Positions 1 through 64,000 of a stretch of DNA of 64,000 bases are shown here, in pieces. The first letter of the stretch is position 1, and the number at the start of each line of letters is the position of its first letter. This DNA comes from DASRDR01 sp963812945 [NCBI: uncultured Candidatus Rokubacteria bacterium]. GTDB lineage: Bacteria > Methylomirabilota > Methylomirabilia > Rokubacteriales. A program made the translations under genes and the position numbers. Where the stretch lies: positions 1-64,000 of the forward strand of contig CAWEXD010000008.1 in assembly GCA_963812945.1 (NCBI GenBank), written 5' to 3'. The notes beneath the pieces were generated by a model that worked only from the letters and a program-made list of their open reading frames with translations, did not search any database and was not told the origin of the DNA.

Positions 1-360
1 CGAAGAAGATGAGCGGCACCGCGGTCGCGACGAGCCCGAGCGCCAGGGCAGGCTCGACGCCCGGTGGAGGATCCGTCGCGCCACCTGCCACGCGAGCGAC
101 AGCGTCGCGAGGCTGCCGAGGAGCGGGATCAGGCGAAGCGCGTGCTCCCCGTCACCGAAGAGCGTGACGGCGGCCTTCTGGAGCAGGAGCCAGCCCGGCG
201 GCGCCATCTGCCGGTAGTCGAGCGGCCCGAGGAGTCGGCCGAGGGGACGGTCGACGATGTTGAGGGCCAGGTTCGCCTCGTCGGCCCAGAGCGAGGCCCC
301 GGCGGAGTACTGCCAGAGCCGGAGGGCCGCGCCGAGGACGCCCAGAGCGGCCGGGAGCAT
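1..360 (-). CDS. Glycosyltransferase family 39-like membrane protein, N-terminal part
   Basis: The gene begins at an ATG (bases 358-360) and runs off the left edge. An in-frame stop 17 codons upstream makes this ATG the first possible start. The visible part reads as a first membrane helix (ALRLWQYSA) and then GASLWADEANLALNIVDR. The acidic Asp-Glu in the first periplasmic loop, followed by QMAPPGWLLLQK and a run of helices, is typical of ArnT/PMT-type lipid-linked sugar transferases (GT39/GT83). Near base 60 the frame must shift to keep the next helix hydrophobic, so an indel is likely there. The family call rests on the N-terminal motif only; the sugar and acceptor are unknown. Confidence 0.6.
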   Translation of the reverse strand, partial: MLPAALGVLGAALRLWQYSAGASLWADEANLALNIVDRPLGRLLGPLDYRQMAPPGWLLLQKAAVTLFGDGEHALRLIPLLGSLATLSLAWQVARRILHRASSLPWRSGSSRPRCRSSSS

Positions 361-481
361 CCACGGTCGCCGCGGCTCACGATCGGACTGGAGAGATCAC
401 GCTTCTCGGAGACTACCATCCCGATCGCCGCCGCCCCGCGTCGTTGTCGGTGGTTCCGGGCGGGTCTATCATCGATCTCTG

Positions 482-1075
482 ATGACCCGCAGCACAGCTG
501 CTTCAGCTGTCCGCCGGGGTGGTCCTGCTCGGCGGCGCGATCGCGGGAGCCGCCTACTGGAGCCGGAGCAGCCCGGCCGTCGGGCCCGACGCCTTTCCCG
601 TGAGCCGGCCGTCGGCGCTCCTTGCGGCGTCGGAGTTCGAGCTCCTCGATCTCGCCGGCCAGCCCGTGCGACTCCGCGACCTCCGGGGCCGCGTGGTGCT
701 CCTCAACTTCTGGGCGACCTGGTGCGTGCCGTGCCGCGAGGAGATGCCGGCGCTCGAGACGCTGTCGCGCGAGCTGGGTCCGCGCGGCCTCGCCGTCGTG
801 GGCGTGAACTTCAAGGAGTCGCGCGCGAGGTCGAGGCCTTCGTCCGCGAGCACGCGCTCCGCTTCCCGATGCTCCTGGACTGGGAGGGCGGACCGGCCAG
901 CTCTACCAGGTCTTCGCGCTGCCGGCGACGTTCGTGGTCGACCGCCAGGGCATGCTGGTCGGCACGGTGCTCGGCATCCGGGACTGGGTCGGGCCGGCGC
1001 GCGGGCGTACCTCGACCGGCTCCTCGCCGTCCCGCAGGCCGAGCCGCCGTGCCGCAACGCTGCCGCGGCGACCGG
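482..1075 (+). CDS. TlpA/ResA-like thioredoxin-fold protein, frameshifted
   Basis: A membrane-anchored periplasmic thiol-disulfide oxidoreductase. After ATG 482 there is one hydrophobic anchor (VVLLGGAIAGAAYW), then the redoxin core FELLDLAGQPVRLRDLRG and the catalytic WATWCVPCREEMP (CxxC). The core continues FVREHALRFPMLLDWEGG, then an ATFVVDRQGM cis-Pro-type strand and the closing AYLDRLLA. These pieces lie in different frames, so at least four indels (near 505, 825, 900 and 990) are needed. The 3' boundary with the next gene cannot be fixed because the stop is lost. Position just before ctaG suggests a role in cytochrome c or oxidase maturation, which is inference. Confidence 0.75.
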
Positions 1076-1097
1076 GCTGTTCGAGCTACTCCACCGC

Positions 1098-1944
1098 GTG
1101 GCCTGGGAGTGGGCGTGGCGGCCGGCGGTCGTCCTGTCGGTGGGCCTTCTGGCGGCGCTCTACGTTCGGGGGTGGTGGTGACTTCGTCGCCTTCCGCGCA
1201 CCCGTGACGCGGCGCCCGCGTGGCGGCTCGCGGCCTACCTCGTCGGCCTCGCGAGCGTGATCGTGGCGCTCTGCTCTCCCCTCGAGCTCCTGTCGGAGCT
1301 GTCCTTACCGCGCACATGGTCCAGCATCAGCTCCTGATCATGGTGGCGCCGCCGCTCCTCCTCCTCGGCGAGCCCTTTCCGCCGATCCTGTGGGTCGCTG
1401 CCGCGCCGACTCCGGCGGCGCGTGGCGAGCGTGGTGACGCGGCCCGGCCTGGTCCGTCGCGTCCTGGGTGTCCTGACCTGGATGCCGGTGACGGGCGCCC
1501 TCTACACTCTCGTCCTCGTGGGCTGGCACTATCCTCCGGCCTACGAGGCAGCGCTCCGGCAGCCGGTGCTCCACGACATCGAGCACTTGAGCTTCTTCGG
1601 GCGGCCGTGCTCTTCGGTGGCCTGGTGGTCACCCGGCGCCCCGGTTCCGCCACCTCACGAGCGGGGTGATGTACGGGGCCCGTATCGGGTATCTGATCCT
1701 GGCCACGGCGCAGAACACGCTGCTGGGCGCCGTGCTCGGGCTGGCGGAGCGCGAATTCTACCCGTCCTACGCGGCGGCGCCGCGGCTGCTCCTGGACTGG
1801 AGCGCGGTCGACGACCAGGCGTTCGGCGGCGGCGTGATGTGGTCGGGCAGCCACATGTTCCTGCTGGCCGTGCTCGTCCTCCTGCACCGGGCGATGGACG
1901 CCGAGGGGCGGAAGGCGGATGCACGGGTCCGCCCCATCGTGTAG
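1098..1944 (+). CDS. ctaG: Cytochrome c oxidase caa3 assembly factor CtaG, frameshifted
   Basis: A multi-helix membrane protein of the CtaG_Bsub family (copper delivery and assembly for caa3-type oxidase). Family landmarks appear in order across several frames: WEWAWRP and a first helix, LCSPLELLSELS, the signature HMVQHQLLIMVAPPLLLLG, LVGWHYPPAYEAAL, HDIEHLSFF, AQNTLLGAVLG and the C-terminal GSHMFLLAVLVLLHRAM. The His-rich helices fit metal handling. At least five frame changes and an in-frame TGA at 1179-1181 interrupt it. I read the TGA as an error because no redox residue belongs there. The start at GTG 1098 is a guess. Confidence 0.75.
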
Positions 1945-1958
1945 GATTCGCACAATCC

Positions 1959-2464
1959 ATGCTGGATATCGGGTTCCAGGAACTCGCCGTCATCGGCGTC
2001 CTCGCCCTGCTGATCTTCGGGCCGGATAAGCTCCCCGACCTGGACGCCGGCTGGGTCGGGCCATGCGGGAGTTTCGGCGGGCGAGCGACGAGTTCCGGTC
2101 GACCGTCGAGCAGAACCTCCAGATGAACGTCGACACGGACATCTCGCCGCCGTCGCGGGTCGAGCCCACGCCGGCCAGCCCCACGGACACCAGCGCCGCC
2201 GTGCCGACGGGGTTGCCGGGCAGGGGACTGACGGCCCGGCCACCGAGATCGGCGGGCCCCGACGACACGAAACCGTCCGACGGGCCGCTCGAGCCGTTCT
2301 GGACCAGCCGGGGTGGCCGGCTGCTTCATCGGCGGGAGTGCTCGTGGCGGGCCCGCGTTCCCGAGTCGGAGCGAATCCCCCTCAAGACGGTGCACGACGG
2401 CTGGGACCAGGGCCTCAAGGCGTGTCCGGCGTGCGTCCCGCCGGAGGTTGACCTCCCCTCCTGA
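1959..2464 (+). CDS. TatA/TatB-like translocase component with Cys/His tail, frameshifted
   Basis: The N-terminus (LDIGFQELAVIGVLALLIFG, then PDKLPDL) is the single helix, FGP hinge and amphipathic helix of TatA/TatB, part of the twin-arginine export pathway. One indel near 2045 separates it from the continuation MREFRRASDEFRSTVEQ, which is TatB-like. A Pro/Thr-rich linker follows. The last 45 residues carry an unexpected motif, LLHRRECSW ... AWDQGLKACPAC written loosely (the actual helix is DGWDQGLKACPAC). It resembles the small Ada-type zinc or 'RPC..C' modules. TatB is favoured over TatA because of the long charged helix. Exact family is uncertain because of the frameshift. Confidence 0.7.
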
Positions 2465-2504
2465 CCCCCTTCCTGACCGGGTGGAGCCGGCGGGCTCTTT
2501 TTTC

Positions 2505-2533
2505 TTGACGCATCAACGGGTGTTGACTACACT
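2505..2533 (+). promoter_or_regulatory. lexA promoter with inverted-repeat operator candidate
   Basis: TTGACG (2505-2510) and TACACT (2528-2533) are separated by exactly 17 bases, a good sigma70-type promoter. Between them lies the inverted repeat TCAAC-GGGT-GTTGA (2513-2526). It sits where a repressor would block polymerase, so LexA autoregulation is plausible. A GGAGG ribosome site follows at 2541-2545. Confidence 0.6.
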
Positions 2534-2552
2534 CCTGGCGGGAGGAACACCC

Positions 2553-3173
2553 ATGGACCCACAGCTCACCCAGCGCCAGCGCGAGGTGCTCGACTTCATC
2601 CAGACGTTCTCCGAGACGCACGGCGTGCCGCCCACGGTGCGCGAGATCGGCGGGCGCTTCCACGTGACGCCGCGGGCCGCCTTCGATCATCTGAAGGCGC
2701 TCGAGCGGAAGGGCTATCTCAAGCGGCGCGCCACGGCGGGCCGGACCTCGCGGGCGCTCGACCCTGGCGGTGCGGCCTCCGTCGAGGCACGAGGTGCCGA
2801 TCCTCGGCCGTATCGCCGCCGGCGCGCCGCTCCTCGCCGAGGAGAATCGCGACGGCGCGCTGCCGCTCGATCCGCGTGGGTCGGCGGGCGGGCGACGACG
2901 TCTTCGGCGCTCCGGGTCCACGGCGAGAGCATGATCAACGCGCACATCGTCGAGGGCGATCTCGTGCTCGTCCGGCGCCAGGACCACGCTCAGTCGGGGG
3001 ACATCGTCGTGGCGCTGGTGGACGGCGAGGCGACCGTCAAGCGGGTCGCGCGCGAGCCGCACGCGGTCGTCCTGAAGCCGGAGCATCCGACCATGGCGCC
3101 GATCGTCATCCGGGAAGGGGAGAAGGACGTGCGGATCGTCGGCAAGGTCGTGGGGTTGGTCCGTGGCCTCTGA
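2553..3173 (+). CDS. lexA: LexA repressor, internally frameshifted
   Basis: SOS repressor and self-cleaving protease. The N-terminal winged helix is intact (LTQRQREVLDFIQTF, then PPTVREIGGRFHV). The middle runs out of frame between about 2765 and 2890. In the correct frame that stretch gives VPILGRIAAGAPLLAEE, which contains the Ala-Gly autocleavage site. The catalytic domain returns in frame with the nucleophile Ser in LRVHGESM and the base Lys in EATVKRVA, ending VGKVVGLVRGL. Start is the ATG seven bases after GGAGG. Two compensating indels keep the reading frame open but scramble about 40 residues. The next gene encodes a RecA-like ATPase. Confidence 0.9.
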   Translation: MDPQLTQRQREVLDFIQTFSETHGVPPTVREIGGRFHVTPRAAFDHLKALERKGYLKRRATAGRTSRALDPGGAASVEARGADPRPYRRRRAAPRRGESRRRAAARSAWVGGRATTSSALRVHGESMINAHIVEGDLVLVRRQDHAQSGDIVVALVDGEATVKRVAREPHAVVLKPEHPTMAPIVIREGEKDVRIVGKVVGLVRGL

Positions 3174-3689
3174 GCGCGCGCGCCGCTCGACCGTCGCCCC
3201 GCGGAGTTCGGGGGGCCGCTGCCGGCGCGCCTCGGACGCCAGCCGGCGATCGACGCACGCCGCTCGCGGCGCGTCAACCGCATCGGCGCTCGGACGTGCA
3301 TCGCTGACGCGCCGGTCGACGAGCGATGGGGCCGCGGTCGCCGGCGCCTCGCGTCGGCGAGCCTCGTCGTCGCCGCGCCAGCTCGAGCTGGGCGGCGCGC
3401 GTGCCCGCCGTCGCGACACGCGCTCGCCCCGCGCCGCCGCCTTTTTTTTGGTCCATCGTGGCTCAACACCTGGCAAGGGCGGCGGCGGGATCCCGCTCCG
3501 CGACGTGGAAGCGGCGTGGCGGGGCGGGCGCCGTCGCGCTCTGGGCGCTCGCCTTGTCGCTGCTGGTGGCGTAGGCTTTCCCGCGAGAGGCCGCGACCGT
3601 GCTGGTCTCTCGCGGCTCGCCGCGTGCGAGCGATCGCCGCCTCATCCTGCGGTTGACGCGTGTCCGGCGGGTCCGTATCCTTCCTCCCC
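3174..3689 (+). other. Stretch without a convincing gene
   Basis: About 515 bases between lexA and the ATPase. All frames give Arg/Ser/Ala-rich, low-complexity translations without motifs. A run of eight T (3442-3449) could mark a terminator for lexA. A short hydrophobic tail in one plus frame (ending at 3574) is not enough to call a protein. Confidence 0.5.
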
Positions 3690-4573
3690 GTGACCACGCC
3701 CCGCGTCTCCACGGGCTTCGTCGGCTCGACGCCATGCTCGGCGGCGGACTCCTGCCCGGCACGCTCACCGTCGTCTACGGCGCCACCGGCATCGGCAAGA
3801 CGCACCTGGGCCTCACGTTCGCCGACCATGGCCGCGCCGCCGACGGCCGCCGGGGCCTGATCGTGGACCTCAACGCCCGCGGCGATTCCCAGCAGCACGG
3901 CCCGTACGCCGCCCGGCTCCACGGCTGGACGCTCCGGCGCTGGACCCACGCGGTCCTGCCGATGACCGACCCGTACCCGCCGCCCGCCCAGCTGGAGGCG
4001 CCGTACCTGGACGTCTTCCCGTGGGTGGGCCGGCGGACCGACTACGAGGTCGCGTCGGGCGACGGGCGCGAGTTCGACTGGGGGTGGAAGGCCGCCTACG
4101 CCCGGGCCCTCTACATCGCGCGGCCGTTCTTCTACTTCCACTTCGCCGCCGGCGTCGCCGGGTGGTGGTGGACGGGATCGAGCCGTTCGCGAGCGAGGAC
4201 TCCATCCAGCTCTTCATCATCGACGAGCTGTACCGGAAGGTGATCCATCGCGACGCCGAGACGCTCGGCATGGAGATCTGCCTGCCGGTGTGGCAGCACC
4301 GGGCGTTCATCGACGGGCACCGCTACCCGCACGAGGCCATCTCGACGGTGCTCCTGGTGACGACCGAGGAGACGCGGCTCGAGGACCTGATCGCGCGGAA
4401 GATGGGGGCGGGGGACATGGGGGCGGTGGCGAACACCGTGCTCCTCATGGGCCGCGAGAAGGTCGGGCTCGCGCCTCGGCCGGTTCCTTGTGTCGCCAAG
4501 CACCGCGGCCAGCGCGATGAGCGACGAGATCGTCGAGTACCGCATCGGCGAGCACGGCCTGGAGTTCGGCTGA
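3690..4573 (+). CDS. RecA/KaiC-like P-loop ATPase, frameshifted
   Basis: Cytosolic ATPase of the RecA superfamily. From GTG 3690 the protein reads VTTPRVSTGFV, then after an indel LDAMLGGGLLPGTLTVVYG and the Walker A GATGIGKT. Later blocks are VVVDGIEPF (Walker B-like strand), FIIDELY, STVLLVTTEE and the KaiC-type end VAKHRG ... SAMSDEIVEYRI. Frame changes are needed near 3720, 4150 and 4500. The first P-loop helix and the C-terminal 'KHRG' block resemble single-domain KaiC-like proteins. The function is not known. Its place right after lexA, and before an AlkZ-related gene, suggests DNA-damage response, but that is inference. Confidence 0.7.
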
Positions 4574-4574
4574 G

Positions 4575-5431
4575 CGGGCCGGAGGCCGCGGGCTCGGGCG
4601 TCCGCGGTCAGGCGGATCTCGAGCGTGGCGCGACCGCGCCTTCCGCCGGCTGCCCGGCCGGCGCGTCCGCAACGAGCGCGACGCGCTGGCGTTCGTCGAG
4701 GCCGTGGGCCTCTGCTCGACGTTCTACCGCTTTCCGGACGGCCTCGCCTGTCTGTGGGAGGGCGTGGCCGGCCGTCGCGATCCCCGCTGGCCCCGCCACT
4801 CCCACCACGACGCCGCCGTCGGCCGGACCTGGGACCTGAAGGACCGGCTCCCGGCCCGGCGCGCGGTCTACTACGGGAAGCTCCTCCGGGGCCGCCCGGT
4901 GCTGGTCGCGCTCGACCTCTTCCCCGCCTTCTACGCGCTGGTCCGCGGGCGCCAGCGCGCCCGCGACTACCGGGGCGAGTACGAGGCGGGGCGGCTCTCC
5001 CTCACCGCGAAGCGGCTCATGGACGTGCTGATCCGCCGCCACCCGCTCTACACGCGCGAGTGGCGGGCCGAGGCGCTCCTGCTCGATCCCGGGGCGACGC
5101 GAGAGTTCGAGCGGGCGGTGGCCGAGCTCCAGCAGGGGCTCTGGGTCGTCAAGACGGAGGAGCGCTACGAGCCCTCGTTCTCGTACCGCTGGGACCTCGT
5201 CGAGGCCTGGCTGCCGGAGGGTGTCGGGAGGGCCGCCGCCTCGCGCGCCCCGCCGCGGTCCGCCGTCTCGTCGGCCGGTACCTGGCCGGCGCCGGCTGGG
5301 CCACCGCCCGCGGGCTCGCCCGGCTCTTCTCGCTGTCGCGCGGCGAGGTGGAGGCGGCCGTGGCGGCGCTCGCGCGGGCGGGAGAGGTGCGCACCGGGGT
5401 GGCGGTGGCGGGACTCCCCGCCGAGTGGTGA
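4575..5431 (+). CDS. AlkZ/YcaQ-related winged-helix protein, frameshifted
   Basis: A soluble protein with the sequence style of the HTH_42 (AlkZ/YcaQ) group, whose studied members are DNA glycosylases that unhook interstrand crosslinks. Recognisable blocks are LCSTFYRFPDGLACLW, PRHSHHDAAVGRTWDLKD, ARRAVYYGKLLRGRP, LQQGLWVVKTEERYEP and a C-terminal DNA-binding-like segment RGLARLFSLSRGEVEAAV. Indels near 4625 and 5220 shift the frame. The start is unresolved and lies just after, or overlapping, the ATPase stop. The catalytic QxQ/QxD motif of true AlkZ is not visible, so glycosylase activity is uncertain. Confidence 0.55.
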
Positions 5432-5457
5432 TCCACCGGGCGCGGCGTGCCGCCTGA

Positions 5458-6298
5458 ATGGACCCGCCGGCCGGCTTCCGCTACATCGACGCCCACACGC
5501 ACCTCCACCCGCCGCGGCTCTTCGCCGCGATCCGGCGCTGGTTCGACGAGCACACCGACTGGAACCTCCGCGGCCCCTCCGAGCCGGCCGCCGTCGCCGC
5601 CGCCCTGCGCGCGGCCGGGGTGGAGCGCTTCGTCTTCTTCTCCTACGCGCACCGGCCCGGGATGGCCCGCGAGCTGAACCGCTGGCTCCGCGACGCCGGC
5701 GACCGCTTCCCGACGGGATCCCGCTCGGCACGGTCCACGCCGCCGACGACGATCCGGGGGCGGTCGTCGAGGAGGCGTGCGGGAGGCTCGGCCTGGCCGG
5801 CCTCAAGCTCCACATCCAGGTGCAGCGGTTCTACCCGGACGATCCCCGGCTCGACCCCGTGTACGAGCGGCTGGTGGCGCTCGAGCGGGTGCTGGTGATC
5901 CACGTCGGCACGGGGCCCCACACCAACGAGTTCACCGGCCTGGCGCGCTTCGCCGGCGTCCTCGCCCGCTTCCCCGCGCTCCGGGCGGTGATCTGCCACA
6001 TGGGCGCGTTCGAGACGCGGCTGGCGCTCCCTGCTCGAGCGCTTCCCCCACCTCCACCTGGACACCACGATGGCGATGACGCCGGTGACCATCCCGTACA
6101 CCGGGATCGATCCCGCGGTCGTGCTGAACGAGGACCTGGTGCGCCACGGCGACCGCATCGTCTTCGGCAGCGACTTCCCGAACCTGCCGTATCCCTACGA
6201 GGAGGAGCGCCGGGCTGTGGGCCCGCGACCTGCCGCTCGACGTCTACCAGCGGATCTTCCGCGACAACGCGTGCCGCTTCTTCGGGGTCAGACTTTGA
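5458..6298 (+). CDS. Amidohydrolase-2 family metal hydrolase, frameshifted
   Basis: A TIM-barrel metal-dependent hydrolase or decarboxylase. The first strand carries YIDAHTHLHPP, the metal-binding HxH. Later landmarks are LAGLKLHIQVQRFYPDDPR, LVIHVGTGPHTNEF (metal His), AVICHMGAFE (His) and IVFGSDFPNLPYPYEEE (catalytic Asp). Three indels (about 5717, 6030 and 6213) split these over different frames. The start ATG 5458 is in context and the protein would be about 280 residues, normal for the family. The substrate cannot be told. The stop lies inside the left arm of the inverted repeat that follows. Confidence 0.75.
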
Positions 6299-6358
6299 CT
6301 TCGGGACAACTCCTGGCGCGCCGCGTCGAGAAATGTCCGGAAGTCGGGGTCTGACCCC
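6284..6358. repeat. REP-like imperfect inverted repeat
   Basis: GGGGTCAGAC (6284-6293) is mirrored by GTCTGACCCC (6349-6358), and GACTTCGGGACA by TGTCCGGAAGTC just inside. This gives arms of about 25 bases with few mismatches around a 25-base loop. GGGGTCAGAC-type ends are common in REP/RAYT palindromes. It may also end transcription of the two convergent genes. Confidence 0.6.
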
Positions 6359-6361
6359 CGT

Positions 6362-7132
6362 TTAGGGCCGCGCGGCGCGGAGGAGGGCGAGGGTCTCTCG
6401 AGCGGTGTCGTGCGGCGTGAGGGCCCGGATCACGACGTCGTCCAGGGCGGAGCTCCCACCGGGCGAGCGCGTCGGGCACGTCGGCGGGGGAGGTCGCGGC
6501 GACGGCCGTGATCACCGGCGGCACGCCCATCCGCGCGAAGTGGGCCGCGTAGGCGGGGATCGCGTCGTACCGGGCGCCCTCCACCTCGAGCCGGGCGGCG
6601 CTCGAGGGGCCGACCGCGACGCGGACGTAGCCGGCGAGCCGCGGCGGGCGCGCTGCGCCGCCGCGGCGCCCGCGCGGACCCACTCGGCTGACGTGCGCGC
6701 GTGCTCCGGCGTCAGCCAGTTGAACAGCACGCCGGCTTCGGCCACCTCACCGGCGAGGTGGCACATGCGCGGCCCGAGCGCCGCGACGTAGAGCCGGCTC
6801 GGGAGCTCGCCCGTAGCGCCGCGATCCCCGCCTGCACGCTCGCGAGGGACCCGGGGTTCGGGCTCCCGACGCCGAGGAGCAGGCGGTCGAGGGGGGCGTT
6901 CGCCCGGACGTCCGCGACGATGCGGTCCGGGCCGTGCGTGTGGAGGGGGATGACGCCGACCCCGAGCGCGATGTGCGTGGTCTCCGCGGCGGCGAGGGCG
7001 AGCGCGGCCAGCCCGTCGACCGAGCCGGATAGTTCACCCAGAACGACGTGTACCCGGCGGCCTCGGCGCCGCGGGCGGATGCCGCGGTGACCCGGGCGCC
7101 ACGCCGGCGTAGACGGCGAAGCCGCGACCCAT
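6362..7132 (-). CDS. LLM-class flavin/F420-dependent oxidoreductase, frameshifted
   Basis: A luciferase-like TIM-barrel oxidoreductase. The N-terminus is MGRGFAVYAGVAPG from ATG 7132, then AEAAGYTSFWVNYPA. The typical core is TTHIALGVGVIPLHTHGP and LLLGVGSPNPGS, followed by LYVAALGPRMCHLAGEVAEAG and VLFNWLTPEHARTSAEW. The end is PHDTARETLALLRAARP. Pieces lie in three frames, so several indels are present. The start overlaps the stop of the PanE-like gene (TGATG), so the two are co-transcribed. Members use F420 or FMN; the cofactor and substrate cannot be settled here. Confidence 0.75.
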
Positions 7133-8187
7133 CAGGTGCCCGCGCGGCGCAGCGTCAGCTCGAGGTTGCCGGGCGCGGCCGGGCGCGACCCGACTCCACC
7201 TCGTGCACGGTCTCCACCACGGCCCGCGACACGGGCGTCGCCACGCCGCACGCTCCTGCCCGCGGGCGACGACGAAACCGTTCATGTCGTCGATCTCCGT
7301 CCGGCGCCCCTTGGCGACGTCCTGGCCATCGAGGCGCGCCAGCTTCGGCCGCCCGCCGCGGTTGGCGTCAGCAGCCGGTCGAGGCCGTCCCGCGTCTCGG
7401 GTTGCCCGGCACCGCCCATCGCTCCGCGGGCGCGCCCGCGAACGCCGGCACGCGGTGGCCCAGGGCCAGGCCGACGCGGGCGGACTCGGCGGCGAGGCCG
7501 ATCATGAGCGTCCGGCCCACCTCGCTGGACGCCACCTCGAGGGAGCCGAGCCCGGACATCGCCTGGAGCGGATTGCTCATCGCGTTCTGCGAGAGCTTGG
7601 CCCAGCGCTCTCCCCAGAGGTTGTCGGTCGCCCGCGCGCCGTCGATGATGGCGAGCATCTCCGCGAGCTCCTCGGTGCGCGACGAGACCCGCTCGTCGCG
7701 CTCGCCGACGCGGAACACGTCGTGTCCGCCGCCCCGGCCCTGCTCGTACGCCGCGCTCCACCTGGCCCGGCGCCCAGACCGCGACGCCGATCTTCGACAT
7801 GACGAGGCCGACGGCGCGCCCTGCGCCCGCCACCTGCGCCACGACCGGATCGGGCCAGCAGTTCTGCGCGCAGACGACGTACCCGTGCGGCGCCATGTGG
7901 CGCAGCGCGAGCGGCGCCGCCCACGCGGTGTCGTACGCCTTCATCGCCACGACCACGATCTCGAAGTTGTCGCTGGGAGGCCGGCGGCCTCGTGCAGGTG
8001 CACCGCGGTGGGCCGCGCCTCGAACGGCTCGTGCGGTCCCGTCGCCCGGATGCCGCGGGCGCGGATCGTTCGACCTGCTCGGCCCAAGGATCCACCAGCG
8101 TCACACATCGTGCTCGGCGCGTGAGAGGAGGCGCCCAGATAGCTGCCTGATCGCGCCCGCCCCGACGAACAGGATCCGCTTCGCCAC
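7132..8187 (-). CDS. PanE/ApbA-family ketopantoate reductase-like dehydrogenase, frameshifted
   Basis: An NADP-dependent 2-dehydropantoate reductase relative. It starts at GTG 8187 behind GGAGG, reading VAKRILFVGAGAI, a Rossmann nucleotide-binding loop. The next pieces are HDV..LVDPWAEQVE, then FEIVVVAMKAYDTAWAA and YVVCAQNCWPD, which matches the family 'QNG' segment with Cys-Trp instead of Gly. After that come ERWAKLSQNAMSNPLQAM with the catalytic Lys and Asn, and a tail PGNLELTLRRAGT. At least four frame changes are needed. A second, intact homologue lies at 46435. Pairing with an LLM enzyme points to a catabolic pair rather than pantothenate synthesis. Confidence 0.7.
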
Positions 8188-8419
8188 GGTCGATCCTCCG
8201 TTCCGCAGGTGCTGGTGATCCGCGCGTCCTGGCGATTGTCGGGGAGCGAACCGGAGCCGGCAAGACGTCTGGCGGGGCCACCGTAACAGGCGGTCCGGAC
8301 CCGGTCAGGCGAGGCGCGAGCGCGAAGGGACGGGGGCGATCCCTGCGTTTGCGTCGGGCCTCGGCCGGCCACTACACTGGACGGCACGACGCACAATGAA
8401 TGACGACGGAGGATCCGGG

Positions 8420-8934
8420 ATGAACCGTTCGCTCACGATCGCTCGCGCGGCGGCCCTCACGCTCGCGCTGGCCGTTTCGGCGACGTCCTCCCGTCCGCCG
8501 GCCGGGCTGCCTCCGGCGACGCCAGGGGCACCATCATTCACCGGGCCACGACGGTGACGCTCGCGCACGCGTATCTCGTCACGGGGCCCGACGGGCTCGA
8601 TCCTAAGAAGACCGTGCGGCGCATCATTCTCTCCGCGAAGGACGTCGGCGCGGAGGTGCGCGCGTGCCAGACGATGAGCTGCGCCGACGGCGAGCTGATG
8701 GAAGGTCTGGTCGTCGACATCGACGGCGGCCCGCGCCTCAACTACTGGATGACCGTCAACAATCAGCTCGTCCAGTACTCGGGCACGAAGCCGCCGGTTG
8801 CGCTCCGGGTCAGCGCCGACGAGCCGAAGCGGCTGGCCGGCACGCTGGCCTTCGACGACGCCCAGTCGGGCGGGCCGAAGGTCGACGTGGAGTTCGACGC
8901 TTCCCTGGTGAAGGAGTTCAAGGCCGCGCGCTGA
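8420..8934 (+). CDS. Secreted protein of unknown function, one frameshift
   Basis: ATG 8420 follows GGAGG (8408-8412). The first 25-30 residues (NRSLTIARAAALTLALAVSA) are a signal peptide. After an indel near 8520 the mature part reads TIIHRATTVTLAHAYLVTG and runs 130 residues to LVKEFKAAR. It contains a CQTMSC pair and a GLVVDIDGGPRLNYWM segment, and looks beta-rich. I recognise no family. The two cysteines could form a periplasmic disulfide. It stands alone between a divergent PanE-like gene and the CCA-adding enzyme. Confidence 0.6.
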
Positions 8935-8978
8935 CGGTCGCCGCGCCGTCTCCGCCGCCGCCCGGCCTGGTCACTGTC

Positions 8979-10481
8979 ATGACGTCTCCAGCTAACCCGT
9001 CCACGGTGACCCTTGCGCGCGCCGATCGCCTCCGGCCGCTTCTCGGCGCGATTCTGGAGAGCCTGGACAGGTCCGGTCTGGCTGGTTGGTGGACCGGTGC
9101 GGGACCTGCTCCTCGAGCGCCCGTTGCGCGACGTGGACCTGGCGCTGGCAGCGGGCGGCCTCTCCGCCGCCCGCCCGACTGGCCGAGCGGCTCGGAGGCG
9201 CGTTCGTCCCGCTCGGCGAGCGTCACGGTATGGCGCGCGTCGTCCTGCCGGGCCCGCCGCCCTTCCACGTGGACCTGGCCGAGCTCCGCGGGCCGACCCT
9301 CGAGGCCGACCTGGCGGCGCGCGACGTGACCATCGACGCGCTCGCCGTCGATCTCGCCGCGCTGCTGCAGGGACCCGCCGCGATCCGGGACCCGACCGGC
9401 GGCGTCGCCGATCTCGCCGCCGGTCGACTTCGCGCGTGCCGGCCGTCCGCATTCGCGGACGATCCGGTGCGCGTCGTCCGCCTGTTGCGGCTGGCCCATC
9501 AGCTCGACTTCGCCGTCGAGCCGGAGACCGAGGGGCTCGCGCACGGAGCGGCCCCCGCTCTCGTGTCCGTCGCAGGGGAGCGGGTGCGGGACGAGCTGAC
9601 TCACGTCCTGCGGCTGCCGCGGAGCGCGCCCGCAATTCGCCAGGCCGACGCGTGGTCGGTGCTCGACGTGATCCTTCCGGAGGTCGCCGCCATGCGTGCC
9701 GCGACTCAGTCGGCGCCGCATCGCTTCACGGTGTGGGAACACTCGCTCCGGGCGCTCTCGGCTGCCGATGCGCTCGGAGAGCATCTCGACCTGCTGGCGC
9801 CTCACGACGCGCGGGTCGCGGCCTCGTTCGCCGAGCCGATGGGAAGCGGCCTCACGCGCCGGGAAGTGTGGAAGCTGGCGGTCCTGCTGCACGACGTGGC
9901 GAAGCCGGAGACGCGCAGCGTCGACCTCGACGGCCGCACCCGCTTCATCGGCCACGACCGGCTCGGGGCCGAGCGGGTGACGGCGATTGCCGCGCGGCTG
10001 CGCTGGCCGGGCCGCGCCCGCGAGGTCCTGGCCCTGCTCGTCCGCCAGCACCTCCGGCCAATGCACCTCGGGATGCTCGACGAGGTCAGTCGCCGCGCCC
10101 GCTACCGGTTTCACCGCGACGTGGGCGAGGAGGTCGCCGCGCTCGTCTGCCTGACGATTGCCGACGCGGCTGGTACCGACGGCCGGCCCCCCGACCTCGT
10201 CTACCGTGGCGCGACCCGGGTGCTCCTCCAGTCCTTCCTCGAAGGCGAAGCGCCGGCGGCTGCGGAGGCGGCCGCGCCGCCCCTCGTCCGTGGGAGGGGA
10301 CGTCATGGCGGCCTTCGGGCTCCCGCCGGGACCGGCGGTGGGACGCGAGCTCCAGCGGGCCCGCGAGGCCCAGGCGCTCGGGCTCGTGCGGACCCGAGAG
10401 GAGGCCCTCGCATGGCTCGCCCGGGAGCGCGCGGCGCCGCCCGACACGCCCGCGAGCGATTCATCCCTGCCGACACAGTAG
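8979..10481 (+). CDS. cca: CCA-adding tRNA nucleotidyltransferase with HD domain, frameshifted
   Basis: Adds or repairs the 3' CCA of tRNAs. The head domain shows VWLVGGPVRDLLLERP and RDVDLALA, the GG...RD and DxD signatures of class II polymerase-beta-type nucleotidyltransferases. Next come AARDVTIDALAVDL, DDPVRVVRLLRLAHQLDF (neck) and a C-terminal HD domain with FTVWEHSLRAL, LLHDVAKPETR and FIGHDRLGAE. The length of about 500 residues fits the HD-fused bacterial type. Indels occur near 9070, 9175 and 10300. ATG 8979 gives the longest family-like N-terminus. tRNA-Gly lies just downstream. Confidence 0.85.
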
Positions 10482-10553
10482 GGCACGTGGCTGCGGACTG
10501 GCGGCGGCCACGATTTGACAGTGCGGTCGAACGGAGCCTAGAATCCTCGGTAT

Positions 10554-10628
10554 GCGGGCGTAATTCAGCGGCAGAATGCCAGCTTCCCAAGCTGGACGTC
10601 GCCGGTTCGATTCCGGTCGCCCGCTCCA
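10554..10628 (+). tRNA. tRNA-Gly (anticodon CCC)
   Basis: A full cloverleaf can be folded. Acceptor GCGGGCG (10554-10560) pairs with CGCCCGC (10618-10624). The anticodon arm is CCAGC-TTCCCAA-GCTGG with CCC at 34-36. The T arm is GCCGG-TTCGATT-CCGGT. The discriminator is T and CCA is encoded (10626-10628). This gene is the intact member of three tRNA-Gly 3'-end copies. Confidence 0.95.
10584..10628 (+). repeat. Putative attachment site, left copy (inside tRNA-Gly)
   Basis: These 45 bases, from the anticodon loop to the encoded CCA, recur exactly at 27302-27346. The last 35 recur exactly at 14939-14973. All three are in the same orientation. Tyrosine integrases typically use tRNA 3' halves as attachment sites. 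Confidence 0.75.
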
Positions 10629-10630
10629 TC

Positions 10631-10668
10631 CTGACGGGGGTCACAGCTCGTGCTGTGACCCCCCGTCG
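10631..10668 (+). terminator. Strong hairpin after tRNA-Gly
   Basis: GACGGGGGTCACAGC pairs with GCTGTGACCCCCCGTC around a TCGT loop, about 15 pairs with one bulged C. No T-run follows. It most likely ends the tRNA transcript. The other two tRNA-Gly remnants have a different hairpin. Confidence 0.65.
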
Positions 10669-11033
10669 CCATTGCTGCCCAAATGCTGCCTGGCGCACCG
10701 CGTCACGGAACCTGCGCGCCTTCCGGGTCGGGCTCGTCAACATAGCGTTGTGCCTTCCGCTCCGTCCGGGTTGCCGTCCCGCGCTGCAGTGCTTCGCTTG
10801 AGATGAGTCCATTGCACCAGAGACAGCCAGAAAACGGCGTGACGGGTCGCGACCTAGCAAAGACGGATCCGACCTCGGTTCGCGTCTCGGGCGACCCGCT
10901 TCGAGACCGCCACCTTCGTCGCTGCCATCTGTGCTCCGAACTGGCGAAGCCAATCCGGGCGGGTCTCCTCCGTGAACCACGTCCATGCGTCGGCCGGAGA
11001 AATAGTTCGTCCGCACAAACGGCTGAAACGAGT
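10669..11033. other. Junction stretch without a supported gene
   Basis: No frame gives a recognisable protein on either strand. The open frames antisense to the tRNA are a known artefact. TGCTGCCCAAATGCTGCC (10671-10688) is echoed at 27173-27196 beside the right repeat, which hints at a shared insertion end. Confidence 0.4.
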
Positions 11034-14000
11034 TCATGGCTGGGCCGGCACACGGATCCAGCGCGCGACAGACGGAACGCCGGCAGTGTTGGCGATGAAC
11101 AGCATGTAATACCCGGGCGGCAGCACGTCCCCGGCGACCGGCGGCTGGACCATGACCGCCGCGCGGGTCTTGTCGATGATCGCCAGGCCCACGTACCGCT
11201 GATCGGAGTTGATCTGGTGCGTCGTTGACCCTTGGCGGATCAGCGCGACGCGATCGACCTTCTCCGCGTCCGGGCTCTTGATCGCGAATGCCTGCCCGAA
11301 CGGGAGCTGCGCGGGCGCGTCCGTGATCGTCGGCCTCGGCGCGAGTTTGCCGTCGGCGCCGAACAGGTACGGCGGCGAAAAGATCTCGAGCTCGTACCGC
11401 GAGGTGTCGTACGGCGGCATGTTGAGCGCGCCGTCATGCCCGGCGACGAGGACGCGGGCGTCCGGCATCAGCAAGGCGGTCGTGTGGTACAGCCGGGCCA
11501 GCGGCTTGCGCGCGAGCGGCGTCCACGTTTCGGTGGCCGGATCAAACAGCTCCGGCTCGAATACCGGATCGGTGGCGCCTTTGTCCGGGTTGCCGCCCGT
11601 ATCGGTGCTCGTGAAGTGCGCCAGCAAGCCGCCGGATTGGCCGAAGCGCCCGCCGCCGAGGACGAGCACCTTGCCGTTCGGCAGCAGGATGCTGTCCGGC
11701 ATCACGCGGCCGTTCTGCATGGGGGTCGTGAGCTTCCACTCAGGGCTGGCCTCGGAAAAATCCAAGATCTCCGCTGAGTTGGTCGCCGCGACATCCGAAT
11801 GCAGCTTGTACCCTTTCGTGCCGTCGGAGCGCAGTTCCTCATCCGTGGGATCCGCCGGCTCAGGCTCCTTCTCCGCCCCGCCGCCGCCGAGAACAAGAAT
11901 ACGCCCGGCTGGGTACTTCACCTGGCCGTTCAGAGGGTCGTAGGTGGGGATTAAGGGAAGCAAACAACACGTGCCAGGGCCCGGCCCGGTGCGGGAATAC
12001 AGGTGCCGGGTTTCGCCGGTTTGGTTCGGGCCGCGTCCTGACGCGGCCACCCGTTGCCGAACTCCGTTGGTCGGATCGTACACGATGGTCGTCCGTTTGA
12101 AATGGATGAACACCTTGCCGCCCGGCAGCACATGCTGGAACGGATACAGGTGGAACAAATGATGCCCGAACGCGATCGGCGTGCCCGGACTGCCGGTGGC
12201 CGGATCCGCCGTCTGGTACGTGTCCTGGATCCCGCGACCCAATCGTGCTTTGCCGTCGCGTACCCGTTCGTGCCTGAGGAAATGAACACTCTGCCGTTGA
12301 GCAACGTGACGCACGTCGGATACCATCGGCCCTTCGCCATGTCTTCGTGCCGGGTCCATGTTTCCTTGATCGGATCGAACGTGTGGATATCTTTGTCCAG
12401 CGCCCGGCGCGAGCAGCTTGGGAGGAATGAGGCTCTTGAGCAACCCGGGCAGCGGAAATTGGCCGCCGGCGACGAACAAGTGGCCGTGCTCGGTGAATGA
12501 TTGGTGGGCGCAGAACAGGTTCCGCGAGAGCGGAATGTATTTTGCCGTCTTCGTGGCCGGGTCCCACAGCGCGCAGAGGCCACGGTCCGAGTCGCCGACC
12601 GACGTGAAATCCGCCGGCTTGTCCGCGGACACGGGATACACGCCTTCATCGTACGAAAACAACAAGACCTTGTTGGTGTGGAGCATCGCCATGTGGACGC
12701 CCACCACCTTCAGCGAATCGGCGGTCCGGGTCGCCGGCTTCGCGCCCACGAGCTTGCATCCGCCGCCGACGACAGCGGCCGCCGTGCCGATGCCCGCACC
12801 GACCAGCACGCCGCCGATGCCGGCAGCGCCGTGGGCCACGGCCTTCCCGATATGCCCCGCCACGCAGAGCGCGGCCATGACGATTTCCCAGGCTACGCAG
12901 ACCATCTTCTTGATCCACGTCCATACCACGCAGACAATGTGCGAAATCCACTCGTACAGCACGCAGACGATGTTCTTGATCCACACCCACGCGTCGCACG
13001 CCCACGAGCATGGCCACCAGTCGCAGCATTCGCTGTGGCCGTGGTCCTCTTCTTTGGCGCACTTGTCGTACCCGTCGTCCCGCTCCTCGGTACACTTGCT
13101 GTGGCCCTTGTCCGCGTACTCCTTGCACTTCTTCGTGCCGGCGCCTTCGACGCACTGCTGGGCCTTGGTGATTTCGTTCTGGGCCTTGATGAGCTGCGCG
13201 CCGGCCCCGCCGTACACCTGGTTGGCGATGTTTTTCAGGCCCTGTGCCGGAGAGCATAGTTCGTCGGTTTCGGTCGCCGTGAGCTGCGCGACTTCCCATT
13301 GGCCGCCGTGTTGCGGCAGCAGCGGGTCGCCGGGAGCCGCGGGCACGGGTTGATAGGGCTGCGCGGGCGGCAGGGGCGCCGCGGGGAACAGGAACCCTTT
13401 CCACTTCGGCTCGACCGCCTGCCACGTGCCCGCGAGGTCGCGGAAACATCCGCAGCACTCTTCGTCAAAGTGATGCGACTCGGCAAGCTTCCCCAGCACT
13501 GTGGCGCTCGATACCGCGCCGCCCAGCGCCGCGATGTCGAGGATGGGACGAAAGACGTGGTCCAGCTCGCCGCTCAACGCCCCGGCGAGCGCCGCGTCCA
13601 ATGTCACGTCCTGCGGGGGTGAGTGTGGAGCCGCCGGTTGAGCTGTCGGCGCTTGCGCGTGGCCGCCGCCATGCGCCACGTTGCCGGACATGAAATTCGC
13701 CTCGCGCACCAAGGACGCAAACGCCTCGAGGGAAAGTTTGCCCCAGACCGCTTGTTGCGCCGCTTCCAGCACGCGGGACACCGCGACCGCCCGCAGGGCG
13801 TAATAGCCCATGGCCTTGCGGGTCCATTCGGTGCCTGGGTTGTCTTGCAGTCGGTCGATGAGCAGCGCGGCGGCCGGAACGAGCGGGGCGTGGTGGAGAT
13901 CGAGCGCGGCGGCGTGTTCAGACTGTTCGCCATGATGACCGCCGGCTGCGGCCATGGTGAGCTGGGGGGCGTTCTCGACAATGGTCCTGAGGCGGGAGAG

Positions 14001-14197
14001 CTGCCGGACGTCGCCTTGATCGCCTCGTCGGCCAGCCGTTCCGCTTCCTCGAGATTGTGCACCGCGAGATGGACCCAGGCCGTCTCTTCCAACGGCCCAT
14101 GGTGCCCTTTGAAATGGCCGAGCGCCTGGGCCCGCGCAACCGCGGTATAGAACGTCTCGAACGCGGCGGCCAGCTTGGCTGGAGTTGGTTCGCTCAT
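11034..14197 (-). CDS. Chimeric protein: hendecad Cys ladder plus copper-radical-oxidase-like propeller
   Basis: About 1,050 residues from ATG 14197. The N-terminal third is helical (MSEPTPAKLAAAFETFY onward), with one indel near 14005. A central region (bases 12864-13127) has a Cys every 11 residues, acidic at first and then Trp/Ile-rich. A Gly/Ala-rich segment follows. The C-terminal half is a kelch propeller plus DUF1929 domain, as in galactose/glyoxal oxidases. All copper-site residues have counterparts: Cys in NLFCAHQ (12510-12512), Tyr in GRWYPTC (12320-12322), Tyr-His in LYHTTALLM (11484-11489) and His in STTHQINSD (11217-11219). Two compensating indels (about 12410 and 12235) scramble the Tyr272-equivalent strand in the literal frame. 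There is no signal peptide. Activity and substrate are unproven. It overlaps the upstream small membrane gene by ATGA. Confidence 0.7.
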
Positions 14198-14535
14198 GAC
14201 GATGGCCCCCGGCTCCTGATCAGCTCGTTGAGCTCGGCCGCGATGCGGCGCCGCTCGTTGCGCGCACGCCACAACCCGAGACATTTGCCTGCGATCGCGG
14301 CCACGACGACGATCAGCGCTCCGCACCCGACGTCACGCCAGCTCGTCGCGCGAATCCCGCCAGGCTGAGCAATCGCCAGCACCAGAGCGGCAACCAGGCC
14401 GACAATTAAGCCGACCGCGCCTTCCGCGCAGCCGCACGCGTGATTCAGACGGTCGAGCCGCGCCTGCCACGCTGCGCGCTCGTTCGGTGGAAGGGCCGGC
14501 AGGTTCAGCGTGGCGCGGTCGATCTCGTTGACCAT
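14194..14535 (-). CDS. Small two-helix membrane protein, unknown function
   Basis: 113 residues from a start at 14535, ending in an ATGA overlap with the chimeric oxidase gene, so translation is probably coupled. The N-terminus is soluble and acidic, rich in leucine (NEIDRATLNLPALPPNER). A CGC motif and two hydrophobic helices follow (GLIVGLVAALVLAIAQ and GCGALIVVVAAIAGKCLG), then a basic tail (ARNERRRIAAELNELIRS). I recognise no family. The overlap suggests it anchors or assists the large downstream protein. Confidence 0.65.
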   Translation of the reverse strand: MVNEIDRATLNLPALPPNERAAWQARLDRLNHACGCAEGAVGLIVGLVAALVLAIAQPGGIRATSWRDVGCGALIVVVAAIAGKCLGLWRARNERRRIAAELNELIRSRGPSS

Positions 14536-14544
14536 GTGGCTTCG

Positions 14545-14938
14545 TCAGGGGCACGTGCCGGGTTCGGCGGTGCAGCCGTCGTAGATCGGGCCGATCCCCT
14601 GCTCGTTGTGGTCGTTCCTGGCGCAGATCATCGCCTCTTCCAGCCAGCTCGTGATTGCCCCATGTGGGCTCATCCCAGGGGAATGTGTTCGCGTCGGAGA
14701 ACCCGTAGGTGCTCTGAATGAGACTCGGCCGGCCGGCGAAGATCGGCCCGACGACGGGAGCGAGGAATCTACGCCGGAGGTCTTGGTCTCCCAGGAGGAT
14801 CCGACCTGGCCGTCGCTCTGGTGAAGCCGGCGATCGCCAGTTGACCCTGATCCGTGACCATCGCCGCCGCCCTGTGACCGTGGTTGTTGTGCTGGTAGGA
14901 CCACGAGAACGAGGGGACCGACGTCATCAGGAGCGCGA
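14545..14938 (-). pseudogene. 3' remnant of an unknown gene cut at the tRNA-Gly repeat
   Basis: Coding-like sequence on the minus strand reads SVPSFSWSYQHNNHGHRAAA and AMVTDQGQLAIAGFT. After frame changes it continues as VVGPIFAGRPSLIQSTYGFS, DANTFPWDEPTWGNHEL and ICARNDHNEQGIGPIYDGC, ending at a TGA (14545-14547). Its 5' part is missing: the reading stops at the tRNA remnant starting at 14939. It would lie ten bases upstream of the small membrane gene, so it was probably the first gene of that operon. I recognise no family. Confidence 0.5.
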
Positions 14939-15143
14939 GGACGTCGCCGGTTCGATTCCGGTCGCCCGCTCCAACGACGACGCGGGGTTGCAGGGCACCT
15001 GCAGCCCCGCGTTCGCGTCGATGCTGCCCCTGTGGGCGCGTTCACACCGAGTTTCGTCCATGCCTCCCAAGGGATCCAGTGCAGACGGAACTCGTTGGGC
15101 AGTTTCCTTGACCTGGTGACGTCCAGCCTCGAGGCTGGACGTC
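14939..15143 (+). repeat. tRNA-Gly 3' remnant plus duplicated flank, middle copy
   Basis: 14939-14973 is identical to the last 35 bases of tRNA-Gly. The next roughly 170 bases align at about 80% with the sequence after the right copy (27347-27515). They begin with a hairpin of about 14 pairs (CGCGGGGTTGCAGG/CCTGCAGCCCCGCG), which looks like a former tRNA terminator. Confidence 0.75.
15118..15143. repeat. Perfect 26-base palindrome
   Basis: The 13-base half GACGTCCAGCCTC is followed immediately by its exact reverse complement. A degenerate version lies at 27491-27510 in the right copy of the repeat. It may be a recombinase or regulator site, or a remnant of the tRNA anticodon arm, which shares GCTGGACGTC. 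Confidence 0.7.
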
Positions 15144-15307
15144 AAACGACGGAATGGAGTGCGGCCCAAGGCTCGCGACTCGTACGTCTCGCCTGCGGGA
15201 CCGGTGGCCTCGGGGGTCACATCGGGTGCCCTCGGCTTTGGAGGCATCTCGTGAGGACACCGGATCCTCCGTCGCTACCCCAGAAGGGGCGGCGTGACGG
15301 CTGAGAG

Positions 15308-15530
15308 CTACTCCGGCGACTCGAACGCCGCACGAGGCCGCTCTGGCGGATGATTGACGCCAGAGTTCCGATGGCGAGTTCGGCGTGGTTCGGGACCGGA
15401 ACCGTAGTCGTGCCCTCGGGGTTCGGCGCTGCATGACAACGTGGCTTCCTCGGCGCCGAACCTCGGTGAATCCGTGTTGCTCCAGGATGCGGCAGGCTTC
15501 GCGGCCGGAGAGGACCCGCAGTCTACCCAT
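15308..15530 (-). CDS. hicA: HicA-type toxin, frameshifted
   Basis: mRNA interferase of the HicA family, a small double-stranded-RNA-binding fold. From ATG 15530 it reads GRLRVLSGREACRILEQHGF, then EVRRRGSHVVMQRR, which carries the catalytic His in GSH. After an indel near 15410 it continues TTTVPVPNHAELAIGTL and ASIIRQSGL. A second shift gives the end AAFESPE and a TAG stop. The ATG lies inside the end of hicB (ATGGGTAG), so the genes overlap by eight bases, with the antitoxin first. The length (about 72 residues) is normal. Confidence 0.8.
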
Positions 15531-15747
15531 CGACGACGTCAAACGTCGTCACGAATACGCCAGACCGCAACCGGTGGGTGATCTCTCGGGAGTCGGCCGT
15601 CTCCAGGAACAAGGCTACTGCTTCCCGGAGGTTCGCGGTGGCCTCTTCGAGAGTCGCCCCTTGGCTGGCGATATCTAGTTCGGGGCACAGCGCGACATAG
15701 ACGTCGCCTTCCCGCTCGAGGATGGCGGTGAATACGCTCTTGGTCAT
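15523..15747 (-). CDS. hicB: HicB-type antitoxin
   Basis: 74 residues from ATG 15747 behind AGGTGAG. The sequence TKSVFTAILEREGDVYVALC, PELDIASQGATLEEATANLR and EAVALFLETA is the partial RNase-H-like fold of HicB. It lacks a long C-terminal DNA-binding domain and ends GVFVTTFDVVDG. It neutralises HicA, whose gene overlaps its 3' end. An in-frame TTG two codons upstream is a weaker alternative start. The pair sits near the left end of the second tRNA-Gly segment, where it could stabilise the island. Confidence 0.85.
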   Translation of the reverse strand: MTKSVFTAILEREGDVYVALCPELDIASQGATLEEATANLREAVALFLETADSREITHRLRSGVFVTTFDVVDG

Positions 15748-15865
15748 GATCAACTCACCTGGCTCATCTTACGTGCTCCCGGAGTCTATCACGGAGGACT
15801 CTACGGGATCGGTGGCCTCGCGCGGAGAGCCAGAGGAGACCGGTTCCTGAATTGACGTGGCGCAA

Positions 15866-16515
15866 TCAATCGGCGGCCGAGAGGGCGTACTCGACAGCTT
15901 GTTCCGTGGTCATCGCCTTCCCTTGTGCCCAAGTCGCCGCGAAGCGCTCCTCGCCCAGCGCGACGCGCGTCGCTGCGACGGTCCGCTCGTAGTCCGCGTC
16001 CGACGAGGTCGTCGATTACGCTCACCATGAAGAGCGGATTGCCCTCGGTCCGCTGGCTGACGACCTGCGCCAATCCTGACGGGAAGGCGTTGTGGGCGAA
16101 ACGTTCCCGCAGGTAGTCGGCCACCGCGGCCAAACAGCAACTCGGGCGACAGTTCCTGGCATTGCCCGGCGGCCTGCAACTCGAGTTTGACTTCCTTGAG
16201 GGGGTGCTGGCGGACGATCAGATCGACCGGACGATACGTACCGATCAGGAACAACCGCGCCGGCCACGGGCGCCGCGCCAAGAGTGAGACCAGATCGACG
16301 GTCGCCGGGTCACTCCAGTGCAGGTCTTCGAGGACCGCGACCAGAGGCGCTTCCGCAGTCAGTGCCTCGACCGCTTCGGCGATCTCGCGCAGCATCCGCT
16401 CTCGCGTGGCGCCCAGCAACTCCCGGTGCAGTGCGTCGCGGTCGGCGGGACCGAGGAGCCAAGGCATCTGCGGTGGTGTCTCTGCCTGGCCCCGTGGCGT
16501 GATACCTTGTCGCGG
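15866..16515 (-). pseudogene. AAA-ATPase transcriptional regulator remnant with internal deletion
   Basis: Contains the back half of a STAND/AAA regulator ATPase domain: MPWLLGPADRDALHREL, VAVLEDLHWSDPATVDL (Walker B and sensor region), RLFLIGTYRPVDLIVR and TEGNPLFMVSVIDDLV. The sequence then jumps straight to a C-terminal tail of the same family, DYERTVAATRVALGEERF and MTTEQAVEYALSAAD. The P-loop, DNA-binding domain and the whole TPR region are missing, and frames change near 16145 and 16020. I judge it a decayed gene. It precedes grdC divergently. Confidence 0.75.
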
Positions 16516-16571
16516 CGGGTGTTTGCGATTTCCCGCCCGGGGTGAGGCACGTAACGGTGGGTGCGGGACGG

Positions 16572-18008
16572 ATGCCGGTGGTTCGGGTTGCCCGCAACTT
16601 CCTAGCCCACGTCCCGGGACTCGTCCGGCATGGGTCCAAGCCTGCCCGGGAGTTGGCGACCACGCCCAGCCTGGCCGAACGGCTGACGGCTCACTTGCGC
16701 CCCTACGAGCACGCGCTGGCCTACCCGCCGCACCATGCGTTCCTGGGATCGCTCGAACCCGACGCGCTGCGCGAAAGAGAGCGCCCCTGGTTTCTGGCCA
16801 GCGAGCCGGTGCCGCGCTGGCAGCCGCACGGCGAGCTGATGCCCGAGGCGGAGCTCTACGGACTCCTCCGGATCATGGACGCGTTCGAGCTTGTCGGGCT
16901 GGACGCGACGTTCACGCGCGAGGTGCGGCGCGCTCTGTCGGATCACCCGCTCGTTGGGAAAGCGGACCTCGAGCGACTCGGCGACGGTCATCCCACGAGT
17001 GTCATCGAGGATCGGCTGGCGAGGCCCGGCGTGGCGCTCCCGCTGCGGCTCCGGGATGGCCGACTGGTCGGCTGTGTGAGCCGTGGCCATGAGGCGGACG
17101 CGACGCTCACGGCCGACGTCGTGCTGGAGAATCTCGCCTGCAAGGCCACGGCCGTGATGGCGCTCCGGGCGGTGCTCCGCGATGGCGGCTACCACCCGGA
17201 GGGGATCGCCTACGTCCTCAACTGTGGCGAGGAGGCGGTCGGGGAGCGCTACCAGCGAGGCGGCGGGAATCTCGCGAAGGCCATCGCTGAGAGCTGCGGG
17301 CTCGGGGAGGCCACGGGCGCGGACGTCAAGGCGTTCTGCTGCGGGCCGGTCCACGCGCTCGTCATGGCTGGCGCCCTCGTCGCGGCTGGCGTCTTCCCGC
17401 GGGTCGCGGTGGTCGGCGGCGGCTCTCTCGCGAAGCTCGGGATGAAGTTTCAGGGCCACCTCCAGCACGAGCAGCCCATCCTCGAGGACACACTGGCTGC
17501 CGTGGCTACCGTCGTCGAGCCCGACGACGGCGCGAGTCCGATCCTGCGTCTCGACGCCGTCGGCCGTCATCCGGTCGGAGCCGGGTCTTCGCAGCAGGCC
17601 ATCCTCGAGCGGCTGGTGAGACAGCCGCTCGCGCGCCTCGGCATCGGTCTCCGCGATGTCGACAAGTACGCGACGGAGCTCCAGAATCCCGAGCTCACCG
17701 AGCCGTCGGGAAGCGGCGACGTGGCCCGAAGGAACTACCAGCTGCTCGCTGCGCTGGCGGTCGCCGCCGGCGAGATCACGCGGGCGGACATGCCGGCGTT
17801 CGTGGCCCGCCACGGGCTCCCCGGCTTCTCGCCCACGCAAGGACACATCGCCTCGGCGATCCCGTACCTCGCTCGTGGCCTCGACTGTCTGCGGGATGGT
17901 ACGATGCAGCGGGTCATGCTCCTCGCCAAGGGGAGCCTGTTCCTGGGCCGCATGACCCAGCTGTCGGATGGGGTGTCGGTCGTTCTGGAGCGGAACCCCG
18001 GGGCGTGA
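16572..18008 (+). CDS. grdC: Glycine/sarcosine/betaine reductase component C beta subunit (GrdC-like)
   Basis: GrdC has a thiolase-like fold and, with GrdD, receives the acyl group from component A and releases acyl phosphate. Family blocks seen: FLAHVPGLVRHGSKPARE at the N-terminus, YEHALAYPPHHAFLG, MPEAELYGLLRIMDAFEL, AYVLNCGEEAVGERYQRGGG, AFCCGPVHALVMAGALVAAG and VVGGGSLAKLGMKFQGH. It ends HGLPGFSPTQGHIASAIPYL and LFLGRMTQLSDGVSVVLERN. About 478 residues from ATG 16572 is near full length. No grdD follows; the next gene is grdA after 46 bases. The reading frame is clean, unlike the genes upstream. First gene of the Grd operon. Confidence 0.88.
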   Translation: MPVVRVARNFLAHVPGLVRHGSKPARELATTPSLAERLTAHLRPYEHALAYPPHHAFLGSLEPDALRERERPWFLASEPVPRWQPHGELMPEAELYGLLRIMDAFELVGLDATFTREVRRALSDHPLVGKADLERLGDGHPTSVIEDRLARPGVALPLRLRDGRLVGCVSRGHEADATLTADVVLENLACKATAVMALRAVLRDGGYHPEGIAYVLNCGEEAVGERYQRGGGNLAKAIAESCGLGEATGADVKAFCCGPVHALVMAGALVAAGVFPRVAVVGGGSLAKLGMKFQGHLQHEQPILEDTLAAVATVVEPDDGASPILRLDAVGRHPVGAGSSQQAILERLVRQPLARLGIGLRDVDKYATELQNPELTEPSGSGDVARRNYQLLAALAVAAGEITRADMPAFVARHGLPGFSPTQGHIASAIPYLARGLDCLRDGTMQRVMLLAKGSLFLGRMTQLSDGVSVVLERNPGA

Positions 18009-18054
18009 CCTCGGCGCGCTCGACGAAGCGCGCCTGACGCCGGGAGGAGACTAG

Positions 18055-18537
18055 GTGGAGCTGAGGGGCAAGCGTGTCATCGCGGTGGGCGAGCGGGATG
18101 GCGTCCCGGGGCCGTCGATCGCCAAGTGCGCCCGGAGTGCGGGAGCGGAGGTCGTCCTCGAACAGACTCATTGCTTTGTCTGAACCGCCGCCGGTGCGCT
18201 TGGCCTGGAGGGCCAAGAGGCGATCAAGCAGACGGCCCAGCGTCTGGGGACCACCGACCTAGTCGTTCTTCTGGGCACCCCGACGCCGGCCAGCAGCCGG
18301 CTCTACGCGCTCACCGTCACCGAAGGTGATCCCACATGGGCGGGGCCGCTCGCTGGCGAAGCCCTCGGGCTGCCGGTCTTCCACGTCATCGAGCCGGAGG
18401 TCAAGGCCCAGGTCGACGAGCAGGTCTATCAGGCTGAGGTAGGCATGACCGAGTTGGCGCTGGAGGATCCGGACGAGATCGTCGCCGCGGTGCGCGGGGT
18501 CCGGAGCGCCCAGGCAGGTTCCGCCGGCGCCGCGTAG
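18055..18537 (+). CDS. grdA: Glycine reductase protein A (GrdA), selenoprotein with in-frame TGA
   Basis: The small redox carrier of the reductase: its Cys-Sec pair takes up the carboxymethyl group from component B and hands it to component C. GTG 18055 follows GGAGGAG. The frame is continuous for 160 codons to TAG 18535 if TGA at 18181-18183 (codon 43) is read as selenocysteine. That codon lies exactly in the family signature CFVUTAAGA (CxxU). The rest matches GrdA: GKRVIAVGERDGVPGPSI, GDPTWAGPLAGEALGLPVFH and VIEPEVKAQVDEQVY. A perfect hairpin follows the TGA (18199-18217). Length is normal. Read literally, the gene would be split into two meaningless halves. Confidence 0.93.
18199..18217 (+). 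promoter_or_regulatory. Bacterial SECIS hairpin of grdA
   Basis: CTTGGCC and GGCCAAG form a perfect seven-pair stem around the loop TGGAG. The loop starts 22 bases after the TGA and has G at position 2, within the usual bSECIS rules (loop about 16-37 bases downstream, G in the first two loop bases). Confidence 0.85.
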
Positions 18538-18538
18538 C

Positions 18539-19603
18539 ATGAAAGCGGCTCGCTGGCACGGGCGGCGGGACGTGCGGGTCGAGGACGTCCCGGTCCCGAC
18601 GCCGGGGCGCAGCGAGGTGCGGCTCCGCGTCAGCCTCTGCGGCATCTGCGGCACCGATCTCGAGGAGTACCGCCACGGCCCCCTGGTTATCCCGGCCGAC
18701 CGGCCGCATCCGCTCACGGGCCGGCGCGCGCCGGTCACGATGGGCCACGAGTTCTTCGGTGTGGTCGAAGCCCTGGGGCCCGATGTGAAAGGCCTGCGAG
18801 AAGGCGACCGGGTGGCGCCCGACATCTGCCTCTTCTGCGACCGATGCGTCTTCTGTCGGCGGCACCAGTACGCGCTCTGCGAGAACTGGGCGACCATCGG
18901 CCTCCACACCGACGGTGGGCTCGCCGAGTACGTGACGGTGCCCGCCTACGCCTGCGTCCGGCTGCCCGACTCGCTCTCCGACGCGGAGGGCGCCCTGATC
19001 GAGCCGACCGAGGTCGCCGTGCGCGCGGTGAACAAGGCGCCGCCGAGGCTCGGCGACGTCGTGGCCGTGCTGGGCGGCGGCACGATCGGGCTCCTGATCG
19101 TGCAGGTCAGCCGGGCCGCGGGCGCCGGCGAGGTGGTCGTGGTCGAGCCACGGCCCGTGCGCCGCGCGCTTGCGCTCGAGCTGGGCGCCGCCGCCGCGCT
19201 GGATCCGACGGACCCCGGGTGGATGGACGAGCTGCGCCAGCGGACCGGCGCGCTCGGCCCCGACGTCGTGTTCGAGTGCGCGGGCCGACCCGACAGCGCG
19301 AGCCTGGCGATCCGCATGGCGCGGAAGGGCGGCCGGATCGTGCTCGTCGGCATCACCGGGGGCGAGGTGCCGGTCGACATCCTGGATCTTCTGATCGGCG
19401 AGAAGGTCGTCATCGGCACGATCCAGCACACCTACGACGAGGACCTGCCGGCCGCGGTCCGCCTCTTGGCCGATGGCCGCGTCCGGGGCCTCCCGCTGGT
19501 GACCGCGGAGATCCCGCTCGCCGACGTCGTGCGCGGGGGCTTCGAGGCGCTGACGTCACCTGGGCAGGAGAACCTCAAGATCCTCGTCAACCCGCGCGCC
19601 TGA
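18539..19603 (+). CDS. Zinc-dependent medium-chain dehydrogenase
   Basis: NAD(P)-dependent MDR alcohol or polyol dehydrogenase, 354 residues. ATG 18539 overlaps the grdA stop region (TAGCATG). The catalytic zinc site is CGICGTDLEEY with GHEFFGVVE. The structural zinc cluster is DICLFCDRCVFCRRHQYALC, with Cys spacing typical of the family. The nucleotide fold is VVAVLGGGTIGLLIVQV, and the acidic residue of VVEPRP suggests NAD. It is closest in style to 2,3-butanediol/sorbitol/threonine dehydrogenases. It sits between reductase components A and B, so it probably makes or uses the reductase substrate or product. That link is inference. Confidence 0.88.
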   Translation: MKAARWHGRRDVRVEDVPVPTPGRSEVRLRVSLCGICGTDLEEYRHGPLVIPADRPHPLTGRRAPVTMGHEFFGVVEALGPDVKGLREGDRVAPDICLFCDRCVFCRRHQYALCENWATIGLHTDGGLAEYVTVPAYACVRLPDSLSDAEGALIEPTEVAVRAVNKAPPRLGDVVAVLGGGTIGLLIVQVSRAAGAGEVVVVEPRPVRRALALELGAAAALDPTDPGWMDELRQRTGALGPDVVFECAGRPDSASLAIRMARKGGRIVLVGITGGEVPVDILDLLIGEKVVIGTIQHTYDEDLPAAVRLLADGRVRGLPLVTAEIPLADVVRGGFEALTSPGQENLKILVNPRA

Positions 19604-19711
19604 TCGCCGGTTTCGCGCGGTGGGGACCGGAGCCGGCCCCGCCGGGCCGGATGCGGGATGGTAGGATGCATGCGGTGCGGCGCGTAGGCCGGAGCGCCGC
19701 GAGGAGGGGTC

Positions 19712-21058
19712 GTGGGACAGCCAGCCCGCATCGTGCACTACGTGAACCAGTTCTTCGGCGGGATCGGGGGCGAGGAGAAGGCCCACACACCGCTCGAGGT
19801 GCGCGAGGGGCCCGTCGGGCCGGGGCGCGCGCTCCAGCAGGTCCTGGGCGGGCAGGGCACGGTCGTCGCGACGCTCATCTGCGGCGACGACCATGTCGCG
19901 GAGCGCGAGGACGAGGCGGGGGCGGCCATCCGCGAGGCGCTCAGACGCCACAGCCCGGACCTCGTGCTGGCCGGCCCGGCGTTCGACTCTGGCCGCTACG
20001 GTCTCGGGTGCGCCCTGACCTGCCGGGTTGCCCAGTCCCTGGGCATCCCCGCCGTCACGGGCATGTACCCGGACAACGCGGCCATCATCACGCACCGTCG
20101 CGAGCTTCTCGCCGTGCCCACCGGCCTCGATCCGACGGAGATGAAGGCGATCCTCGCCCGGATGGTCGGCCTCGGCCTGAAGCTGGTCCGCGGCGAGCCG
20201 CTCGGCTCCGCCGCGGAGGAGGGGTACATCCCCCACGGGGTCCGCCGGCTCGTCATGAAGGACAAGGTGGGATACGAGCGGGCCGTGGACATGCTCCTCG
20301 CCCAGGTCGCCGGCCGGCCCTTCAGCTCGGAGATCCAGGTGCAGCAGTACGACCGCGTGCCGCCTGCCCGGCCGGTGGGAGATCTCGCGCGCGCGACCAT
20401 CGGGATCGTGGTCAGCACGGGGATCGTCCCGCGCGGGAACCCGGATCACCTACCCGGCGCCCGCGCGCTCGCGGCGGGGCGCTACTCGATCGACGGGCTC
20501 GCCACGCTCGACGTCACCCGGTGGGAGTCGGCGCACGGCGGCTTCAACACGAAGATCCTGAACACCCGGAGCCCCGACTACGCGCTCCCGCTCGCAACGC
20601 TCCGCGCCCTCGAGGCCGAGGGCGCGATCGGCGGGATCTACCCGTGGATCTACAGCACGGTCGGCAACCAGACCGCCGTCGGGCCCGCCCGGGCCATCGG
20701 CCGGCGCGTCGCCGAGGAGTTCAGGGACGCCGGCGTCGCGGCGGCGCTCCAGGTGTCTGGGTGAGGGAGCTGCCATCGTTGCGGCGCAACGATAGCCAAG
20801 GAGCTCGAGCGAGTCGGTATCCCTACCGCGCTGATCGGTGCCCTGCCCGCGATCGCCCTGGCGGCCAACGCGAACCGCGTCGTTCGCGGCGTGCAGGTGC
20901 AGCACCCGTGCGGTGATCCGAAGCTGCCGGCGGAGGCGGACCGCGACCTGAGCCGCCGGATCGTCCTGGCGGCGCTCTCCGCGCTCCAGACGCCGGTCTC
21001 CGAGCCTACGCTGTTCGACCCCCCGGCCGCAGCCCCGGAGCGCGTCAGTGCGACTTGA
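19712..21058 (+). CDS. grdB: GrdB-like reductase component B, selenoprotein with in-frame TGA
   Basis: Substrate-specific selenoprotein subunit of glycine/sarcosine/betaine reductase (GrdB/F/H group). GTG 19712 follows GAGGAGGGG. The N-terminus is IVHYVNQFFGGIGGEEKAH, the family hallmark. Next come LVLAGPAFDSGRYGLGCALT, TGMYPDNAAIITHRRE and SAHGGFNTKILNTRSPDYALP. TGA at 20762-20764 is in frame; beyond it the protein goes on as GSCHRCGATIAKELERVGIP, exactly the UGxCxRCG site of GrdB, and ends LFDPPAAAPERVSAT at 21058. The total is 448 residues, close to the family's usual length. A perfect hairpin follows the TGA. The end overlaps grdE by 11 bases. Confidence 0.93.
20775..20793 (+). promoter_or_regulatory. 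Bacterial SECIS hairpin of the grdB-like gene
   Basis: ATCGTTGC and GCAACGAT form a perfect eight-pair stem with loop GGC. The loop starts 18 bases after the TGA and begins with GG, fitting bSECIS rules. The stem overlaps the codons for the CxxC that follows Sec. Confidence 0.87.
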
Positions 21059-22349
21059 GCTGGCCACCTATCCGGTGAGGGACGTCCGCTTCGGCGCTTC
21101 GACCCGCTGGCGGGACGAGGTACTGGACATCGACCGGGACGAGATCCTGGATCTCGTGCGCCGGGACCCGCTGGTCGCGCGCGCGGCGCTCGAGGTCGCC
21201 CGCCCGGGCGAGTCCACCCGGATCGTGACCATCCAGGACATCATCGAGCCACGTGTGAAGGCGGCGGGGAAGGGTGTCGCCTACCCGGGCCTCGTGGGCC
21301 GCGCGGTGGAGACGGTGGGAACGGGGCGGACGAACCGGCTCGCCGGGTTCACGCTGATGCCCTGCACGCCGCCCCAGGACGTCCAGCGCTACGGTCTCCT
21401 CTCCTCGTTCCGGCCCGGCACCGCGTACGGCGACTTCCTCGACATGTCGGGGCCGGGGGCGATCAGCCCCTGGGCGGCCACCATCAACCTCTGTCTCCTC
21501 ATCGAGCCGGACCCCGGACTCGCGCCCGACCCGGCGAATCGCGTCATCCAGCAGGCGATGCTGGCCGTCCAGGACCGGCTCGCCGCCGCGACGCTCGGCG
21601 AGGTCCCGGCCGACGTCGAGGTCCTGGACCTGAGCCCACGGCCGGGGTTGCCGGGTTTCGTCTACGTCCACAGCATCGTGTCGCCCGAACCCATCTACCT
21701 CAACCCCGATTCGACGCTCTCGACCGCGGTCTACGGCATCACGCGGCTCACCCAGCCGTGGCTGCTCCATCCGACGGAGGTCCTCGACGGGGCGGTCTGC
21801 GGGAGCTTCTTCAGCGGGGACTTCTACCGGTGGTTCACGTGGCCCCTGACGAACAGCATCGTGCTCCACATGTGTCGCCGGCACGGGGTCGACTTCAACT
21901 TCCTCGGCTGCATCATGGTGCGGACGATGTGGGAGGAGCAGCGGCAGAAGGAGCTGATGGCGAACCGCGCGGCGCTGATGGCGACCACGCTCGGGGCGAC
22001 GGGGGCCATCGTCACGCCGACCCTCCGCGGGCAGCGGATGCTCGACACGATGGCCGTCGTCCGGGCCCTCGACGAGGCCGGCGTCAAGACCGTCTTGATC
22101 ACCGAGGAGGAGGACGACGAGGACGGCGCCGCGCCGCCCTTGCTCGTGACCGCGCCGGAGGGCGTGGGCATCGTCAGCACCGGCGACGGCAGCGCGCCGG
22201 GGCCGTTCCCGCCCGTCGAGCGCGTCATCGGCGCCGGCCCGATCGCCCCCGCGTGGTACGAGGCGCAGCCGCCGCCCCTCGGCCGCTACGGCACCAGCCA
22301 TCTGAACGACGTCTGGGGGTTCTCCCGCCTGGCCTGCGTGGACTACTGA
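21048..22349 (+). CDS. grdE: GrdE-like reductase component B proprotein
   Basis: Partner of GrdB. GrdE-type proproteins are cleaved before an internal Cys that becomes a pyruvoyl group, which binds the amino substrate as a Schiff base. GTG 21048 overlaps the grdB end. Family blocks: VRDVRFGASTRWRDEVLDID, EVARPGESTRIV, IIEPRVKA, GRTNRLAGFTLMP and FLDMSGPGA. The cleavage region is EVLDGAVCGSFF, with Cys at residue 251 (21798-21800) as the pyruvoyl candidate. After it come FNFLGCIMVRTMWEEQRQKE and the typical late block HLNDVWGFSRLACVDY. 433 residues, clean frame. Last gene of the operon, convergent with the ABC transporter 27 bases on. Confidence 0.88.
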   Translation: MRLELATYPVRDVRFGASTRWRDEVLDIDRDEILDLVRRDPLVARAALEVARPGESTRIVTIQDIIEPRVKAAGKGVAYPGLVGRAVETVGTGRTNRLAGFTLMPCTPPQDVQRYGLLSSFRPGTAYGDFLDMSGPGAISPWAATINLCLLIEPDPGLAPDPANRVIQQAMLAVQDRLAAATLGEVPADVEVLDLSPRPGLPGFVYVHSIVSPEPIYLNPDSTLSTAVYGITRLTQPWLLHPTEVLDGAVCGSFFSGDFYRWFTWPLTNSIVLHMCRRHGVDFNFLGCIMVRTMWEEQRQKELMANRAALMATTLGATGAIVTPTLRGQRMLDTMAVVRALDEAGVKTVLITEEEDDEDGAAPPLLVTAPEGVGIVSTGDGSAPGPFPPVERVIGAGPIAPAWYEAQPPPLGRYGTSHLNDVWGFSRLACVDY

Positions 22350-22376
22350 GCGGCACCGCCCCCGGCGCGGCGCGGG

Positions 22377-23226
22377 CTACCCCTTGATGGTCCCGAACGT
22401 CAGGCCCTTGATCAGGTGGCGCTGCATGACCCCGATGAAGAGCACGATCGGGGCGAGAATGCCCACGGCGCCCGCCGCGGACCAGGACCAGTACTCGATC
22501 CGCTCGGCCCCGTACTGGGCGATGGCCACCGAGAGGGGCTTGGCCTGGTTGCCGGTGAGGATGAGGCAGTAGAGGAACTCGTTGTAGGCGAAGAGGAAGG
22601 TGAACAGGGCCGCGGTGAACACGCCGGGGCGCACCACGGGCAGCACCACTCGCACGAAGGCGCCGAACGAGCTGCAGCCGTCGATCATCGCGGCCTCGGG
22701 GAGCTCCCGGGGCACGTCGAGGAAGAATCCGCGCATCAGCCAGATCGCGAACGGCTGGTTGAAGGCGACGATGATGAGAATGATGAGGATGTGCGTGTCG
22801 TAGAGCTCGGCGGCCCGGGCGAGCAGGAAGAAGGGGACCAGCAGGAGGATGCGCGGGAACGCCCGGACGGCCAGGAGCGTGAAGAGGAGCACCTGGATCG
22901 GCCGGCTCCGGTAGCGCGCCAGGTAGTACGCCGCCATGCAGCCCAGCGGGATCGAGAGCAGCACCGCGCCGGTCGTGATGATGAGCGTGTTGACCAGGTA
23001 GCGGGGGAACGGCGTCTCCAGCCAGATGTAGCGGTGGTGCTCGAGCGTCGGCGTGAAGATCCAGGTCGGTGGGATCGTGAAGGCCTCGCGGCGTGACCTT
23101 GAGCGACGTCGTGAGCGCGAAATAGATCGGAAACAGGGAGACCACGACCACCGCCAGGAGCGCGAGGTAGAGCAGCGCCTGCACGACGACCACCCGGGGC
23201 CCGATCCGCCGCCGGCGGCTCACCAC
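22377..23226 (-). CDS. ABC transporter permease, MalG/UgpE type, one frameshift
   Basis: Inner-membrane permease of a carbohydrate-uptake (CUT1) importer. It starts at GTG 23226 or 23223, overlapping the stop of the other permease, with RRRRIGPRVVVVQALLYLAL and a first helix. An indel near 23095 separates this from TPFPRYLVNTLIITTGAVLL. The conserved cytoplasmic EAA loop is RELPEAAMIDGCSSFGAFVR with VLPVVRPG. Later motifs are NEFLYCLILTGN and the end KGLTFGTIKG, typical of MalG-like subunits. The substrate is unknown; it lies beside the Grd operon. Confidence 0.85.
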
Positions 23227-24161
23227 TCGCCCTTCTCCCGCCGATAGAGGAGGTAGATCCAAAACCCGATGACTCCTGACAAGATCAGAAGCGTGACGAC
23301 CCCCAGAGCGGAGGCGCGCCCCATGCGGAGCATGCGGAACGCCATGACGTAGTTGTAGAAGGTGATGGTCTGGGTCGTCGTGCCCGGGCCGCCGCCGGTC
23401 ATCACGAACACCTGATCGAAGATGCGGAAGGCGTCCATCGACCGGATGATCAGCACGAAGAGCACGAGCGGGCGCAGGAACGGGAAGATGACGTGGACCA
23501 GGGTCTGGGTCCGGCTGGCCCCGTCCACCATCGCCGCCTCCAGCGGCTCCTCGGGAATGCTCTGGAGGCCGGCGTAGAGCACGAGGATGACGAAGGGCGT
23601 GTACTGCCACACGTCGGCGATGATGATCGCCCAGAGCGCCCAGACTGGATCACCCGTCCACCCCGGCCCTCGCACACCGACCAAAGAGAGGAAGTAGTTC
23701 ACGAGCCCCCAGTTGCTCTCGAACATCCACCGCATGAGGAGCCCGGCGACGGCGGGCGTGATCGTCATCGGCAAGAGGACCACGGTGCTGACGAAGCGCC
23801 GGCACGGGATGCGGGCGTCGAGGAGCAACGCGACGGCGGCGCCGAGGACGAGCTCGATGGCGACGGCGGCGACGGTGAACCGCGCGGTGACCCCGAGGGC
23901 GTCCCAGAACGCGTCGTCGCCGAGGATGTACGTGAAGTTGTCGAGCCCGACGAAGGTCTTCCGGGGGACCGGGAGGTAGTAGTTGTAGAAGCTGAGGCCC
24001 ACGCTGTAGACGAGCGGGTAGAAGAGGATGACCGACAGGACGGTCAGGCTCGGGACGAGGAAGATCAGGCGGTCGCGGCGCTGCTGCCGGCTCACGCGGG
24101 CCCGCCGGCGGCCGGCGAGCCCCGGCCACGCCCGGGCGCGGCGCGACGGGCGTGCGAGCAT
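23220..24161 (-). CDS. ABC transporter permease, MalF/UgpA type
   Basis: Second permease of the CUT1-type importer, 313 residues from ATG 24161 (a start at 24236 is possible but adds an unconserved stretch). A basic N-terminus precedes LIFLVPSLTVLSVILFYPLV. The segment FVGLDNFTYILGDDAFWDAL is typical of MalF-like subunits. The EAA loop is EPLEAAMVDGASRTQTLVHV with IFPFLRPLV, and GGGPGTTTQTITFYNY follows. The order is SBP, this permease, then the MalG-type permease. No ATPase gene is in the window, so a shared MsmX-like ATPase is probably used. Confidence 0.9.
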   Translation of the reverse strand: MLARPSRRARAWPGLAGRRRARVSRQQRRDRLIFLVPSLTVLSVILFYPLVYSVGLSFYNYYLPVPRKTFVGLDNFTYILGDDAFWDALGVTARFTVAAVAIELVLGAAVALLLDARIPCRRFVSTVVLLPMTITPAVAGLLMRWMFESNWGLVNYFLSLVGVRGPGWTGDPVWALWAIIIADVWQYTPFVILVLYAGLQSIPEEPLEAAMVDGASRTQTLVHVIFPFLRPLVLFVLIIRSMDAFRIFDQVFVMTGGGPGTTTQTITFYNYVMAFRMLRMGRASALGVVTLLILSGVIGFWIYLLYRREKGEW

Positions 24162-24261
24162 CCGAGCGGCAGTGATGGAGGCGCCGGAGCTGGTCGGCTG
24201 GTCCCGCACGGCCGGATGGGACGAGCGCGTGCTCACCCCGTCCGGCCGTGTCGGAGCCCGG

Positions 24262-25566
24262 CTACTTCTTGTAGTAGCCCTTCTCGGTCATGAGGTCGTG
24301 CATGACCTTCTGGGCGCGCTTGAGCGACTCCGGGATCGTCAGCTCGGCCGTGAGGCCCTTCTGGAGGGTCTGGGTGACCTGGAGCATCGCCTCCGAGAAC
24401 TCGGGGTTGGTCGGGACGAGCCGGGCTCCTGCCTGGATGTTGTCCGAGGCCGCCTTGATGAAGCGGAACTTCTGCGTGACCTCGGGATCCCGCGTCACGG
24501 ACATCCGGGTCGGGGTCGCCAACCCGGCCGACTCTCGCATGTTCGCCTTGTTCATGGTCTTGGCGATCACCTGGAAGACCAGCCCGGGGTCGTTCTTCGT
24601 GTAGGCGCTGATCGAGTAGCAGCCCACCGCGAGCCGGGGGTGGCTCCGCCCGCCCTTCGTCGCCGCCGGGGGCACCGCGAACTGGACCTTACCGACCACC
24701 TGGGAGACCTGGGCGTTGTCCATGGCCGCGGCCCGCGATTGCCACAGGAGGCCCATGGTGGTGAGACCCTGCTGCATCGCCACCGTGGACTCGTCGTTGT
24801 GGAAGGCCAGCACGTTGGGCGGCGCGTACTTCATCAGCTCCTTCATCGTCGTCAGGGCCTTGACGCCCGCCTCGCTGTCGATCGTCACCTTCCAGTCCTT
24901 GTCGTACCAGTCGCCCCCGTAGGTCCGGAGGAAGTACGTGAAGTCGTTCTGGAAGCCGTCCCCGGCCTTGAGCGTCATGGCCGTCCCGTACTGCTTCTGA
25001 TCGGGCTTCGTCAGGGCCTTGGCGGTCGCGATCCACTCGTCCATCGTCTCGGGGGGCTTGAGGCCGGCCGCGTCGAGGAGGTCCTTCCGATAGAAGAAGA
25101 ACATCGAGATCGACAGGTTCGGGACGCCATAGACCTTGCCCTTGTACGAGCACACTTCCCGGACCAGGGTCGGGTTGATGTCGTCCCACTCGACCGCCTG
25201 GCGGAACTTGTCGATGAGCGGGTCGAGCGGCATGAGCCAGCCGCGCTCGGCGAAGGTCGGCAGGAAGGCGTCCGTCGCCATGATGTCGTAGGTCGGCGCG
25301 CCCTGGGAGAGGTGGATCTGCATCTTCTCGAGCGCCTGGTCGAAGGGGATCAGTTCCGACTCGAACTTGATCCCGGGGTATTCACCCATCTTCTTCGCCC
25401 AGAACTCGAGCATCGGGAAGCGATGGCTGATGTACCGGACCGTGGGATCCGCCGCCCAGGCCGTCGGCCCGGGACCTCGCCAGATCGCCGCCGCTGCGGC
25501 CCCGGCCAGCAGGAACAAAGACAGCACGAAGAGTCGGCCCCGCCGCCGTTGCAATTGCCGAATCAT
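24262..25566 (-). CDS. Extracellular solute-binding protein, family 1
   Basis: Periplasmic or lipid-free exported receptor of the CUT1 importer, 434 residues. The signal peptide is RRGRLFVLSLFLLAGAAAAA, cleaved around AWAADP. Mature hallmarks: TVRYISHRFPMLEFWAKKM, YDIMATDAFLPTFAERGWLM, GKVYGVPNLSISMFFFYRKD and LLDAAGLKPPETMDEWIATA, the standard maltose/glycerol-phosphate-binding fold. It is the first gene of the transporter operon. The substrate cannot be read from sequence; a sugar, polyol or osmolyte is likely. It is in the same tRNA-bounded segment as the Grd genes. Confidence 0.9.
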   Translation of the reverse strand: MIRQLQRRRGRLFVLSLFLLAGAAAAAIWRGPGPTAWAADPTVRYISHRFPMLEFWAKKMGEYPGIKFESELIPFDQALEKMQIHLSQGAPTYDIMATDAFLPTFAERGWLMPLDPLIDKFRQAVEWDDINPTLVREVCSYKGKVYGVPNLSISMFFFYRKDLLDAAGLKPPETMDEWIATAKALTKPDQKQYGTAMTLKAGDGFQNDFTYFLRTYGGDWYDKDWKVTIDSEAGVKALTTMKELMKYAPPNVLAFHNDESTVAMQQGLTTMGLLWQSRAAAMDNAQVSQVVGKVQFAVPPAATKGGRSHPRLAVGCYSISAYTKNDPGLVFQVIAKTMNKANMRESAGLATPTRMSVTRDPEVTQKFRFIKAASDNIQAGARLVPTNPEFSEAMLQVTQTLQKGLTAELTIPESLKRAQKVMHDLMTEKGYYKK

Positions 25567-25902
25567 GACCGAGCCGCCTTTCTGCCCGCCGCTGTCGCGC
25601 GGCAGACCGAACGAGACGTGACACCAGCCTCTACTGGCGAGAAGGGACCGCCCGACCGAAGCTCGGGAGGGCCGGACGCGCCATCATGATGGACAGCCGG
25701 CCAGATTCCTGTCAAGGCACCGAGATGACGGGGCCGCTGGCGCAGTCCGCCCGGCCGCACTATCCTGGGCAACGCGCCACGAGCGCCGAGGGTGGCGAAT
25801 ACGGATGCCGAATGGCGGAGCGTGCCGAATGCCTCAGTTCAGTGGACGACGTGCCGAGTGGCGAGTGAGTCTCTGGCCGCTCCTCTGCCGGAGGTTCTCG
25901 CG

Positions 25903-26982
25903 ATGACCCGTCCCTTGCGGGTGGGCATCGTCGGGCTCGGTCGCATCTTCGACCTGAACTGCCTCGGCTACCGCGACAACCCGGACGCGACGGTGGTGGC
26001 ACTCTGCGACAGCCGCCAGGATCTCCTCGACCGGCGAGCCTCGCTCTTCCCGAAGGCGCAGCTCGTCCGGGACGTCGGAGAGTTCCTGCGTCTCGATCTG
26101 GACCTGGTCGACGTCCTCACGCCCCACCCCCTCCACGCCGAAATGGCGGTGGCAGCCATGCGGGCGGGCGCCCACGTCAGCGTGCAGAAGCCCATGGCCA
26201 TGCTGGTGGCGGAGGCCGACAGCATGCTCGCCACGGCGAGGGAGACGGGCCGCCATCTCAAGTGCTTTGAGAACTTCATCTTCTACGCGCCTCTCGTCCG
26301 AGCCAAGGCGCTCCTCGATGCAGGAGCGATCGGCCGACCCTTGCACTTTCGTATGAAGATCGTATCCGGGGACCGGCAGTACGCCTGGCCGGTGCCGGTT
26401 GAGGCGACGGCGTGGAGACAGGCGCTCGGACGCGCAGGGCTTGGGGGTCCGCTGGTGTTCGACCACGGCCACCACCTGCTCGCCGTCGCATGTTGGCTGT
26501 TCGGGGACGTTCGGGACGTCTTCGCCCGCATCGAGGAGACGACCCTCCCGAGCGGCAGCGTCGTCGACGCGCCGGCCTCGCTGACATGGCGCCATTGGGA
26601 CCCGCCGGTCCACGGGATCTGGGACATCTCCGCCGCGCCGAGGATGCGCATCCGGACCGACTACTATCCCGGACACGAGCAGTTCGAGATCCAGGGGGAG
26701 ACGGGCATCATCACAGTCACCCGGTGCAGCGACCGCCTGCTCGACGAGCCAGTCCTCACGCTCTATGCCGACGGCGAGGTGCGCGCCTTCCACAACCTCG
26801 AGGCCGACTGGGGCGTGAGCTTCCGGCTGTCCACTGAACACTTCGTGCGGTTCGTGCGCGGCCAGGAGCCCCGTCCGATCCTCACCGCGATGGAAGGCCG
26901 TCGGGTGCTGGAGTTCGCACACCTCCTCATGCGATCCTCGCGAGAGGAACGGCCTCTGTCGCTCCCACGGAGTGATTGCTGA
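25903..26982 (+). CDS. Gfo/Idh/MocA family oxidoreductase
   Basis: NAD(P)-dependent sugar-type dehydrogenase. ATG 25903 follows GGAGG at 25890-25894. The Rossmann start is PLRVGIVGLGRIFDLNCLGY. The catalytic Lys is in VSVQKPMAM (family EKP; here Gln-Lys-Pro), and a conserved His-rich helix DHGHHLLAVACWLFG carries the second active-site His. The C-terminal beta sheet includes YYPGHEQFEIQGETGIITV. 359 residues, normal length, intact frame. Acts on sugars or inositol-like polyols in known members. Being the last gene before the right tRNA-Gly repeat, it probably belongs to the same catabolic island. Confidence 0.88.
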   Translation: MTRPLRVGIVGLGRIFDLNCLGYRDNPDATVVALCDSRQDLLDRRASLFPKAQLVRDVGEFLRLDLDLVDVLTPHPLHAEMAVAAMRAGAHVSVQKPMAMLVAEADSMLATARETGRHLKCFENFIFYAPLVRAKALLDAGAIGRPLHFRMKIVSGDRQYAWPVPVEATAWRQALGRAGLGGPLVFDHGHHLLAVACWLFGDVRDVFARIEETTLPSGSVVDAPASLTWRHWDPPVHGIWDISAAPRMRIRTDYYPGHEQFEIQGETGIITVTRCSDRLLDEPVLTLYADGEVRAFHNLEADWGVSFRLSTEHFVRFVRGQEPRPILTAMEGRRVLEFAHLLMRSSREERPLSLPRSDC

Positions 26983-27301
26983 AGGCCGCTCGCCATCCGC
27001 TTGCCGTGTCCGTTGGGCTGGTTCGCGGGGGTCCGACGTCGCTGTCCGACGGCGACCTGTGCCTGTACCGCGCGGTGCGGGAGGGACTCGGCAATGTCGG
27101 AAAGCACGCTGGACCAGTCAGGCGCTGGGGCCGCGTGCTTCCCCTCGGGGTTTGACGCGCCGTTCAGGGTCCTGCTGCCCAAGATGCTGCCCAAATAGCG
27201 TGAGAAGGAGTGACAAGGGGTGAGACCAGACTGTCGGGGCAGTAGCCGCAAGTGATGAATTCTGATGAGGAAGTGACATTTCGTGAGCCGCCGTAAGGAA
27301 A
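26983..27301. other. Island right end, no supported gene
   Basis: About 320 bases with no recognisable protein. A plus frame ends LLPKMLPK at 27196 and might be the tail of a lost gene. TGCTGCCCAAGATGCTGCCC resembles 10671-10688 near the intact tRNA. Confidence 0.4.
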
Positions 27302-27515
27302 TTCCCAAGCTGGACGTCGCCGGTTCGATTCCGGTCGCCCGCTCCAACGACGACGCGGGGTTGCGGGTCACCTGCAGCCCGCGTTCGCTTCGATGCTGCC
27401 CTTGTGCCCGGGTTCACGCTGAATATCGTCCATGTCTCCCGCGGGATCCGGTGCAGACGGACTGGGCTGGGCAGCTCCCTCGCCCCGGCGATGTCCAGGC
27501 TCGATGCTGGACTTC
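27302..27515 (+). repeat. tRNA-Gly 3' remnant plus duplicated flank, right copy
   Basis: 27302-27346 is identical to 45 bases of tRNA-Gly (10584-10628). About 170 bases after it match the flank of the middle copy, including a degenerate terminator-like hairpin and a CTGGAC inverted repeat. It marks the right border of the putative insertions. Confidence 0.75.
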
Positions 27516-27571
27516 ACCGGGAGAACGGTGCCGACCAACGCGGGCGGGTGGGGTAGGAGGGACCTTCGCCG

Positions 27572-27983
27572 TCAGGCGGCGTGCGGTGCGGTGAGCTCGA
27601 GCTGGATGTTGTCGGGGTCTCGGAACACCAGGATGTAGATACCGAACGCCGATCCGAGGTCCCGGATCTCGGAGTGAGGGACGCCCCGCTTGTCGAGGAT
27701 TCGGACGGCGTGCTCGAGGTCCGCGCGACCCGCCACCCCGAAGCTCAGGTGATCGAGGCCGATGCGGTTCTCGTCGAAGCGGGTCTCCCCGGATGGCCCG
27801 GGACGGATCGTGGTGGGGGCCGATGCCCAGGCCCACCTGGCCGTTACTGAGGAAGGCCCCGGGGTTGAGGTCCATCAGCTTCCTGAAGCCGAGCACATCG
27901 CTGTAGAAGGCGACCGCCCGGTCGACGTTGCTCACGGTTAGCCGGAAGTGATGGACGCCCTGGGTGGGGATGTGATCCGCCAT
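27572..27983 (-). CDS. VOC/glyoxalase-fold protein, one frameshift
   Basis: Small metalloenzyme of the vicinal-oxygen-chelate superfamily (glyoxalase, dioxygenase, fosfomycin-resistance relatives). From ATG 27983: IPTQGVHHFRLTVSNVDRAV with the first metal His, then FYSDVLGFRKLMDLNPGAF and QVGLGIGPHHDP. After an indel near 27800 it continues RIGLDHLSFGVAGRADLEHA, then FGIYILVFRDPDNIQLELTA with the terminal metal Glu. The length of about 137 residues is normal. The substrate is unknown. It begins the sequence beyond the island. Confidence 0.8.
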
Positions 27984-28067
27984 GGGGATGCCTCCCGCGT
28001 TGTCTCCGGTCCTGGGTGGGTCACTCTCTCCTCGTCCTGCGTGGTTGTCAAGCGCTTCGGTCCGATG

Positions 28068-28452
28068 CTAGGCGATCCACGGCTCCGTGAAGACGAAGAG
28101 CACGAGCCCCGTGTCGTTCTTGGCCGCCCCGACCTTCCAGTCGCTCGCGGCGCGCATGGTCCAGGGCGCGACGTCGCCCGTGGGCGGCCTGGCGTCCACG
28201 TAGATGACCAGCTCGAAGCGCGGATCGACGAGCAGCGCGCCGGCCCATTCGCGGGCGAACCGGGGCGAGACGAGCCCGACCCGGTCGACGAAGGCCTGGT
28301 CCGGCTGCGCCGGGGAAGGCGGGGGCCCGGGTGGCGCCGCACGCGAATATCAGAAGGAGGACCGCGGCGAGGAGGCCGAGGAGCGTCCAGCGAGCGATGC
28401 GGATCTGGCGCGGGGTGACCGTGGTCGATGGCGCGAAGGCGCGCCGTTTCAC
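28068..28452 (-). CDS. Small membrane-anchored protein with partial TPM-like domain, frameshifted
   Basis: GTG 28452 overlaps the MFS stop (GTGA). The N-terminus is basic with one helix, WTLLGLLAAVLLLIFACG, possibly a lipoprotein or signal anchor. After an indel near 28325 it reads FVDRVGLVSPRFAREWAGAL, then ASDWKVGAAKNDTGLVLFVF and ends EPWIA. The last block resembles the beginning of TPM (YgcG-type) domains, but the second half of that domain is absent. Function unknown; probably co-transcribed with the MFS carrier. Confidence 0.55.
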
Positions 28453-29726
28453 TGCTCGAGCACCTGGTCTGCCCGGCCGCGGTGACGCTCGTACCAGCGG
28501 GACATCATCTCCATCGCCGCCCACGCCGCGGAGGCGCTCGCGACCAAGGCCAGCTCCGCCGCGCGCCAGCCCCATCGATCCACCATCCACGCGAAGATCG
28601 TGGGTGACGCGGCGTTGACGAGCAGGATGGGGGTCGCAATCAGACCGAGCACCGCCCCGTAGCCGGTCGCGCCGAAGAGGGCCAGCGGCACGGCGCCGCG
28701 GACGATCGTGATCACGCCCTGCGACGCCCCCATGAGGAGCGTGAAGACGACGAGGGCGCTCAGGCTGCCGGCGGCGAAGACCAGCAGGACGAGGGACGCC
28801 GGCAGCACGCCGACGGCGATGCGGGCCACCGTCATCGCCCTGAGCTTCCGGCCGAAGGCGATCTCCACGACCCGGCCGCCGAACTGGGCCACACCCTTGA
28901 GCGACGCCACCCAGACCGCCGCGGCGGTGGCCAGGCCCGCCGCCTGGAGGAGCGGCACCAGCTGGACCGAGACCACGCCGAACACGAACCCGTTGAGCGA
29001 CATGATGAGGGCGAAGAGCGCGATGCCCACCGACCGGGCGCGTCCGTGGAGCGCCGGCCCTTCGGGGGCCTCCGCGGCGGCCCGCGCGGTGCCCTGGGCC
29101 GCGTCCACGGTCTCCCGGCGGGCGAGACCCAGCCAGTGAAGGGGCAGGCAGACCACGAAGTTGATCAGGGCGAAGAGGCCGAGCGTCTGCCGCCAGCCGA
29201 CGGCCTCGTTGACGAGATGACCGAGCACCCAGAACACCGAGGAGGCGAAGGCCCCGAACAGCGTCAGGTAGGAGATCGCGAGGCGTCCCCGCGACGGCGC
29301 CACCTGGACGAGGGCCGCGAACGCGGCGTCGTACAGGGTGAGCCGCATCCCGGCTCCGAGGTAGGCCCACGCCGCGAGATACGCGACCTGACTGCGCACG
29401 TGGGCCAGCGCGAACAGCCCCGAGGACAGAAGGAGGGTGCCGAGCGTCATCACGGCACGTCCGCCGTACCGGTCGATCGCGCGGCCGACCGTCGTCGACA
29501 CGAGCCCCATGGTGAGGAGGGCGACCGTGAAGCCGAGGAAGACGAACCCGCGGCTCCAGCCGGTGTCCGCGCTGATCGGGCCGGCCAGGACGCCCAGGCA
29601 GTAGAAGCTGGTCCCCCAGGCGGTGATCTGCGTGACGCCGAGCGCGCAGACGGCGGCCACCATCGGGTCGGTGAGCCATGTGCGCGATCGGCCGGGGAGT
29701 TCGGCGGGACGGAGGGCAGGGGTCAC
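28449..29726 (-). CDS. MFS transporter
   Basis: Twelve-helix secondary transporter, 425 residues, of the OFA/monocarboxylate-like style. The first helix is MVAAVCALGVTQITAWGTSF. The helix 2-3 loop carries VGRAIDRYGGRAVMTLG, the MFS motif A. Helices are evenly spaced, with a soluble mid-loop RRETVDAAQGTARAAAEAP. The C-half contains GVLPASLVLLVFAAGSLSAL and ends RHRGRADQVLEQ. The substrate cannot be told. Translation of the downstream TPM-like protein is probably coupled to it. Confidence 0.85.
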   Translation of the reverse strand: MTPALRPAELPGRSRTWLTDPMVAAVCALGVTQITAWGTSFYCLGVLAGPISADTGWSRGFVFLGFTVALLTMGLVSTTVGRAIDRYGGRAVMTLGTLLLSSGLFALAHVRSQVAYLAAWAYLGAGMRLTLYDAAFAALVQVAPSRGRLAISYLTLFGAFASSVFWVLGHLVNEAVGWRQTLGLFALINFVVCLPLHWLGLARRETVDAAQGTARAAAEAPEGPALHGRARSVGIALFALIMSLNGFVFGVVSVQLVPLLQAAGLATAAAVWVASLKGVAQFGGRVVEIAFGRKLRAMTVARIAVGVLPASLVLLVFAAGSLSALVVFTLLMGASQGVITIVRGAVPLALFGATGYGAVLGLIATPILLVNAASPTIFAWMVDRWGWRAAELALVASASAAWAAMEMMSRWYERHRGRADQVLEQ

Positions 29727-29768
29727 CGCGAGACGGGCCTCACCCGAGCAGGGCGAGCCCCGAGTCGG

Positions 29769-30182
29769 TTACGCGTACATCGGCCGGCGGTCGTTCAGGG
29801 CGAGCCAGCCGCGCCCCACTCGGTAGATGAACCAGAGCCCCACCACGGCGAGGGGCAGCCAGGCGATGATGATCCCGATTCCGAACGTGACCACGATGAA
29901 GAGCAGACAGAGGGCCACCCACAAGAGCCCGAACCAGAACGTCCGGATCTGCCACCGGAAGTGCGACTCGAGGAGCGTGCCGTGCGCCTCGCCGCGCTTC
30001 ACGTAGTTCAGGATGACCGCCACGATGGACGGCCACCCGGTGAGGAACGCGCCCACCACGGTGGCGGCGCCGACGATGCCGGTGACCAGACTGAAGGCGT
30101 GGAGCGCATAGATGATGTGCGTCACGCGGACCAGCGATGGCCGCGGCTCGGCATTGTCGTGAGCCGGCGACGAGGCGTTCAC
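29769..30182 (-). CDS. DUF4870-like membrane protein
   Basis: 137 residues with a soluble N-terminus (NASSPAHDNAEPRPSLVRV) and three to four helices: IIYALHAFSLVTGIVGAATV, FWFGLLWVALCLLFIVVTFG and IIIAWLPLAVVGLWFIYRVG. The amphipathic loop VILNYVKRGEAHGTLLESHF and the final IYRVGRGWLALNDRRPMY match the DUF4870 / 'TM2-like' small membrane proteins of proteobacteria. The function of these is unknown. Intact frame. Confidence 0.7.
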   Translation of the reverse strand: MNASSPAHDNAEPRPSLVRVTHIIYALHAFSLVTGIVGAATVVGAFLTGWPSIVAVILNYVKRGEAHGTLLESHFRWQIRTFWFGLLWVALCLLFIVVTFGIGIIIAWLPLAVVGLWFIYRVGRGWLALNDRRPMYA

Positions 30183-30269
30183 CGCTCCAGTATAGGGGAT
30201 ACCTGATGCGCGCCGTCTCGGTGCGGCCGACCGCCTGTGCCACTGCCGGCGGCCCGGAGCGAGCGCCGA

Positions 30270-31408
30270 TCAGAGCGGCCGGATGCCAGGCAGGTTGCGG
30301 AAGCGGTCGGCGACCGAGCCGGCCCGGGCGCTGGCCGAGCCTGTCGACCCCGCGCGACCGGAGTAGCCCGAGCCCCCGGCGACGCCGGATGGGCCCCGCG
30401 GACCCGAGCGCGCGCCCTCGCGCCCGGTGCCGCCCGCGCCGCCGCTGCCACCGCTCCCGCCCGAGCCCGCCGCGCCGGCAGGTCCCCCGGACACGTCAGG
30501 TCGGATCAGCCGCTCGAGCTCGGGGAATCGCGAGTCGTAGATGAGCTCGATGGAGCCCCCGTCTCCGCCTCTGCCGCCGTTTCCTCCCGGTCCACCTGAC
30601 CCCCCGGTCCCCCCGGGCCCCCCGGGCTTCCCGTGCCCCCCTGCCCCCCGCTCCCGCCGTCGCCACCGTCCCCGCCGGCCCCGCCCGGGCTCCCCCGCGC
30701 CAGGAGCGTGACCGACGCATCCGGCGGTGCCAGGAGGAAGTCGCTCTCGCTGCCCTCGATCCGGATGGCCAGCAGTCGGTTGTAGAACCGGGTCCGGACC
30801 AGCGTCGCGTAGGCGCGGAGGCGGGGCCCGTGACCCCCGTCGCCTCCTTCTTCACCCGGGCCGCCAGGCTCGCCGGGCTGCCCGACATAGCCGCGGAGGA
30901 ATCCCGGGTGTCCGCCGCGCCCGTGCCGCCCGCGGGCTCCCGGCGCCCCGATCCCCCCTCCCTCGCGGACACAGGCATACTCGGGCTCGAACCGGAGCGT
31001 CTCGCTGAATCGATCCGGCCGGTAGCGGAACGACGTCTGGATCTCGTAACCGCGCTCGACCGTGGCCAGCATGTCGCGCCGCGGGTGGTACCACCCCTGC
31101 TCGTCGACCGTCCCCTGGCCGCTGACGAAGACGAAGTTCCCGAAGTCCAGGAACCCGTTCCGCCGAGCCTGCCGGTCGCCGACCCAGGTCTCGAGGCGCG
31201 CGGGGCTGTTCTGATCCTCGAGCTTGGCCTCGACCCTGACCCACATCTGGACCGGCTCGCGCGGGCAGATCTTCTTCACGGGCCGCCGGATGTCCGCCTG
31301 CATGCTCACGACGTCGGCGCCTTGCAGGCTGACCGTGTTCTCCCCGACCAAGGACTTGTAGGCGGTGCACGCGCCGAGCGCGAGAACCAGGAGCCCGACC
31401 GTCGGCAT
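30270..31408 (-). CDS. Lipoprotein with collagen-like Gly-rich repeats, one frameshift
   Basis: ATG 31408 starts a lipoprotein signal PTVGLLVLALGAC, with the lipobox LGAC. The N-terminal domain of about 150 residues is beta-rich (VKKICPREPVQMWVRVEAKL, GWYHPRRDMLATVERGYEIQ). After VCREGGGIGAPGARGRHG-like sequence (here VREGGG) the protein becomes G-G-x and G-x-x tandem repeats. These are split by a conserved-looking insert FYNRLLAIRIEGSESDFLLA, and after an indel near 30600 by SIELIYDSRFPELERLIRPD. The end is RNLPGIRPL. It is probably an outer-surface protein. A further start at 31486 is possible but lacks a signal. Confidence 0.7.
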
Positions 31409-31601
31409 GGCACAGGACCGGCGGCGGCGCTCGGACCCGCAGATGAGACGGCTCGGCTCGTGACCCAGGGTGAAGCGTCGTCGCAAGGGCAGCTCCCCCG
31501 GAGCCCGCCGTCACCCAGGGGGGCCCGTTGCCGGCGTCGTCGCGCGGCGTCGCCGGAGCCTAGCGCGAGCCGTGGGTGGCCGACAAGGCCGCCCGCCGCC
31601 G

Positions 31602-32849
31602 CTACGCGTGCGCCACGCGCCAGCTGAGGCGCCGCAAGAGCCACAGCGCGATGCCCATGTTGAGGAGGTTCCAGGCAAACCCGTTGACGAACGCCGCCCG
31701 GTACGACTCCGTGAGATCGAAGATCGCGCCGGACATCCAGCCGCCGAGCGCCATGCCGGCGACGGTGGCCGAGAGGACCAGGGTGATCCGCGTTCCCGCC
31801 TCGGCCGGCGGGAAGTGCTCGCGCACGATCAGCGCGTAGCTGGGCACGATGCCGCCCTGTGACAGGCCGAACAGCGCCGACACGACGAAGAGCGAGAGGA
31901 GCCCGTCGAACGGGAGGTAGAGCAAGAGAGACAGAGCCTGCCCGCCGGATCCGAGGATCAAGGTCAGGAGCGGACCAATGCGGTCCGCCAGCCACCCGGA
32001 CGCCAGGCGGCTGACGACGCCGAAGCCGAGCATGACCGAGAGCATCTCGGCGCCGTGCGAGGTGCCGTGCCCCAGGTCGCCGCTGTACGCGACGATGTGG
32101 ACCTGGGGCATCGACATCGCGACGCAGCACGCGATTCCCGCGACCATCAGGAGCACCTGCAGCATGTTCGGCGACAGGGAGCGCGGCAGGCGTGTCGATG
32201 CGCGCGCGGCGGAGGCGGTCGTGCCATGCGTCACGGGCGACCGGCGGCGGAGCACGAGGGCGAGCGGGAGCATGGTCACCGCGCAGAACACGCCGATGCC
32301 CAGATGCGTCGCGCGCCATCCGGCGGTCTGCGTGAAGTGCTGCACGATCGGCGGCCAGATCGTCCCCGCCAGATAGCTGCCGCACGAGCAGATGGCCACC
32401 GCGAGCCCCCGGCGGCGCGAGAACCAGTGGGACGTGTCGGCGATCATCGGGCCGAACAGGGCCGAGCTGCCGAGGAAGCCGATCAAGAGCCCGTAGGCCG
32501 CCGTGAACTGCCACAGGCTGGTGGCGGCGCTCGCGCCGGCGTAGCCGAGCGCCAGCGCGGTCGCTCCGGCCACGACGGGCACGAAGACGCCGAAGCGGTC
32601 GGCGAGCCGTCCCATCAGGATCTGCCCGACCACGAACGAAACCATCGACATCGTGTAGGGCAGGGACGCATCGGCACGCGTCGCGGCGAACTCCGCCTGG
32701 ATCGCGGGCAGCACGACCACGGCGCTCCACATTCCCACGCTGCCGATCGTCATGATGAGGAGCGAGATTGCCAGCCGCAGCCACGCGTAGGGGGTTTCCA
32801 GCTCGGTGGGGGCGCTGGCGGAGGCGGGTGAATCCCGCTGGGCCGTCAC
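31602..32849 (-). CDS. MFS transporter, OFA-like
   Basis: 415 residues from GTG 32849. Twelve helices beginning LRLAISLLIMTIGSVGMWSA. MFS motif A appears as QILMGRLADRFGVFVPVVAG. The helix after it, GFLGSSALFGPMIADTSHWF, and SRRRGLAVAICSCGSYLAGT resemble oxalate/formate-type carriers. The C-half has RLASGWLADRIGPLLTLILG (second motif A) and the end is WLLRRLSWRVAHA. The literal open frame extends upstream to 34061 opposite the selenoprotein gene, but that extension has no membrane or family character. The substrate is unknown. Confidence 0.85.
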   Translation of the reverse strand: MTAQRDSPASASAPTELETPYAWLRLAISLLIMTIGSVGMWSAVVVLPAIQAEFAATRADASLPYTMSMVSFVVGQILMGRLADRFGVFVPVVAGATALALGYAGASAATSLWQFTAAYGLLIGFLGSSALFGPMIADTSHWFSRRRGLAVAICSCGSYLAGTIWPPIVQHFTQTAGWRATHLGIGVFCAVTMLPLALVLRRRSPVTHGTTASAARASTRLPRSLSPNMLQVLLMVAGIACCVAMSMPQVHIVAYSGDLGHGTSHGAEMLSVMLGFGVVSRLASGWLADRIGPLLTLILGSGGQALSLLLYLPFDGLLSLFVVSALFGLSQGGIVPSYALIVREHFPPAEAGTRITLVLSATVAGMALGGWMSGAIFDLTESYRAAFVNGFAWNLLNMGIALWLLRRLSWRVAHA

Positions 32850-33101
32850 GGGACGGTTGACATCGCGGCGGCAGGCGACCCAGCCATGGCCACATAGTCG
32901 CATCGACGATCCGTCAAGGAAAGGCCGTCCGGACCTTGCCGTCAGGATTTCGCAGGACGGCCCGGCAGCGTGGAGTTCTCCGACGGTCTCGGGCGCGAGC
33001 CCGTGCGTTCCGGACGGTGATAGGCTGAAGTGGCGGGGGGCGTACCAGCGGACCTTCGGCGCGAGGCACCGAAATCGGGATTCGAACATCAGGAGACACC
33101 C

Positions 33102-34205
33102 ATGGTGACGCTGTTGACGTCGGTGGGAGAGGTCGAGGCCCCGGAGGCGCGGGTCGAGGGCGAGCGGCTCTGGCTTCCGGAAGCGGAGCTCGAAGCGGCG
33201 ACCGGGTGGTCGATGAAGCCCGAGGGCCTCTGCCGCGGCAGCACGTGCGTGCCGATCCCGCCCGGCCGTCGATCGGAGTGGAGCCGCGCGGGCCGCGTCG
33301 ACGCCGCCGCGCTCTGGCGGCACCAGGGCAAGCCGGTCCTCCGCAGCGCGGCCGGTGACGTGTGGGCGCTCGGGGAGAGCGCGGGGGACCGCGGGACGGC
33401 GCTCGAAGCCTTGGAGGCGCCGGACTTCACGCTCCCGGACTCGGCTGGGCGGCTGCACTCCTTGTCCGACTACCGCGGGAAGAAGGTGCTGCTCGTGTCG
33501 TGGGCGTCCTGGTGAGGGTGCCGCCGCGACCTGCCCGTGTGGCAGGAGCTCTACGAGGAGCTGAAGGGCCGGGGCTTCATGGTGATCGCGGTCGCGCTGG
33601 ACAGCCGCGCCGGTGATCCCGAGAAGTGGATCGAGGCCGCTCGGCCGAGCTACGTGTCCCTGATCGACCGCGATCATCGGCTCGCCGAGCTCTACCACAT
33701 GGTGAACGTGCCGCAGGCGGTGTGGATCGACGAGCGAGGCCGGATCGTGCGGCCGACCGAGTCGGCGGGCGCCTACGAAGGCTTCCGCAAGATGGACCGC
33801 GCGACGCGGCAGATGCCGGAGGACGTCGCGAGGGTCACGGCCGACGCCAAGGCCACCTACGTCAGCGCGATCCGCGACTGGGTGCTGAACGGTCCCGCGA
33901 GCAAGCACGTCTTCGATCCCGAGGGCGCCCGGGCCCGCGTCACCGTCCCCACGGAGCGCGTCGCCCGGGCCCACACGGCGTTCCGGCTCGGGCAGTACCT
34001 GATCCGCAAGGGACATGCGGAAGAGGGCGACCGATGGCTGGCGGAGGCGAGCGAGCTCCACCCGGAGTCCTGGGCGATCTGGCGCCAGCGGGCCGCCGTC
34101 AACGAGGTGGGGCTGGCCTCGCCGCCGGCCTTCTGGGAGCGGGTCGACGCGCTCGGCGAGCGGCGGTACTACGCGCCCGTGGACATGGAGGGCATGCCGG
34201 GGTAG
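33102..34205 (+). CDS. Thioredoxin-fold (redoxin) selenoprotein with in-frame TGA
   Basis: 367 residues from ATG 33102 behind AGGAG. The N-terminal domain of about 110 residues carries GLCRGSTCVPIPPGR. The redoxin domain starts DFTLPDSAGRLHSLSDYRGK and reaches VSWASW. There TGA 33513-33515 (codon 138) is in frame, and the same frame goes on GCRRDLPVWQELYEELKGRG. Relatives have Cys at this position (WASWCGC), so Sec replaces the catalytic Cys. It continues NVPQAVWIDERGRIVRPTES and a helical tail with a TPR-like segment (FRLGQYLIRKGHAEEGDRWL). A hairpin follows the TGA. Likely a periplasmic or cytosolic peroxide or thiol reductase; no signal peptide. Confidence 0.85.
33530..33546 (+). promoter_or_regulatory. 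Bacterial SECIS hairpin of the redoxin gene
   Basis: CCTGCC pairs with GGCAGG (six pairs) around loop CGTGT. The loop starts 20 bases after the TGA and has G at position 2, as for the two Grd hairpins. Confidence 0.75.
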
Positions 34206-34218
34206 CCGCGGACACCTC

Positions 34219-34887
34219 TCAGCGGCCCGCGGTGTGCGCGCTCCAGTAGTGATGCGTCTTGGCGACCACCGTGATGACGCTCTTCACCTGGTCCTCCAGC
34301 GCGAAGCTCGAATCCGCGGGCACCAGGAGTCGCTCCTCGTCGCAGCGCGCCTCGACGTTCTCGAGGATGATCGTGGCGCAGAGCCACGCCGCCATCCTGG
34401 GCGACTCGCAGGTGACGGCCAGCCAGCCGGGCGCCGCCGGCTCGGAATAGAGGCCGGTCGTCTCCCAGATGCCCCGACGGATCTCCTCCACCGCGCCGGA
34501 TGGGTCGGGCGCGGCGTCCCCGCGGGCCCCGCCCGCGAGCGCGCTCTCCGATCCCCGGTGGGGCGGCCCGCCGAAGAGGGCCAGCTCGCAGAAGCTGGAC
34601 CACATGGCCCCCCAGTCGGGCCGTCCGTCGGACCGCCAGACGAAGGGCGCCGCGGACATGGGCGCCCCGGGTGCGACCGACTCCGGCTCGAAGACCTCGC
34701 GTCGACCCGCTGGGACCGCGCGGAGCGTCGCCGCCAGCCTCGCGTCCGCCTCGGGCGCCCCGTCGAGGCGCAGGAGCTCGACCGGACTTCCCAGGAAATC
34801 CGCGAGCTGGCGGCATTGCGCGCGCCAGTCGTCCAGGATCGTGTACGGAATGTCGACGGGGGACACGACGACCACTTGCGTGGACAA
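34219..34887 (-). CDS. Conserved-looking protein of unknown function
   Basis: 222 residues from ATG 34887, convergent with the redoxin gene and divergent from the FmdB-like gene. The N-terminus STQVVVVSPVDIPYTILDDW and the later WLAVTCESPRMAAWLCATI suggest an alpha/beta fold. Its acidic C-terminus includes FALEDQVKSVITVVAKTHHY. Cysteines occur at QCRQL, SSFCELA, VTCES, WLCAT and ARCDEE. No known family is recognised, and there is no signal or membrane helix. Intact frame and normal codon use support a real gene. Confidence 0.6.
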   Translation of the reverse strand: MSTQVVVVSPVDIPYTILDDWRAQCRQLADFLGSPVELLRLDGAPEADARLAATLRAVPAGRREVFEPESVAPGAPMSAAPFVWRSDGRPDWGAMWSSFCELALFGGPPHRGSESALAGGARGDAAPDPSGAVEEIRRGIWETTGLYSEPAAPGWLAVTCESPRMAAWLCATIILENVEARCDEERLLVPADSSFALEDQVKSVITVVAKTHHYWSAHTAGR

Positions 34888-34974
34888 GGCGCTCTCCTGG
34901 TTGGAGTACGATGGGACGATCAGCGTTGGCAGCGTCGGCAGCGTCCACAGCGTCGGCTTCGGGGAGCGAGCCTC

Positions 34975-35220
34975 ATGGCACTGTACGACTTCCGGTGTAG
35001 CGTTTGCGGGCTCGAGTTCGAGGTCTCACGGCCGATGGCGCAGGCCGCCGACCCCGCGTTCTGTCCGGTCGACGGTGCGGAAAGCCGGCGTTTCTTCACG
35101 ATGCCCATGACGTTCTCCAAGCCGAGCCCCGGCGGACGTCCTGCGCCGCCGGCTCCGGCCCGAGGCTTCCGCCACCACGGGCACAGTCACGGGCCGGGCG
35201 CGGGGTCCCACACCCACTGA
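34975..35220 (+). CDS. FmdB-type zinc-ribbon protein with His-rich tail
   Basis: 81 residues starting ALYDFRCSVCGLEFEVSRPM, the FmdB/CxxC_CXXC_SSSS start in which a CxxC binds zinc. The second half-site is odd: AFCPVDGAESRRFF has Cys-Pro-Val-Asp where the family has CPxCG, so one ligand is missing or replaced by Asp. The C-terminus is Pro-rich and then His-rich (RHHGHSHGPGAGSHTH), which suggests additional metal binding. FmdB-like proteins are thought to be regulatory, with poorly known function. Confidence 0.8.
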   Translation: MALYDFRCSVCGLEFEVSRPMAQAADPAFCPVDGAESRRFFTMPMTFSKPSPGGRPAPPAPARGFRHHGHSHGPGAGSHTH

Positions 35221-35367
35221 GAGCCGCCGTGCGGCCGGCCGAGCCGGCCCGGCTCGGTCTGGCGCTCGTCGCGCGGCCGGCCCGGGGCCAGTGTACACGG
35301 CGGGCCCGGCGCCCAGCCGACGGTCGCGTCCCCGGGCATGGCCGTTCGGGCGCGAGGTCGGGCGGAC

Positions 35368-36876
35368 TCAGGCGAGGCGCGCTTCGGATCCGCGCGCCCG
35401 ACGCCGGCGGAGCGCGCCCACGACCGGCAGGCAGAGCGACACGAGGACCAGGCCCAGCAGGGTGGCAGCCAGAGGGCGCTGGACGAAGATGGCCGGGCTG
35501 CCGAACGACAGGAGCAGCGACTGGCGGAGCGAGGTTTCCAGGAGGGGCGCGAGCACCACGGCCAGCACGAGCGGAGCCCTGGGGAAGTCGAGCTTCATCA
35601 TGCACCAGCCGACGGCCCCGAACGTCAGGCTGATCGCGACGGTGGTGGAGTCGAGCGTGCTGGCGTAGGCGCCGACCAGCGAGATGGCGAGGATGCCGGG
35701 CGCGAGATAGGCGTAGGGAATTCGAAGGAGCGACGCGAAGAGCGGCGCGAGCGGCAGGTTGATGACGAGCAGCACGATGTTGCCGATGAACATGCTGGCG
35801 ATCAGGCCCCAGACGAGCTGAGGCTGCTCGGTCATCAGCATCGGGCCCGGCCTGATGCCGTGCAGGATGAGGGCGGCGAGCAGCACGGCGGTGCTCGTGG
35901 AGCCCGGGATGCCGAGGGCCAGCATGGGCACGCAGTCGCCATGGACGGCCGAGTTGTTGGCCGACTCCGCGGCGGCGACGGCGTCGAGGGCGCCCTTGCC
36001 GAAGCGCTCGGGATGGCGGCTGAAGCGCCGCTCCGTGACGTAGGCGAGCATCGAGGCGACGGTCGGGCCCGCGCCGGGCATGACGCCGATCACGAAGCCG
36101 ACCAGTCCGCCACGTACGATCGCCATGCGGCTCTCCGCCCACTCCTCGGCCGTCAGCCACATGGAGCGAAGGCTCGTGCGGATCGGCTGCAGCTCCTCCG
36201 TGCGTTCGAGCGATGCAAGCACCTCGGCGATGCCGAAGATGCCGATCGCCACGGGGAGGAAGTCGATGCCCTCGACCAGCTGGACCTCGCCGAAGGTGAG
36301 TCGCGGGATTCCGGTGATGGGGTCGACGCCGACCATGGCGATCATCAGGCCCAGCAGGGCGGCCATCAGCGCCTTGACCGCCGACGCGCCGCCGAGACTG
36401 GCGCTGGCCGTGATACCGAGCGATGCGAGCAAAAAGTACTCCGGCGCGTTGAACCTCAGCGCGAACTCGCTCAGCAGTGGCGTGAGCAGCGCGAGGGCGG
36501 CGACCGCCGCCATTCCGGCGGCGAACGACCCGATGGCGGCGATGCTGAGCGCGGCGCCGGCGCGTCCGCGGCGCGCGATCTGGTAGCCGTCCACCGCGGT
36601 CATGACGCTGGCCGCCTCGCCCGGCACGTTGACGAGCACCGAGGTGAGGGTGCCGCCGTACATGCCGCCGTACATGATGCCGGCCAGCATGACGATCGCC
36701 GTGACCGGCGGCAGCCCGAAGGTGAGGGGGAGCAGGAGGGCCATCCCGGCCGACGGGCCGATCCCGGGCAGCGCGCCGATGATCTGGCCGAGCACCACGC
36801 CCACCACGACGAACGACAGGTTGAGCGGGGTCAGCGCCGTCGCGAAGCCGCTCGCCAAGAGCCCGAGGGAGTCGAT
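35368..36876 (-). CDS. tctA: Tripartite tricarboxylate transporter large permease TctA
   Basis: Main membrane subunit of a TTT-family importer for di- or tricarboxylates, about 500 residues. Signatures: VGQIIGALPGIGPSAGMALL-type first motif (seen as VVLGQIIGALPGIGPSAG), GIMYGGMYGGTLTSVLVNVP and the second GVMPGAGPTVASMLAYV. Then HGDCVPMLALGIPGSTSTAV and a C-terminal FDFPRAPLVLAVVLAP-like block (here LDFPRAPLV). The best N-terminus begins at ATC 36874-36876 (IDSLGLLASGFATALTP) with GGAGGG upstream. No ATG, GTG or TTG fits, so the start is non-canonical or mis-sequenced. The operon order is tctC, tctB, tctA. Confidence 0.9.
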   Translation of the reverse strand: MDSLGLLASGFATALTPLNLSFVVVGVVLGQIIGALPGIGPSAGMALLLPLTFGLPPVTAIVMLAGIMYGGMYGGTLTSVLVNVPGEAASVMTAVDGYQIARRGRAGAALSIAAIGSFAAGMAAVAALALLTPLLSEFALRFNAPEYFLLASLGITASASLGGASAVKALMAALLGLMIAMVGVDPITGIPRLTFGEVQLVEGIDFLPVAIGIFGIAEVLASLERTEELQPIRTSLRSMWLTAEEWAESRMAIVRGGLVGFVIGVMPGAGPTVASMLAYVTERRFSRHPERFGKGALDAVAAAESANNSAVHGDCVPMLALGIPGSTSTAVLLAALILHGIRPGPMLMTEQPQLVWGLIASMFIGNIVLLVINLPLAPLFASLLRIPYAYLAPGILAISLVGAYASTLDSTTVAISLTFGAVGWCMMKLDFPRAPLVLAVVLAPLLETSLRQSLLLSFGSPAIFVQRPLAATLLGLVLVSLCLPVVGALRRRRARGSEARLA

Positions 36877-36902
36877 CGGACACCCTCCGTGGGGGCGAGC
36901 CG

Positions 36903-37355
36903 TCAGAATCCGGTGAGGCCGGTGGGCAGGCGCACGCCGAGCCACCGGACGAAGACGGCGTAGATCAGTCCGGTCGTGATGGCCGTCGTCGCGAGGCTCG
37001 GTGCGATCCCGCGCCGCTGCACGACGATCAGGAGGAAGACCATGAACAGCGCCGCGCTGGACATCATGCCGAGCACGGGCGACAGCACGCCGAACGCGAC
37101 GAGGGCGGCGAAGGCCATGGCGACGCGCCGAAAGCCCTCCCGGCCCGGCCACTCAACCCCGGCGGCACCCCCGCGGCCGCGCGTCTCGACGAGCAGAAGC
37201 GCGGACAGCAGCACGCCGGCCCCCGCCGCCCAGATGGGGAGGAAAGCCGGCCCCGGGGTGAAGTCGCTCCAGTAGCCGAGGTGCCAGGTCCCGAGCGCGG
37301 CGGTGGCCGACAGCGCGAGGAGCGCGATCGCCGGAAGGACGTCGCTCATCCTCAT
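36903..37355 (-). CDS. tctB: Tripartite tricarboxylate transporter small subunit TctB
   Basis: 150 residues with four predicted helices: LPAIALLALSATAALGTWHL, FLPIWAAGAGVLLSALLLVE, VAMAFAALVAFGVLSPVLGM and SLATTAITTGLIYAVFVRWL, ending GVRLPTGLTGF. The GPAFLPIW and final 'LGVRLPTG' blocks are typical of TctB. It stabilises TctA. ATG 37355 is used; ATG 37349 is equally possible. It lies between tctC and tctA. Confidence 0.87.
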   Translation of the reverse strand: MRMSDVLPAIALLALSATAALGTWHLGYWSDFTPGPAFLPIWAAGAGVLLSALLLVETRGRGGAAGVEWPGREGFRRVAMAFAALVAFGVLSPVLGMMSSAALFMVFLLIVVQRRGIAPSLATTAITTGLIYAVFVRWLGVRLPTGLTGF

Positions 37356-37377
37356 CGCTGTCGGCCGGCCGGCTCGG

Positions 37378-38379
37378 CTACTTCTTGGCGAGGCCCAGCT
37401 CCGCCATCAGCGTCCGGTAGGTCTCCTGCTGCTTGGCGAGGTACTCCTTCACCCGATCGAGGCCGTAGAACTCGCTCCGCTGGAACTTTGCCTTGAGGCC
37501 GTCCTGCCAGGCCTTGGTGTTCACGACCTTGCGGAACTTGTCCTCCCACCAGACGGCGAGCTCCGGGCTCGAGCCCGGCGGCAGCGCGACGCTCCAGTTC
37601 TGACCGAACACGACGTCGTAGCCCTGCTCCTTCGCGGTCGGCACGTCCTTGTAAGAGTCCTCGGGGCGGCGCTTCTCGGACAGGATCGCGAGCGGGCGCG
37701 CCTTTTGGGCCTTGATCTGCTCGAGGCCCTCTTCGAGCGTGCCAAAGGTGGCCTCGACGTTGCCACCCAGGAACGCGGCAAAGGCGGCCCCGCCGCCGTC
37801 GAACGGCACGTAGGTGAACTTGACGTCGCCGGCCTTCTCGAGCAGGGCGGTGGACAGGTGATCGGTGCCGCCGGTCTGGGCGCCGGCGATCCGGACCCGG
37901 CGCGGCTCCTTCTTCGCGGCCTCCATGAAGTCCTTCAGGGTCCGGTACGGCGAGTTGGGCGCGACGAGGAGGACCAGCTCCGACTGGATGAAGCCGGCGA
38001 CCGGCACGATCTGGTCGATCACCGACGGGGTGCCTTGCATGATCGGCGTGGTGTACACCGGCTGGGCAATGCACAGCAGCGTGTTCTCGTCACCCTTCTT
38101 GCCGAGCGCGTGGTTGTAGGCATTGGCCCACGAGCCCCCGGTGCGGTTCTGCACCACGACCGGGTTGGGGACGATCTTCTCTTCCGTCATGATCTTGACG
38201 ACGTTGCGCATGATGACGTCGGGCGTCCCGCCGGGGCTCGAGCCGACGGTGATCTCGATCGGCCCCGTCGGCGCCTTGCCCTGCGCCGTGACCGGAGTGG
38301 GAGCGAGCGCCGCGATCACTCCGAGGGCCAGCAGGGCGGCGAGCGTTCGAGCGCGGCCGGGGATCCCGTTCGTGGGCAT
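37378..38379 (-). CDS. tctC: Tripartite tricarboxylate transporter receptor TctC (Bug family)
   Basis: Periplasmic solute receptor, 333 residues. ATG 38379 follows GGAGGAAACCCG. The signal peptide RTLAALLALGVIAALAPTPV ends near VTAQG. Mature hallmarks: ITVGSSPGGTPDVIMRNVV, VVVQNRTGGSWANAYNHAL, FMEAAKKEPRRVRIAGAQTG, TDHLSTALLEKAG and YVPFDGGGAAFAAFLGGNVE, the Bug two-lobe fold. No Asp at the classic carboxylate position can be confirmed by eye, so the ligand is open. First gene of the tctCBA operon. Confidence 0.9.
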   Translation of the reverse strand: MPTNGIPGRARTLAALLALGVIAALAPTPVTAQGKAPTGPIEITVGSSPGGTPDVIMRNVVKIMTEEKIVPNPVVVQNRTGGSWANAYNHALGKKGDENTLLCIAQPVYTTPIMQGTPSVIDQIVPVAGFIQSELVLLVAPNSPYRTLKDFMEAAKKEPRRVRIAGAQTGGTDHLSTALLEKAGDVKFTYVPFDGGGAAFAAFLGGNVEATFGTLEEGLEQIKAQKARPLAILSEKRRPEDSYKDVPTAKEQGYDVVFGQNWSVALPPGSSPELAVWWEDKFRKVVNTKAWQDGLKAKFQRSEFYGLDRVKEYLAKQQETYRTLMAELGLAKK

Positions 38380-38512
38380 CGGGTTTCCTCCCTGTGTTGG
38401 TGCGATGGGGGGCGCGTTACAGAGCCGAGCGTAGAATGGCCCTCGCGCTCTCGTCAATAGCGTCGGTGGCTCCGGGTGCCCGACGTCGAGGGGCCGGTGC
38501 TATCCTCGGGGC

Positions 38513-39778
38513 GTGAACACGAGCTGTGACACGCTGGTGGCTCTCGCGTCGGAGACGCGCGGTGGCCGCACGCTCTTCGCCAAGAACAGCGATCGGCCGG
38601 CGACGGAGTGCCAGCCGCTCGAGGCCGTGCCGGCTCGGCGCAATCCGCCCGGCAGCACGGTCCGGTGCACCTACATCGAGATCCCCGAAGCTCCCGAGAC
38701 GGTGGCGACTCTCGGCAGCCGTCCCTGGTGGATCTGGGGGTTCGAGCATGGCGTCAACGCGCGCGGGGTGGCGATCGGGAACGAGGCGCTCCACACACGC
38801 GAGACGCCGGCCGAGACCGGGCTCCTCGGCATGGATCTCCTGCGCCTCGGCCTCGAGCGCGGGGGGACGGCGGACGAGGCCAAGCGCGTCATCACGGGCC
38901 TCCTCGAGCGTCACGGTCAGGGCGGCAGCGCCCAGCACGGCGGCCGCCGCTTCTACCACAACAGCTTCATCATCGCGGATCCCGGGGCCGCGTGGGTGCT
39001 CGAGACCTCGGGCCGCCACTGGGTGGCGCGACGTGTCCGAGGGCGCGCGGCGATCTCGAATCTCGCGACCATCGGCGACGACTGGGACGAGGCGTCGTCC
39101 GGCATCGAGGCCTACGCGGCAGAGCGCGGCTGGTGGACGCCCTCGCCGGGCCGCCGCCTCGACTTCCGCGTGGCGTTCGAGAATCCGGAGCCGCGCTACC
39201 GGGCGGAGGCCCGTCACGACGCCAGCTGCCGATTTCTCGCCGCGACCGGCCGGCCCGGCGTGTCCGAGATGATGCGGCACCTCCGGGACCACTACGACGG
39301 CGGCACCGTCCACCGTCCCGGCCGGAAGGACGGCGATCCCCGCGGCTGGTCCGTCTGCATGCACCCGGAGCCGGCCACCGGCGCGACGGCCGCCAGCATG
39401 GTGGCCGAGCTGGGGAAGGACGAACCCGTGGTGGCCTGGTGCGCGCAGACGACGCCGTGCACGAGCGCGTTCCTGCCCCTGGCCGTCGGCGCCGAGCTGC
39501 CGGAGCTGCTCACTCGCGGCTCGGGCGAGCCGGACCTGCGGTCCGCGTGGTGGCGCATGAAAGCACTCGGGGATGTGGTGATGGACGACCCCGCCGAGCG
39601 GACGCCGGTCGTGCAGGCCGTGTGGCACGCCTGGGAGCGGGAGCTCCTGGAGGCGGTCGCGGCGGACCGCTCGGCCGCCCGTCGGAACATCGGACAGCGG
39701 GTCGAGCGAATGCTTCACCGCTGCGGGACGCTGCTCGCGCGAATGGCGGCGGAGCGGCCCGTCGCTCACGGAGGATAA
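38513..39778 (+). CDS. C69-family peptidase / secernin-like Ntn hydrolase
   Basis: 421 residues beginning NTSCDTLVALASETRGGRTL. The Cys near the start (after M-N-T-S) is the expected N-terminal nucleophile after processing, as in dipeptidase A and secernins. Family blocks: FAKNSDRPATECQPLEAVPA, IWGFEHGVNARGVAIGNEAL, DLLRLGLERGGTADEAKRVI and NSFIIADPGAAWVLETSGRH. Members cleave dipeptides or other amides. It is followed after five bases by a peptide-type solute-binding protein, so peptide use is a reasonable guess. Intact frame. Confidence 0.85.
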   Translation: MNTSCDTLVALASETRGGRTLFAKNSDRPATECQPLEAVPARRNPPGSTVRCTYIEIPEAPETVATLGSRPWWIWGFEHGVNARGVAIGNEALHTRETPAETGLLGMDLLRLGLERGGTADEAKRVITGLLERHGQGGSAQHGGRRFYHNSFIIADPGAAWVLETSGRHWVARRVRGRAAISNLATIGDDWDEASSGIEAYAAERGWWTPSPGRRLDFRVAFENPEPRYRAEARHDASCRFLAATGRPGVSEMMRHLRDHYDGGTVHRPGRKDGDPRGWSVCMHPEPATGATAASMVAELGKDEPVVAWCAQTTPCTSAFLPLAVGAELPELLTRGSGEPDLRSAWWRMKALGDVVMDDPAERTPVVQAVWHAWERELLEAVAADRSAARRNIGQRVERMLHRCGTLLARMAAERPVAHGG

Positions 39779-39783
39779 AGGCG

Positions 39784-41373
39784 ATGCGAGAGTCGAGAGC
39801 CACGAGGATGCCCTCCCGCCGGACCCTGATCGCGGGCGCCGCGGCCTTCGGCGCCACGGGCGCGGTCGGCCCCGCGATCCTGCGTCGCACCGCGCAGGCC
39901 CAGGAGCCGAGGCCGGGCGGCGTGCTGAAAGTCGCCATCATTGGCGAACCCCCATCGCTCGACGCGCACTGGACGACCGCGAGCCTGACCTACGACGTGA
40001 CCTCGCACCTCTACGAGCCCCTCTTCACGCTGGACGAGCGGTACGGCGTCATCCCCATGCTGGCCGAAGGCCACACGGTCTCGGATGGGGGCAAGACCTG
40101 GACGATCCGCCTCCGGCGCGGCGTTCCGTTCCACAACGGGAAGGAATGCTCGGCCGAGGACGTGGTGGCGTCGATCACGCGGTGGGGCCGGATCGCGAGC
40201 GTGGGTAAGGGCCTGTTCAAGAACGTCCAGTCGATGCAGGCCAAGGACCGGTATACCGTCGAGCTCCGGTTCGGCGGCTGCGCGGGGCCGGTGCTGGCCG
40301 CGCTCGCGCACGCCAGCCAGTTCCCCGCGATCTATCCGAAGGAGGTCGTGGAGGCGGCCGGGGACGGCCAGATCAAGGACTTCGTCGGCACGGGGCCGCT
40401 CCGCTTCGTCGAGCGGGTCCCCGACCGCCACATCCGCATGGCCCGGTTCGACCGGTACGCCGCGCGCTCCGAGGCCCCCAACGGGTATGGCGGCCGGCGC
40501 ACGGCCTACGCGGACGAGCTTCACTTCGTTCCGGTGCCGGACGTGTCCGTGCGGGCGGCGGGCGTCGAGTCGGGCGAGTACCACTTCAGCGACTGGATCG
40601 CTCCGGACAACTACGAGCGCCTCGCCAAGAACGCCCGCCTCGACGTGATGATCGTGAAGCCGAACGAGTGGGTCAGCGCCATCTTCAACAAGAAGCAGGG
40701 GCCGTTCGCCAACCGGCTGCTCCGGCAGGCGGTGGTCGCCGCCCTGGACATGGAGCCGATCATGAAGGCGGCGGTCGGGGGAGCCGACTTCTACCGGCTC
40801 GACCCGAGCCTGCTCTTCCGGGAGCAGGTCTGGTGGACGGACGTCGGCAAGGACGTCTACAACCGGCCGGACCGGGACAAGGCCAAGCGCCTCATGCGGG
40901 AGGCCGGGTACAAGGGGGAGCCCATTCGCTGGATGGCGACCCAGTTCTACGACTGGATGTACAAGTCCGCGCTCGCCGCCAAGCAGCAGCTCGAGGATGT
41001 CGGGTTCAACATCGACCTCCAGGTGCTCGAGTGGGCGACGGTCGTTCAGCGCCGCAACGACCCAAAGCTCTACGAGATATTCACGACCGGGATCGGGTTC
41101 CAGACCGACCCGTCCCAGATGTCGATCCTCTCTTGCGACTGGCCCGGGTGGACGTGCGACCAGAAGCTCGAGGCGCTCCAGGCGCGGCTCGCGTGCGAAA
41201 CAGATTTCGCCCGACGGAAGGCGGTCTGGGAAGAGATCCAGCGCTGGTTCTGGGACGAGGTGCCGGTCGTCAAGCTCGGCGACTTTTTCACGCTCCGGGT
41301 CAAGCAGAAGAGCGTGGCCGGGTATGCCAATCGCTACCGGCCCTTCTTCTGGAACGTGGGGCTGACGCGCTAG
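39784..41373 (+). CDS. ABC transporter solute-binding protein, family 5 (peptide type)
   Basis: 530 residues, exported receptor for peptides or similar. ATG 39784 follows GGAGG (39770-39774). The leader has paired arginines, PSRRTLIAGAAAFGATGAVG, a possible Tat signal. Mature hallmarks: GGVLKVAIIGEPPSLDAHWT, LYEPLFTLDERYGVIPMLAE, TWTIRLRRGVPFHNGKECSA, EDVVASITRW and the late NIDLQVLEWATVVQRRND. The end KSVAGYANRYRPFFWNVGL is usual. No permease genes follow; the receptor is an orphan next to the C69 peptidase. Confidence 0.88.
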   Translation: MRESRATRMPSRRTLIAGAAAFGATGAVGPAILRRTAQAQEPRPGGVLKVAIIGEPPSLDAHWTTASLTYDVTSHLYEPLFTLDERYGVIPMLAEGHTVSDGGKTWTIRLRRGVPFHNGKECSAEDVVASITRWGRIASVGKGLFKNVQSMQAKDRYTVELRFGGCAGPVLAALAHASQFPAIYPKEVVEAAGDGQIKDFVGTGPLRFVERVPDRHIRMARFDRYAARSEAPNGYGGRRTAYADELHFVPVPDVSVRAAGVESGEYHFSDWIAPDNYERLAKNARLDVMIVKPNEWVSAIFNKKQGPFANRLLRQAVVAALDMEPIMKAAVGGADFYRLDPSLLFREQVWWTDVGKDVYNRPDRDKAKRLMREAGYKGEPIRWMATQFYDWMYKSALAAKQQLEDVGFNIDLQVLEWATVVQRRNDPKLYEIFTTGIGFQTDPSQMSILSCDWPGWTCDQKLEALQARLACETDFARRKAVWEEIQRWFWDEVPVVKLGDFFTLRVKQKSVAGYANRYRPFFWNVGLTR

Positions 41374-41429
41374 GAAACCATTCCGGCCGAGGGCGACCTC
41401 GGTCGGGTGAGTGTGCGCGGCCCGGTCGG

Positions 41430-42296
41430 CTAGGCGGAGAGCCCGAAGAGCGACGTCATGCGCGTCGACGCGAGCATCGTGCCCATCTCCTGGTCCGCCG
41501 GCCGGCGGGCGAATCGGCTCGCCGCGTCGAGCACGCGGGGCAAGAGCGCGAGGTCTCCCGCGGTGTTCAGGAAGACGTCCGGCACGTCGAGCGCCCAGTG
41601 CACCGCACGGTCGATGTCCGCCTGCTCCTCGAGAGGCTGGTACCAGGTGGTGTGGGTCCGCTCCGTCGTGGCCCACGGCCCCCGGGCGATCGACTTGATC
41701 ACCTGGACGGCCACGTTGCGCGCCCGGCAGAGTCCCAGGAGCTCCTCGAAGCTCTGGCGATAGCGCTCGTCCTGGGCCATGAAGTAGTTGTAGGGCAGGA
41801 GCACCGAGTCGAAGTCGAAGCGGCCGAGGCTGCGCCGGTGCATGACGGGAATGGTCCAGCCGTGACCGGTCACGCCGATGAAGCGGGTGAGCCCCTGCTC
41901 GCGTGCCTCGATCGCCGCCTCGAGGGCGCCCCCCGGCCCCAGGGCTCGCTCCCAGTCGTCCGGGTGCCCCAGCGAGTGGAGCTGGATCAGGTCGACGTGA
42001 TCGACTCGCAGCCGCTCGAGGGAGCGCTGGATGTCCTCGCGCGCCTCGGGCGCGGTTCGCTGGCCCGTCTTGGTGGCGATGAAGAAATCCTTCCGGTGTC
42101 GAGCCATCCAGGGGCCGATGCGGAGCTCCGAGTCTCCGTACCGCGCGGCGGTGTCGATGTGGTTGATCCCGTGCCGCAGCAAGAGCTCGAGCGTGCGGTC
42201 GGCGTCCGCTTGCGTGGCCCGGGCCAGCGCGGCCGCGCCGAACAGCATGACCGTGCTGTGGTGGCCGGTCCGTCCGAACGGTCGTCGCTCGATCAT
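41430..42296 (-). CDS. Aldo/keto reductase
   Basis: NADPH-dependent (beta/alpha)8 oxidoreductase, 288 residues. ATG 42296 follows GGAGGGAGCC. It begins [20 protein letters not shown]. The catalytic tetrad is visible as Asp in [12 protein letters not shown], Tyr in the same block, Lys in [10 protein letters not shown] and His in [11 protein letters not shown]. The coenzyme-binding end includes [20 protein letters not shown]. The substrate is unknown. It is a single gene convergent with the solute-binding protein gene. Confidence 0.88.
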
Positions 42297-42615
42297 GGCT
42301 CCCTCCGAGCCCGTCCCGGGGTCGCCGGGGCAGAATCGACATCCAGTGCCGTCGGCTGCGTCGCGCCCGGCGGCCTGGGACCCGGCTCGCCGTCCCGCAG
42401 ACCCCGGATCCTGCATGCCGGCACAGCATAGCGCACCGGACGCGGCGCCGGCGCGTCGCGGGCAATCAGGCCGAGCGGGCAAGCGCCGGACGCGTCGAGA
42501 CGCGCCTGTGCGCACTCTCCCGACGGCGCTCCGGTCGTCGCGCGGGGCGCGCTGGACTGATCCGGGATCTCGGGCGCGACCCGGCTCGGGTCAGATCGTC
42601 AGCGGGGCGATCGAG

Positions 42616-42831
42616 CTAGACTGGCTGGCCGGACTCCACGTCGCTCCGGCCGCGGCGCTGGCCGTGGTGACGGCGGTCGTGCTCCTCGACAGGCTCGTCG
42701 GCGGTTTCGACGTCGCGCCGCTCGGCGAAGTCCTCCGATCGCTCCGTCGGGAGATCGCGGGGCTGCTCGGGCCCGGCCGTCCCGGGGTCGTGGCCTGGGC
42801 CGGCTCCCGGGGCTTTCCTCCTGCGAGCCAT
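42616..42831 (-). CDS. Small hydrophilic protein, weakly supported
   Basis: A 71-residue frame with ATG at 42831 and GGAGAG six bases upstream. The product is charged and low in complexity (ERSEDFAERRDVETADEPVE, EHDRRHHGQRRGRSD). No family is recognised. The opposite strand mirrors it as a hydrophobic frame, so codon bias could produce either. It follows the terminator of the CHRD-like gene. The 42400-42615 stretch holds nothing I can support. Confidence 0.35.
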   Translation of the reverse strand: MARRRKAPGAGPGHDPGTAGPEQPRDLPTERSEDFAERRDVETADEPVEEHDRRHHGQRRGRSDVESGQPV

Positions 42832-42852
42832 TCTGAACTCTCCTTCCTCGGT

Positions 42853-42881
42853 ATCGGGGGCCCCGGGAGGGGGCCCCCGAT
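42853..42881 (-). terminator. Hairpin after the CHRD-like gene
   Basis: ATCGGGGGCCC and its exact reverse complement, extended by one more pair, form 12 pairs around GGGAG. It lies eleven bases after the stop of the secreted protein gene on the minus strand. Confidence 0.65.
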
Positions 42882-42891
42882 GCGTTCCCGG

Positions 42892-43299
42892 CTACTGGGC
42901 CGGAATGTTCCCGCAGAAGACGTAGACGCTGGCTTCCTGGGCCGACTTGTGCCCGTTGATCGCGAAGCCCTTCCGCAGGTCGCCGATCGGCACGTCGATC
43001 GTCGTCTCCGACTTGCCGCCGGTCAGGGTCGTGAGCCCGTAGGCGGGCTTGGGATCGAGCTGCGCGCACGTGCCCTTGTGGACGTGCAGCGGCTGGCCGA
43101 CTCCGGCCGGCGCGCCCTTCACCTCGACGACGACCTTGGTCTTCGGCCCTGCGTCGGTGAGGACGGCCGTCCCCGTCTCACCGGAGTTGTTCAGCGCCCC
43201 CAGTTGGACGGTGATGGGCTCCGCGGCGCTCGCCAGGCCGGCTCCACCGGCCACCAGGACGCCGACCGCTCCCAGGATCAGACCGATCGATCGAAGCAT
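42892..43299 (-). CDS. Secreted CHRD/SOD-like beta protein
   Basis: 135 residues from ATG 43299 behind AGGAGG. The signal peptide LRSIGLILGAVGVLVAGGAG is cleaved near ASAAEP. The mature protein has ITVQLGALNNSGETGTAVLT, VVEVKGAPAGVGQPLHVHKG and CAQLDPKPAYGLTTLTGGKS. The block then reads FAINGHKSAQEASVYVFCGN. HVHKG followed by C, the late HKS and the final Cys match secreted Cu/Zn-SOD-like or CHRD-type proteins. The two cysteines probably pair. Function unproven. Confidence 0.75.
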   Translation of the reverse strand: MLRSIGLILGAVGVLVAGGAGLASAAEPITVQLGALNNSGETGTAVLTDAGPKTKVVVEVKGAPAGVGQPLHVHKGTCAQLDPKPAYGLTTLTGGKSETTIDVPIGDLRKGFAINGHKSAQEASVYVFCGNIPAQ

Positions 43300-43412
43300 C
43301 GTGTTCCTCCTTGTCAAATCCGACGAGAGAGTGAATCCCGCCGGTTCTTACCGTGATCCATCCCGCATGCCGGGCCAGCAGGGACCACGGTCCATTCGGA
43401 TCGGCGCGCGCG

Positions 43413-43958
43413 CTACCCACCGTCACGCTCGGCGGGGCGCTTCAGTCGATCGCCCGGACGCAGGTTCAGGATTGCCTCGGGGAACAGCGCGGCCAGCCAC
43501 TTGGCGATGTCGTCGACGGTGACGATCCCGACGGGGCGCCGCTCGCCGTCGACGACCGGGACGGTCCGACAGCCCATCGCCATCATGCGATTGACAGCAT
43601 AGCAGATCCGATCGTCGGGCCTGAGCGCCTCGGGGTCTCGGGTCATCACGTCGGCGAGCGGCGTCATGGCCGCGTCGCGTCCGATCGAGCACGCTCGGCC
43701 GAGGAGGTCCCGATCGGTGACGATTCCGGTGAGCCGCCCCGCGCCGTCGACCACGACCACCGCGATGCGGTCCTCGGCCAGCATGGTGTCGAGGGTCTCC
43801 CCGATCCCGGCCGTCTCGTCGCGCTGGAGGGGCTGCCGCGGAGCCAGCACCTCCAGCGTGTCGCTGAGCAAGGCATCCTGCAGCTTCCGGAACTCGGCGC
43901 TCAGCGTCTCGGAATACTCGTCGTGGTACTCGGACGTCGCGCTGCGCGGCTCGGCCAT
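43413..43958 (-). CDS. CBS-domain pair protein
   Basis: 181 residues from ATG 43958 behind GGAGGTCC. The N-terminus is charged (EPRSATSEYHDEYSETLSAE). Two CBS repeats follow: LEVLAPRQPLQRDETAGIGE to AVVVVDGAGRLTGIVTDRDLL, then MTPLADVMTRDPEALRPDDR to VPVVDGERRPVGIVTVDDIA. Such pairs bind adenosine nucleotides and regulate partner proteins. No other domain is present, so this is a stand-alone sensor. Confidence 0.88.
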   Translation of the reverse strand: MAEPRSATSEYHDEYSETLSAEFRKLQDALLSDTLEVLAPRQPLQRDETAGIGETLDTMLAEDRIAVVVVDGAGRLTGIVTDRDLLGRACSIGRDAAMTPLADVMTRDPEALRPDDRICYAVNRMMAMGCRTVPVVDGERRPVGIVTVDDIAKWLAALFPEAILNLRPGDRLKRPAERDGG

Positions 43959-44294
43959 AAGGACCTCCCGGTTCCGTGGGATGAGCAAGGCCTGTGCCCG
44001 CGAGACCGACCACTCGCTGGCACTCGTTGACCCTGGACGCAGGATGCGTCGCGGGTGGCCCGAGGCTTGCTGCGGTGGGGGATTGAGCGCCTCACTCCAC
44101 GGGACTTCGCGTTTTCGTCCCTTGCGGGCGAGCTCGCCGGCTCTCCTCGGGCCGGCCCCGGGCGACAGGATGACGGCGCCGCGACGCCGTGTCGTTCCGG
44201 ATGGTCGCTTCGACGACGACCGCGCTTGGAACAGAGGGCGGCTCGGAGACAGATCCCGAGCCCTGACACCAACGACCTTCGGAAGGAGGCCACG

Positions 44295-44696
44295 ATGCGG
44301 CACGCGGGGTGGGGGGTGGCGGCACTCGGGTTGGCCGGCTTGCTCATCGCGGGGTGCGAGTCGGATACGGACTCGGGCGGCCTGGCCAGCATCACCATCA
44401 CGGACGAGGACGAAGAGGCCGTGTCGGGGAACCGCTGCGCCGTCAGTGGCAACGCCACCAACAGCGGAAACAGGCGGGCGAGGGTGCGGATCACCTACGA
44501 GGCGAAGAACGGGCAGGGCGCCGTGATCGCCACCTCCACGGCAGACTTCGAGGTCGCGGCCTTCTCGAATTTCCAGTTCGGCAACTCGAAGGCGAACAGC
44601 CAGGGGCAGCCGTCCTCGGGAGCCTTCGTCCCCCCCGTGAGCTGCGCGGCGATCGCCGACATCGACCGGACGGATCTCGACGTCGACGCGATCTAG
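44295..44696 (+). CDS. FxLYD-type lipoprotein
   Basis: 133 residues from ATG 44295 with GGAGG just before. The lipoprotein signal GVAALGLAGLLIAGC ends with the lipobox IAGC. The mature part ITITDEDEEAVSGNRCAVSG, NATNSGNRRARVRITYEA and FEVAAFSNFQFGNSKANSQG is an FxLYD-like immunoglobulin fold. CAVSG and VSCAAI probably form a disulfide. Likely outer-membrane or periplasmic; no known function. Intact, single gene. Confidence 0.75.
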   Translation: MRHAGWGVAALGLAGLLIAGCESDTDSGGLASITITDEDEEAVSGNRCAVSGNATNSGNRRARVRITYEAKNGQGAVIATSTADFEVAAFSNFQFGNSKANSQGQPSSGAFVPPVSCAAIADIDRTDLDVDAI

Positions 44697-44848
44697 CGCT
44701 CGCCCGACTCCGTCCGATCCGATCGCCACTCCGGCGCCCGACGGCGCCGCTTCCCGGGCCGTCGGCGCCGCCGGCTCGCTCGGCTCTTGACAAGGCCTTC
44801 CGCGTGCGGTCCCCTCGTGTCGCCGTCTCGGCACGAGGGAGGAGCGTC

Positions 44849-45835
44849 ATGATGCCCGCGATCGACGTGCACACCCACATGCTCAACCGCGACTGGCTCG
44901 AGCTCCTGCGCGCCCACGGGCGGCCGCGGTACGAGCTCCGGACGAGCCTGGACGCGCCCGAGGGCATCTTCCTCGACGGCGCCCCCTTCATGACGCCCCA
45001 GCCCGGGCACTTCGACTACCCGTACCGCATCCGGCAGATGGACGCGGCGGGCGTGGATCTGGCCATCATCTCGCTCACGTGCCCGAACGTGTACTGGGGC
45101 GGCCGCGAGGTGAGCGCCAAGGCCGCGCAGATCGTGAACGACGACATGGCCGCGGCCCAGAGCGCGTATCCGTCGCGCATCCGCTGGCTCTGCTCGCTGC
45201 CCTGGGAGTACCCCGACCTCGCGCTGGCCGAGCTGGCGCGGGCCTGCGACCGGGGCGCGGTCGGCGTGATGGTGCTCGCCAACATCGCGGGCCGGACGCT
45301 CGCCGATCCGTTGTTCGCGCCCGTGTGGGCCGAGATCGACCGCCGGGCGCTCCCGGTCCTGGTGCATCCGACGGCGCCCCCCGGGACCCCGGACATGGCG
45401 CTGCGCGAGTTCAATCTGATCGCGAGCATCGGCTTCATGTTCGACACGAGCCTGGCGATCGCCCGGCTCATGTTCGACGGTTTCCTGGACCGCTATCCCG
45501 ATCTCAAGCTGATCGTCTCGCACGCGGGCGGCACGCTCCCGTATCTCGTCGGGCGACTGGACCAGTGCTTCGACAAGATGAACGCGGCCCGGACGAAGAC
45601 GTCGACGCCGCCCGGCGAGTACATGCGGCGCCTCTACTACGACTCCGTCACCTACCGGCCGGACGCCCTCGCGATGTGCATCGACGTCGGGGGGCCGGAT
45701 CGCGTCCTGTACGGCTCCGACTATCCCCACAACATCGGGGACATGAAGGGCTGCCTGGACCGGGTGGACGCGCTGCCGGCCGGCCAGCGGGACGCCGTCC
45801 GGGGCGGGAACGCCCAGCGCATCTTCCGTCTGTAG
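44849..45835 (+). CDS. Amidohydrolase-2 family protein (ACMSD-like)
   Basis: 328 residues from ATG 44849 behind GGGAGGAG. TIM-barrel decarboxylase or hydrolase. Metal ligands: PAIDVHTHMLNRDW (HxH), VLVHPTAPPGTPD (His), LIVSHAGGTLPYLVGRLDQC (His) and RVLYGSDYPHNIGDMK (Asp). The VHTHML start and SHAGG-P motif fit the aminocarboxymuconate semialdehyde decarboxylase and gamma-resorcylate decarboxylase group. It probably acts on an aromatic or keto acid. Full length, intact frame. Confidence 0.87.
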   Translation: MMPAIDVHTHMLNRDWLELLRAHGRPRYELRTSLDAPEGIFLDGAPFMTPQPGHFDYPYRIRQMDAAGVDLAIISLTCPNVYWGGREVSAKAAQIVNDDMAAAQSAYPSRIRWLCSLPWEYPDLALAELARACDRGAVGVMVLANIAGRTLADPLFAPVWAEIDRRALPVLVHPTAPPGTPDMALREFNLIASIGFMFDTSLAIARLMFDGFLDRYPDLKLIVSHAGGTLPYLVGRLDQCFDKMNAARTKTSTPPGEYMRRLYYDSVTYRPDALAMCIDVGGPDRVLYGSDYPHNIGDMKGCLDRVDALPAGQRDAVRGGNAQRIFRL

Positions 45836-45994
45836 CGCCGCCGCGGGCGGGTGGCCGCCGGCCGTGGGACCCCGCTTGACCGTTTCCCCGGGCTTCGCTC
45901 AGGATGCAGTGGTGCGGGCGCCGTGAGGCTCGCGCCGGCTCACCGGCCGGGCCCGGGCGCGCGGCCCACGCTCTCGTCGAACGCAAGGTCCGTG

Positions 45995-46407
45995 ATGGAG
46001 CGAGACACCCACTCTGACGGCCCTGCCCCGATCGACCACGGCTCGGCGGCGGAGCCCCTGGCCCGGCGGGAGTTCCTCGCCCGGATGGCCGCGGTCGGCG
46101 CTGGCGCGGCCGCGACCGGTGTCGTGTCCGGGCTCGCGTCCGCCCAGACGACGCAGAAGCGGGAGCTCGTCGTCGCGCAGGGCGGCGACATCGCCCACTT
46201 CGATCCGCACATGCGCACCGCGGCGAACGACATCAGGGTGTCCTTCAACATCTTCGACAACCTGGTAGCGCGGCGGGCCGACGGCAAGCTCCACCCGGGG
46301 CTGGCCACCGAGTGGAAGGTGACCGGCCTCAGACCTACCAGTTCGCGCTGCGCCCGGGCGTCCGCTGGCACAACGGCGACCCGTTCAGTCGGATGAGGCG
46401 CTCGTAG
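45995..46407 (+). pseudogene. Truncated family 5 solute-binding protein
   Basis: Starts at ATG 45995 with a Tat-like leader PLARREFLARMAAVGAGAAA, cleaved near ASAQT. The mature start ELVVAQGGDIAHFDPHMRTA and FNIFDNLVARRADGKLHPGL is typical. After an indel near 46330 it reads TYQFALRPGVRWHNGDPF and stops at 46407. Only about 135 of some 520 residues are present, with the PanE gene starting directly after. It is a deletion remnant. Confidence 0.8.
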
Positions 46408-46434
46408 GGCCGCTCGCGGAACGGACCGATTGCC

Positions 46435-47367
46435 GTGCGGGTGCTGGTGATGGGCGCCGGGGCCGTGGGCGGCTACTACGGCGCCGCGCTGGCCGGGCGC
46501 GGCCACGCGGTCACGTTCGTCGCCCGCGGCGAGCACCTGCGCGCCCTGCGGGAGCGCGGGCTCACGATCCGGAGCGGGGGCCGGGCGACCGTCCTGCGCC
46601 CGGTGCACGCCGTCGCTTCCCCGGCGGAGGCTGACGGCGGCGTCGATCTCGTGCTGTTCACCGTGAAGGGGTATGACACCGAGCCGGCAGGCCTGGCCCT
46701 CCGGCCGGCGGTCGGCGCCGACACCGCCGTCCTGACGCTGCAGAACGGCGTCGAAAGCGGGGACCGGCTCGCTGCGCTGCTCGGCGCGGGGCGGATCCTG
46801 GTGGGCACGACGACGATCGCGACGACCATCGCGGAGCCCGGGGTCATCGACCACGCGAACCCGCTCCGGCGCATCGAGCTGGGCGAGCCGTCCGGCCAGA
46901 TCACGCCGCGCGTGGAGGTGATCGCCGCCGCCCTCCAGGACGCCGGAGTGGAGACCCGGGTGACCACGGACGTCCGCCGCGCCGTCTGGGAAAAGTTCAT
47001 TCGCCTGGCGCCGGGCGCGACGGTGACGGCGGCGTGCCAGGCGACCATCGGTGAGGTCCGGAGCACGGCCGACGGCGCCGCGCTCTACCGGGCCCTCATC
47101 ACCGAGACCGTCGCCGTCGCCCGAGCGGCCGGCGCCACTCTGCCACCCGATGCCGTCGAGGTCGCCGTGCGCTTCATCCAGGCGCTGCCGGCTGACATGA
47201 GGACCTCGATGCAGCTCGACTACGAGCGGCGCCGCCGCGTCGAGCTCGAGGATCTCACCGGTACCGTCGTCCGGCTGGGGCGGCGCCTGGGCGTCGCGAC
47301 GCCCGTCTACGACGTCGCCTACGCGGTCCTCAGGGTGCGGGCCACGGCCTTCGGTGGCCTGGGGTGA
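46435..47367 (+). CDS. 2-dehydropantoate 2-reductase family protein
   Basis: 310 residues from GTG 46435. NADP(H)-dependent ketopantoate reductase family. The Rossmann start is RVLVMGAGAVGGYYGAALAG. VDLVLFTVKGYDTEPA carries the conserved Lys, and LTLQNGVESGDRLAALLGAG the QNG. The catalytic Lys-Asn region is RRAVWEKFIRLAPGATVTAA, where Ala-Pro-Gly replaces the usual Asn-containing SxN, an oddity for catalysis. The end includes MRTSMQLDYERRRRVELEDL. Whether it makes pantoate is uncertain because of that replacement. Confidence 0.83.
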   Translation: MRVLVMGAGAVGGYYGAALAGRGHAVTFVARGEHLRALRERGLTIRSGGRATVLRPVHAVASPAEADGGVDLVLFTVKGYDTEPAGLALRPAVGADTAVLTLQNGVESGDRLAALLGAGRILVGTTTIATTIAEPGVIDHANPLRRIELGEPSGQITPRVEVIAAALQDAGVETRVTTDVRRAVWEKFIRLAPGATVTAACQATIGEVRSTADGAALYRALITETVAVARAAGATLPPDAVEVAVRFIQALPADMRTSMQLDYERRRRVELEDLTGTVVRLGRRLGVATPVYDVAYAVLRVRATAFGGLG

Positions 47368-48026
47368 TGCGGGAGATGCGCGGCATGCTCGGCGCCCTGT
47401 GGGCCCAGGCCCGGACTCTTGCGCCACTTCTCGTCGCGCTCTACGGCCCGGCGACGGCCGCCTTGCTGGTCGCCGTCGCGAGGAGCCGCTCGAAGGGCGT
47501 CTCGCTCGGGACCTACACCCGCGATCCGGCGACGTTCCTGGACGTCAGTCCTCTCGTCGGGGCGCTGTCCAACGTCGGCGTCCTGGGCTGGTGCGCGGCG
47601 GCCACCCTGTGCCTGTTCACCTGGCTCGTGAGACGGCGCCGGACTGTCGGACAGGTGAGCGCCGCGTTCTTCCTGAGCTCGGGGCTCCTCATGACCGTGC
47701 TGATGGTGGACGACCTGTTCCTGGGCCACGACTGGATCGGGCCGAACGTTCTCGGCGTGCCGGAGAACCTCGTCTTGTCCGTCTACGTCCTGGCCATGCT
47801 GACCTGGCTGGTCGCATTCAGGCGGACCATCGTCGCGACGGAGTATCTGCTTCTCGTGCTCGCGGCGGGCTTCGCCGCACTCTCGCTGGCCGTCGACTTG
47901 ACCTGGGACTCTTCCCGCGATCTCCGCTACTTCCTCGAGGACGGGTCGAAGCTCCTGGGGATCGTGGGCTGGCTCGGCTACTTCGCGCGGGTCTGCTACC
48001 GGGAGCTGGTCGGATTCCGTTCGTGA
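47367..48026 (+). CDS. Multi-helix membrane protein, unknown function
   Basis: 219 residues from ATG 47367, overlapping the PanE stop. About six helices, including APLLVALYGPATAALLVAVA, VGALSNVGVLGWCAAATLCL, SAAFFLSSGLLMTVLMVDDL and VLSVYVLAMLTWLVAF. Conserved-looking acidic residues lie at VDDLFLGHDWIGPNVLG and DLTWDSSRDLRYFLEDGSK, both next to helices. I recognise no family with confidence. Confidence 0.65.
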   Translation: MREMRGMLGALWAQARTLAPLLVALYGPATAALLVAVARSRSKGVSLGTYTRDPATFLDVSPLVGALSNVGVLGWCAAATLCLFTWLVRRRRTVGQVSAAFFLSSGLLMTVLMVDDLFLGHDWIGPNVLGVPENLVLSVYVLAMLTWLVAFRRTIVATEYLLLVLAAGFAALSLAVDLTWDSSRDLRYFLEDGSKLLGIVGWLGYFARVCYRELVGFRS

Positions 48027-48138
48027 CCGAGCCTGGGGCGGTTCCCGCCATCGAGGCCGACGTGTACATCATGGCGGATGGGGACGGGACCTACGATGCG
48101 CCGGCGGCGCTCGGCGACCCGGGTCGAGGCGATGGGCT

Positions 48139-48882
48139 TCACTCGGTGAGCAGGCGGTAGCCGACGCCGGGCTCGGTCCGGAGAAAGCGCGGCCGCGCCG
48201 GGTCCGCCTCGAGCTTACGACGAAGGTTCGCCATGTACACGCGCAGGTAGTGCGTCTCCTCGACCTGCCCGGGGCCCCAGACCTCCTGGAGGAGCTGGCG
48301 GTGCGTGAGCACCTTCCCGGCATGCCGGACCAGGACGGCCAGCAGCCGGTACTCGAGGGGCGTGAGGCGCACCTCGGCGTCGCTCACGAAGACCCGCCGC
48401 CTCGAGAGATCCACCCGGAGGTCGCCCAGCGCGAACGTGGACTCGCCTCCCTCGCGGCCGGCGCTGGCCGCGTGGCGCAGCGCCACACGCACGCGCGCGA
48501 GGAGCTCCCCGGCGGCGAACGGCTTGGCCACGTAGTCGTCGGCGCCCGCGTCGAGCGCGGCGACCTTGTCCGACTCCGCGCCCCGGGCCGAGAGGACGAT
48601 GATGGGGACGGCCGTCCACTCCCGGAGCCGGCGGATGACCTCGAGGCCGTCGAGATCGGGCAGCCCGAGGTCCAGGATCACCAGGTCGGGCTGGCGGGTC
48701 GCGGCCTGGATGAGCCCGTCCTCGCCCGTCTCCGCCTCCACGAGGCGATAGCCCTGGCTCGTCAAGGTGGGGCGCAGGAAGCGGCGGATCGGCGGCTCGT
48801 CCTCGATGATCAGCACGACGGGCCCATCGGCCGCCGGGCGCGACGGCTCCGCGGCGCCGCCCGCGCGCGTCTCAGGCGTCAT
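48139..48882 (-). CDS. kdpE: KdpE response regulator
   Basis: OmpR-type DNA-binding regulator of the Kdp system, 247 residues. The receiver domain has [19 protein letters not shown] with the acidic pocket, the phospho-Asp in [16 protein letters not shown], and [20 protein letters not shown] and DDYVAKPF with the switch Thr/Ser and Lys. The winged helix is [20 protein letters not shown], then [20 protein letters not shown]. The start at 48882 overlaps the kdpD stop (48879), so they are co-translated. A Pro/Ala-rich extension of about 20 residues precedes the receiver. Confidence 0.92.
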
Positions 48883-51564
48883 CGGTCCGGACCTCCGGCG
48901 GCTCCGCGGCCAGGGGCAAGGTGAAGCGGAACAGGGCGCCGCCTCCCGGGCGGGGCTCGGCGGTGATCCGGCCGCCGTGGACCTCTACGATTCCCCGGGC
49001 GATGGCGAGGCCCAGGCCGGCCCCGCTCTGCGAGCCCGCTTGCCGGCCCCGGTAGAACTTGTCGAAGACCCGCGTCCTCCTCGCCGGGCGCGAAGCCAGG
49101 GCCCCGGTCCGCCACCGTCACGAAGGCGGCGCGGTCTTCCACCGAGGCCGAGATCTCGATCGGCGTGTCTTCAGGCGTGTACTTGATCGGCGTTGTCGAG
49201 CAGGTTGATGAGCACCTGCTCGATGAGCACGGGCATCGAGCGGTACGAGCGGCAGGTCGGGCGGCAGGTGGATATCGACGCGGCGCGCGCCCAGGCGCTT
49301 CTCGACGCGGGCCAGCGCGCTGCCGACCACCTCCTCCAGTGGGTGCCAGTCCTTGCGGACCCGAATGCCGCCGGACTCGAGGCGCGTCATCTCGAGGAGG
49401 TTGTGCACGAGCCGGTTCAGGCGATCGGCCTCCTCCTGGATCGCCAGCGCCAGCTCGCGTCGTGCCGCCGTGTCGAGTCCCGCCTCCTGCTCGACGAGGG
49501 CGCTGGCCGACCCGGTGATGGTCGCAAGCGGCGTGCGCAGATCGTGGGAGACGGCGCTGAGCAGCGAGTTCCGGAGACGCTCCGTTTCGGACCGGAGACG
49601 GGCCTGCTGAGCTTCTTCGACGAGCGCCACACGCTCGATCGCCAGAGCGGTCTGGGCGGCGAAGGTCTCGAGGAGGTGGAGCTGCTCGGGCGTCGCCAGC
49701 GCCTCGCCCGGCGGCGGCTCGATCCCGAGCACCCCCACCGTGCCGCGCGCCGCGGCGAGCGGCAGGTAGAGCGCGCGGGCGCCAGGGAGCGTGGCGCTGC
49801 CCCGGCCAGCCATCTGGCCGTGCTCCTGCACCCACCGGGCGACGCCGAGCTCGCTGGCGTCGCGCCCCGGCGAGCTCACCCGCCCGGCGGACGAGCTGGC
49901 CGTCCGGACCGGGGAGGAGCATACCGCCACCCGGATGCCCGAACACCTCCGCGATGTGGCGCGCCGCGGCCCGGAGCAGCTCGTCGAGCTCCTGCTGGCT
50001 CACCAGGTCGCGGGTCATCGCGTAGAGGGTCGCGGTCCGGCGCTCGCGCTGGCGCGAGGCCTCGGCGTGCGCCCGGATGCGCGTGGTGAGCGTGCTGATC
50101 ACGATCGCCACGAGCAGCATGACCGCAAACGTGACGAAGTACTGGGTGTCGGATACGGCGAAGGTCAGGTACGGGGGCACGAAGAAGAAATCGAAGGCCG
50201 CCACGCTCAGGACGGAGGCGAGGATCGACGGGCCCCGGCCCAGGCGCGACGCGGTCACGATGACGCCCAGCAGGTACACCATGATGAGGTTGGCGGGCGC
50301 GAAGTAGCGGGAACATGAGAGCCGCCACCGTCGTGCAGAGCGCGACGACCCCGGCCGCCTTCGCGTAGCCGGGCCAGTCGATGGGCGGCACGGGGCGCTC
50401 GGCCGCGGGGGCTTGCGGCCCCTCGCGCTCTCCGGTGATGACGTAGACGTCGATGTCGCCGCTCCGCCGCACCAGCTCGTTGACGACCGAACCGAACAGG
50501 ACCTCTCGCCAGCGCGGCCGCGCCGGCTTGCCGAGGACGATGCGCGTGACGTTGCGGCGGCGGGCGTACGTGAGGACTTCCGCGGCGACGTCGTGCCCCG
50601 ACAGGGTGGCCGTCTCTGCGCCGAGCTGTTCGGCGAGGCGGAGCGTCTGGACGACGCGGTCCCGGTCCGCGTCCGAGAGCCGGGCGCTCGCCGGCGTCTC
50701 CACGTTGACGACCACCCACTCGGCCCGCAGCCCGGCGGCCATCCGCCGCGCGCCCCGCACGACGCGCGCTGCGAGGGGGCTCGGGCTGATACAGACGAGG
50801 ATGCGCTCGGCCACGGGCCAGATCCCCGGCACGGCGTGGTCGCGCCGATAGACCTCCATCTGCGCGTCGACGCGTGCGGCCGTGGTGCGGAGCGCCAGCT
50901 CCCGGAGGGCGATCAGATTGCCCTTGCGGAAGAAGCGGCGCACGGCCTCCCCGGCCTGCTCGGGGAAGTAGACCTTGCCCTCCTTCAGGCGCCGGATCAG
51001 GTCGTCCGGCGGGAGATCCACGAGCTCGACCTCGGCCGCTTCCTCCAGGATCGAGTCCGGGACCGTCTCCCGCGTCGGCACCTCCGTCACGCGCGCCACG
51101 ACGTCGTTCAGGCTCTCGAGATGCTGGACGTTCAGGGTCGTGTAGACGTCGATCCCGGCCTCCAGAAGCTCGGTGACGTCTTGCCAGCGCTTGGCGTGGC
51201 GGGAGCCGGGGGCGTTGGTGTGGGCCAGCTCGTCGACCAGGATAAGGGCCGGGCGGCGGGCGAGGGCGGCGTCGAGATCGAACTCGCGGAGAGTCGTGCC
51301 GCGGTACTCGACCGTCCGCGGCGGCAGCTGCTCGAGCCCTGGAAGAAGCGCCTCTGTCTCGACCCGGCCGTGCGTCTCGACCCAGCCGATCACGACGTCG
51401 ACACCCGAGATCTTCTGCGCGCGTGCCGACTCCAGCATCGCGTAGGTCTTCCCGACGCCGGCAGCGGCGCCGAAGAAGATCTTCAGCTTGCCGCGCGCCC
51501 GACGCGCCTCGTCGGCCCGCATGCGCGCCAGCAGCTGGTCGGGATCCGGTCTATCCTCGCTCAT
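48879..51564 (-). CDS. kdpD: KdpD sensor histidine kinase, frameshifted
   Basis: Membrane sensor for potassium. From ATG 51564: the KdpD N-terminal domain with Walker [15 protein letters not shown] and [20 protein letters not shown], then a UspA-like domain ([19 protein letters not shown]). DUF4118 helices follow ([17 protein letters not shown], then [14 protein letters not shown]), then a GAF domain ([20 protein letters not shown]). The kinase core has the H-box [19 protein letters not shown]-box-like [17 protein letters not shown] and G-box [12 protein letters not shown]. Indels near 50312, 49868, 49240, 49185 and 49075 split it. The total would be about 895 residues, full KdpD length. Confidence 0.88.
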
Positions 51565-51675
51565 CCGCGTCACTCAGACGTCCTAAGCTACCCTTGTCTA
51601 CTGGCGAACGGCAAGGCATCGGCCAGGGAGGATCAACGGTCGGGTCGATCCCTTGGGCCTCCGTCGGAGACCCTT

Positions 51676-51918
51676 TCATGACGGCGCTTCCCCTCCGGCA
51701 TCCAGGGTCCCTTCGTGGCCCGATCGAGGCGCGCCCAGGACCGCCCTGAGGCCCACCGGCGCCAGGAGCGTCGTGACCAGCAGGAGCGGTCCGAACCTGG
51801 GATGCTCGAGTCCCCTGGCGCCCTCGCTGACCCAGGGCAGTAGTAGCGCGAGCGCGAGCCACGCGACGGTGAACGCGAATCGGTCGATGGGTGGCGCAAG
51901 CCGCGAAGCCGTGCTCAA
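51676..51918 (-). CDS. Small two-helix membrane protein in the Kdp cluster
   Basis: 80 residues. TTG 51918 overlaps the stop of the KimA-like gene (TTGA), so translation is probably coupled. Helices: FAFTVAWLALALLLPWV and FGPLLLVTTLLAPVGLRAVL. The tail is soluble (GAPRSGHEGTLDAGGEAPS). No family is recognised. It separates the KimA-like symporter from kdpD. Confidence 0.55.
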   Translation of the reverse strand: MSTASRLAPPIDRFAFTVAWLALALLLPWVSEGARGLEHPRFGPLLLVTTLLAPVGLRAVLGAPRSGHEGTLDAGGEAPS

Positions 51919-53786
51919 TCGTGCAGGTGAAACGGCGTGGCCACCACGACCACGCGCGAGCCTCCGCGGAGACGCAGGAGCGCGCGGAGCACGGCGCCGC
52001 GGTTGTTGTGGAGGAGCGCGTGGTACCAGTGACTCATGACGAGATCCGGGACGATGACGACGATGTCACGCGACGGGTTGTCATCCCGCATCTTGAGGAC
52101 GAAGTCGATCAGGGGCTTGAAGAACAGCCGGAACGTGGATGCCAGGATGACGAGCCGCGGGACGGCCAACCCGGCCGCGCGAGCCGGCTGTTCGACCAGC
52201 CTTTCCCAGTCGGGGCGGAGATCCTTGACCTTGCTGATCTCGGCCTGGACCTGGACAGCGTACACGTCAGGCGAGAGCCGGAGCGCGAACGCGAGACCAC
52301 GCTCGGTCAGCTTGTTCCATGACTGCGTGGCCACGATGACGATCGGTTTGGCAGCCTGGCGAATCGCCAGGGGGGCGTCCGTCGCGATCTGTCCGGCCAC
52401 GGCACGGTAGTGACCGTTGATCCGCACGAACCCCCAGATCATCAGCGGTAAGACGACGACCGTCAGCCATGCCCCATCCGTGAACTTGGACACCGCGACC
52501 ACGATCAAGGTGACGCCGGTGGCGATGGCCCCCGCGGCGTTCAGCGCGAGGGCGTGGCGGACACCTGGTCCGCGCCTCCGCCACCAGTGCCCGACCATTC
52601 CCGCCTGCGACAGGGTGAAGGCCAGGAAGGCCCCGATCGCGAACAGCGGGATCAGGTGGTCCGTGATGCCGCCGAACGCGACGAGCAAGGCCCCGGCGAG
52701 CAGCGCGAGGAGGACGATGCCCTGCGAGTAGACGAGGCACCGCCCGCGCACGGCGAAGAAGTCGGGAAGGAACCGGTCCTCCGCCAGGACGCGGCAGAGT
52801 CTCGGGAAGTCCGCGAAGCTCGTGTTGGCCGACAGCGCGAGGACCGCCACCACGGCCGCCATCGTGAGGTAATACAGCAGGCCGCGTCCGAAGACTGCCG
52901 CGACCAGCATGGAGAGGACGCTTTGGTATCCGGGCTGGCCGGGCTCGGTCGCCACGATCCCATAGGCGGGGGCGAGAAGGCCGATGCCGGCGAGCAGCAG
53001 CACCAGGATGGCGACGATGGCTGTGAGCGTGCGCCGCGCGTAGGCGATCGTCGGCTGGCGAAACAGAGGCACGCCGTTGCTCACCGCCTCGACTCCTGTC
53101 ATGGCCGTGCATCCGCTCGAGAAGGCGCGGACAAGGAGCCAGCCGCTGACCGCGGCGACGGTCGGGCCCGCGGCGGGTGGCGCCTCGACGGGCGTGGGAT
53201 GTCCGCCGCTCGCGAGGGCCTTGGCGGCGCCGACGATCACGACCAGGCCGAGCGTGCCGACGAATGCATACGTGGGGACCATGAAGGCGAGGCCCGCCTC
53301 TCGGACTCCCCGCAGGTTCACCACCGTGAGGAGCGCGAGGATGCCGAGCGCCAGAGGGAGCGTGTAGGGGAGGAGGGCCGGAACGGCGGAGACCAGAGCC
53401 CCGACCCCGGCCGAGACGGCGACCGCCGCGTTGAGGATGTAGTCCAGCGCGAGGGCGGCACCCGCCATCAGGCCGAACCGTCTCCCGAGGTTCTCCTTCG
53501 CCACCGTGTAAGATCCACCGCCGCCGGGATAGGCGCTGATCGTCTGCCGGTATGAGAGGTAGACGAGCACCAGCACGGCGATGATCAGCGCGCTGATGGG
53601 CGCGATGTAACCAAGGCCGAGAACGCCCAGCGGGAGGAGCAGGGTGAGGGCCGCCTCGGGTCCGTAGGCGGCGGAAGCGAGCGCGTCGAGCCCCAGCACC
53701 GGGATGCCGGCGGCCGGGCCGATCTGCTGGTGTTCCTGATCCTCGGAGGAGAGGCGCCGGCCGACCAGCAGCTCAACGAACGACAT
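51915..53786 (-). CDS. KimA-like APC-family potassium symporter
   Basis: 623 residues: twelve helices of the amino acid-polyamine-cation fold plus a soluble C-terminal UspA-like domain, the architecture of KimA (YdaO) potassium:proton symporters. Membrane landmarks: LGLDALASAAYGPEAALTLL, TISAYPGGGGSYTVAKENLG, TAMTGVEAVSNGVPLFRQP and SANTSFADFPRLCRVLAEDR. The cytosolic part is KPIVIVATQSWNKLTERGLA, ending RVVVVATPFHLHD. Position inside the kdp cluster supports potassium as substrate. Intact frame. Confidence 0.83.
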   Translation of the reverse strand: MSFVELLVGRRLSSEDQEHQQIGPAAGIPVLGLDALASAAYGPEAALTLLLPLGVLGLGYIAPISALIIAVLVLVYLSYRQTISAYPGGGGSYTVAKENLGRRFGLMAGAALALDYILNAAVAVSAGVGALVSAVPALLPYTLPLALGILALLTVVNLRGVREAGLAFMVPTYAFVGTLGLVVIVGAAKALASGGHPTPVEAPPAAGPTVAAVSGWLLVRAFSSGCTAMTGVEAVSNGVPLFRQPTIAYARRTLTAIVAILVLLLAGIGLLAPAYGIVATEPGQPGYQSVLSMLVAAVFGRGLLYYLTMAAVVAVLALSANTSFADFPRLCRVLAEDRFLPDFFAVRGRCLVYSQGIVLLALLAGALLVAFGGITDHLIPLFAIGAFLAFTLSQAGMVGHWWRRRGPGVRHALALNAAGAIATGVTLIVVAVSKFTDGAWLTVVVLPLMIWGFVRINGHYRAVAGQIATDAPLAIRQAAKPIVIVATQSWNKLTERGLAFALRLSPDVYAVQVQAEISKVKDLRPDWERLVEQPARAAGLAVPRLVILASTFRLFFKPLIDFVLKMRDDNPSRDIVVIVPDLVMSHWYHALLHNNRGAVLRALLRLRGGSRVVVVATPFHLHD

Positions 53787-53982
53787 GGATCCTCCCCGGG
53801 GACGCCGGATTCCCGCCCGTCGTTCGCACAGTGCTGGGGAACGGACGAGGCGTCGCGGTCGCCCCGGTCAGCGCCGGGCGTCTGTTCTCACAGCCGCTTC
53901 TGCCCTGGGCGACGATCGCGCCGCCCCCGGGCCTCCCGGTCCAGGATCAAGAGCCATCGATCGCGCGGACTCGGAGAGCCGC

Positions 53983-54816
53983 TTACGCGCCGATGAACAC
54001 CGGGACGGGTGCCTCGCGAATGACCGCGCGGGTGACCGAGGTGAAGAAGAGGTCGCGAACCGGGTGATGTCCCTGGGCGCCCATCACCACGAGGCGGGGC
54101 TTCCGTCGCTGGAGCTGGTCGAGGATGACCGCGGCGGGTGCGTTCCGCGAGGCCACCGGCTGAAGCGCGACCCGGAGGCCATGAGCGGCGAGGAACTGGG
54201 CGGCGGGCCCGAGCCGGGCCTCGGCCCGCGCCACGTCCTGGTCCACGGCGAGGAGGCAAACAGGCTCGTCGCCGGCCAGCCCCAGCAGCACGAACGTCTG
54301 GAGTGTGCGGGCGACCTCGCGGCCGCTCCCGTAGGCCACGAGCGTGCCCTCGCCCGCAGCGGGGTCGCGCGGGACGACGATCACCGGGCGGGGACTCTCG
54401 CGGAGCACCTTGCCGAGCGTGGTATCGGGACGATCCTCTGTCTCGAACTGGAAGTGGGTCTCCCGGCCGAGCACGACCACGTCGCATCCGGAGGCCTCGG
54501 AGACGATCTGCTCGTGGGGCGCGCCGATGTCCTCCACCAGGGAGCACCGCACCCGCCCCGCCTCGCAGCGCCGCTGGAAGTCCGCGAGCAGCTCGACGAC
54601 CCGCCGGTGCTCGTCCGCCAGCCGGACCTCGTCGCGATGGCGCTTGAAGGCCGTGCCTCCGAACGAGACCGGCTCGGGGCTCGTGATGGTCGGCTTGTCG
54701 AGGATGCCGAGCCCGACCAGCTCGGCGCCGAAGCGGCGTGCCCAGTCGATGGCGAGCGTGGCCGCGGCCCGGCCGTGAGGGGAGCCATCCATGGCGACCA
54801 GCGCCCGGCGGATCAA
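53983..54816 (-). CDS. Tandem universal stress protein (UspA)
   Basis: 277 residues with two UspA folds. First: IRRALVAMDGSPHGRAAATL, ending DVVVLGRETHFQFETED and PRPVIVVPRDP. Second: GTLVAYGSGREVARTLQTFV, ending RLVVMGAQGHHPVRDLFFTS and EAPVPVFIGA. The MGAQGH..(8)..FF motif in the second half is the nucleotide-binding GxxGx9G(S/T)-like loop. It starts two bases after kdpC. Known UspA proteins bind ATP or c-di-AMP-linked signals; a potassium-linked role is inference. Confidence 0.87.
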   Translation of the reverse strand: MIRRALVAMDGSPHGRAAATLAIDWARRFGAELVGLGILDKPTITSPEPVSFGGTAFKRHRDEVRLADEHRRVVELLADFQRRCEAGRVRCSLVEDIGAPHEQIVSEASGCDVVVLGRETHFQFETEDRPDTTLGKVLRESPRPVIVVPRDPAAGEGTLVAYGSGREVARTLQTFVLLGLAGDEPVCLLAVDQDVARAEARLGPAAQFLAAHGLRVALQPVASRNAPAAVILDQLQRRKPRLVVMGAQGHHPVRDLFFTSVTRAVIREAPVPVFIGA

Positions 54817-54818
54817 CG

Positions 54819-55394
54819 TCAGCTCCGCGCCAGGCCGTCGAGCGCGAGGTTCAGCCGCAGGACGTTGACCCTGGGCTCCCCGAGGATGCCGAGCTGCCGG
54901 CCTTCGACGTGCTGCTCCACCAGGCGCCGCACCTGCGCCGGGTCCACGCCGCGAGCCTTGGCGACCCGGGGAACCTGGTAGAAGGCCGCCGCCGGGCTGA
55001 TGTGGGGATCGAGGCCGCTGCCCGAGGCGGTCGCGAGGTCCACGGGCACGGGCGCCGTGTTGCCGGGGTCGGCCTCGCGCAGGGCCTCGATCCGGGCCTT
55101 GGTCGCGGCGTGGAGATTCGGATTCAGGGGTCCCAGGTTGGACCCCGAGGACGCGCCGGCGTTGTAGCCGTGGGGCGCGGTGCCGGACAGCCGCCCCCAG
55201 AAGTACTTCGGGTCGTCGAACGGCTGGCCGATCAGGCTCGAGCCGACCGGCTTCCCACCTTGGACGACCAGGCTCCCGTTGGCCTGGGCGGGGAAGACCA
55301 GCTGAGCGACCCCGGTGACGAGCAGCGGGTACGCGATCCCGGTGACCAGGCTGAGCCAGACGAGCATCATGACGGCCGGCTTGAGCTCTCTCAT
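54819..55394 (-). CDS. kdpC: Potassium-transporting ATPase subunit C
   Basis: 191 residues, single N-terminal helix ([20 protein letters not shown]) and a periplasmic domain that stabilises KdpA/KdpB. Family blocks: [54 protein letters not shown] and [20 protein letters not shown], ending [13 protein letters not shown]. The end is nearly unspaced from the UspA gene. Intact and full length. Confidence 0.93.
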
Positions 55395-55408
55395 CGCGGC
55401 ATTCCCTC

Positions 55409-57481
55409 CTACGCCAGTCCCAGGGCGACCAGGATCATGTCGATGAGCTTGATGCCGACGAACGGCACGACGATACCACCGGCGCCGTAGACCCAGAGGA
55501 ACTGGCGGAGCAATCGCGCCGCCCCGACAGGGCGGTAGCGCACGCCGCGCAGCGCCAGCGGGATCAGGGCGATGATGATCAGCGCGTTGAAGATGACCGC
55601 GGAGAGGATCGCGCTCTGGGGCGTCGCGAGCCCCATCACGTTGAGCGCGTTGAGGACGGGATACGTCGTCGCGAACGCCGCCGGGATGATGGCGAAGTAC
55701 TTCGCCACGTCGTTCGAGATGCTGAACGTCGTCAACGCGCCGCGGGTCATCAGCATCTGCTTGCCGGTTTCCACGACCTCGATGAGCTTGGTGGGATTCG
55801 AGTCGAGGTCGACCATGTTGCCGGCTTCCTTGGCCGCCTGCGTGCCCGAGTTCATCGCCACCGCCACGTCGGCCTGGGCGAGGGCGGGAGCGTCGTTGGT
55901 CCCGTCGCCGGTCATCGCCACCAGGCGTCCCCCGGCCTGGTACTCGCGGATCAGCTTGAGCTTGGCCTCCGGTGTGGCCTGGGCCAGGAAATCGTCGACG
56001 CCGGCCTCGGCCGCGATGGCCGCGGCGGTGAGCGGGTTGTCGCCGGTGATCATGACGGTCTTGATCCCCATGCGCCGCAGCTCGCCGAAGCGCTCCCGGA
56101 TGCCGCCCTTGACGATGTCCTTCAGCTGGATCACGCCCAGCACGCGGGAGCCATCGGCCACGACCAGCGGCGTGGCGCCCTGGCTGGCCACCTGGTCCAC
56201 GGCCGCCCGCACGTCGGGGGGGATCTGGCCGCCAGTTCCTCGGACGTAGGCCTCGATGGCGTCGGCGGCGCCCTTACGCACCTGCCGCCCGTTCAGGTTC
56301 ACCCCGCTCATCCGGGTCTGGGCGGTGAACGCCACGAAGGTGGCGCCCATCGCGGTCACGTCCCGCTCGCGGATCGCGTACTTCTGCTTGGCCAGCACGA
56401 CGATGCTGCGGCCCTCCGGAGTCTCGTCGGCCAGCGAGGCGAGCTGGGCGGCATCGGCCAGGTCGCGCTCGGCGACACCCGAAGCGGGCAGGAACGCGGT
56501 GGCCTGGCGGTTTCCGAGGGTGATCGTGCCCGTCTTGTCGAGGAGCAGCACGTCGACGTCGCCGGCCGCCTCGACGGCCCGGCCCGACATGGCGATGACG
56601 TTCGCCTGGTGCATCCGGTCCATGCCGGCGATCCCGATCGCGGAGAGGAGTCCCCCGATCGTCGTGGGAATCAGGCACACCAAGAGCGCCACGAGGACCG
56701 TCACCGTCACCGGCGTCCCCTGGCCGGCGGTGGCGACGCTGTAGAGCGAGTAGGGGAGGAGGGTGGCGGTCGCGAGCAGGAAGATGATCGTGAAGCCCGC
56801 GAGCAGGATGTTGAGCGCGATCTCGTTCGGGGTCTTCTGGCGCTTGGCGCCCTCGACCATCGCGATCATCCGGTCGAGGAACGCCTCGCCGGGGTTCGCG
56901 CTGATGCGGACGACGAGCCAGTCCGACAGGACGCGCGTCCCGCCGGTGACGGCGCTGCGGTCCCCCCCGCTCTCGCGGATGACCGGCGCGCTCTCCCCGG
57001 TGATGGCGCTCTCGTCCACGGAAGCGACGCCCTCGATGACCTCGCCGTCGCCCGGGATCACGTCTCCGGCCTCGACGAGCACCGCGTCACCCATCCGGAG
57101 CGAGCTGCCGGCCACGCGCGTGACGGCCGCACCCCGCTCGGGCCGCGCCAGGCGCTTGGCCTGCACGTCCTGGCGCGTCCGCCGGAGGGCCTCGGCCTGG
57201 GCCTTGCCGCGCCCCTCCGCCATCGCCTCGGCGAAGTTCGCGAAGAGCACCGTGAACCAGAGCCACACCGAGATCCAGAAGATGAAGCCCGCGGGGGCCT
57301 CCCCGCGTCCGAGAATCGCCTGGAGCCAGAGGCCGGTGGTCAGGACACTTCCAACGAGCACGACGAACATGACCGGGTTCCGGACCTGGACCCGGGGATC
57401 GAGCTTCTTGACCGCGTCGACGACCGCGCGCCGCACGATGGGGCCGTCGAAGAGGGATCGCGCCTTCGGATGCGTCGCCAT
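55409..57481 (-). CDS. kdpB: Potassium-transporting ATPase subunit B
   Basis: 690-residue P-type ATPase that energises KdpA. Signatures: the A-domain [20 protein letters not shown] with [10 protein letters not shown], the phosphorylation loop [40 protein letters not shown], and the hinge [20 protein letters not shown]. Helices include [24 protein letters not shown] sequence (here [18 protein letters not shown]). The end is [17 protein letters not shown]. It lies 15 bases after kdpA. Intact. Confidence 0.96.
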
Positions 57482-57496
57482 GTCTCTTGCCTCCCG

Positions 57497-59302
57497 CTAC
57501 TTCGCTGCCGTCATGATGAGGTGCTCGACGATCGGACCCAGCGCGAGCGCGGGCACGAAGGTGAGTGCTCCCACCAGGAGCACGACGCCGATCAGGAGGA
57601 CCACGAAGAGCGGCGTGTGGGTGGGCAGGGTGCCAGGTCCTGGCGGGACGGCTTTCTTCCGCGCGAGCGACCCCGCGATCGCCAGGGTCGGGATCGCCAG
57701 CCAGTAGCGCGCGAAGAGCATCGCGAAGCCGAGCGCGGTGTTGTAGAAGGGGGTGTTGGCTCCGAGCCCGGCGAATGCGCTGCCGTTGTTGTTGCCGGCG
57801 GACGAGAAGGCGTAGAGCACCTCGCTGAACCCGTGCACCCCGGGGTTATAGATCGTGGCCGTTCCGCCGGGGCTCACGACGGCCACTGCCGTCCCGATCA
57901 GGACGACCGCCGGCGGGATCAGGATCACGAGGGAGGCCATCTTCATCTCGTAGGCCTCGATCTTCTTGCCGAGGTACTCGGGCGTCCGCCCGACCATGAG
58001 CCCGGCGACGAAGACGGCGATGATGGCGAAGACGAGCATGCCGTAGAGGCCGGAGCCCACGCCGCCGTAGATCACCTCGCCGAGCTGCATGAGCCACATC
58101 GGCACGAGGCCGCCGATCGGCGTGTAGGAATCGTGCATCGAGTTCACGGAGCCGTTGGAGGCGGCGGTCGTCGCGGTCGCCCACAGGGCGGAGTTCGCGA
58201 TCCCGTACCGCACCTCCTTGCCTTCCATGTTGCCGCCGGCCTGAAGCTCGCTCGCCTGGTGGTCGACGCCGAGCCAGCCGAGCGTGGCGCCTCGCTGCTC
58301 CGCGACGACGCAGACGGCGAGGAGCCCGACGAAGATGATGGTCATCGCCGCGAGGACGGCCCAGCCCTGTCGGGTATCCCCGACCATGGTGCCGAAGGTG
58401 TAGCAGAGGGCGGCGGAGATCACGAGGATCGCGAGCAGCTCGAAGAAGTTCGACAGCGGCGTCGCATTCTCGAAGGGATGCGACGAGTTCACGTTGAAGA
58501 AGCCGCCCCCGTTGGTGCCGAGCTGCTTGATCGCGATCTGAGACGCTGCGGGGCCGACGGCCAGAACCTGCTCGCTCAGGGTCGCCTTCGTCATCTTGGG
58601 CTGACCCTTGTCGTCCAGGACCGGCTTGCCCTCCTTGTCGGTCTCCGGCACGTCGTACTGGGTGGGCTGGACGACCGTGACCTTCGCGTACTCGCCGAGG
58701 GTCTGGACCACGCCCTGGGAGACCAGGATGAGCGCGAGCACGAACGAGAGGGGCAGCAGGATGTACAGCGTCGTCCGGGTCAGGTCGACCCAGAAGTTGC
58801 CGATGGTCTCGGCCGAGCGACGCGTGAAGCCCCGGATGAACGCGGCGAGCGTGGCCATGCCGGCCGCGGCCGACACGAAGTTCTGGACGGTGAGTCCCAG
58901 CATCTGGGTGAGATAGCTCATCGTCGTCTCGCCGCCATAGCCTTGCCAGTTGGTGTTCGTAGCGAAGCTGACGGCGGTGTTGAAGGACGAATCGGGTGTC
59001 ACCGCGCCGAGGCCCTGCGGGTTCAGCGGGAGCACACCCTGGAAGCGCTGGAGGAGATACACGACCATCAGGCCCGCGAAGTTGAAGAGCAGCATCGCGA
59101 ACGTGTAGGTCTTCCAGTTCATCTCGCGGTCGGGCCGGACGCCCGAGAGCCGGTAAAGGAGGCGCTCGAGCCACCCCAGCACCCGGTCCAGGCCCACGGC
59201 GCGCCCCTCGTACACGCGCGCCATGTAGAGCCCCAGCGGCTTGGCCAGCGCCAGGAGGACGACCACGTAGAGGGTGATCTGGAGAAGGCCGTTGCCGGTC
59301 AT
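57497..59302 (-). CDS. kdpA: Potassium-transporting ATPase subunit A
   Basis: 601-residue channel-like subunit with four selectivity-filter repeats: [59 protein letters not shown] and [20 protein letters not shown]. The N-terminus is [23 protein letters not shown] 59302 overlaps the kdpF stop (ATGA). Intact and full length; the high-affinity potassium pore of KdpFABC. Confidence 0.96.
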
Positions 59303-59385
59303 GAGAACACCTCGGGCTTCAAGAGCGCCACTACCAGATAGATGAGGAGTCCGACCGCCACGACGCCACCGATCACGTAGAGCAT
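59299..59385 (-). CDS. kdpF: Potassium-transporting ATPase subunit F
   Basis: A 28-residue membrane peptide. It begins [19 protein letters not shown] and ends ALLKPEVFS, the typical KdpF form (one helix followed by LLKPEKF). It overlaps kdpA by four bases. It stabilises the Kdp complex. Confidence 0.88.
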
Positions 59386-59397
59386 GTCAGCCTCCTG

Positions 59398-59481
59398 CTA
59401 GAGCCGGTCGCAGAGCTCGACCAGTCCCCAGGACAGGGCGAGGAACCCGAGGGCGAGCCCGATGTAGAGAACGTCCTGCAT
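59398..59481 (-). CDS. 27-residue membrane peptide upstream of kdpF
   Basis: ATG 59481 follows GGAGG by five to six bases. The peptide begins MQDVLYIGLALGFLALSWGL and ends VELCDRL, with one helix. Similar short ORFs ending in a 'W..V..C.RL'-type tail often precede kdpF in other genomes, from memory. It ends 12 bases before the kdpF start, so it is probably the first gene of the kdp operon. Function unknown. Confidence 0.65.
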   Translation of the reverse strand: MQDVLYIGLALGFLALSWGLVELCDRL

Positions 59482-59525
59482 GTCATGCCTCCCTTTGGCG
59501 CGGACGTGCACGCACGCGCTGCGGC

Positions 59526-60515
59526 TCAGTAGGTGAAAGCCAGGCCGAGGGTGCCGATGACCTGGACCTCGTCCCCGCTATTGACCGCCTTCAGGTTGTC
59601 GCCGAGGACGAGCACCTGGACGCCGCCCTTGATCAGCCACTTGCCGAACTCGGGCGGGATGAACGCCAGGGGTACGGAGAGCGTCGCCCCGGCCGAGAAG
59701 TAGCCGAAGGTGTCGTCGGAACCAGTGCCGAACTCGTAGTAGTCCGACAGGCTCAGCCCGACCACGAGCGGGATCGAGAGGGACAACGGGTACTTCGACT
59801 CGGCGAGAAACGTGTAGCCGGGGGCGATCCCGATCTGAGCGTACACGCCCTTGTCGGCGCCGGCGTCCGCCTGGCCGTCGAACTCGAAGGCGATCAGGAA
59901 ACTCGGGTTGAGCGCGAAGGGCCCCAGCAGCTTCGCGTCGTTGTACGCCACGCCGAAGGCGATCTCCTGGACGGTGTTGAAGACGTTGTTAGGGCTGAGG
60001 TAGGCGGTGTAGAGGGCGTACGTGGTCAGGTCCTCGAAGAGGACGGCCGAGAGCTTGAAGTAGCCGTCGAGCTCGTACCAGAGCTTGGGGTCGGAGGCGG
60101 TCGGACTGTCGGAGCCGGTGGCGCCCGAGTGCAGGCTGTTCCAGATCCCGCCGGTGAGGGAGAGGGAGGTCAAGGCGCCGGCGCCGTCGACGAGCTTGAC
60201 GGTGAGCTCGCCGTAGGGCTGGAGGATGAGGTCGTCGGTTTCCTGCTTGATGCCGCGGAAGAAGTAGGCGGTGGTCCAGTCGACGCCGGCGCTGACCGAC
60301 AGGCGGCCGGTGTTGGGAGCTGGCGGCGTCGCGGGCGCCGCTGGGGCAGCGGCCGTTGCCGGCGGCGTGACCGGTGGCGTCGGCGTTGTCTGAGCGTACG
60401 CGGGCGCGGTGGCCAGAACGGCGCTCAAGGCCAGCGCGAAGCCAGTCGCTCGCCGGGTGCCGTCCCGCCGGGTGACAGCGCGCCCCCGGCCGGATGTCTG
60501 TTCGTCAGTCGTCAT
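59526..60515 (-). CDS. Outer-membrane beta-barrel protein (TorF/Gcw_chp-like)
   Basis: 329 residues with a signal peptide RATGFALALSAVLATAPAYA and a Pro/Ala/Thr-rich linker. The barrel begins LSVSAGVDWTTAYFFRGIKQ, the TAYxFRGI start of the Gcw_chp / TorF family. Then LILQPYGELTVKLVDG, YFKLSAVLFEDLTTYALYTA and a last strand QVIGTLGLAFTY, with terminal aromatic residue as BAM requires. It is next to the Kdp cluster on the same strand. Its cargo is unknown. Confidence 0.8.
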   Translation of the reverse strand: MTTDEQTSGRGRAVTRRDGTRRATGFALALSAVLATAPAYAQTTPTPPVTPPATAAAPAAPATPPAPNTGRLSVSAGVDWTTAYFFRGIKQETDDLILQPYGELTVKLVDGAGALTSLSLTGGIWNSLHSGATGSDSPTASDPKLWYELDGYFKLSAVLFEDLTTYALYTAYLSPNNVFNTVQEIAFGVAYNDAKLLGPFALNPSFLIAFEFDGQADAGADKGVYAQIGIAPGYTFLAESKYPLSLSIPLVVGLSLSDYYEFGTGSDDTFGYFSAGATLSVPLAFIPPEFGKWLIKGGVQVLVLGDNLKAVNSGDEVQVIGTLGLAFTY

Positions 60516-60551
60516 GGCGCCTCCTTCTCAGCGAACGTGAACGTGCCGCCG

Positions 60552-61325
60552 TCACAGATCGTGGATCTCGCCGTCGCACAGGACTCGCACCCGGCCATCG
60601 AGCCGGGCGAGCTCCTCGACGGTCTCCTCGTAGAACATGGGCTTCACGTGGTAGACCCACACCGGGCACGGGGGCATCTTGTCGAGCTCCCAGGCCAGGC
60701 GGCTGGGGGTCATGTGGCCGGATATCTCGGCGAGCGCGTCGAGGCGATCCGGGAACGAAGTCTCCACGATGATCGCGCGCACGTTGCTCAGCTCGCGCGC
60801 GACCTCCCACAGCTGCTCCGTGGGGCCCGTGTCGCCCGAGAAGACCAGGGCTCCGGCCCCGTCGTGGACGATGAAGCCGACCGTCGGCACCGTGTGATGG
60901 ACGGGGACCGGGATCGCGGTGAGATGGTCGCCGATTGCCTGCGGCACGCCGGGCTGCAGCGTCCGGAAGCGTACGACCGCGTCTCTCGCGGTCGGGATGA
61001 CCGAGAAATCGGGCCAGATTCGGTCGTTGAAGAAGTGGTCGTGGAGGTCCTCCACCACCGGAGTGACCGAGCAGACGGTGAGTGGCTGGCCGTTCCCGGA
61101 GCTCACGCGGTGGCAGCCGCGGTTGTCGGCGAGGTACGCCAACCCTCCGATGTGGTCGAGATGCGCGTGAGACAGGAGAACGTGCTCGATCTTGAGCTGC
61201 TCGGCGAGCCCGAGCGTGGACGTGACGGAGCCGGCCTCGAGGAGCACCGTGCCGTCGAGCAGGAGGCCGGGAAGGTGCCGGGCGGGAGCGGACCCGCCCT
61301 GGCAGCCGAGGACCGTGAGCTTCAT
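60552..61325 (-). CDS. Metallo-beta-lactamase fold phosphodiesterase (class II cAMP PDE-like)
   Basis: 257 residues. The metal site is LLSHAHLDHIGGLAYLADNR (HxHxDH), with IPVPVHHTVPTVGFIVHDG (His), LVFSGDTGPTEQLWEVA (Asp) and VYHVKPMFYEE (His). TSFPDRLDALAEISGHMTPS is characteristic of class II cyclic-nucleotide phosphodiesterases. ATG 61325 is the start. Cyclic nucleotide cleavage is the best guess from the family. Confidence 0.8.
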   Translation of the reverse strand: MKLTVLGCQGGSAPARHLPGLLLDGTVLLEAGSVTSTLGLAEQLKIEHVLLSHAHLDHIGGLAYLADNRGCHRVSSGNGQPLTVCSVTPVVEDLHDHFFNDRIWPDFSVIPTARDAVVRFRTLQPGVPQAIGDHLTAIPVPVHHTVPTVGFIVHDGAGALVFSGDTGPTEQLWEVARELSNVRAIIVETSFPDRLDALAEISGHMTPSRLAWELDKMPPCPVWVYHVKPMFYEETVEELARLDGRVRVLCDGEIHDL

Positions 61326-61387
61326 GGCGAGCACCCTAGCCGGAAGGGGCGTCAAGGCGCGCTAGAGAGTGGCCTCCTGACCGTCAA

Positions 61388-61409
61388 GGGCCCGTAAAGA
61401 ATCGGGCCC
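61388..61409 (-). terminator. Hairpin between the GAF protein and the phosphodiesterase
   Basis: GGGCCCG and CGGGCCC (seven pairs) enclose TAAAGAAT. No T-run follows. It probably ends the DUF4118-GAF gene transcript on the minus strand. Confidence 0.4.
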
Positions 61410-61512
61410 GCGAGCCCTCCGAAGGGTGGATTCCGAGGGTGAACGGCTTCGAGCGGGGAGATCCGGGGGGAGGTTCGCCCTGCGGGGGTGTCGGGTTCCG
61501 GGCGGGACGGCG

Positions 61513-62274
61513 CTAGGCGCGCGAGGTCAGTTGGGCGAGCGCGATCATGTGGGCCGCCACGGCGAGCGCTCGGCGCTCGTCCAGAGTCAGGCCCTCAGTG
61601 TTTCCCTCCCAGAGATCGAGGACCAGGGGCTCCTTGCCCGCGAGCGGGAGGCGCCCGCCGCCCTGGGGGAAGCGGAAGCCGGTGCGACCAAGCGTGTGCA
61701 CCCGCGCGCTGGCGGCGGCCAGCGTGGAGGGCTCGAGCTCGGTCGAGGGCGGAGGGAGCTCGGCCTGGCTCGGCGGCGCGGCCGCGATGAGGCGCTCGTC
61801 GGCCCGCCGCAGGACCAGCCCCCCGAGACCGAACGAGCGCCTGAGGTCCTCCAGGACCTCCTCGATCGGCGCCCGCGCGGCGAGGCTCGCTGCGGTCCGG
61901 CCGAGCATCTCCACGTCCCCGCGCGTCCGGGTGACCTGTTCGGCGGTGCGGACGCGGCGCTTCCCGAAGGAGGCGGCGATCAGCCCGCACACGGCGAGCG
62001 CGAGGAACGCGCCGATGTCACCCGGCTTGTGAATCTCGAGCGACAGGTAGGGCTCGGTCAGGAAGAAGTTGAGGCTCAGCGCGGACACGATGGCGGTGGC
62101 CAGTCCCGGCCCGCGGCCGCCCATCTCGGCCACGACGATGGTCAGGGCGATGAAGACGAACGCCAGGTTGGACGCCGACACGATGGTGCGCAGCGGCGTG
62201 AGCGCCACGCCGAGGGCAACGGCCCCGGCGACACCGATGACGAACCACACGTTGGCACGATCATCTTGGCTCAT
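61513..62274 (-). CDS. DUF4118-GAF sensor without kinase domain
   Basis: 253 residues from ATG 62274 behind GAGG. Four helices of a KdpD-type DUF4118 sensor: VWFVIGVAGAVALGVALTPL, NLAFVFIALTIVVAEMGGRG and ATAIVSALSLNFFLTEPYLS. A GAF-like domain follows (VEMLGRTAASLAARAPIEEV, then LDLWEGNTEGLTLDERRAL). The gene ends where a histidine kinase core would begin. It resembles the middle of KdpD and may tune KdpD or act as a stand-alone sensor. Intact frame. Confidence 0.75.
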   Translation of the reverse strand: MSQDDRANVWFVIGVAGAVALGVALTPLRTIVSASNLAFVFIALTIVVAEMGGRGPGLATAIVSALSLNFFLTEPYLSLEIHKPGDIGAFLALAVCGLIAASFGKRRVRTAEQVTRTRGDVEMLGRTAASLAARAPIEEVLEDLRRSFGLGGLVLRRADERLIAAAPPSQAELPPPSTELEPSTLAAASARVHTLGRTGFRFPQGGGRLPLAGKEPLVLDLWEGNTEGLTLDERRALAVAAHMIALAQLTSRA

Positions 62275-62383
62275 GGCCACCTCGCTTCGCGGTGAAAAGC
62301 CGCCTTCCGTCCACGAGCATACGCGGCAATCGGGTCAAGGAAGGGCCAAGAGCGGGGGCCTCCGCGTCAACGCGGCGTCAAGA

Positions 62384-63241
62384 CTACCCCTTGACGCCGC
62401 CCGCCGTGAGCCCCTCGACCATGTACTTCTGGAGGTAGACGTACGCCGCGATCACCGGCAGCGTGGTGAGCACCGCGCCCGCCATCAGGTAGCCCCAGCC
62501 GTACACGTCACCCGTGATGAAGGTGGAGAGCCCGACCGGGAGCGTCCGGAGCTTGACGTTGGTGATGAAGACCAGGGCGTAGAGAAACTCGTTCCAGGCC
62601 TGGGTGAACGCGTAGAGGGCGGCGGCCAGGAGACCGGGGGCGGCCAGCGGGAGCACGACGCGGCGGAACGCTCCGAAGCGCGTCGCCCCGTCGATCATGG
62701 CCGCTTCCTCCAGCTCCTCCGGGATCGACTCGAAGTACCCCATGAGGAGCCACGTCACGAAGGGCACGGTGAAGCTCGGGTACGCGGCGATGAGGCCGGT
62801 CAGGCTGTCGGCCATCCCGAGGTTCCGGATCTGCGCGTAGAGCGGGATGAACAGGATCGACGGCGGCACCAGGTAGGTGATCAGCACCGCGCTGGCCATG
62901 AACGCGCGCCCGAGGAAGCGGAGACGGGCGAGCGCGTACGCGCCGATCGTGCCGATCGCGGTCGCCAGGAGCGTGCTGCTGACGGACACCACGATGCTGT
63001 TCCGGTACCAGCCCAGGAACTCGGTCTTGCCGAGGAGGTGCGCGTAGTTCTCGCCGGCGAACGGGCTCGGCCAGAACATCGACCGGAGGCTCCGCATCTG
63101 GTCCTCGCCCTTGAAGGACGAGATCGTCATCCAGTAGAAGGGGAAGACCACGATCAGCAGCAGCGTCACCAGGATCGCGTAGGAGACCGCCGACTGGAGG
63201 CGCTCGCGCGCGACTCGCCCGGGCCCGCCGACCGCTGTCAT
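62384..63241 (-). CDS. ABC transporter permease, MalG type
   Basis: 285 residues. Helix 1 is SYAILVTLLLIVVFPFYWMT. The segment MFWPSPFAGENYAHLLGKTE is usual for CUT1 permeases. The EAA loop is IPEELEEAAMIDGATRFGAF with VVLPLAAPG. Ends KYMVEGLTAGGVKG. It follows the other permease by about 13 bases. The ATPase and receptor are not in the window. Confidence 0.9.
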   Translation of the reverse strand: MTAVGGPGRVARERLQSAVSYAILVTLLLIVVFPFYWMTISSFKGEDQMRSLRSMFWPSPFAGENYAHLLGKTEFLGWYRNSIVVSVSSTLLATAIGTIGAYALARLRFLGRAFMASAVLITYLVPPSILFIPLYAQIRNLGMADSLTGLIAAYPSFTVPFVTWLLMGYFESIPEELEEAAMIDGATRFGAFRRVVLPLAAPGLLAAALYAFTQAWNEFLYALVFITNVKLRTLPVGLSTFITGDVYGWGYLMAGAVLTTLPVIAAYVYLQKYMVEGLTAGGVKG

Positions 63242-63254
63242 GCCGTCTGGCCGC

Positions 63255-64000
63255 TCATCGCGCCCGGCCGCGCCGCATGTAGCGGGCGAGCACGATGATC
63301 ACGAGCGCGAGCGCGGGGAGGAGGTACAGCGCCACGGCGATGGCCTCGCCGAGCCGCTGCGCCCCGAAGGCGATCTCGTAGGTCAGGACGGGCAGCACCT
63401 GGGTGGCGCCGCCGGGCCCGCCCTTGGTGAGGATGTAGATGATCGCGAAGTCGTTGAAGGTCCAGATCGTCGACAGCAGGACGACGATGATCACGATGTT
63501 CCGGATGCCCGGGAGCGTGACGTGCCGGAAGCGCTGGACGGCCGTCGCCCCGTCGACCGCCGCCGCCTCGTAGAGCTCGGCGGGGACCGACTTCATGCCG
63601 GCCAGGAAGCTGATCCCGAAGAACGGGAAACCGCGCCACACGTTCACGCCGATGACCGATGCCATCGCCGTCCCCGGCTCGCTCAGCCAGCCCACGCCTT
63701 GCGGAAGGATCCGGAAGACCCGCACGAGGAGGTAGTTGAGCACCCCGAGGCTGTAGTCGTAGATCCACAGGAAGTTCAGCGCGGACACGACCGTGGGCGC
63801 GACCCAGGGGATCAGGAGCACCCCGGTCCAGAAGCCCCGGAAGCGGATGCGAGACGTGAGCACCAGCGCCATGACCATGCCGAGGACGAGCTTTATCGCC
63901 ACCGACGCGCCGGTGAAGATGAAGCTGTTCGCGACCGCGCGCCGGAAGAAGCCGTCGAAGGTGAGCCGGACGTAGTTCTCGAATCCGACGAAGACGGGCG
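63255..64000 (-). CDS. ABC transporter permease, MalF type, 5' end beyond window
   Basis: The frame is open to the right edge; the visible N-terminal part reads PVFVGFENYVRLTFDGFFRR and AVANSFIFTGASVAIKLVLG. Then WTGVLLIPWVAPTVVSALNF, the EAA loop VPAELYEAAAVDGATAVQRF with VTLPGIRN, and TKGGPGGATQVLPVLTYEIA. The end is VLARYMRRGRAR. CUT1-type importer permease paired with the MalG-type gene. The start and receptor lie outside. Confidence 0.88.
   Translation of the reverse strand, partial: PVFVGFENYVRLTFDGFFRRAVANSFIFTGASVAIKLVLGMVMALVLTSRIRFRGFWTGVLLIPWVAPTVVSALNFLWIYDYSLGVLNYLLVRVFRILPQGVGWLSEPGTAMASVIGVNVWRGFPFFGISFLAGMKSVPAELYEAAAVDGATAVQRFRHVTLPGIRNIVIIVVLLSTIWTFNDFAIIYILTKGGPGGATQVLPVLTYEIAFGAQRLGEAIAVALYLLPALALVIIVLARYMRRGRAR

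What the first reader, a model, noticed from the sequence alone, without database searches (positions are those of the whole stretch)
16572..22349. Selenocysteine-dependent glycine-reductase-type operon in an unexpected setting
Genes for component C-beta, protein A, a zinc dehydrogenase, a GrdB-like and a GrdE-like subunit lie in one strand-consistent run with short gaps or overlaps. Two have in-frame TGA at the exact family Sec sites. Classical Grd systems belong to anaerobic amino-acid fermenters. Here the operon sits in a high-GC genome with a cytochrome oxidase assembly gene. The frames in this run are clean, while neighbours are riddled with indels, so the TGAs are not errors.
Basis: partly seen in the sequence, partly recalled or inferred. 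Interest (0 to 1): 0.95.

Follow-up and report, generated by a model that had tools for sequence, protein, structure and literature searches.

The report
Selenium enzyme operon in soil bacteria
A soil bacterium carries an intact-looking set of selenium-using genes related to glycine reductase, but parts needed to use glycine and to make acetyl phosphate seem to be missing, so it may cut another small compound in a new way.

Summary
Window 16572-22349 encodes GrdC, GrdA, a zinc dehydrogenase, GrdB and a GrdE-like protein on one strand. GrdA and GrdB each carry one in-frame TGA at the family Sec site; over the genes collected, window and references included, 19 of 19 GrdA and 37 of 39 GrdB places do (the other two are incomplete). 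The GrdB hairpin behind the UGA is kept against codon bias. The window's own genome is not held; relatives have tRNA-Sec and SelB.

It is not a glycine reductase proper. The GrdE-like protein lacks the pyruvoyl-forming cysteine, GrdB misses published glycine and sarcosine motifs, and substrate-specific cut-offs are missed. GrdD, which makes acetyl phosphate, passed its cut-off in 0 of 95 genomes of the relatives' phylum and 0 of 393 of the SAR202 relative's class; GrdA did in 16 and 14.

Best reading: a modular selenoenzyme that cleaves a C-X bond without a Schiff base and passes the acyl group from GrdC to CoA, not phosphate. Substrate and acceptor are inferred. New variant of a known kind.

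The parts
16572..18008 (+). GrdC-like component C beta, 478 aa, without the C-terminal tail of GrdD-partnered GrdC
   Evidence: NF040746 596.6 bits over cut-off 450; alignment
18055..18537 (+). GrdA selenoprotein, 160 aa, GTG start
   Evidence: NF040748 187.4 bits over cut-off 130; TGA at codon 43
18181..18183 (+). TGA read as Sec in GrdA (CFVU)
   Evidence: TGA in 19 of 19 GrdA genes collected, window and 4 reference genes included
18199..18217 (+). hairpin behind the GrdA UGA, possible SECIS
   Evidence: folds in the window; covariation inconclusive
18539..19603 (+). zinc-dependent alcohol dehydrogenase-type protein, 354 aa; no match in the other Grd regions compared
   Evidence: PF08240 and PF00107; all NCBIfam hits below cut-off; tblastn
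19712..21058 (+). GrdB-like selenoprotein, 448 aa, GTG start, UxxCxxC motif
   Evidence: TIGR01918 396 bits over cut-off 65; below the GrdB, GrdF and GrdH cut-offs
20762..20764 (+). TGA read as Sec in GrdB (codon 351)
20775..20793 (+). 8-bp hairpin behind the GrdB UGA, SECIS-like
   Evidence: paired changes; codon-bias dips; energy rank not exceptional
21048..22349 (+). GrdE-like subunit, 433 aa, GTG start inside the end of GrdB
   Evidence: PF09338 231 bits; below the GrdG and FarE cut-offs
21798..21800 (+). Cys251 codon of the clade-specific DGA[V/A]CG motif, 4 alignment columns before the usual pyruvoyl cysteine
   Evidence: numbering

Best explanation
A selenocysteine-dependent reductase of the glycine-reductase superfamily with a substrate-specific component B (GrdB + GrdE-like) of a clade shared by Rokubacteria-type and SAR202-type bacteria. 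Shown by sequence: UGA at both Sec sites, SECIS-like hairpin in GrdB, GrdC and GrdA family membership, loss of the pyruvoyl-forming cysteine, loss of the GrdC tail, no GrdD above cut-off in relatives. Inferred: the GrdB selenolate attacks the carbon next to a carboxylate in a substrate whose leaving group needs no Schiff base (a quaternary amine, sulfonium, halide or similar). The carboxyalkyl group moves to the Sec of GrdA, GrdC turns it into an acyl thioester, and, with GrdD absent, the acyl group goes to CoA (as in the related ketoacyl synthase III fold) and so feeds central metabolism rather than acetyl-phosphate ATP synthesis. Thioredoxin would re-reduce GrdA. Several B components share one GrdA-GrdC pair.
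For: Family scores. Sec sites conserved. GrdB hairpin: 13 cells changed on both sides, 0 of 500 shuffles as high; third-base G+C at codons +4, +5, +8 is 0.07, 0.33, 0.07 against a gene mean of 0.915 in 15 genes. tRNA-Sec 6 of 6, SelB 5 of 6; SelA beside SelB in the two loci checked. Pyruvoyl cysteine in 3 of 5 references and 0 of 32 others; FarE and GrdI are described as lacking it too (PMC10838667, passages). Published GrdB/GrdF motifs in 3 of 5 references and 0 of 33 others. GrdD over cut-off 0 of 6, 0 of 95, 0 of 393 against GrdA 6, 16, 14. The GrdC tail is in 3 of 3 GrdD-partnered GrdC and in 0 of the 8 other rows printed, of 13 aligned. GrdB matches 3-10 per genome with one GrdA. Own clade in the B trees. 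Operon GrdC-GrdA-GrdB-GrdE with a thioredoxin gene upstream in G096.
Against: No substrate, acceptor or expression datum. The own genome is not held, so GrdD or Sec genes outside the 64 kb cannot be excluded. The whole-genome GrdD searches contain no genome over cut-off, so the positive control is indirect. Hairpin energy is not exceptional within these G+C-rich genes; two weaker third-base dips (+12, +16, both 0.60) lie outside the hairpin; pairs with a change on both sides: 3, reached by 30 of 500 shuffles. A clade-specific cysteine near the lost one might still form a carbonyl. Both structure models were too poor to use. tRNA-Sec was not found in 4 of the 16 GrdA-positive genomes of the phylum under strict filters, and is not commoner in them (12 of 16) than in the phylum (79 of 95).
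Confidence: 0.5

Rival explanations
1. An ordinary glycine, sarcosine or betaine reductase that has merely drifted, with GrdD unseen elsewhere in the genome.
For: GrdA and GrdC pass family cut-offs and GrdB passes the general family; Dehalococcoidia glycine reductases are reported (PMC9751293).
Against: No pyruvoyl cysteine, no glycine or sarcosine motif, GrdB below all three specific cut-offs, GrdD 0 of 95 and 0 of 393, separate clade. Betaine stays possible on the cysteine alone, though GrdB scores only 348 against the GrdH cut-off of 775.
Confidence: 0.2
2. The GrdE-like protein forms its carbonyl from the shifted clade-specific Cys251 (DGA[V/A]CG), so the substrate is an amine bound by Schiff base after all.
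For: The cysteine is in 7 of 7 rows of the window's kind (window, L066, L071, L137, L003, L004, L005) and in none of the other 25 non-reference rows.
Against: DGA lines up without a gap, so the cysteine is displaced; 24 of the other 25 non-reference rows have no cysteine within 16 columns of the site (L140 has one 5 columns later), while GrdB keeps its Sec in all their complete partners.
Confidence: 0.12
3. The complex serves redox protection in respiring cells (peroxidase-like use of GrdB) rather than catabolism.
For: [quoted passage not shown] a CtaG piece lies in the window.
Against: All 16 GrdA-positive genomes of the phylum also have a GrdE-like gene, and GrdC stands beside GrdA in the regions read; a peroxidase would need neither. 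Several B pairs per genome fit substrates better.
Confidence: 0.08
4. The TGAs are sequencing errors or decay.
For: Some neighbouring ORFs look broken.
Against: The same TGA stands in independent relatives; the hairpin is kept against codon bias; alignments run full length.
Confidence: 0.02

Closest known systems
Glycine reductase (GrdABCDE) of Clostridia
   Same: GrdA with CxxU, GrdB with UxxCxxC, GrdC, a GrdE homolog; the GrdB hairpin sequence is nearly the same
   Different: No pyruvoyl cysteine, no GrdB glycine motif, no GrdD found, short GrdC
Betaine reductase (GrdH/GrdI), Enterococcus gilvus reference
   Same: Component B without the pyruvoyl cysteine
   Different: GrdB 348 bits against the GrdH cut-off of 775; other clade; the reference has grdD beside grdC
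Sarcosine reductase (GrdF/GrdG), Peptoclostridium acidaminophilum
   Same: Best-scoring specific models for window GrdB (407 bits) and GrdE-like (172 bits)
   Different: Far below cut-offs 800 and 780; GrdF motif absent; no GNC cysteine
Fluoroacetate reductase FarB/FarE of Cloacibacillus (PMC10838667, passages)
   Same: Non-pyruvoyl component B predicted to feed GrdA and GrdC; the FarE model is the second hit of the GrdE-like protein
   Different: 105 bits against cut-off 675; FarB is said to lack the CxxC that window GrdB has; the five genes here include no antiporter or radical SAM gene
Dehalococcoidia and Lithacetigenota glycine reductases (PMC9751293, sections 7 and 16 and passages)
   Same: Grd genes in Chloroflexota
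   Different: That survey filtered homologs by the glycine GrdB motif, which the window and its relatives fail; its main text does not name GrdD, Rokubacteria or SAR202; its supplements were not seen

Membership tests
Glycine reductase complex | GrdA with CxxU at the family site | tested here: met
Glycine reductase complex | GrdB with Sec in UxxCxxC | tested here: met
Glycine reductase complex | GrdC above the equivalog cut-off | tested here: met
   596.6 over 450
Glycine reductase complex | GrdE pro-protein cysteine that becomes pyruvoyl | tested here: not met
   Cys at the reference position 242 column in 3 of 5 references, Phe in the window
Glycine reductase complex | GrdB glycine motif and TIGR01917 cut-off | tested here: not met
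   motif absent; 368 bits against 602
Glycine reductase complex | GrdD (component C alpha) | tested here: not met
   tblastn with E. gilvus GrdD at E 1e-4: no hit in the 64-kb window or the Rokubacteria and Chloroflexota regions, hits in the two other GrdC-bearing reference regions; relatives 0 of 6, 0 of 95, 0 of 393 over cut-off. The window's own genome is not held.
Sarcosine reductase | GrdF motif and GrdF/GrdG cut-offs | tested here: not met
Betaine reductase | GrdH cut-off | tested here: not met
   348 against 775
Betaine reductase | no pyruvoyl cysteine in the alpha subunit | tested here: met
Fluoroacetate reductase | FarE cut-off | tested here: not met
   105 against 675
Bacterial selenoproteins | in-frame UGA conserved at the active site | tested here: met
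Bacterial selenoproteins | SECIS hairpin behind the GrdB UGA | tested here: met
   energy rank test negative
Bacterial selenoproteins | SECIS hairpin behind the GrdA UGA | tested here: inconclusive
Bacterial selenoproteins | SelA, SelB, tRNA-Sec in the same genome | tested here: inconclusive
   own genome not held; present in relatives
Bacterial selenoproteins | SelD | not tested

The most novel reading that the evidence does not exclude
A GrdD-less branch of the glycine-reductase superfamily in uncultured, probably respiring soil and ocean bacteria: many exchangeable Sec-containing B components cleave diverse C-X bonds of small organic acids and feed one GrdA-GrdC pair that makes acyl-CoA instead of acetyl phosphate.
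Probability: 0.3. Interest if true: 0.8.

Novelty: new variant of a known kind. Interest (0 to 1): 0.62.

Why it matters
If right, glycine-reductase chemistry is not confined to amino-acid fermenters making acetyl phosphate. It would be a selenium-dependent way for uncultured soil and ocean lineages to break bonds in small organic acids, with testable substrates and a testable product (acyl-CoA against acetyl phosphate).

Tried and rejected
TGA as error, decay or another code: rejected, because relatives keep TGA at the same codons and three of the five genes have no internal TGA. Canonical glycine reductase: rejected on the cysteine, motif, cut-off and GrdD tests. Solved structures: GrdB gave one weak hit to a cytochrome trimer over about 30 residues (E 2.2e-4), judged spurious, and the GrdE-like protein gave none. 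Structure prediction of the GrdE-like protein (mean pLDDT 42.7) and GrdC (33.2) was too poor, and no fold search was run. Hairpin energy against other stretches of the same genes gave no signal: median rank p 0.58 for 19 GrdA and 0.55 for 37 GrdB, with 0 and 1 below 0.1; codon bias and paired changes were tested after that. Substrate from gene neighbours: no consistent neighbour was found (dehydrogenase only in the window; class IV aminotransferase and a TPP enzyme nearest to, but below the cut-off of, oxalyl-CoA decarboxylase in L005; SBP_bac_8 binding proteins in L001 and L006; a 2-hydroxyacid dehydrogenase beside another paralog in L062), so no substrate is named. The ABC importer after GrdE is on the opposite strand and was left out of the operon.

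Dropped or weak rows: the B trees used 29 GrdB and 29 GrdE rows and left out L073 (front of GrdB joined to back of GrdE, about 1.3 kb missing) and rows of 300 residues or fewer. The motif test ran on 38 GrdB rows of 360 residues or more, of which L073 and L067 are incomplete and L080 has an internal TAG. In the GrdC tree the L063 row is read in a broken frame and its place means nothing. In the GrdC alignment 11 of 16 rows were printed, and part of that call's output (GrdA tail, start of GrdE) was cut from view. Rows are not independent: several come from near-identical genomes.
Full report
The observation. Five genes lie on the + strand of the window: GrdC 16572-18008, GrdA 18055-18537, a zinc dehydrogenase 18539-19603, GrdB 19712-21058 and a GrdE-like gene 21048-22349. 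GrdC scores 596.6 bits (cut-off 450) and GrdA 187.4 (130). GrdB passes the general selenoprotein-B family with 396 bits but stays below the cut-offs of the glycine (368 of 602), sarcosine (407 of 800) and betaine (348 of 775) models. The GrdE-like protein reaches 172 of 780 for GrdG and 105 of 675 for FarE. GrdA has one internal TGA at codon 43 and GrdB one at codon 351; the other three genes have none. GrdB and GrdE overlap by 11 bases.

Selenocysteine. A scan of the genome-contig collection with the GrdE-like protein gave 6 loci: three Rokuibacteriota soil MAGs (86, 87 and, for a partial match, 91% identity) and three Chloroflexota MAGs, titled Dehalococcoidia, SAR202 and Chloroflexi (68-69%). 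The GrdB TGA is kept in five of these; the sixth (L006, the L073 region) lacks that part of the gene. Over the regions collected later, window and reference genes included, 19 of 19 GrdA and 37 of 39 GrdB carry TGA at the site; the two without are a contig-end piece and L073. The 42 bases from the GrdB UGA on align without gaps in 37 sequences (34 distinct). The 8-bp hairpin forms standard pairs in 92.6% of cells with 13 cells changed on both sides (0 of 500 shuffles as high); 3 pairs have such a change (30 of 500 shuffles reach that), and the outermost pair forms in 19 of 34. In 15 GrdB genes with mean third-base G+C of 0.915, codons +4, +5 and +8 fall to 0.07, 0.33 and 0.07, and these bases lie in the hairpin; weaker dips at +12 and +16 (0.60) do not. 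In the window gene 2 of 429 other six-codon stretches are as low as +5 to +10; one of the 15 genes (L069) shows no dip. Against this, hairpin energy is not unusual within these genes, and the GrdA hairpin shows no clear covariation. In the six genomes holding the loci, tRNA-Sec passes threshold in 6 of 6 and SelB in 5 of 6; SelA stands next to SelB in the two loci checked. SelD was not tested. In the phylum of G001, tRNA-Sec is found in 79 of 95 genomes, and in 12 of the 16 with GrdA, so the two are not linked by this count.

Where the window comes from. No genome is held for it. A 19.9-kb stretch outside the operon matches 79 of 95 genomes of the phylum of G001 (the Rokuibacteriota MAG AR28), at 64-88% DNA identity in the rows shown, chiefly the kdp genes, a stretch near 48-51.5 kb and an ABC permease region. 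No other phylum was searched with it. With 80-82% identity of GrdB and 86-91% of GrdE to the three Rokuibacteriota loci, this points to that phylum but does not prove it. I call it Methylomirabilota because Rokubacteria are placed there (PMC8780371, abstract and passage), and the class of G004 (a SAR202 MAG) Dehalococcoidia from recall. The nearest complete operon is in G096: GrdC-GrdA-GrdB-GrdE at 72, 76, 77 and 82% identity, without the dehydrogenase and with a thioredoxin gene upstream.

What is missing. In E. gilvus, Acetoanaerobium and Photobacterium records grdD lies beside grdC. The GrdD model gives 552 bits with the E. gilvus protein, but passes its cut-off of 350 in 0 of 6, 0 of 95 and 0 of 393 genomes, where GrdA passes in 6, 16 and 14. 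The 393 were drawn evenly from a larger class. Weak GrdD matches occur in 3 of 6, 89 of 95 and 250 of 393 genomes (about 19-48 bits in the rows shown, mostly near profile positions 110-230), and in 7 of 14 control genomes; I take them for the related PlsX, from recall. The three GrdC proteins from GrdD-bearing operons have 511-513 residues with a C-terminal tail; the eight other rows printed end before it, and of the 13 others all measure 475-484 apart from L140 (434, cut at its front); L063 (477) is read in a broken frame.

GrdE. The cysteine that becomes the pyruvoyl group (title of Bednarski 2001 seen in the reference list of PMC3091704; residue 242 recalled) matches a GNC cysteine at position 242 in Acetoanaerobium and Peptoclostridium. 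It is present in 3 of 5 references (not in the two of betaine type) and in 0 of 32 other rows, the window included. PMC10838667 (passages) states that FarE and betaine GrdI likewise lack processing cysteines. The window's kind has its own cysteine four columns earlier, in 7 of 7 rows. Published GrdB and GrdF motifs match 3 of 5 references and 0 of 33 others.

Modularity. Genomes G001 to G006 hold 3, 6, 10, 7, 4 and 3 GrdB matches (fragments included) but one GrdA each, usually with a GrdE-like gene close by. In the GrdB and GrdE trees the window, AR28, AR8 and the three Chloroflexota form a clade of six with 100/100 support, apart from all five references (G096 was not in these trees). In the GrdC tree the window groups with G096 (97/94) and next with the two Chloroflexota rows (97/94).

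Reading. The chemistry that follows from the Grd mechanism (GrdB selenolate attack, carboxyalkyl on GrdA, acyl thioester on GrdC) is inferred from homology. Loss of the Schiff-base group points to a leaving group that needs none. Loss of GrdD and of the GrdC tail suggests that the acyl group does not go to phosphate; transfer to CoA is my proposal from the ketoacyl-synthase kinship of GrdC (a PF08545 match of 23.1 bits, just under its cut-off of 24). That these bacteria respire rests on the CtaG piece and recall. Substrate and acceptor are untested.

Prior literature. PMC9751293 (sections 7 and 16 and passages) reports Dehalococcoidia glycine reductases and a GTDB survey filtered by the glycine motif. 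PMC2398784 (passages) found GrdA as a single sequence in ocean data. PMC13188914 (passages) says that aerobic bacteria rarely retain selenoproteins. Searches for Rokubacteria + glycine reductase + selenoprotein gave 0 papers, SAR202 + selenocysteine 2, Rokubacteria + selenoprotein 1, none on this subject by title and abstract start. Wider searches listed 20 of 94, 20 of 807, 25 of 142 and 20 of 20 papers, and I saw none on a GrdD-less system in those listings. The library is open-access only, so absence from print is not shown.

Noticed in passing
window 22377-26982: ABC importer with an SBP_bac_1 binding protein (- strand) convergent with the Grd genes, and a divergent Gfo/Idh/MocA oxidoreductase.
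   Followed up: partly
window 1422-2126: CtaG piece and a TatA-type piece in one reading frame, which suggests a frame break between two genes.
   Followed up: no
window 54819-59302: kdp potassium transport genes with about 73-85% DNA identity to genomes of the G001 phylum.
   Followed up: partly
window 35368-38457: Tripartite tricarboxylate transporter pair, TctA and TctC.
   Followed up: no
L006 9214-10573: In AR14 the front of GrdB runs straight into the back of GrdE, with about 1.3 kb missing: a deletion or an assembly fault.
   Followed up: no
L003 738-2093: A UGSC-family piece lies among the Grd paralogs of UBA2160 (33.6 bits).
   Followed up: no
window 16572-22349: GrdC and GrdA have lower third-base G+C (0.86, 0.83) than the dehydrogenase, GrdB and GrdE (0.93, 0.92, 0.95), as if two modules had been joined.
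   Followed up: no
L062 3287-4264: A 2-hydroxyacid dehydrogenase stands before another GrdE-GrdB pair; ORFs of the same length (325 aa) stand there in L064, L143 and L144 but were not scanned.
   Followed up: partly
L080 1197-2549: This SAR202 GrdB paralog has an in-frame TAG at codon 75 besides its Sec TGA.
   Followed up: no
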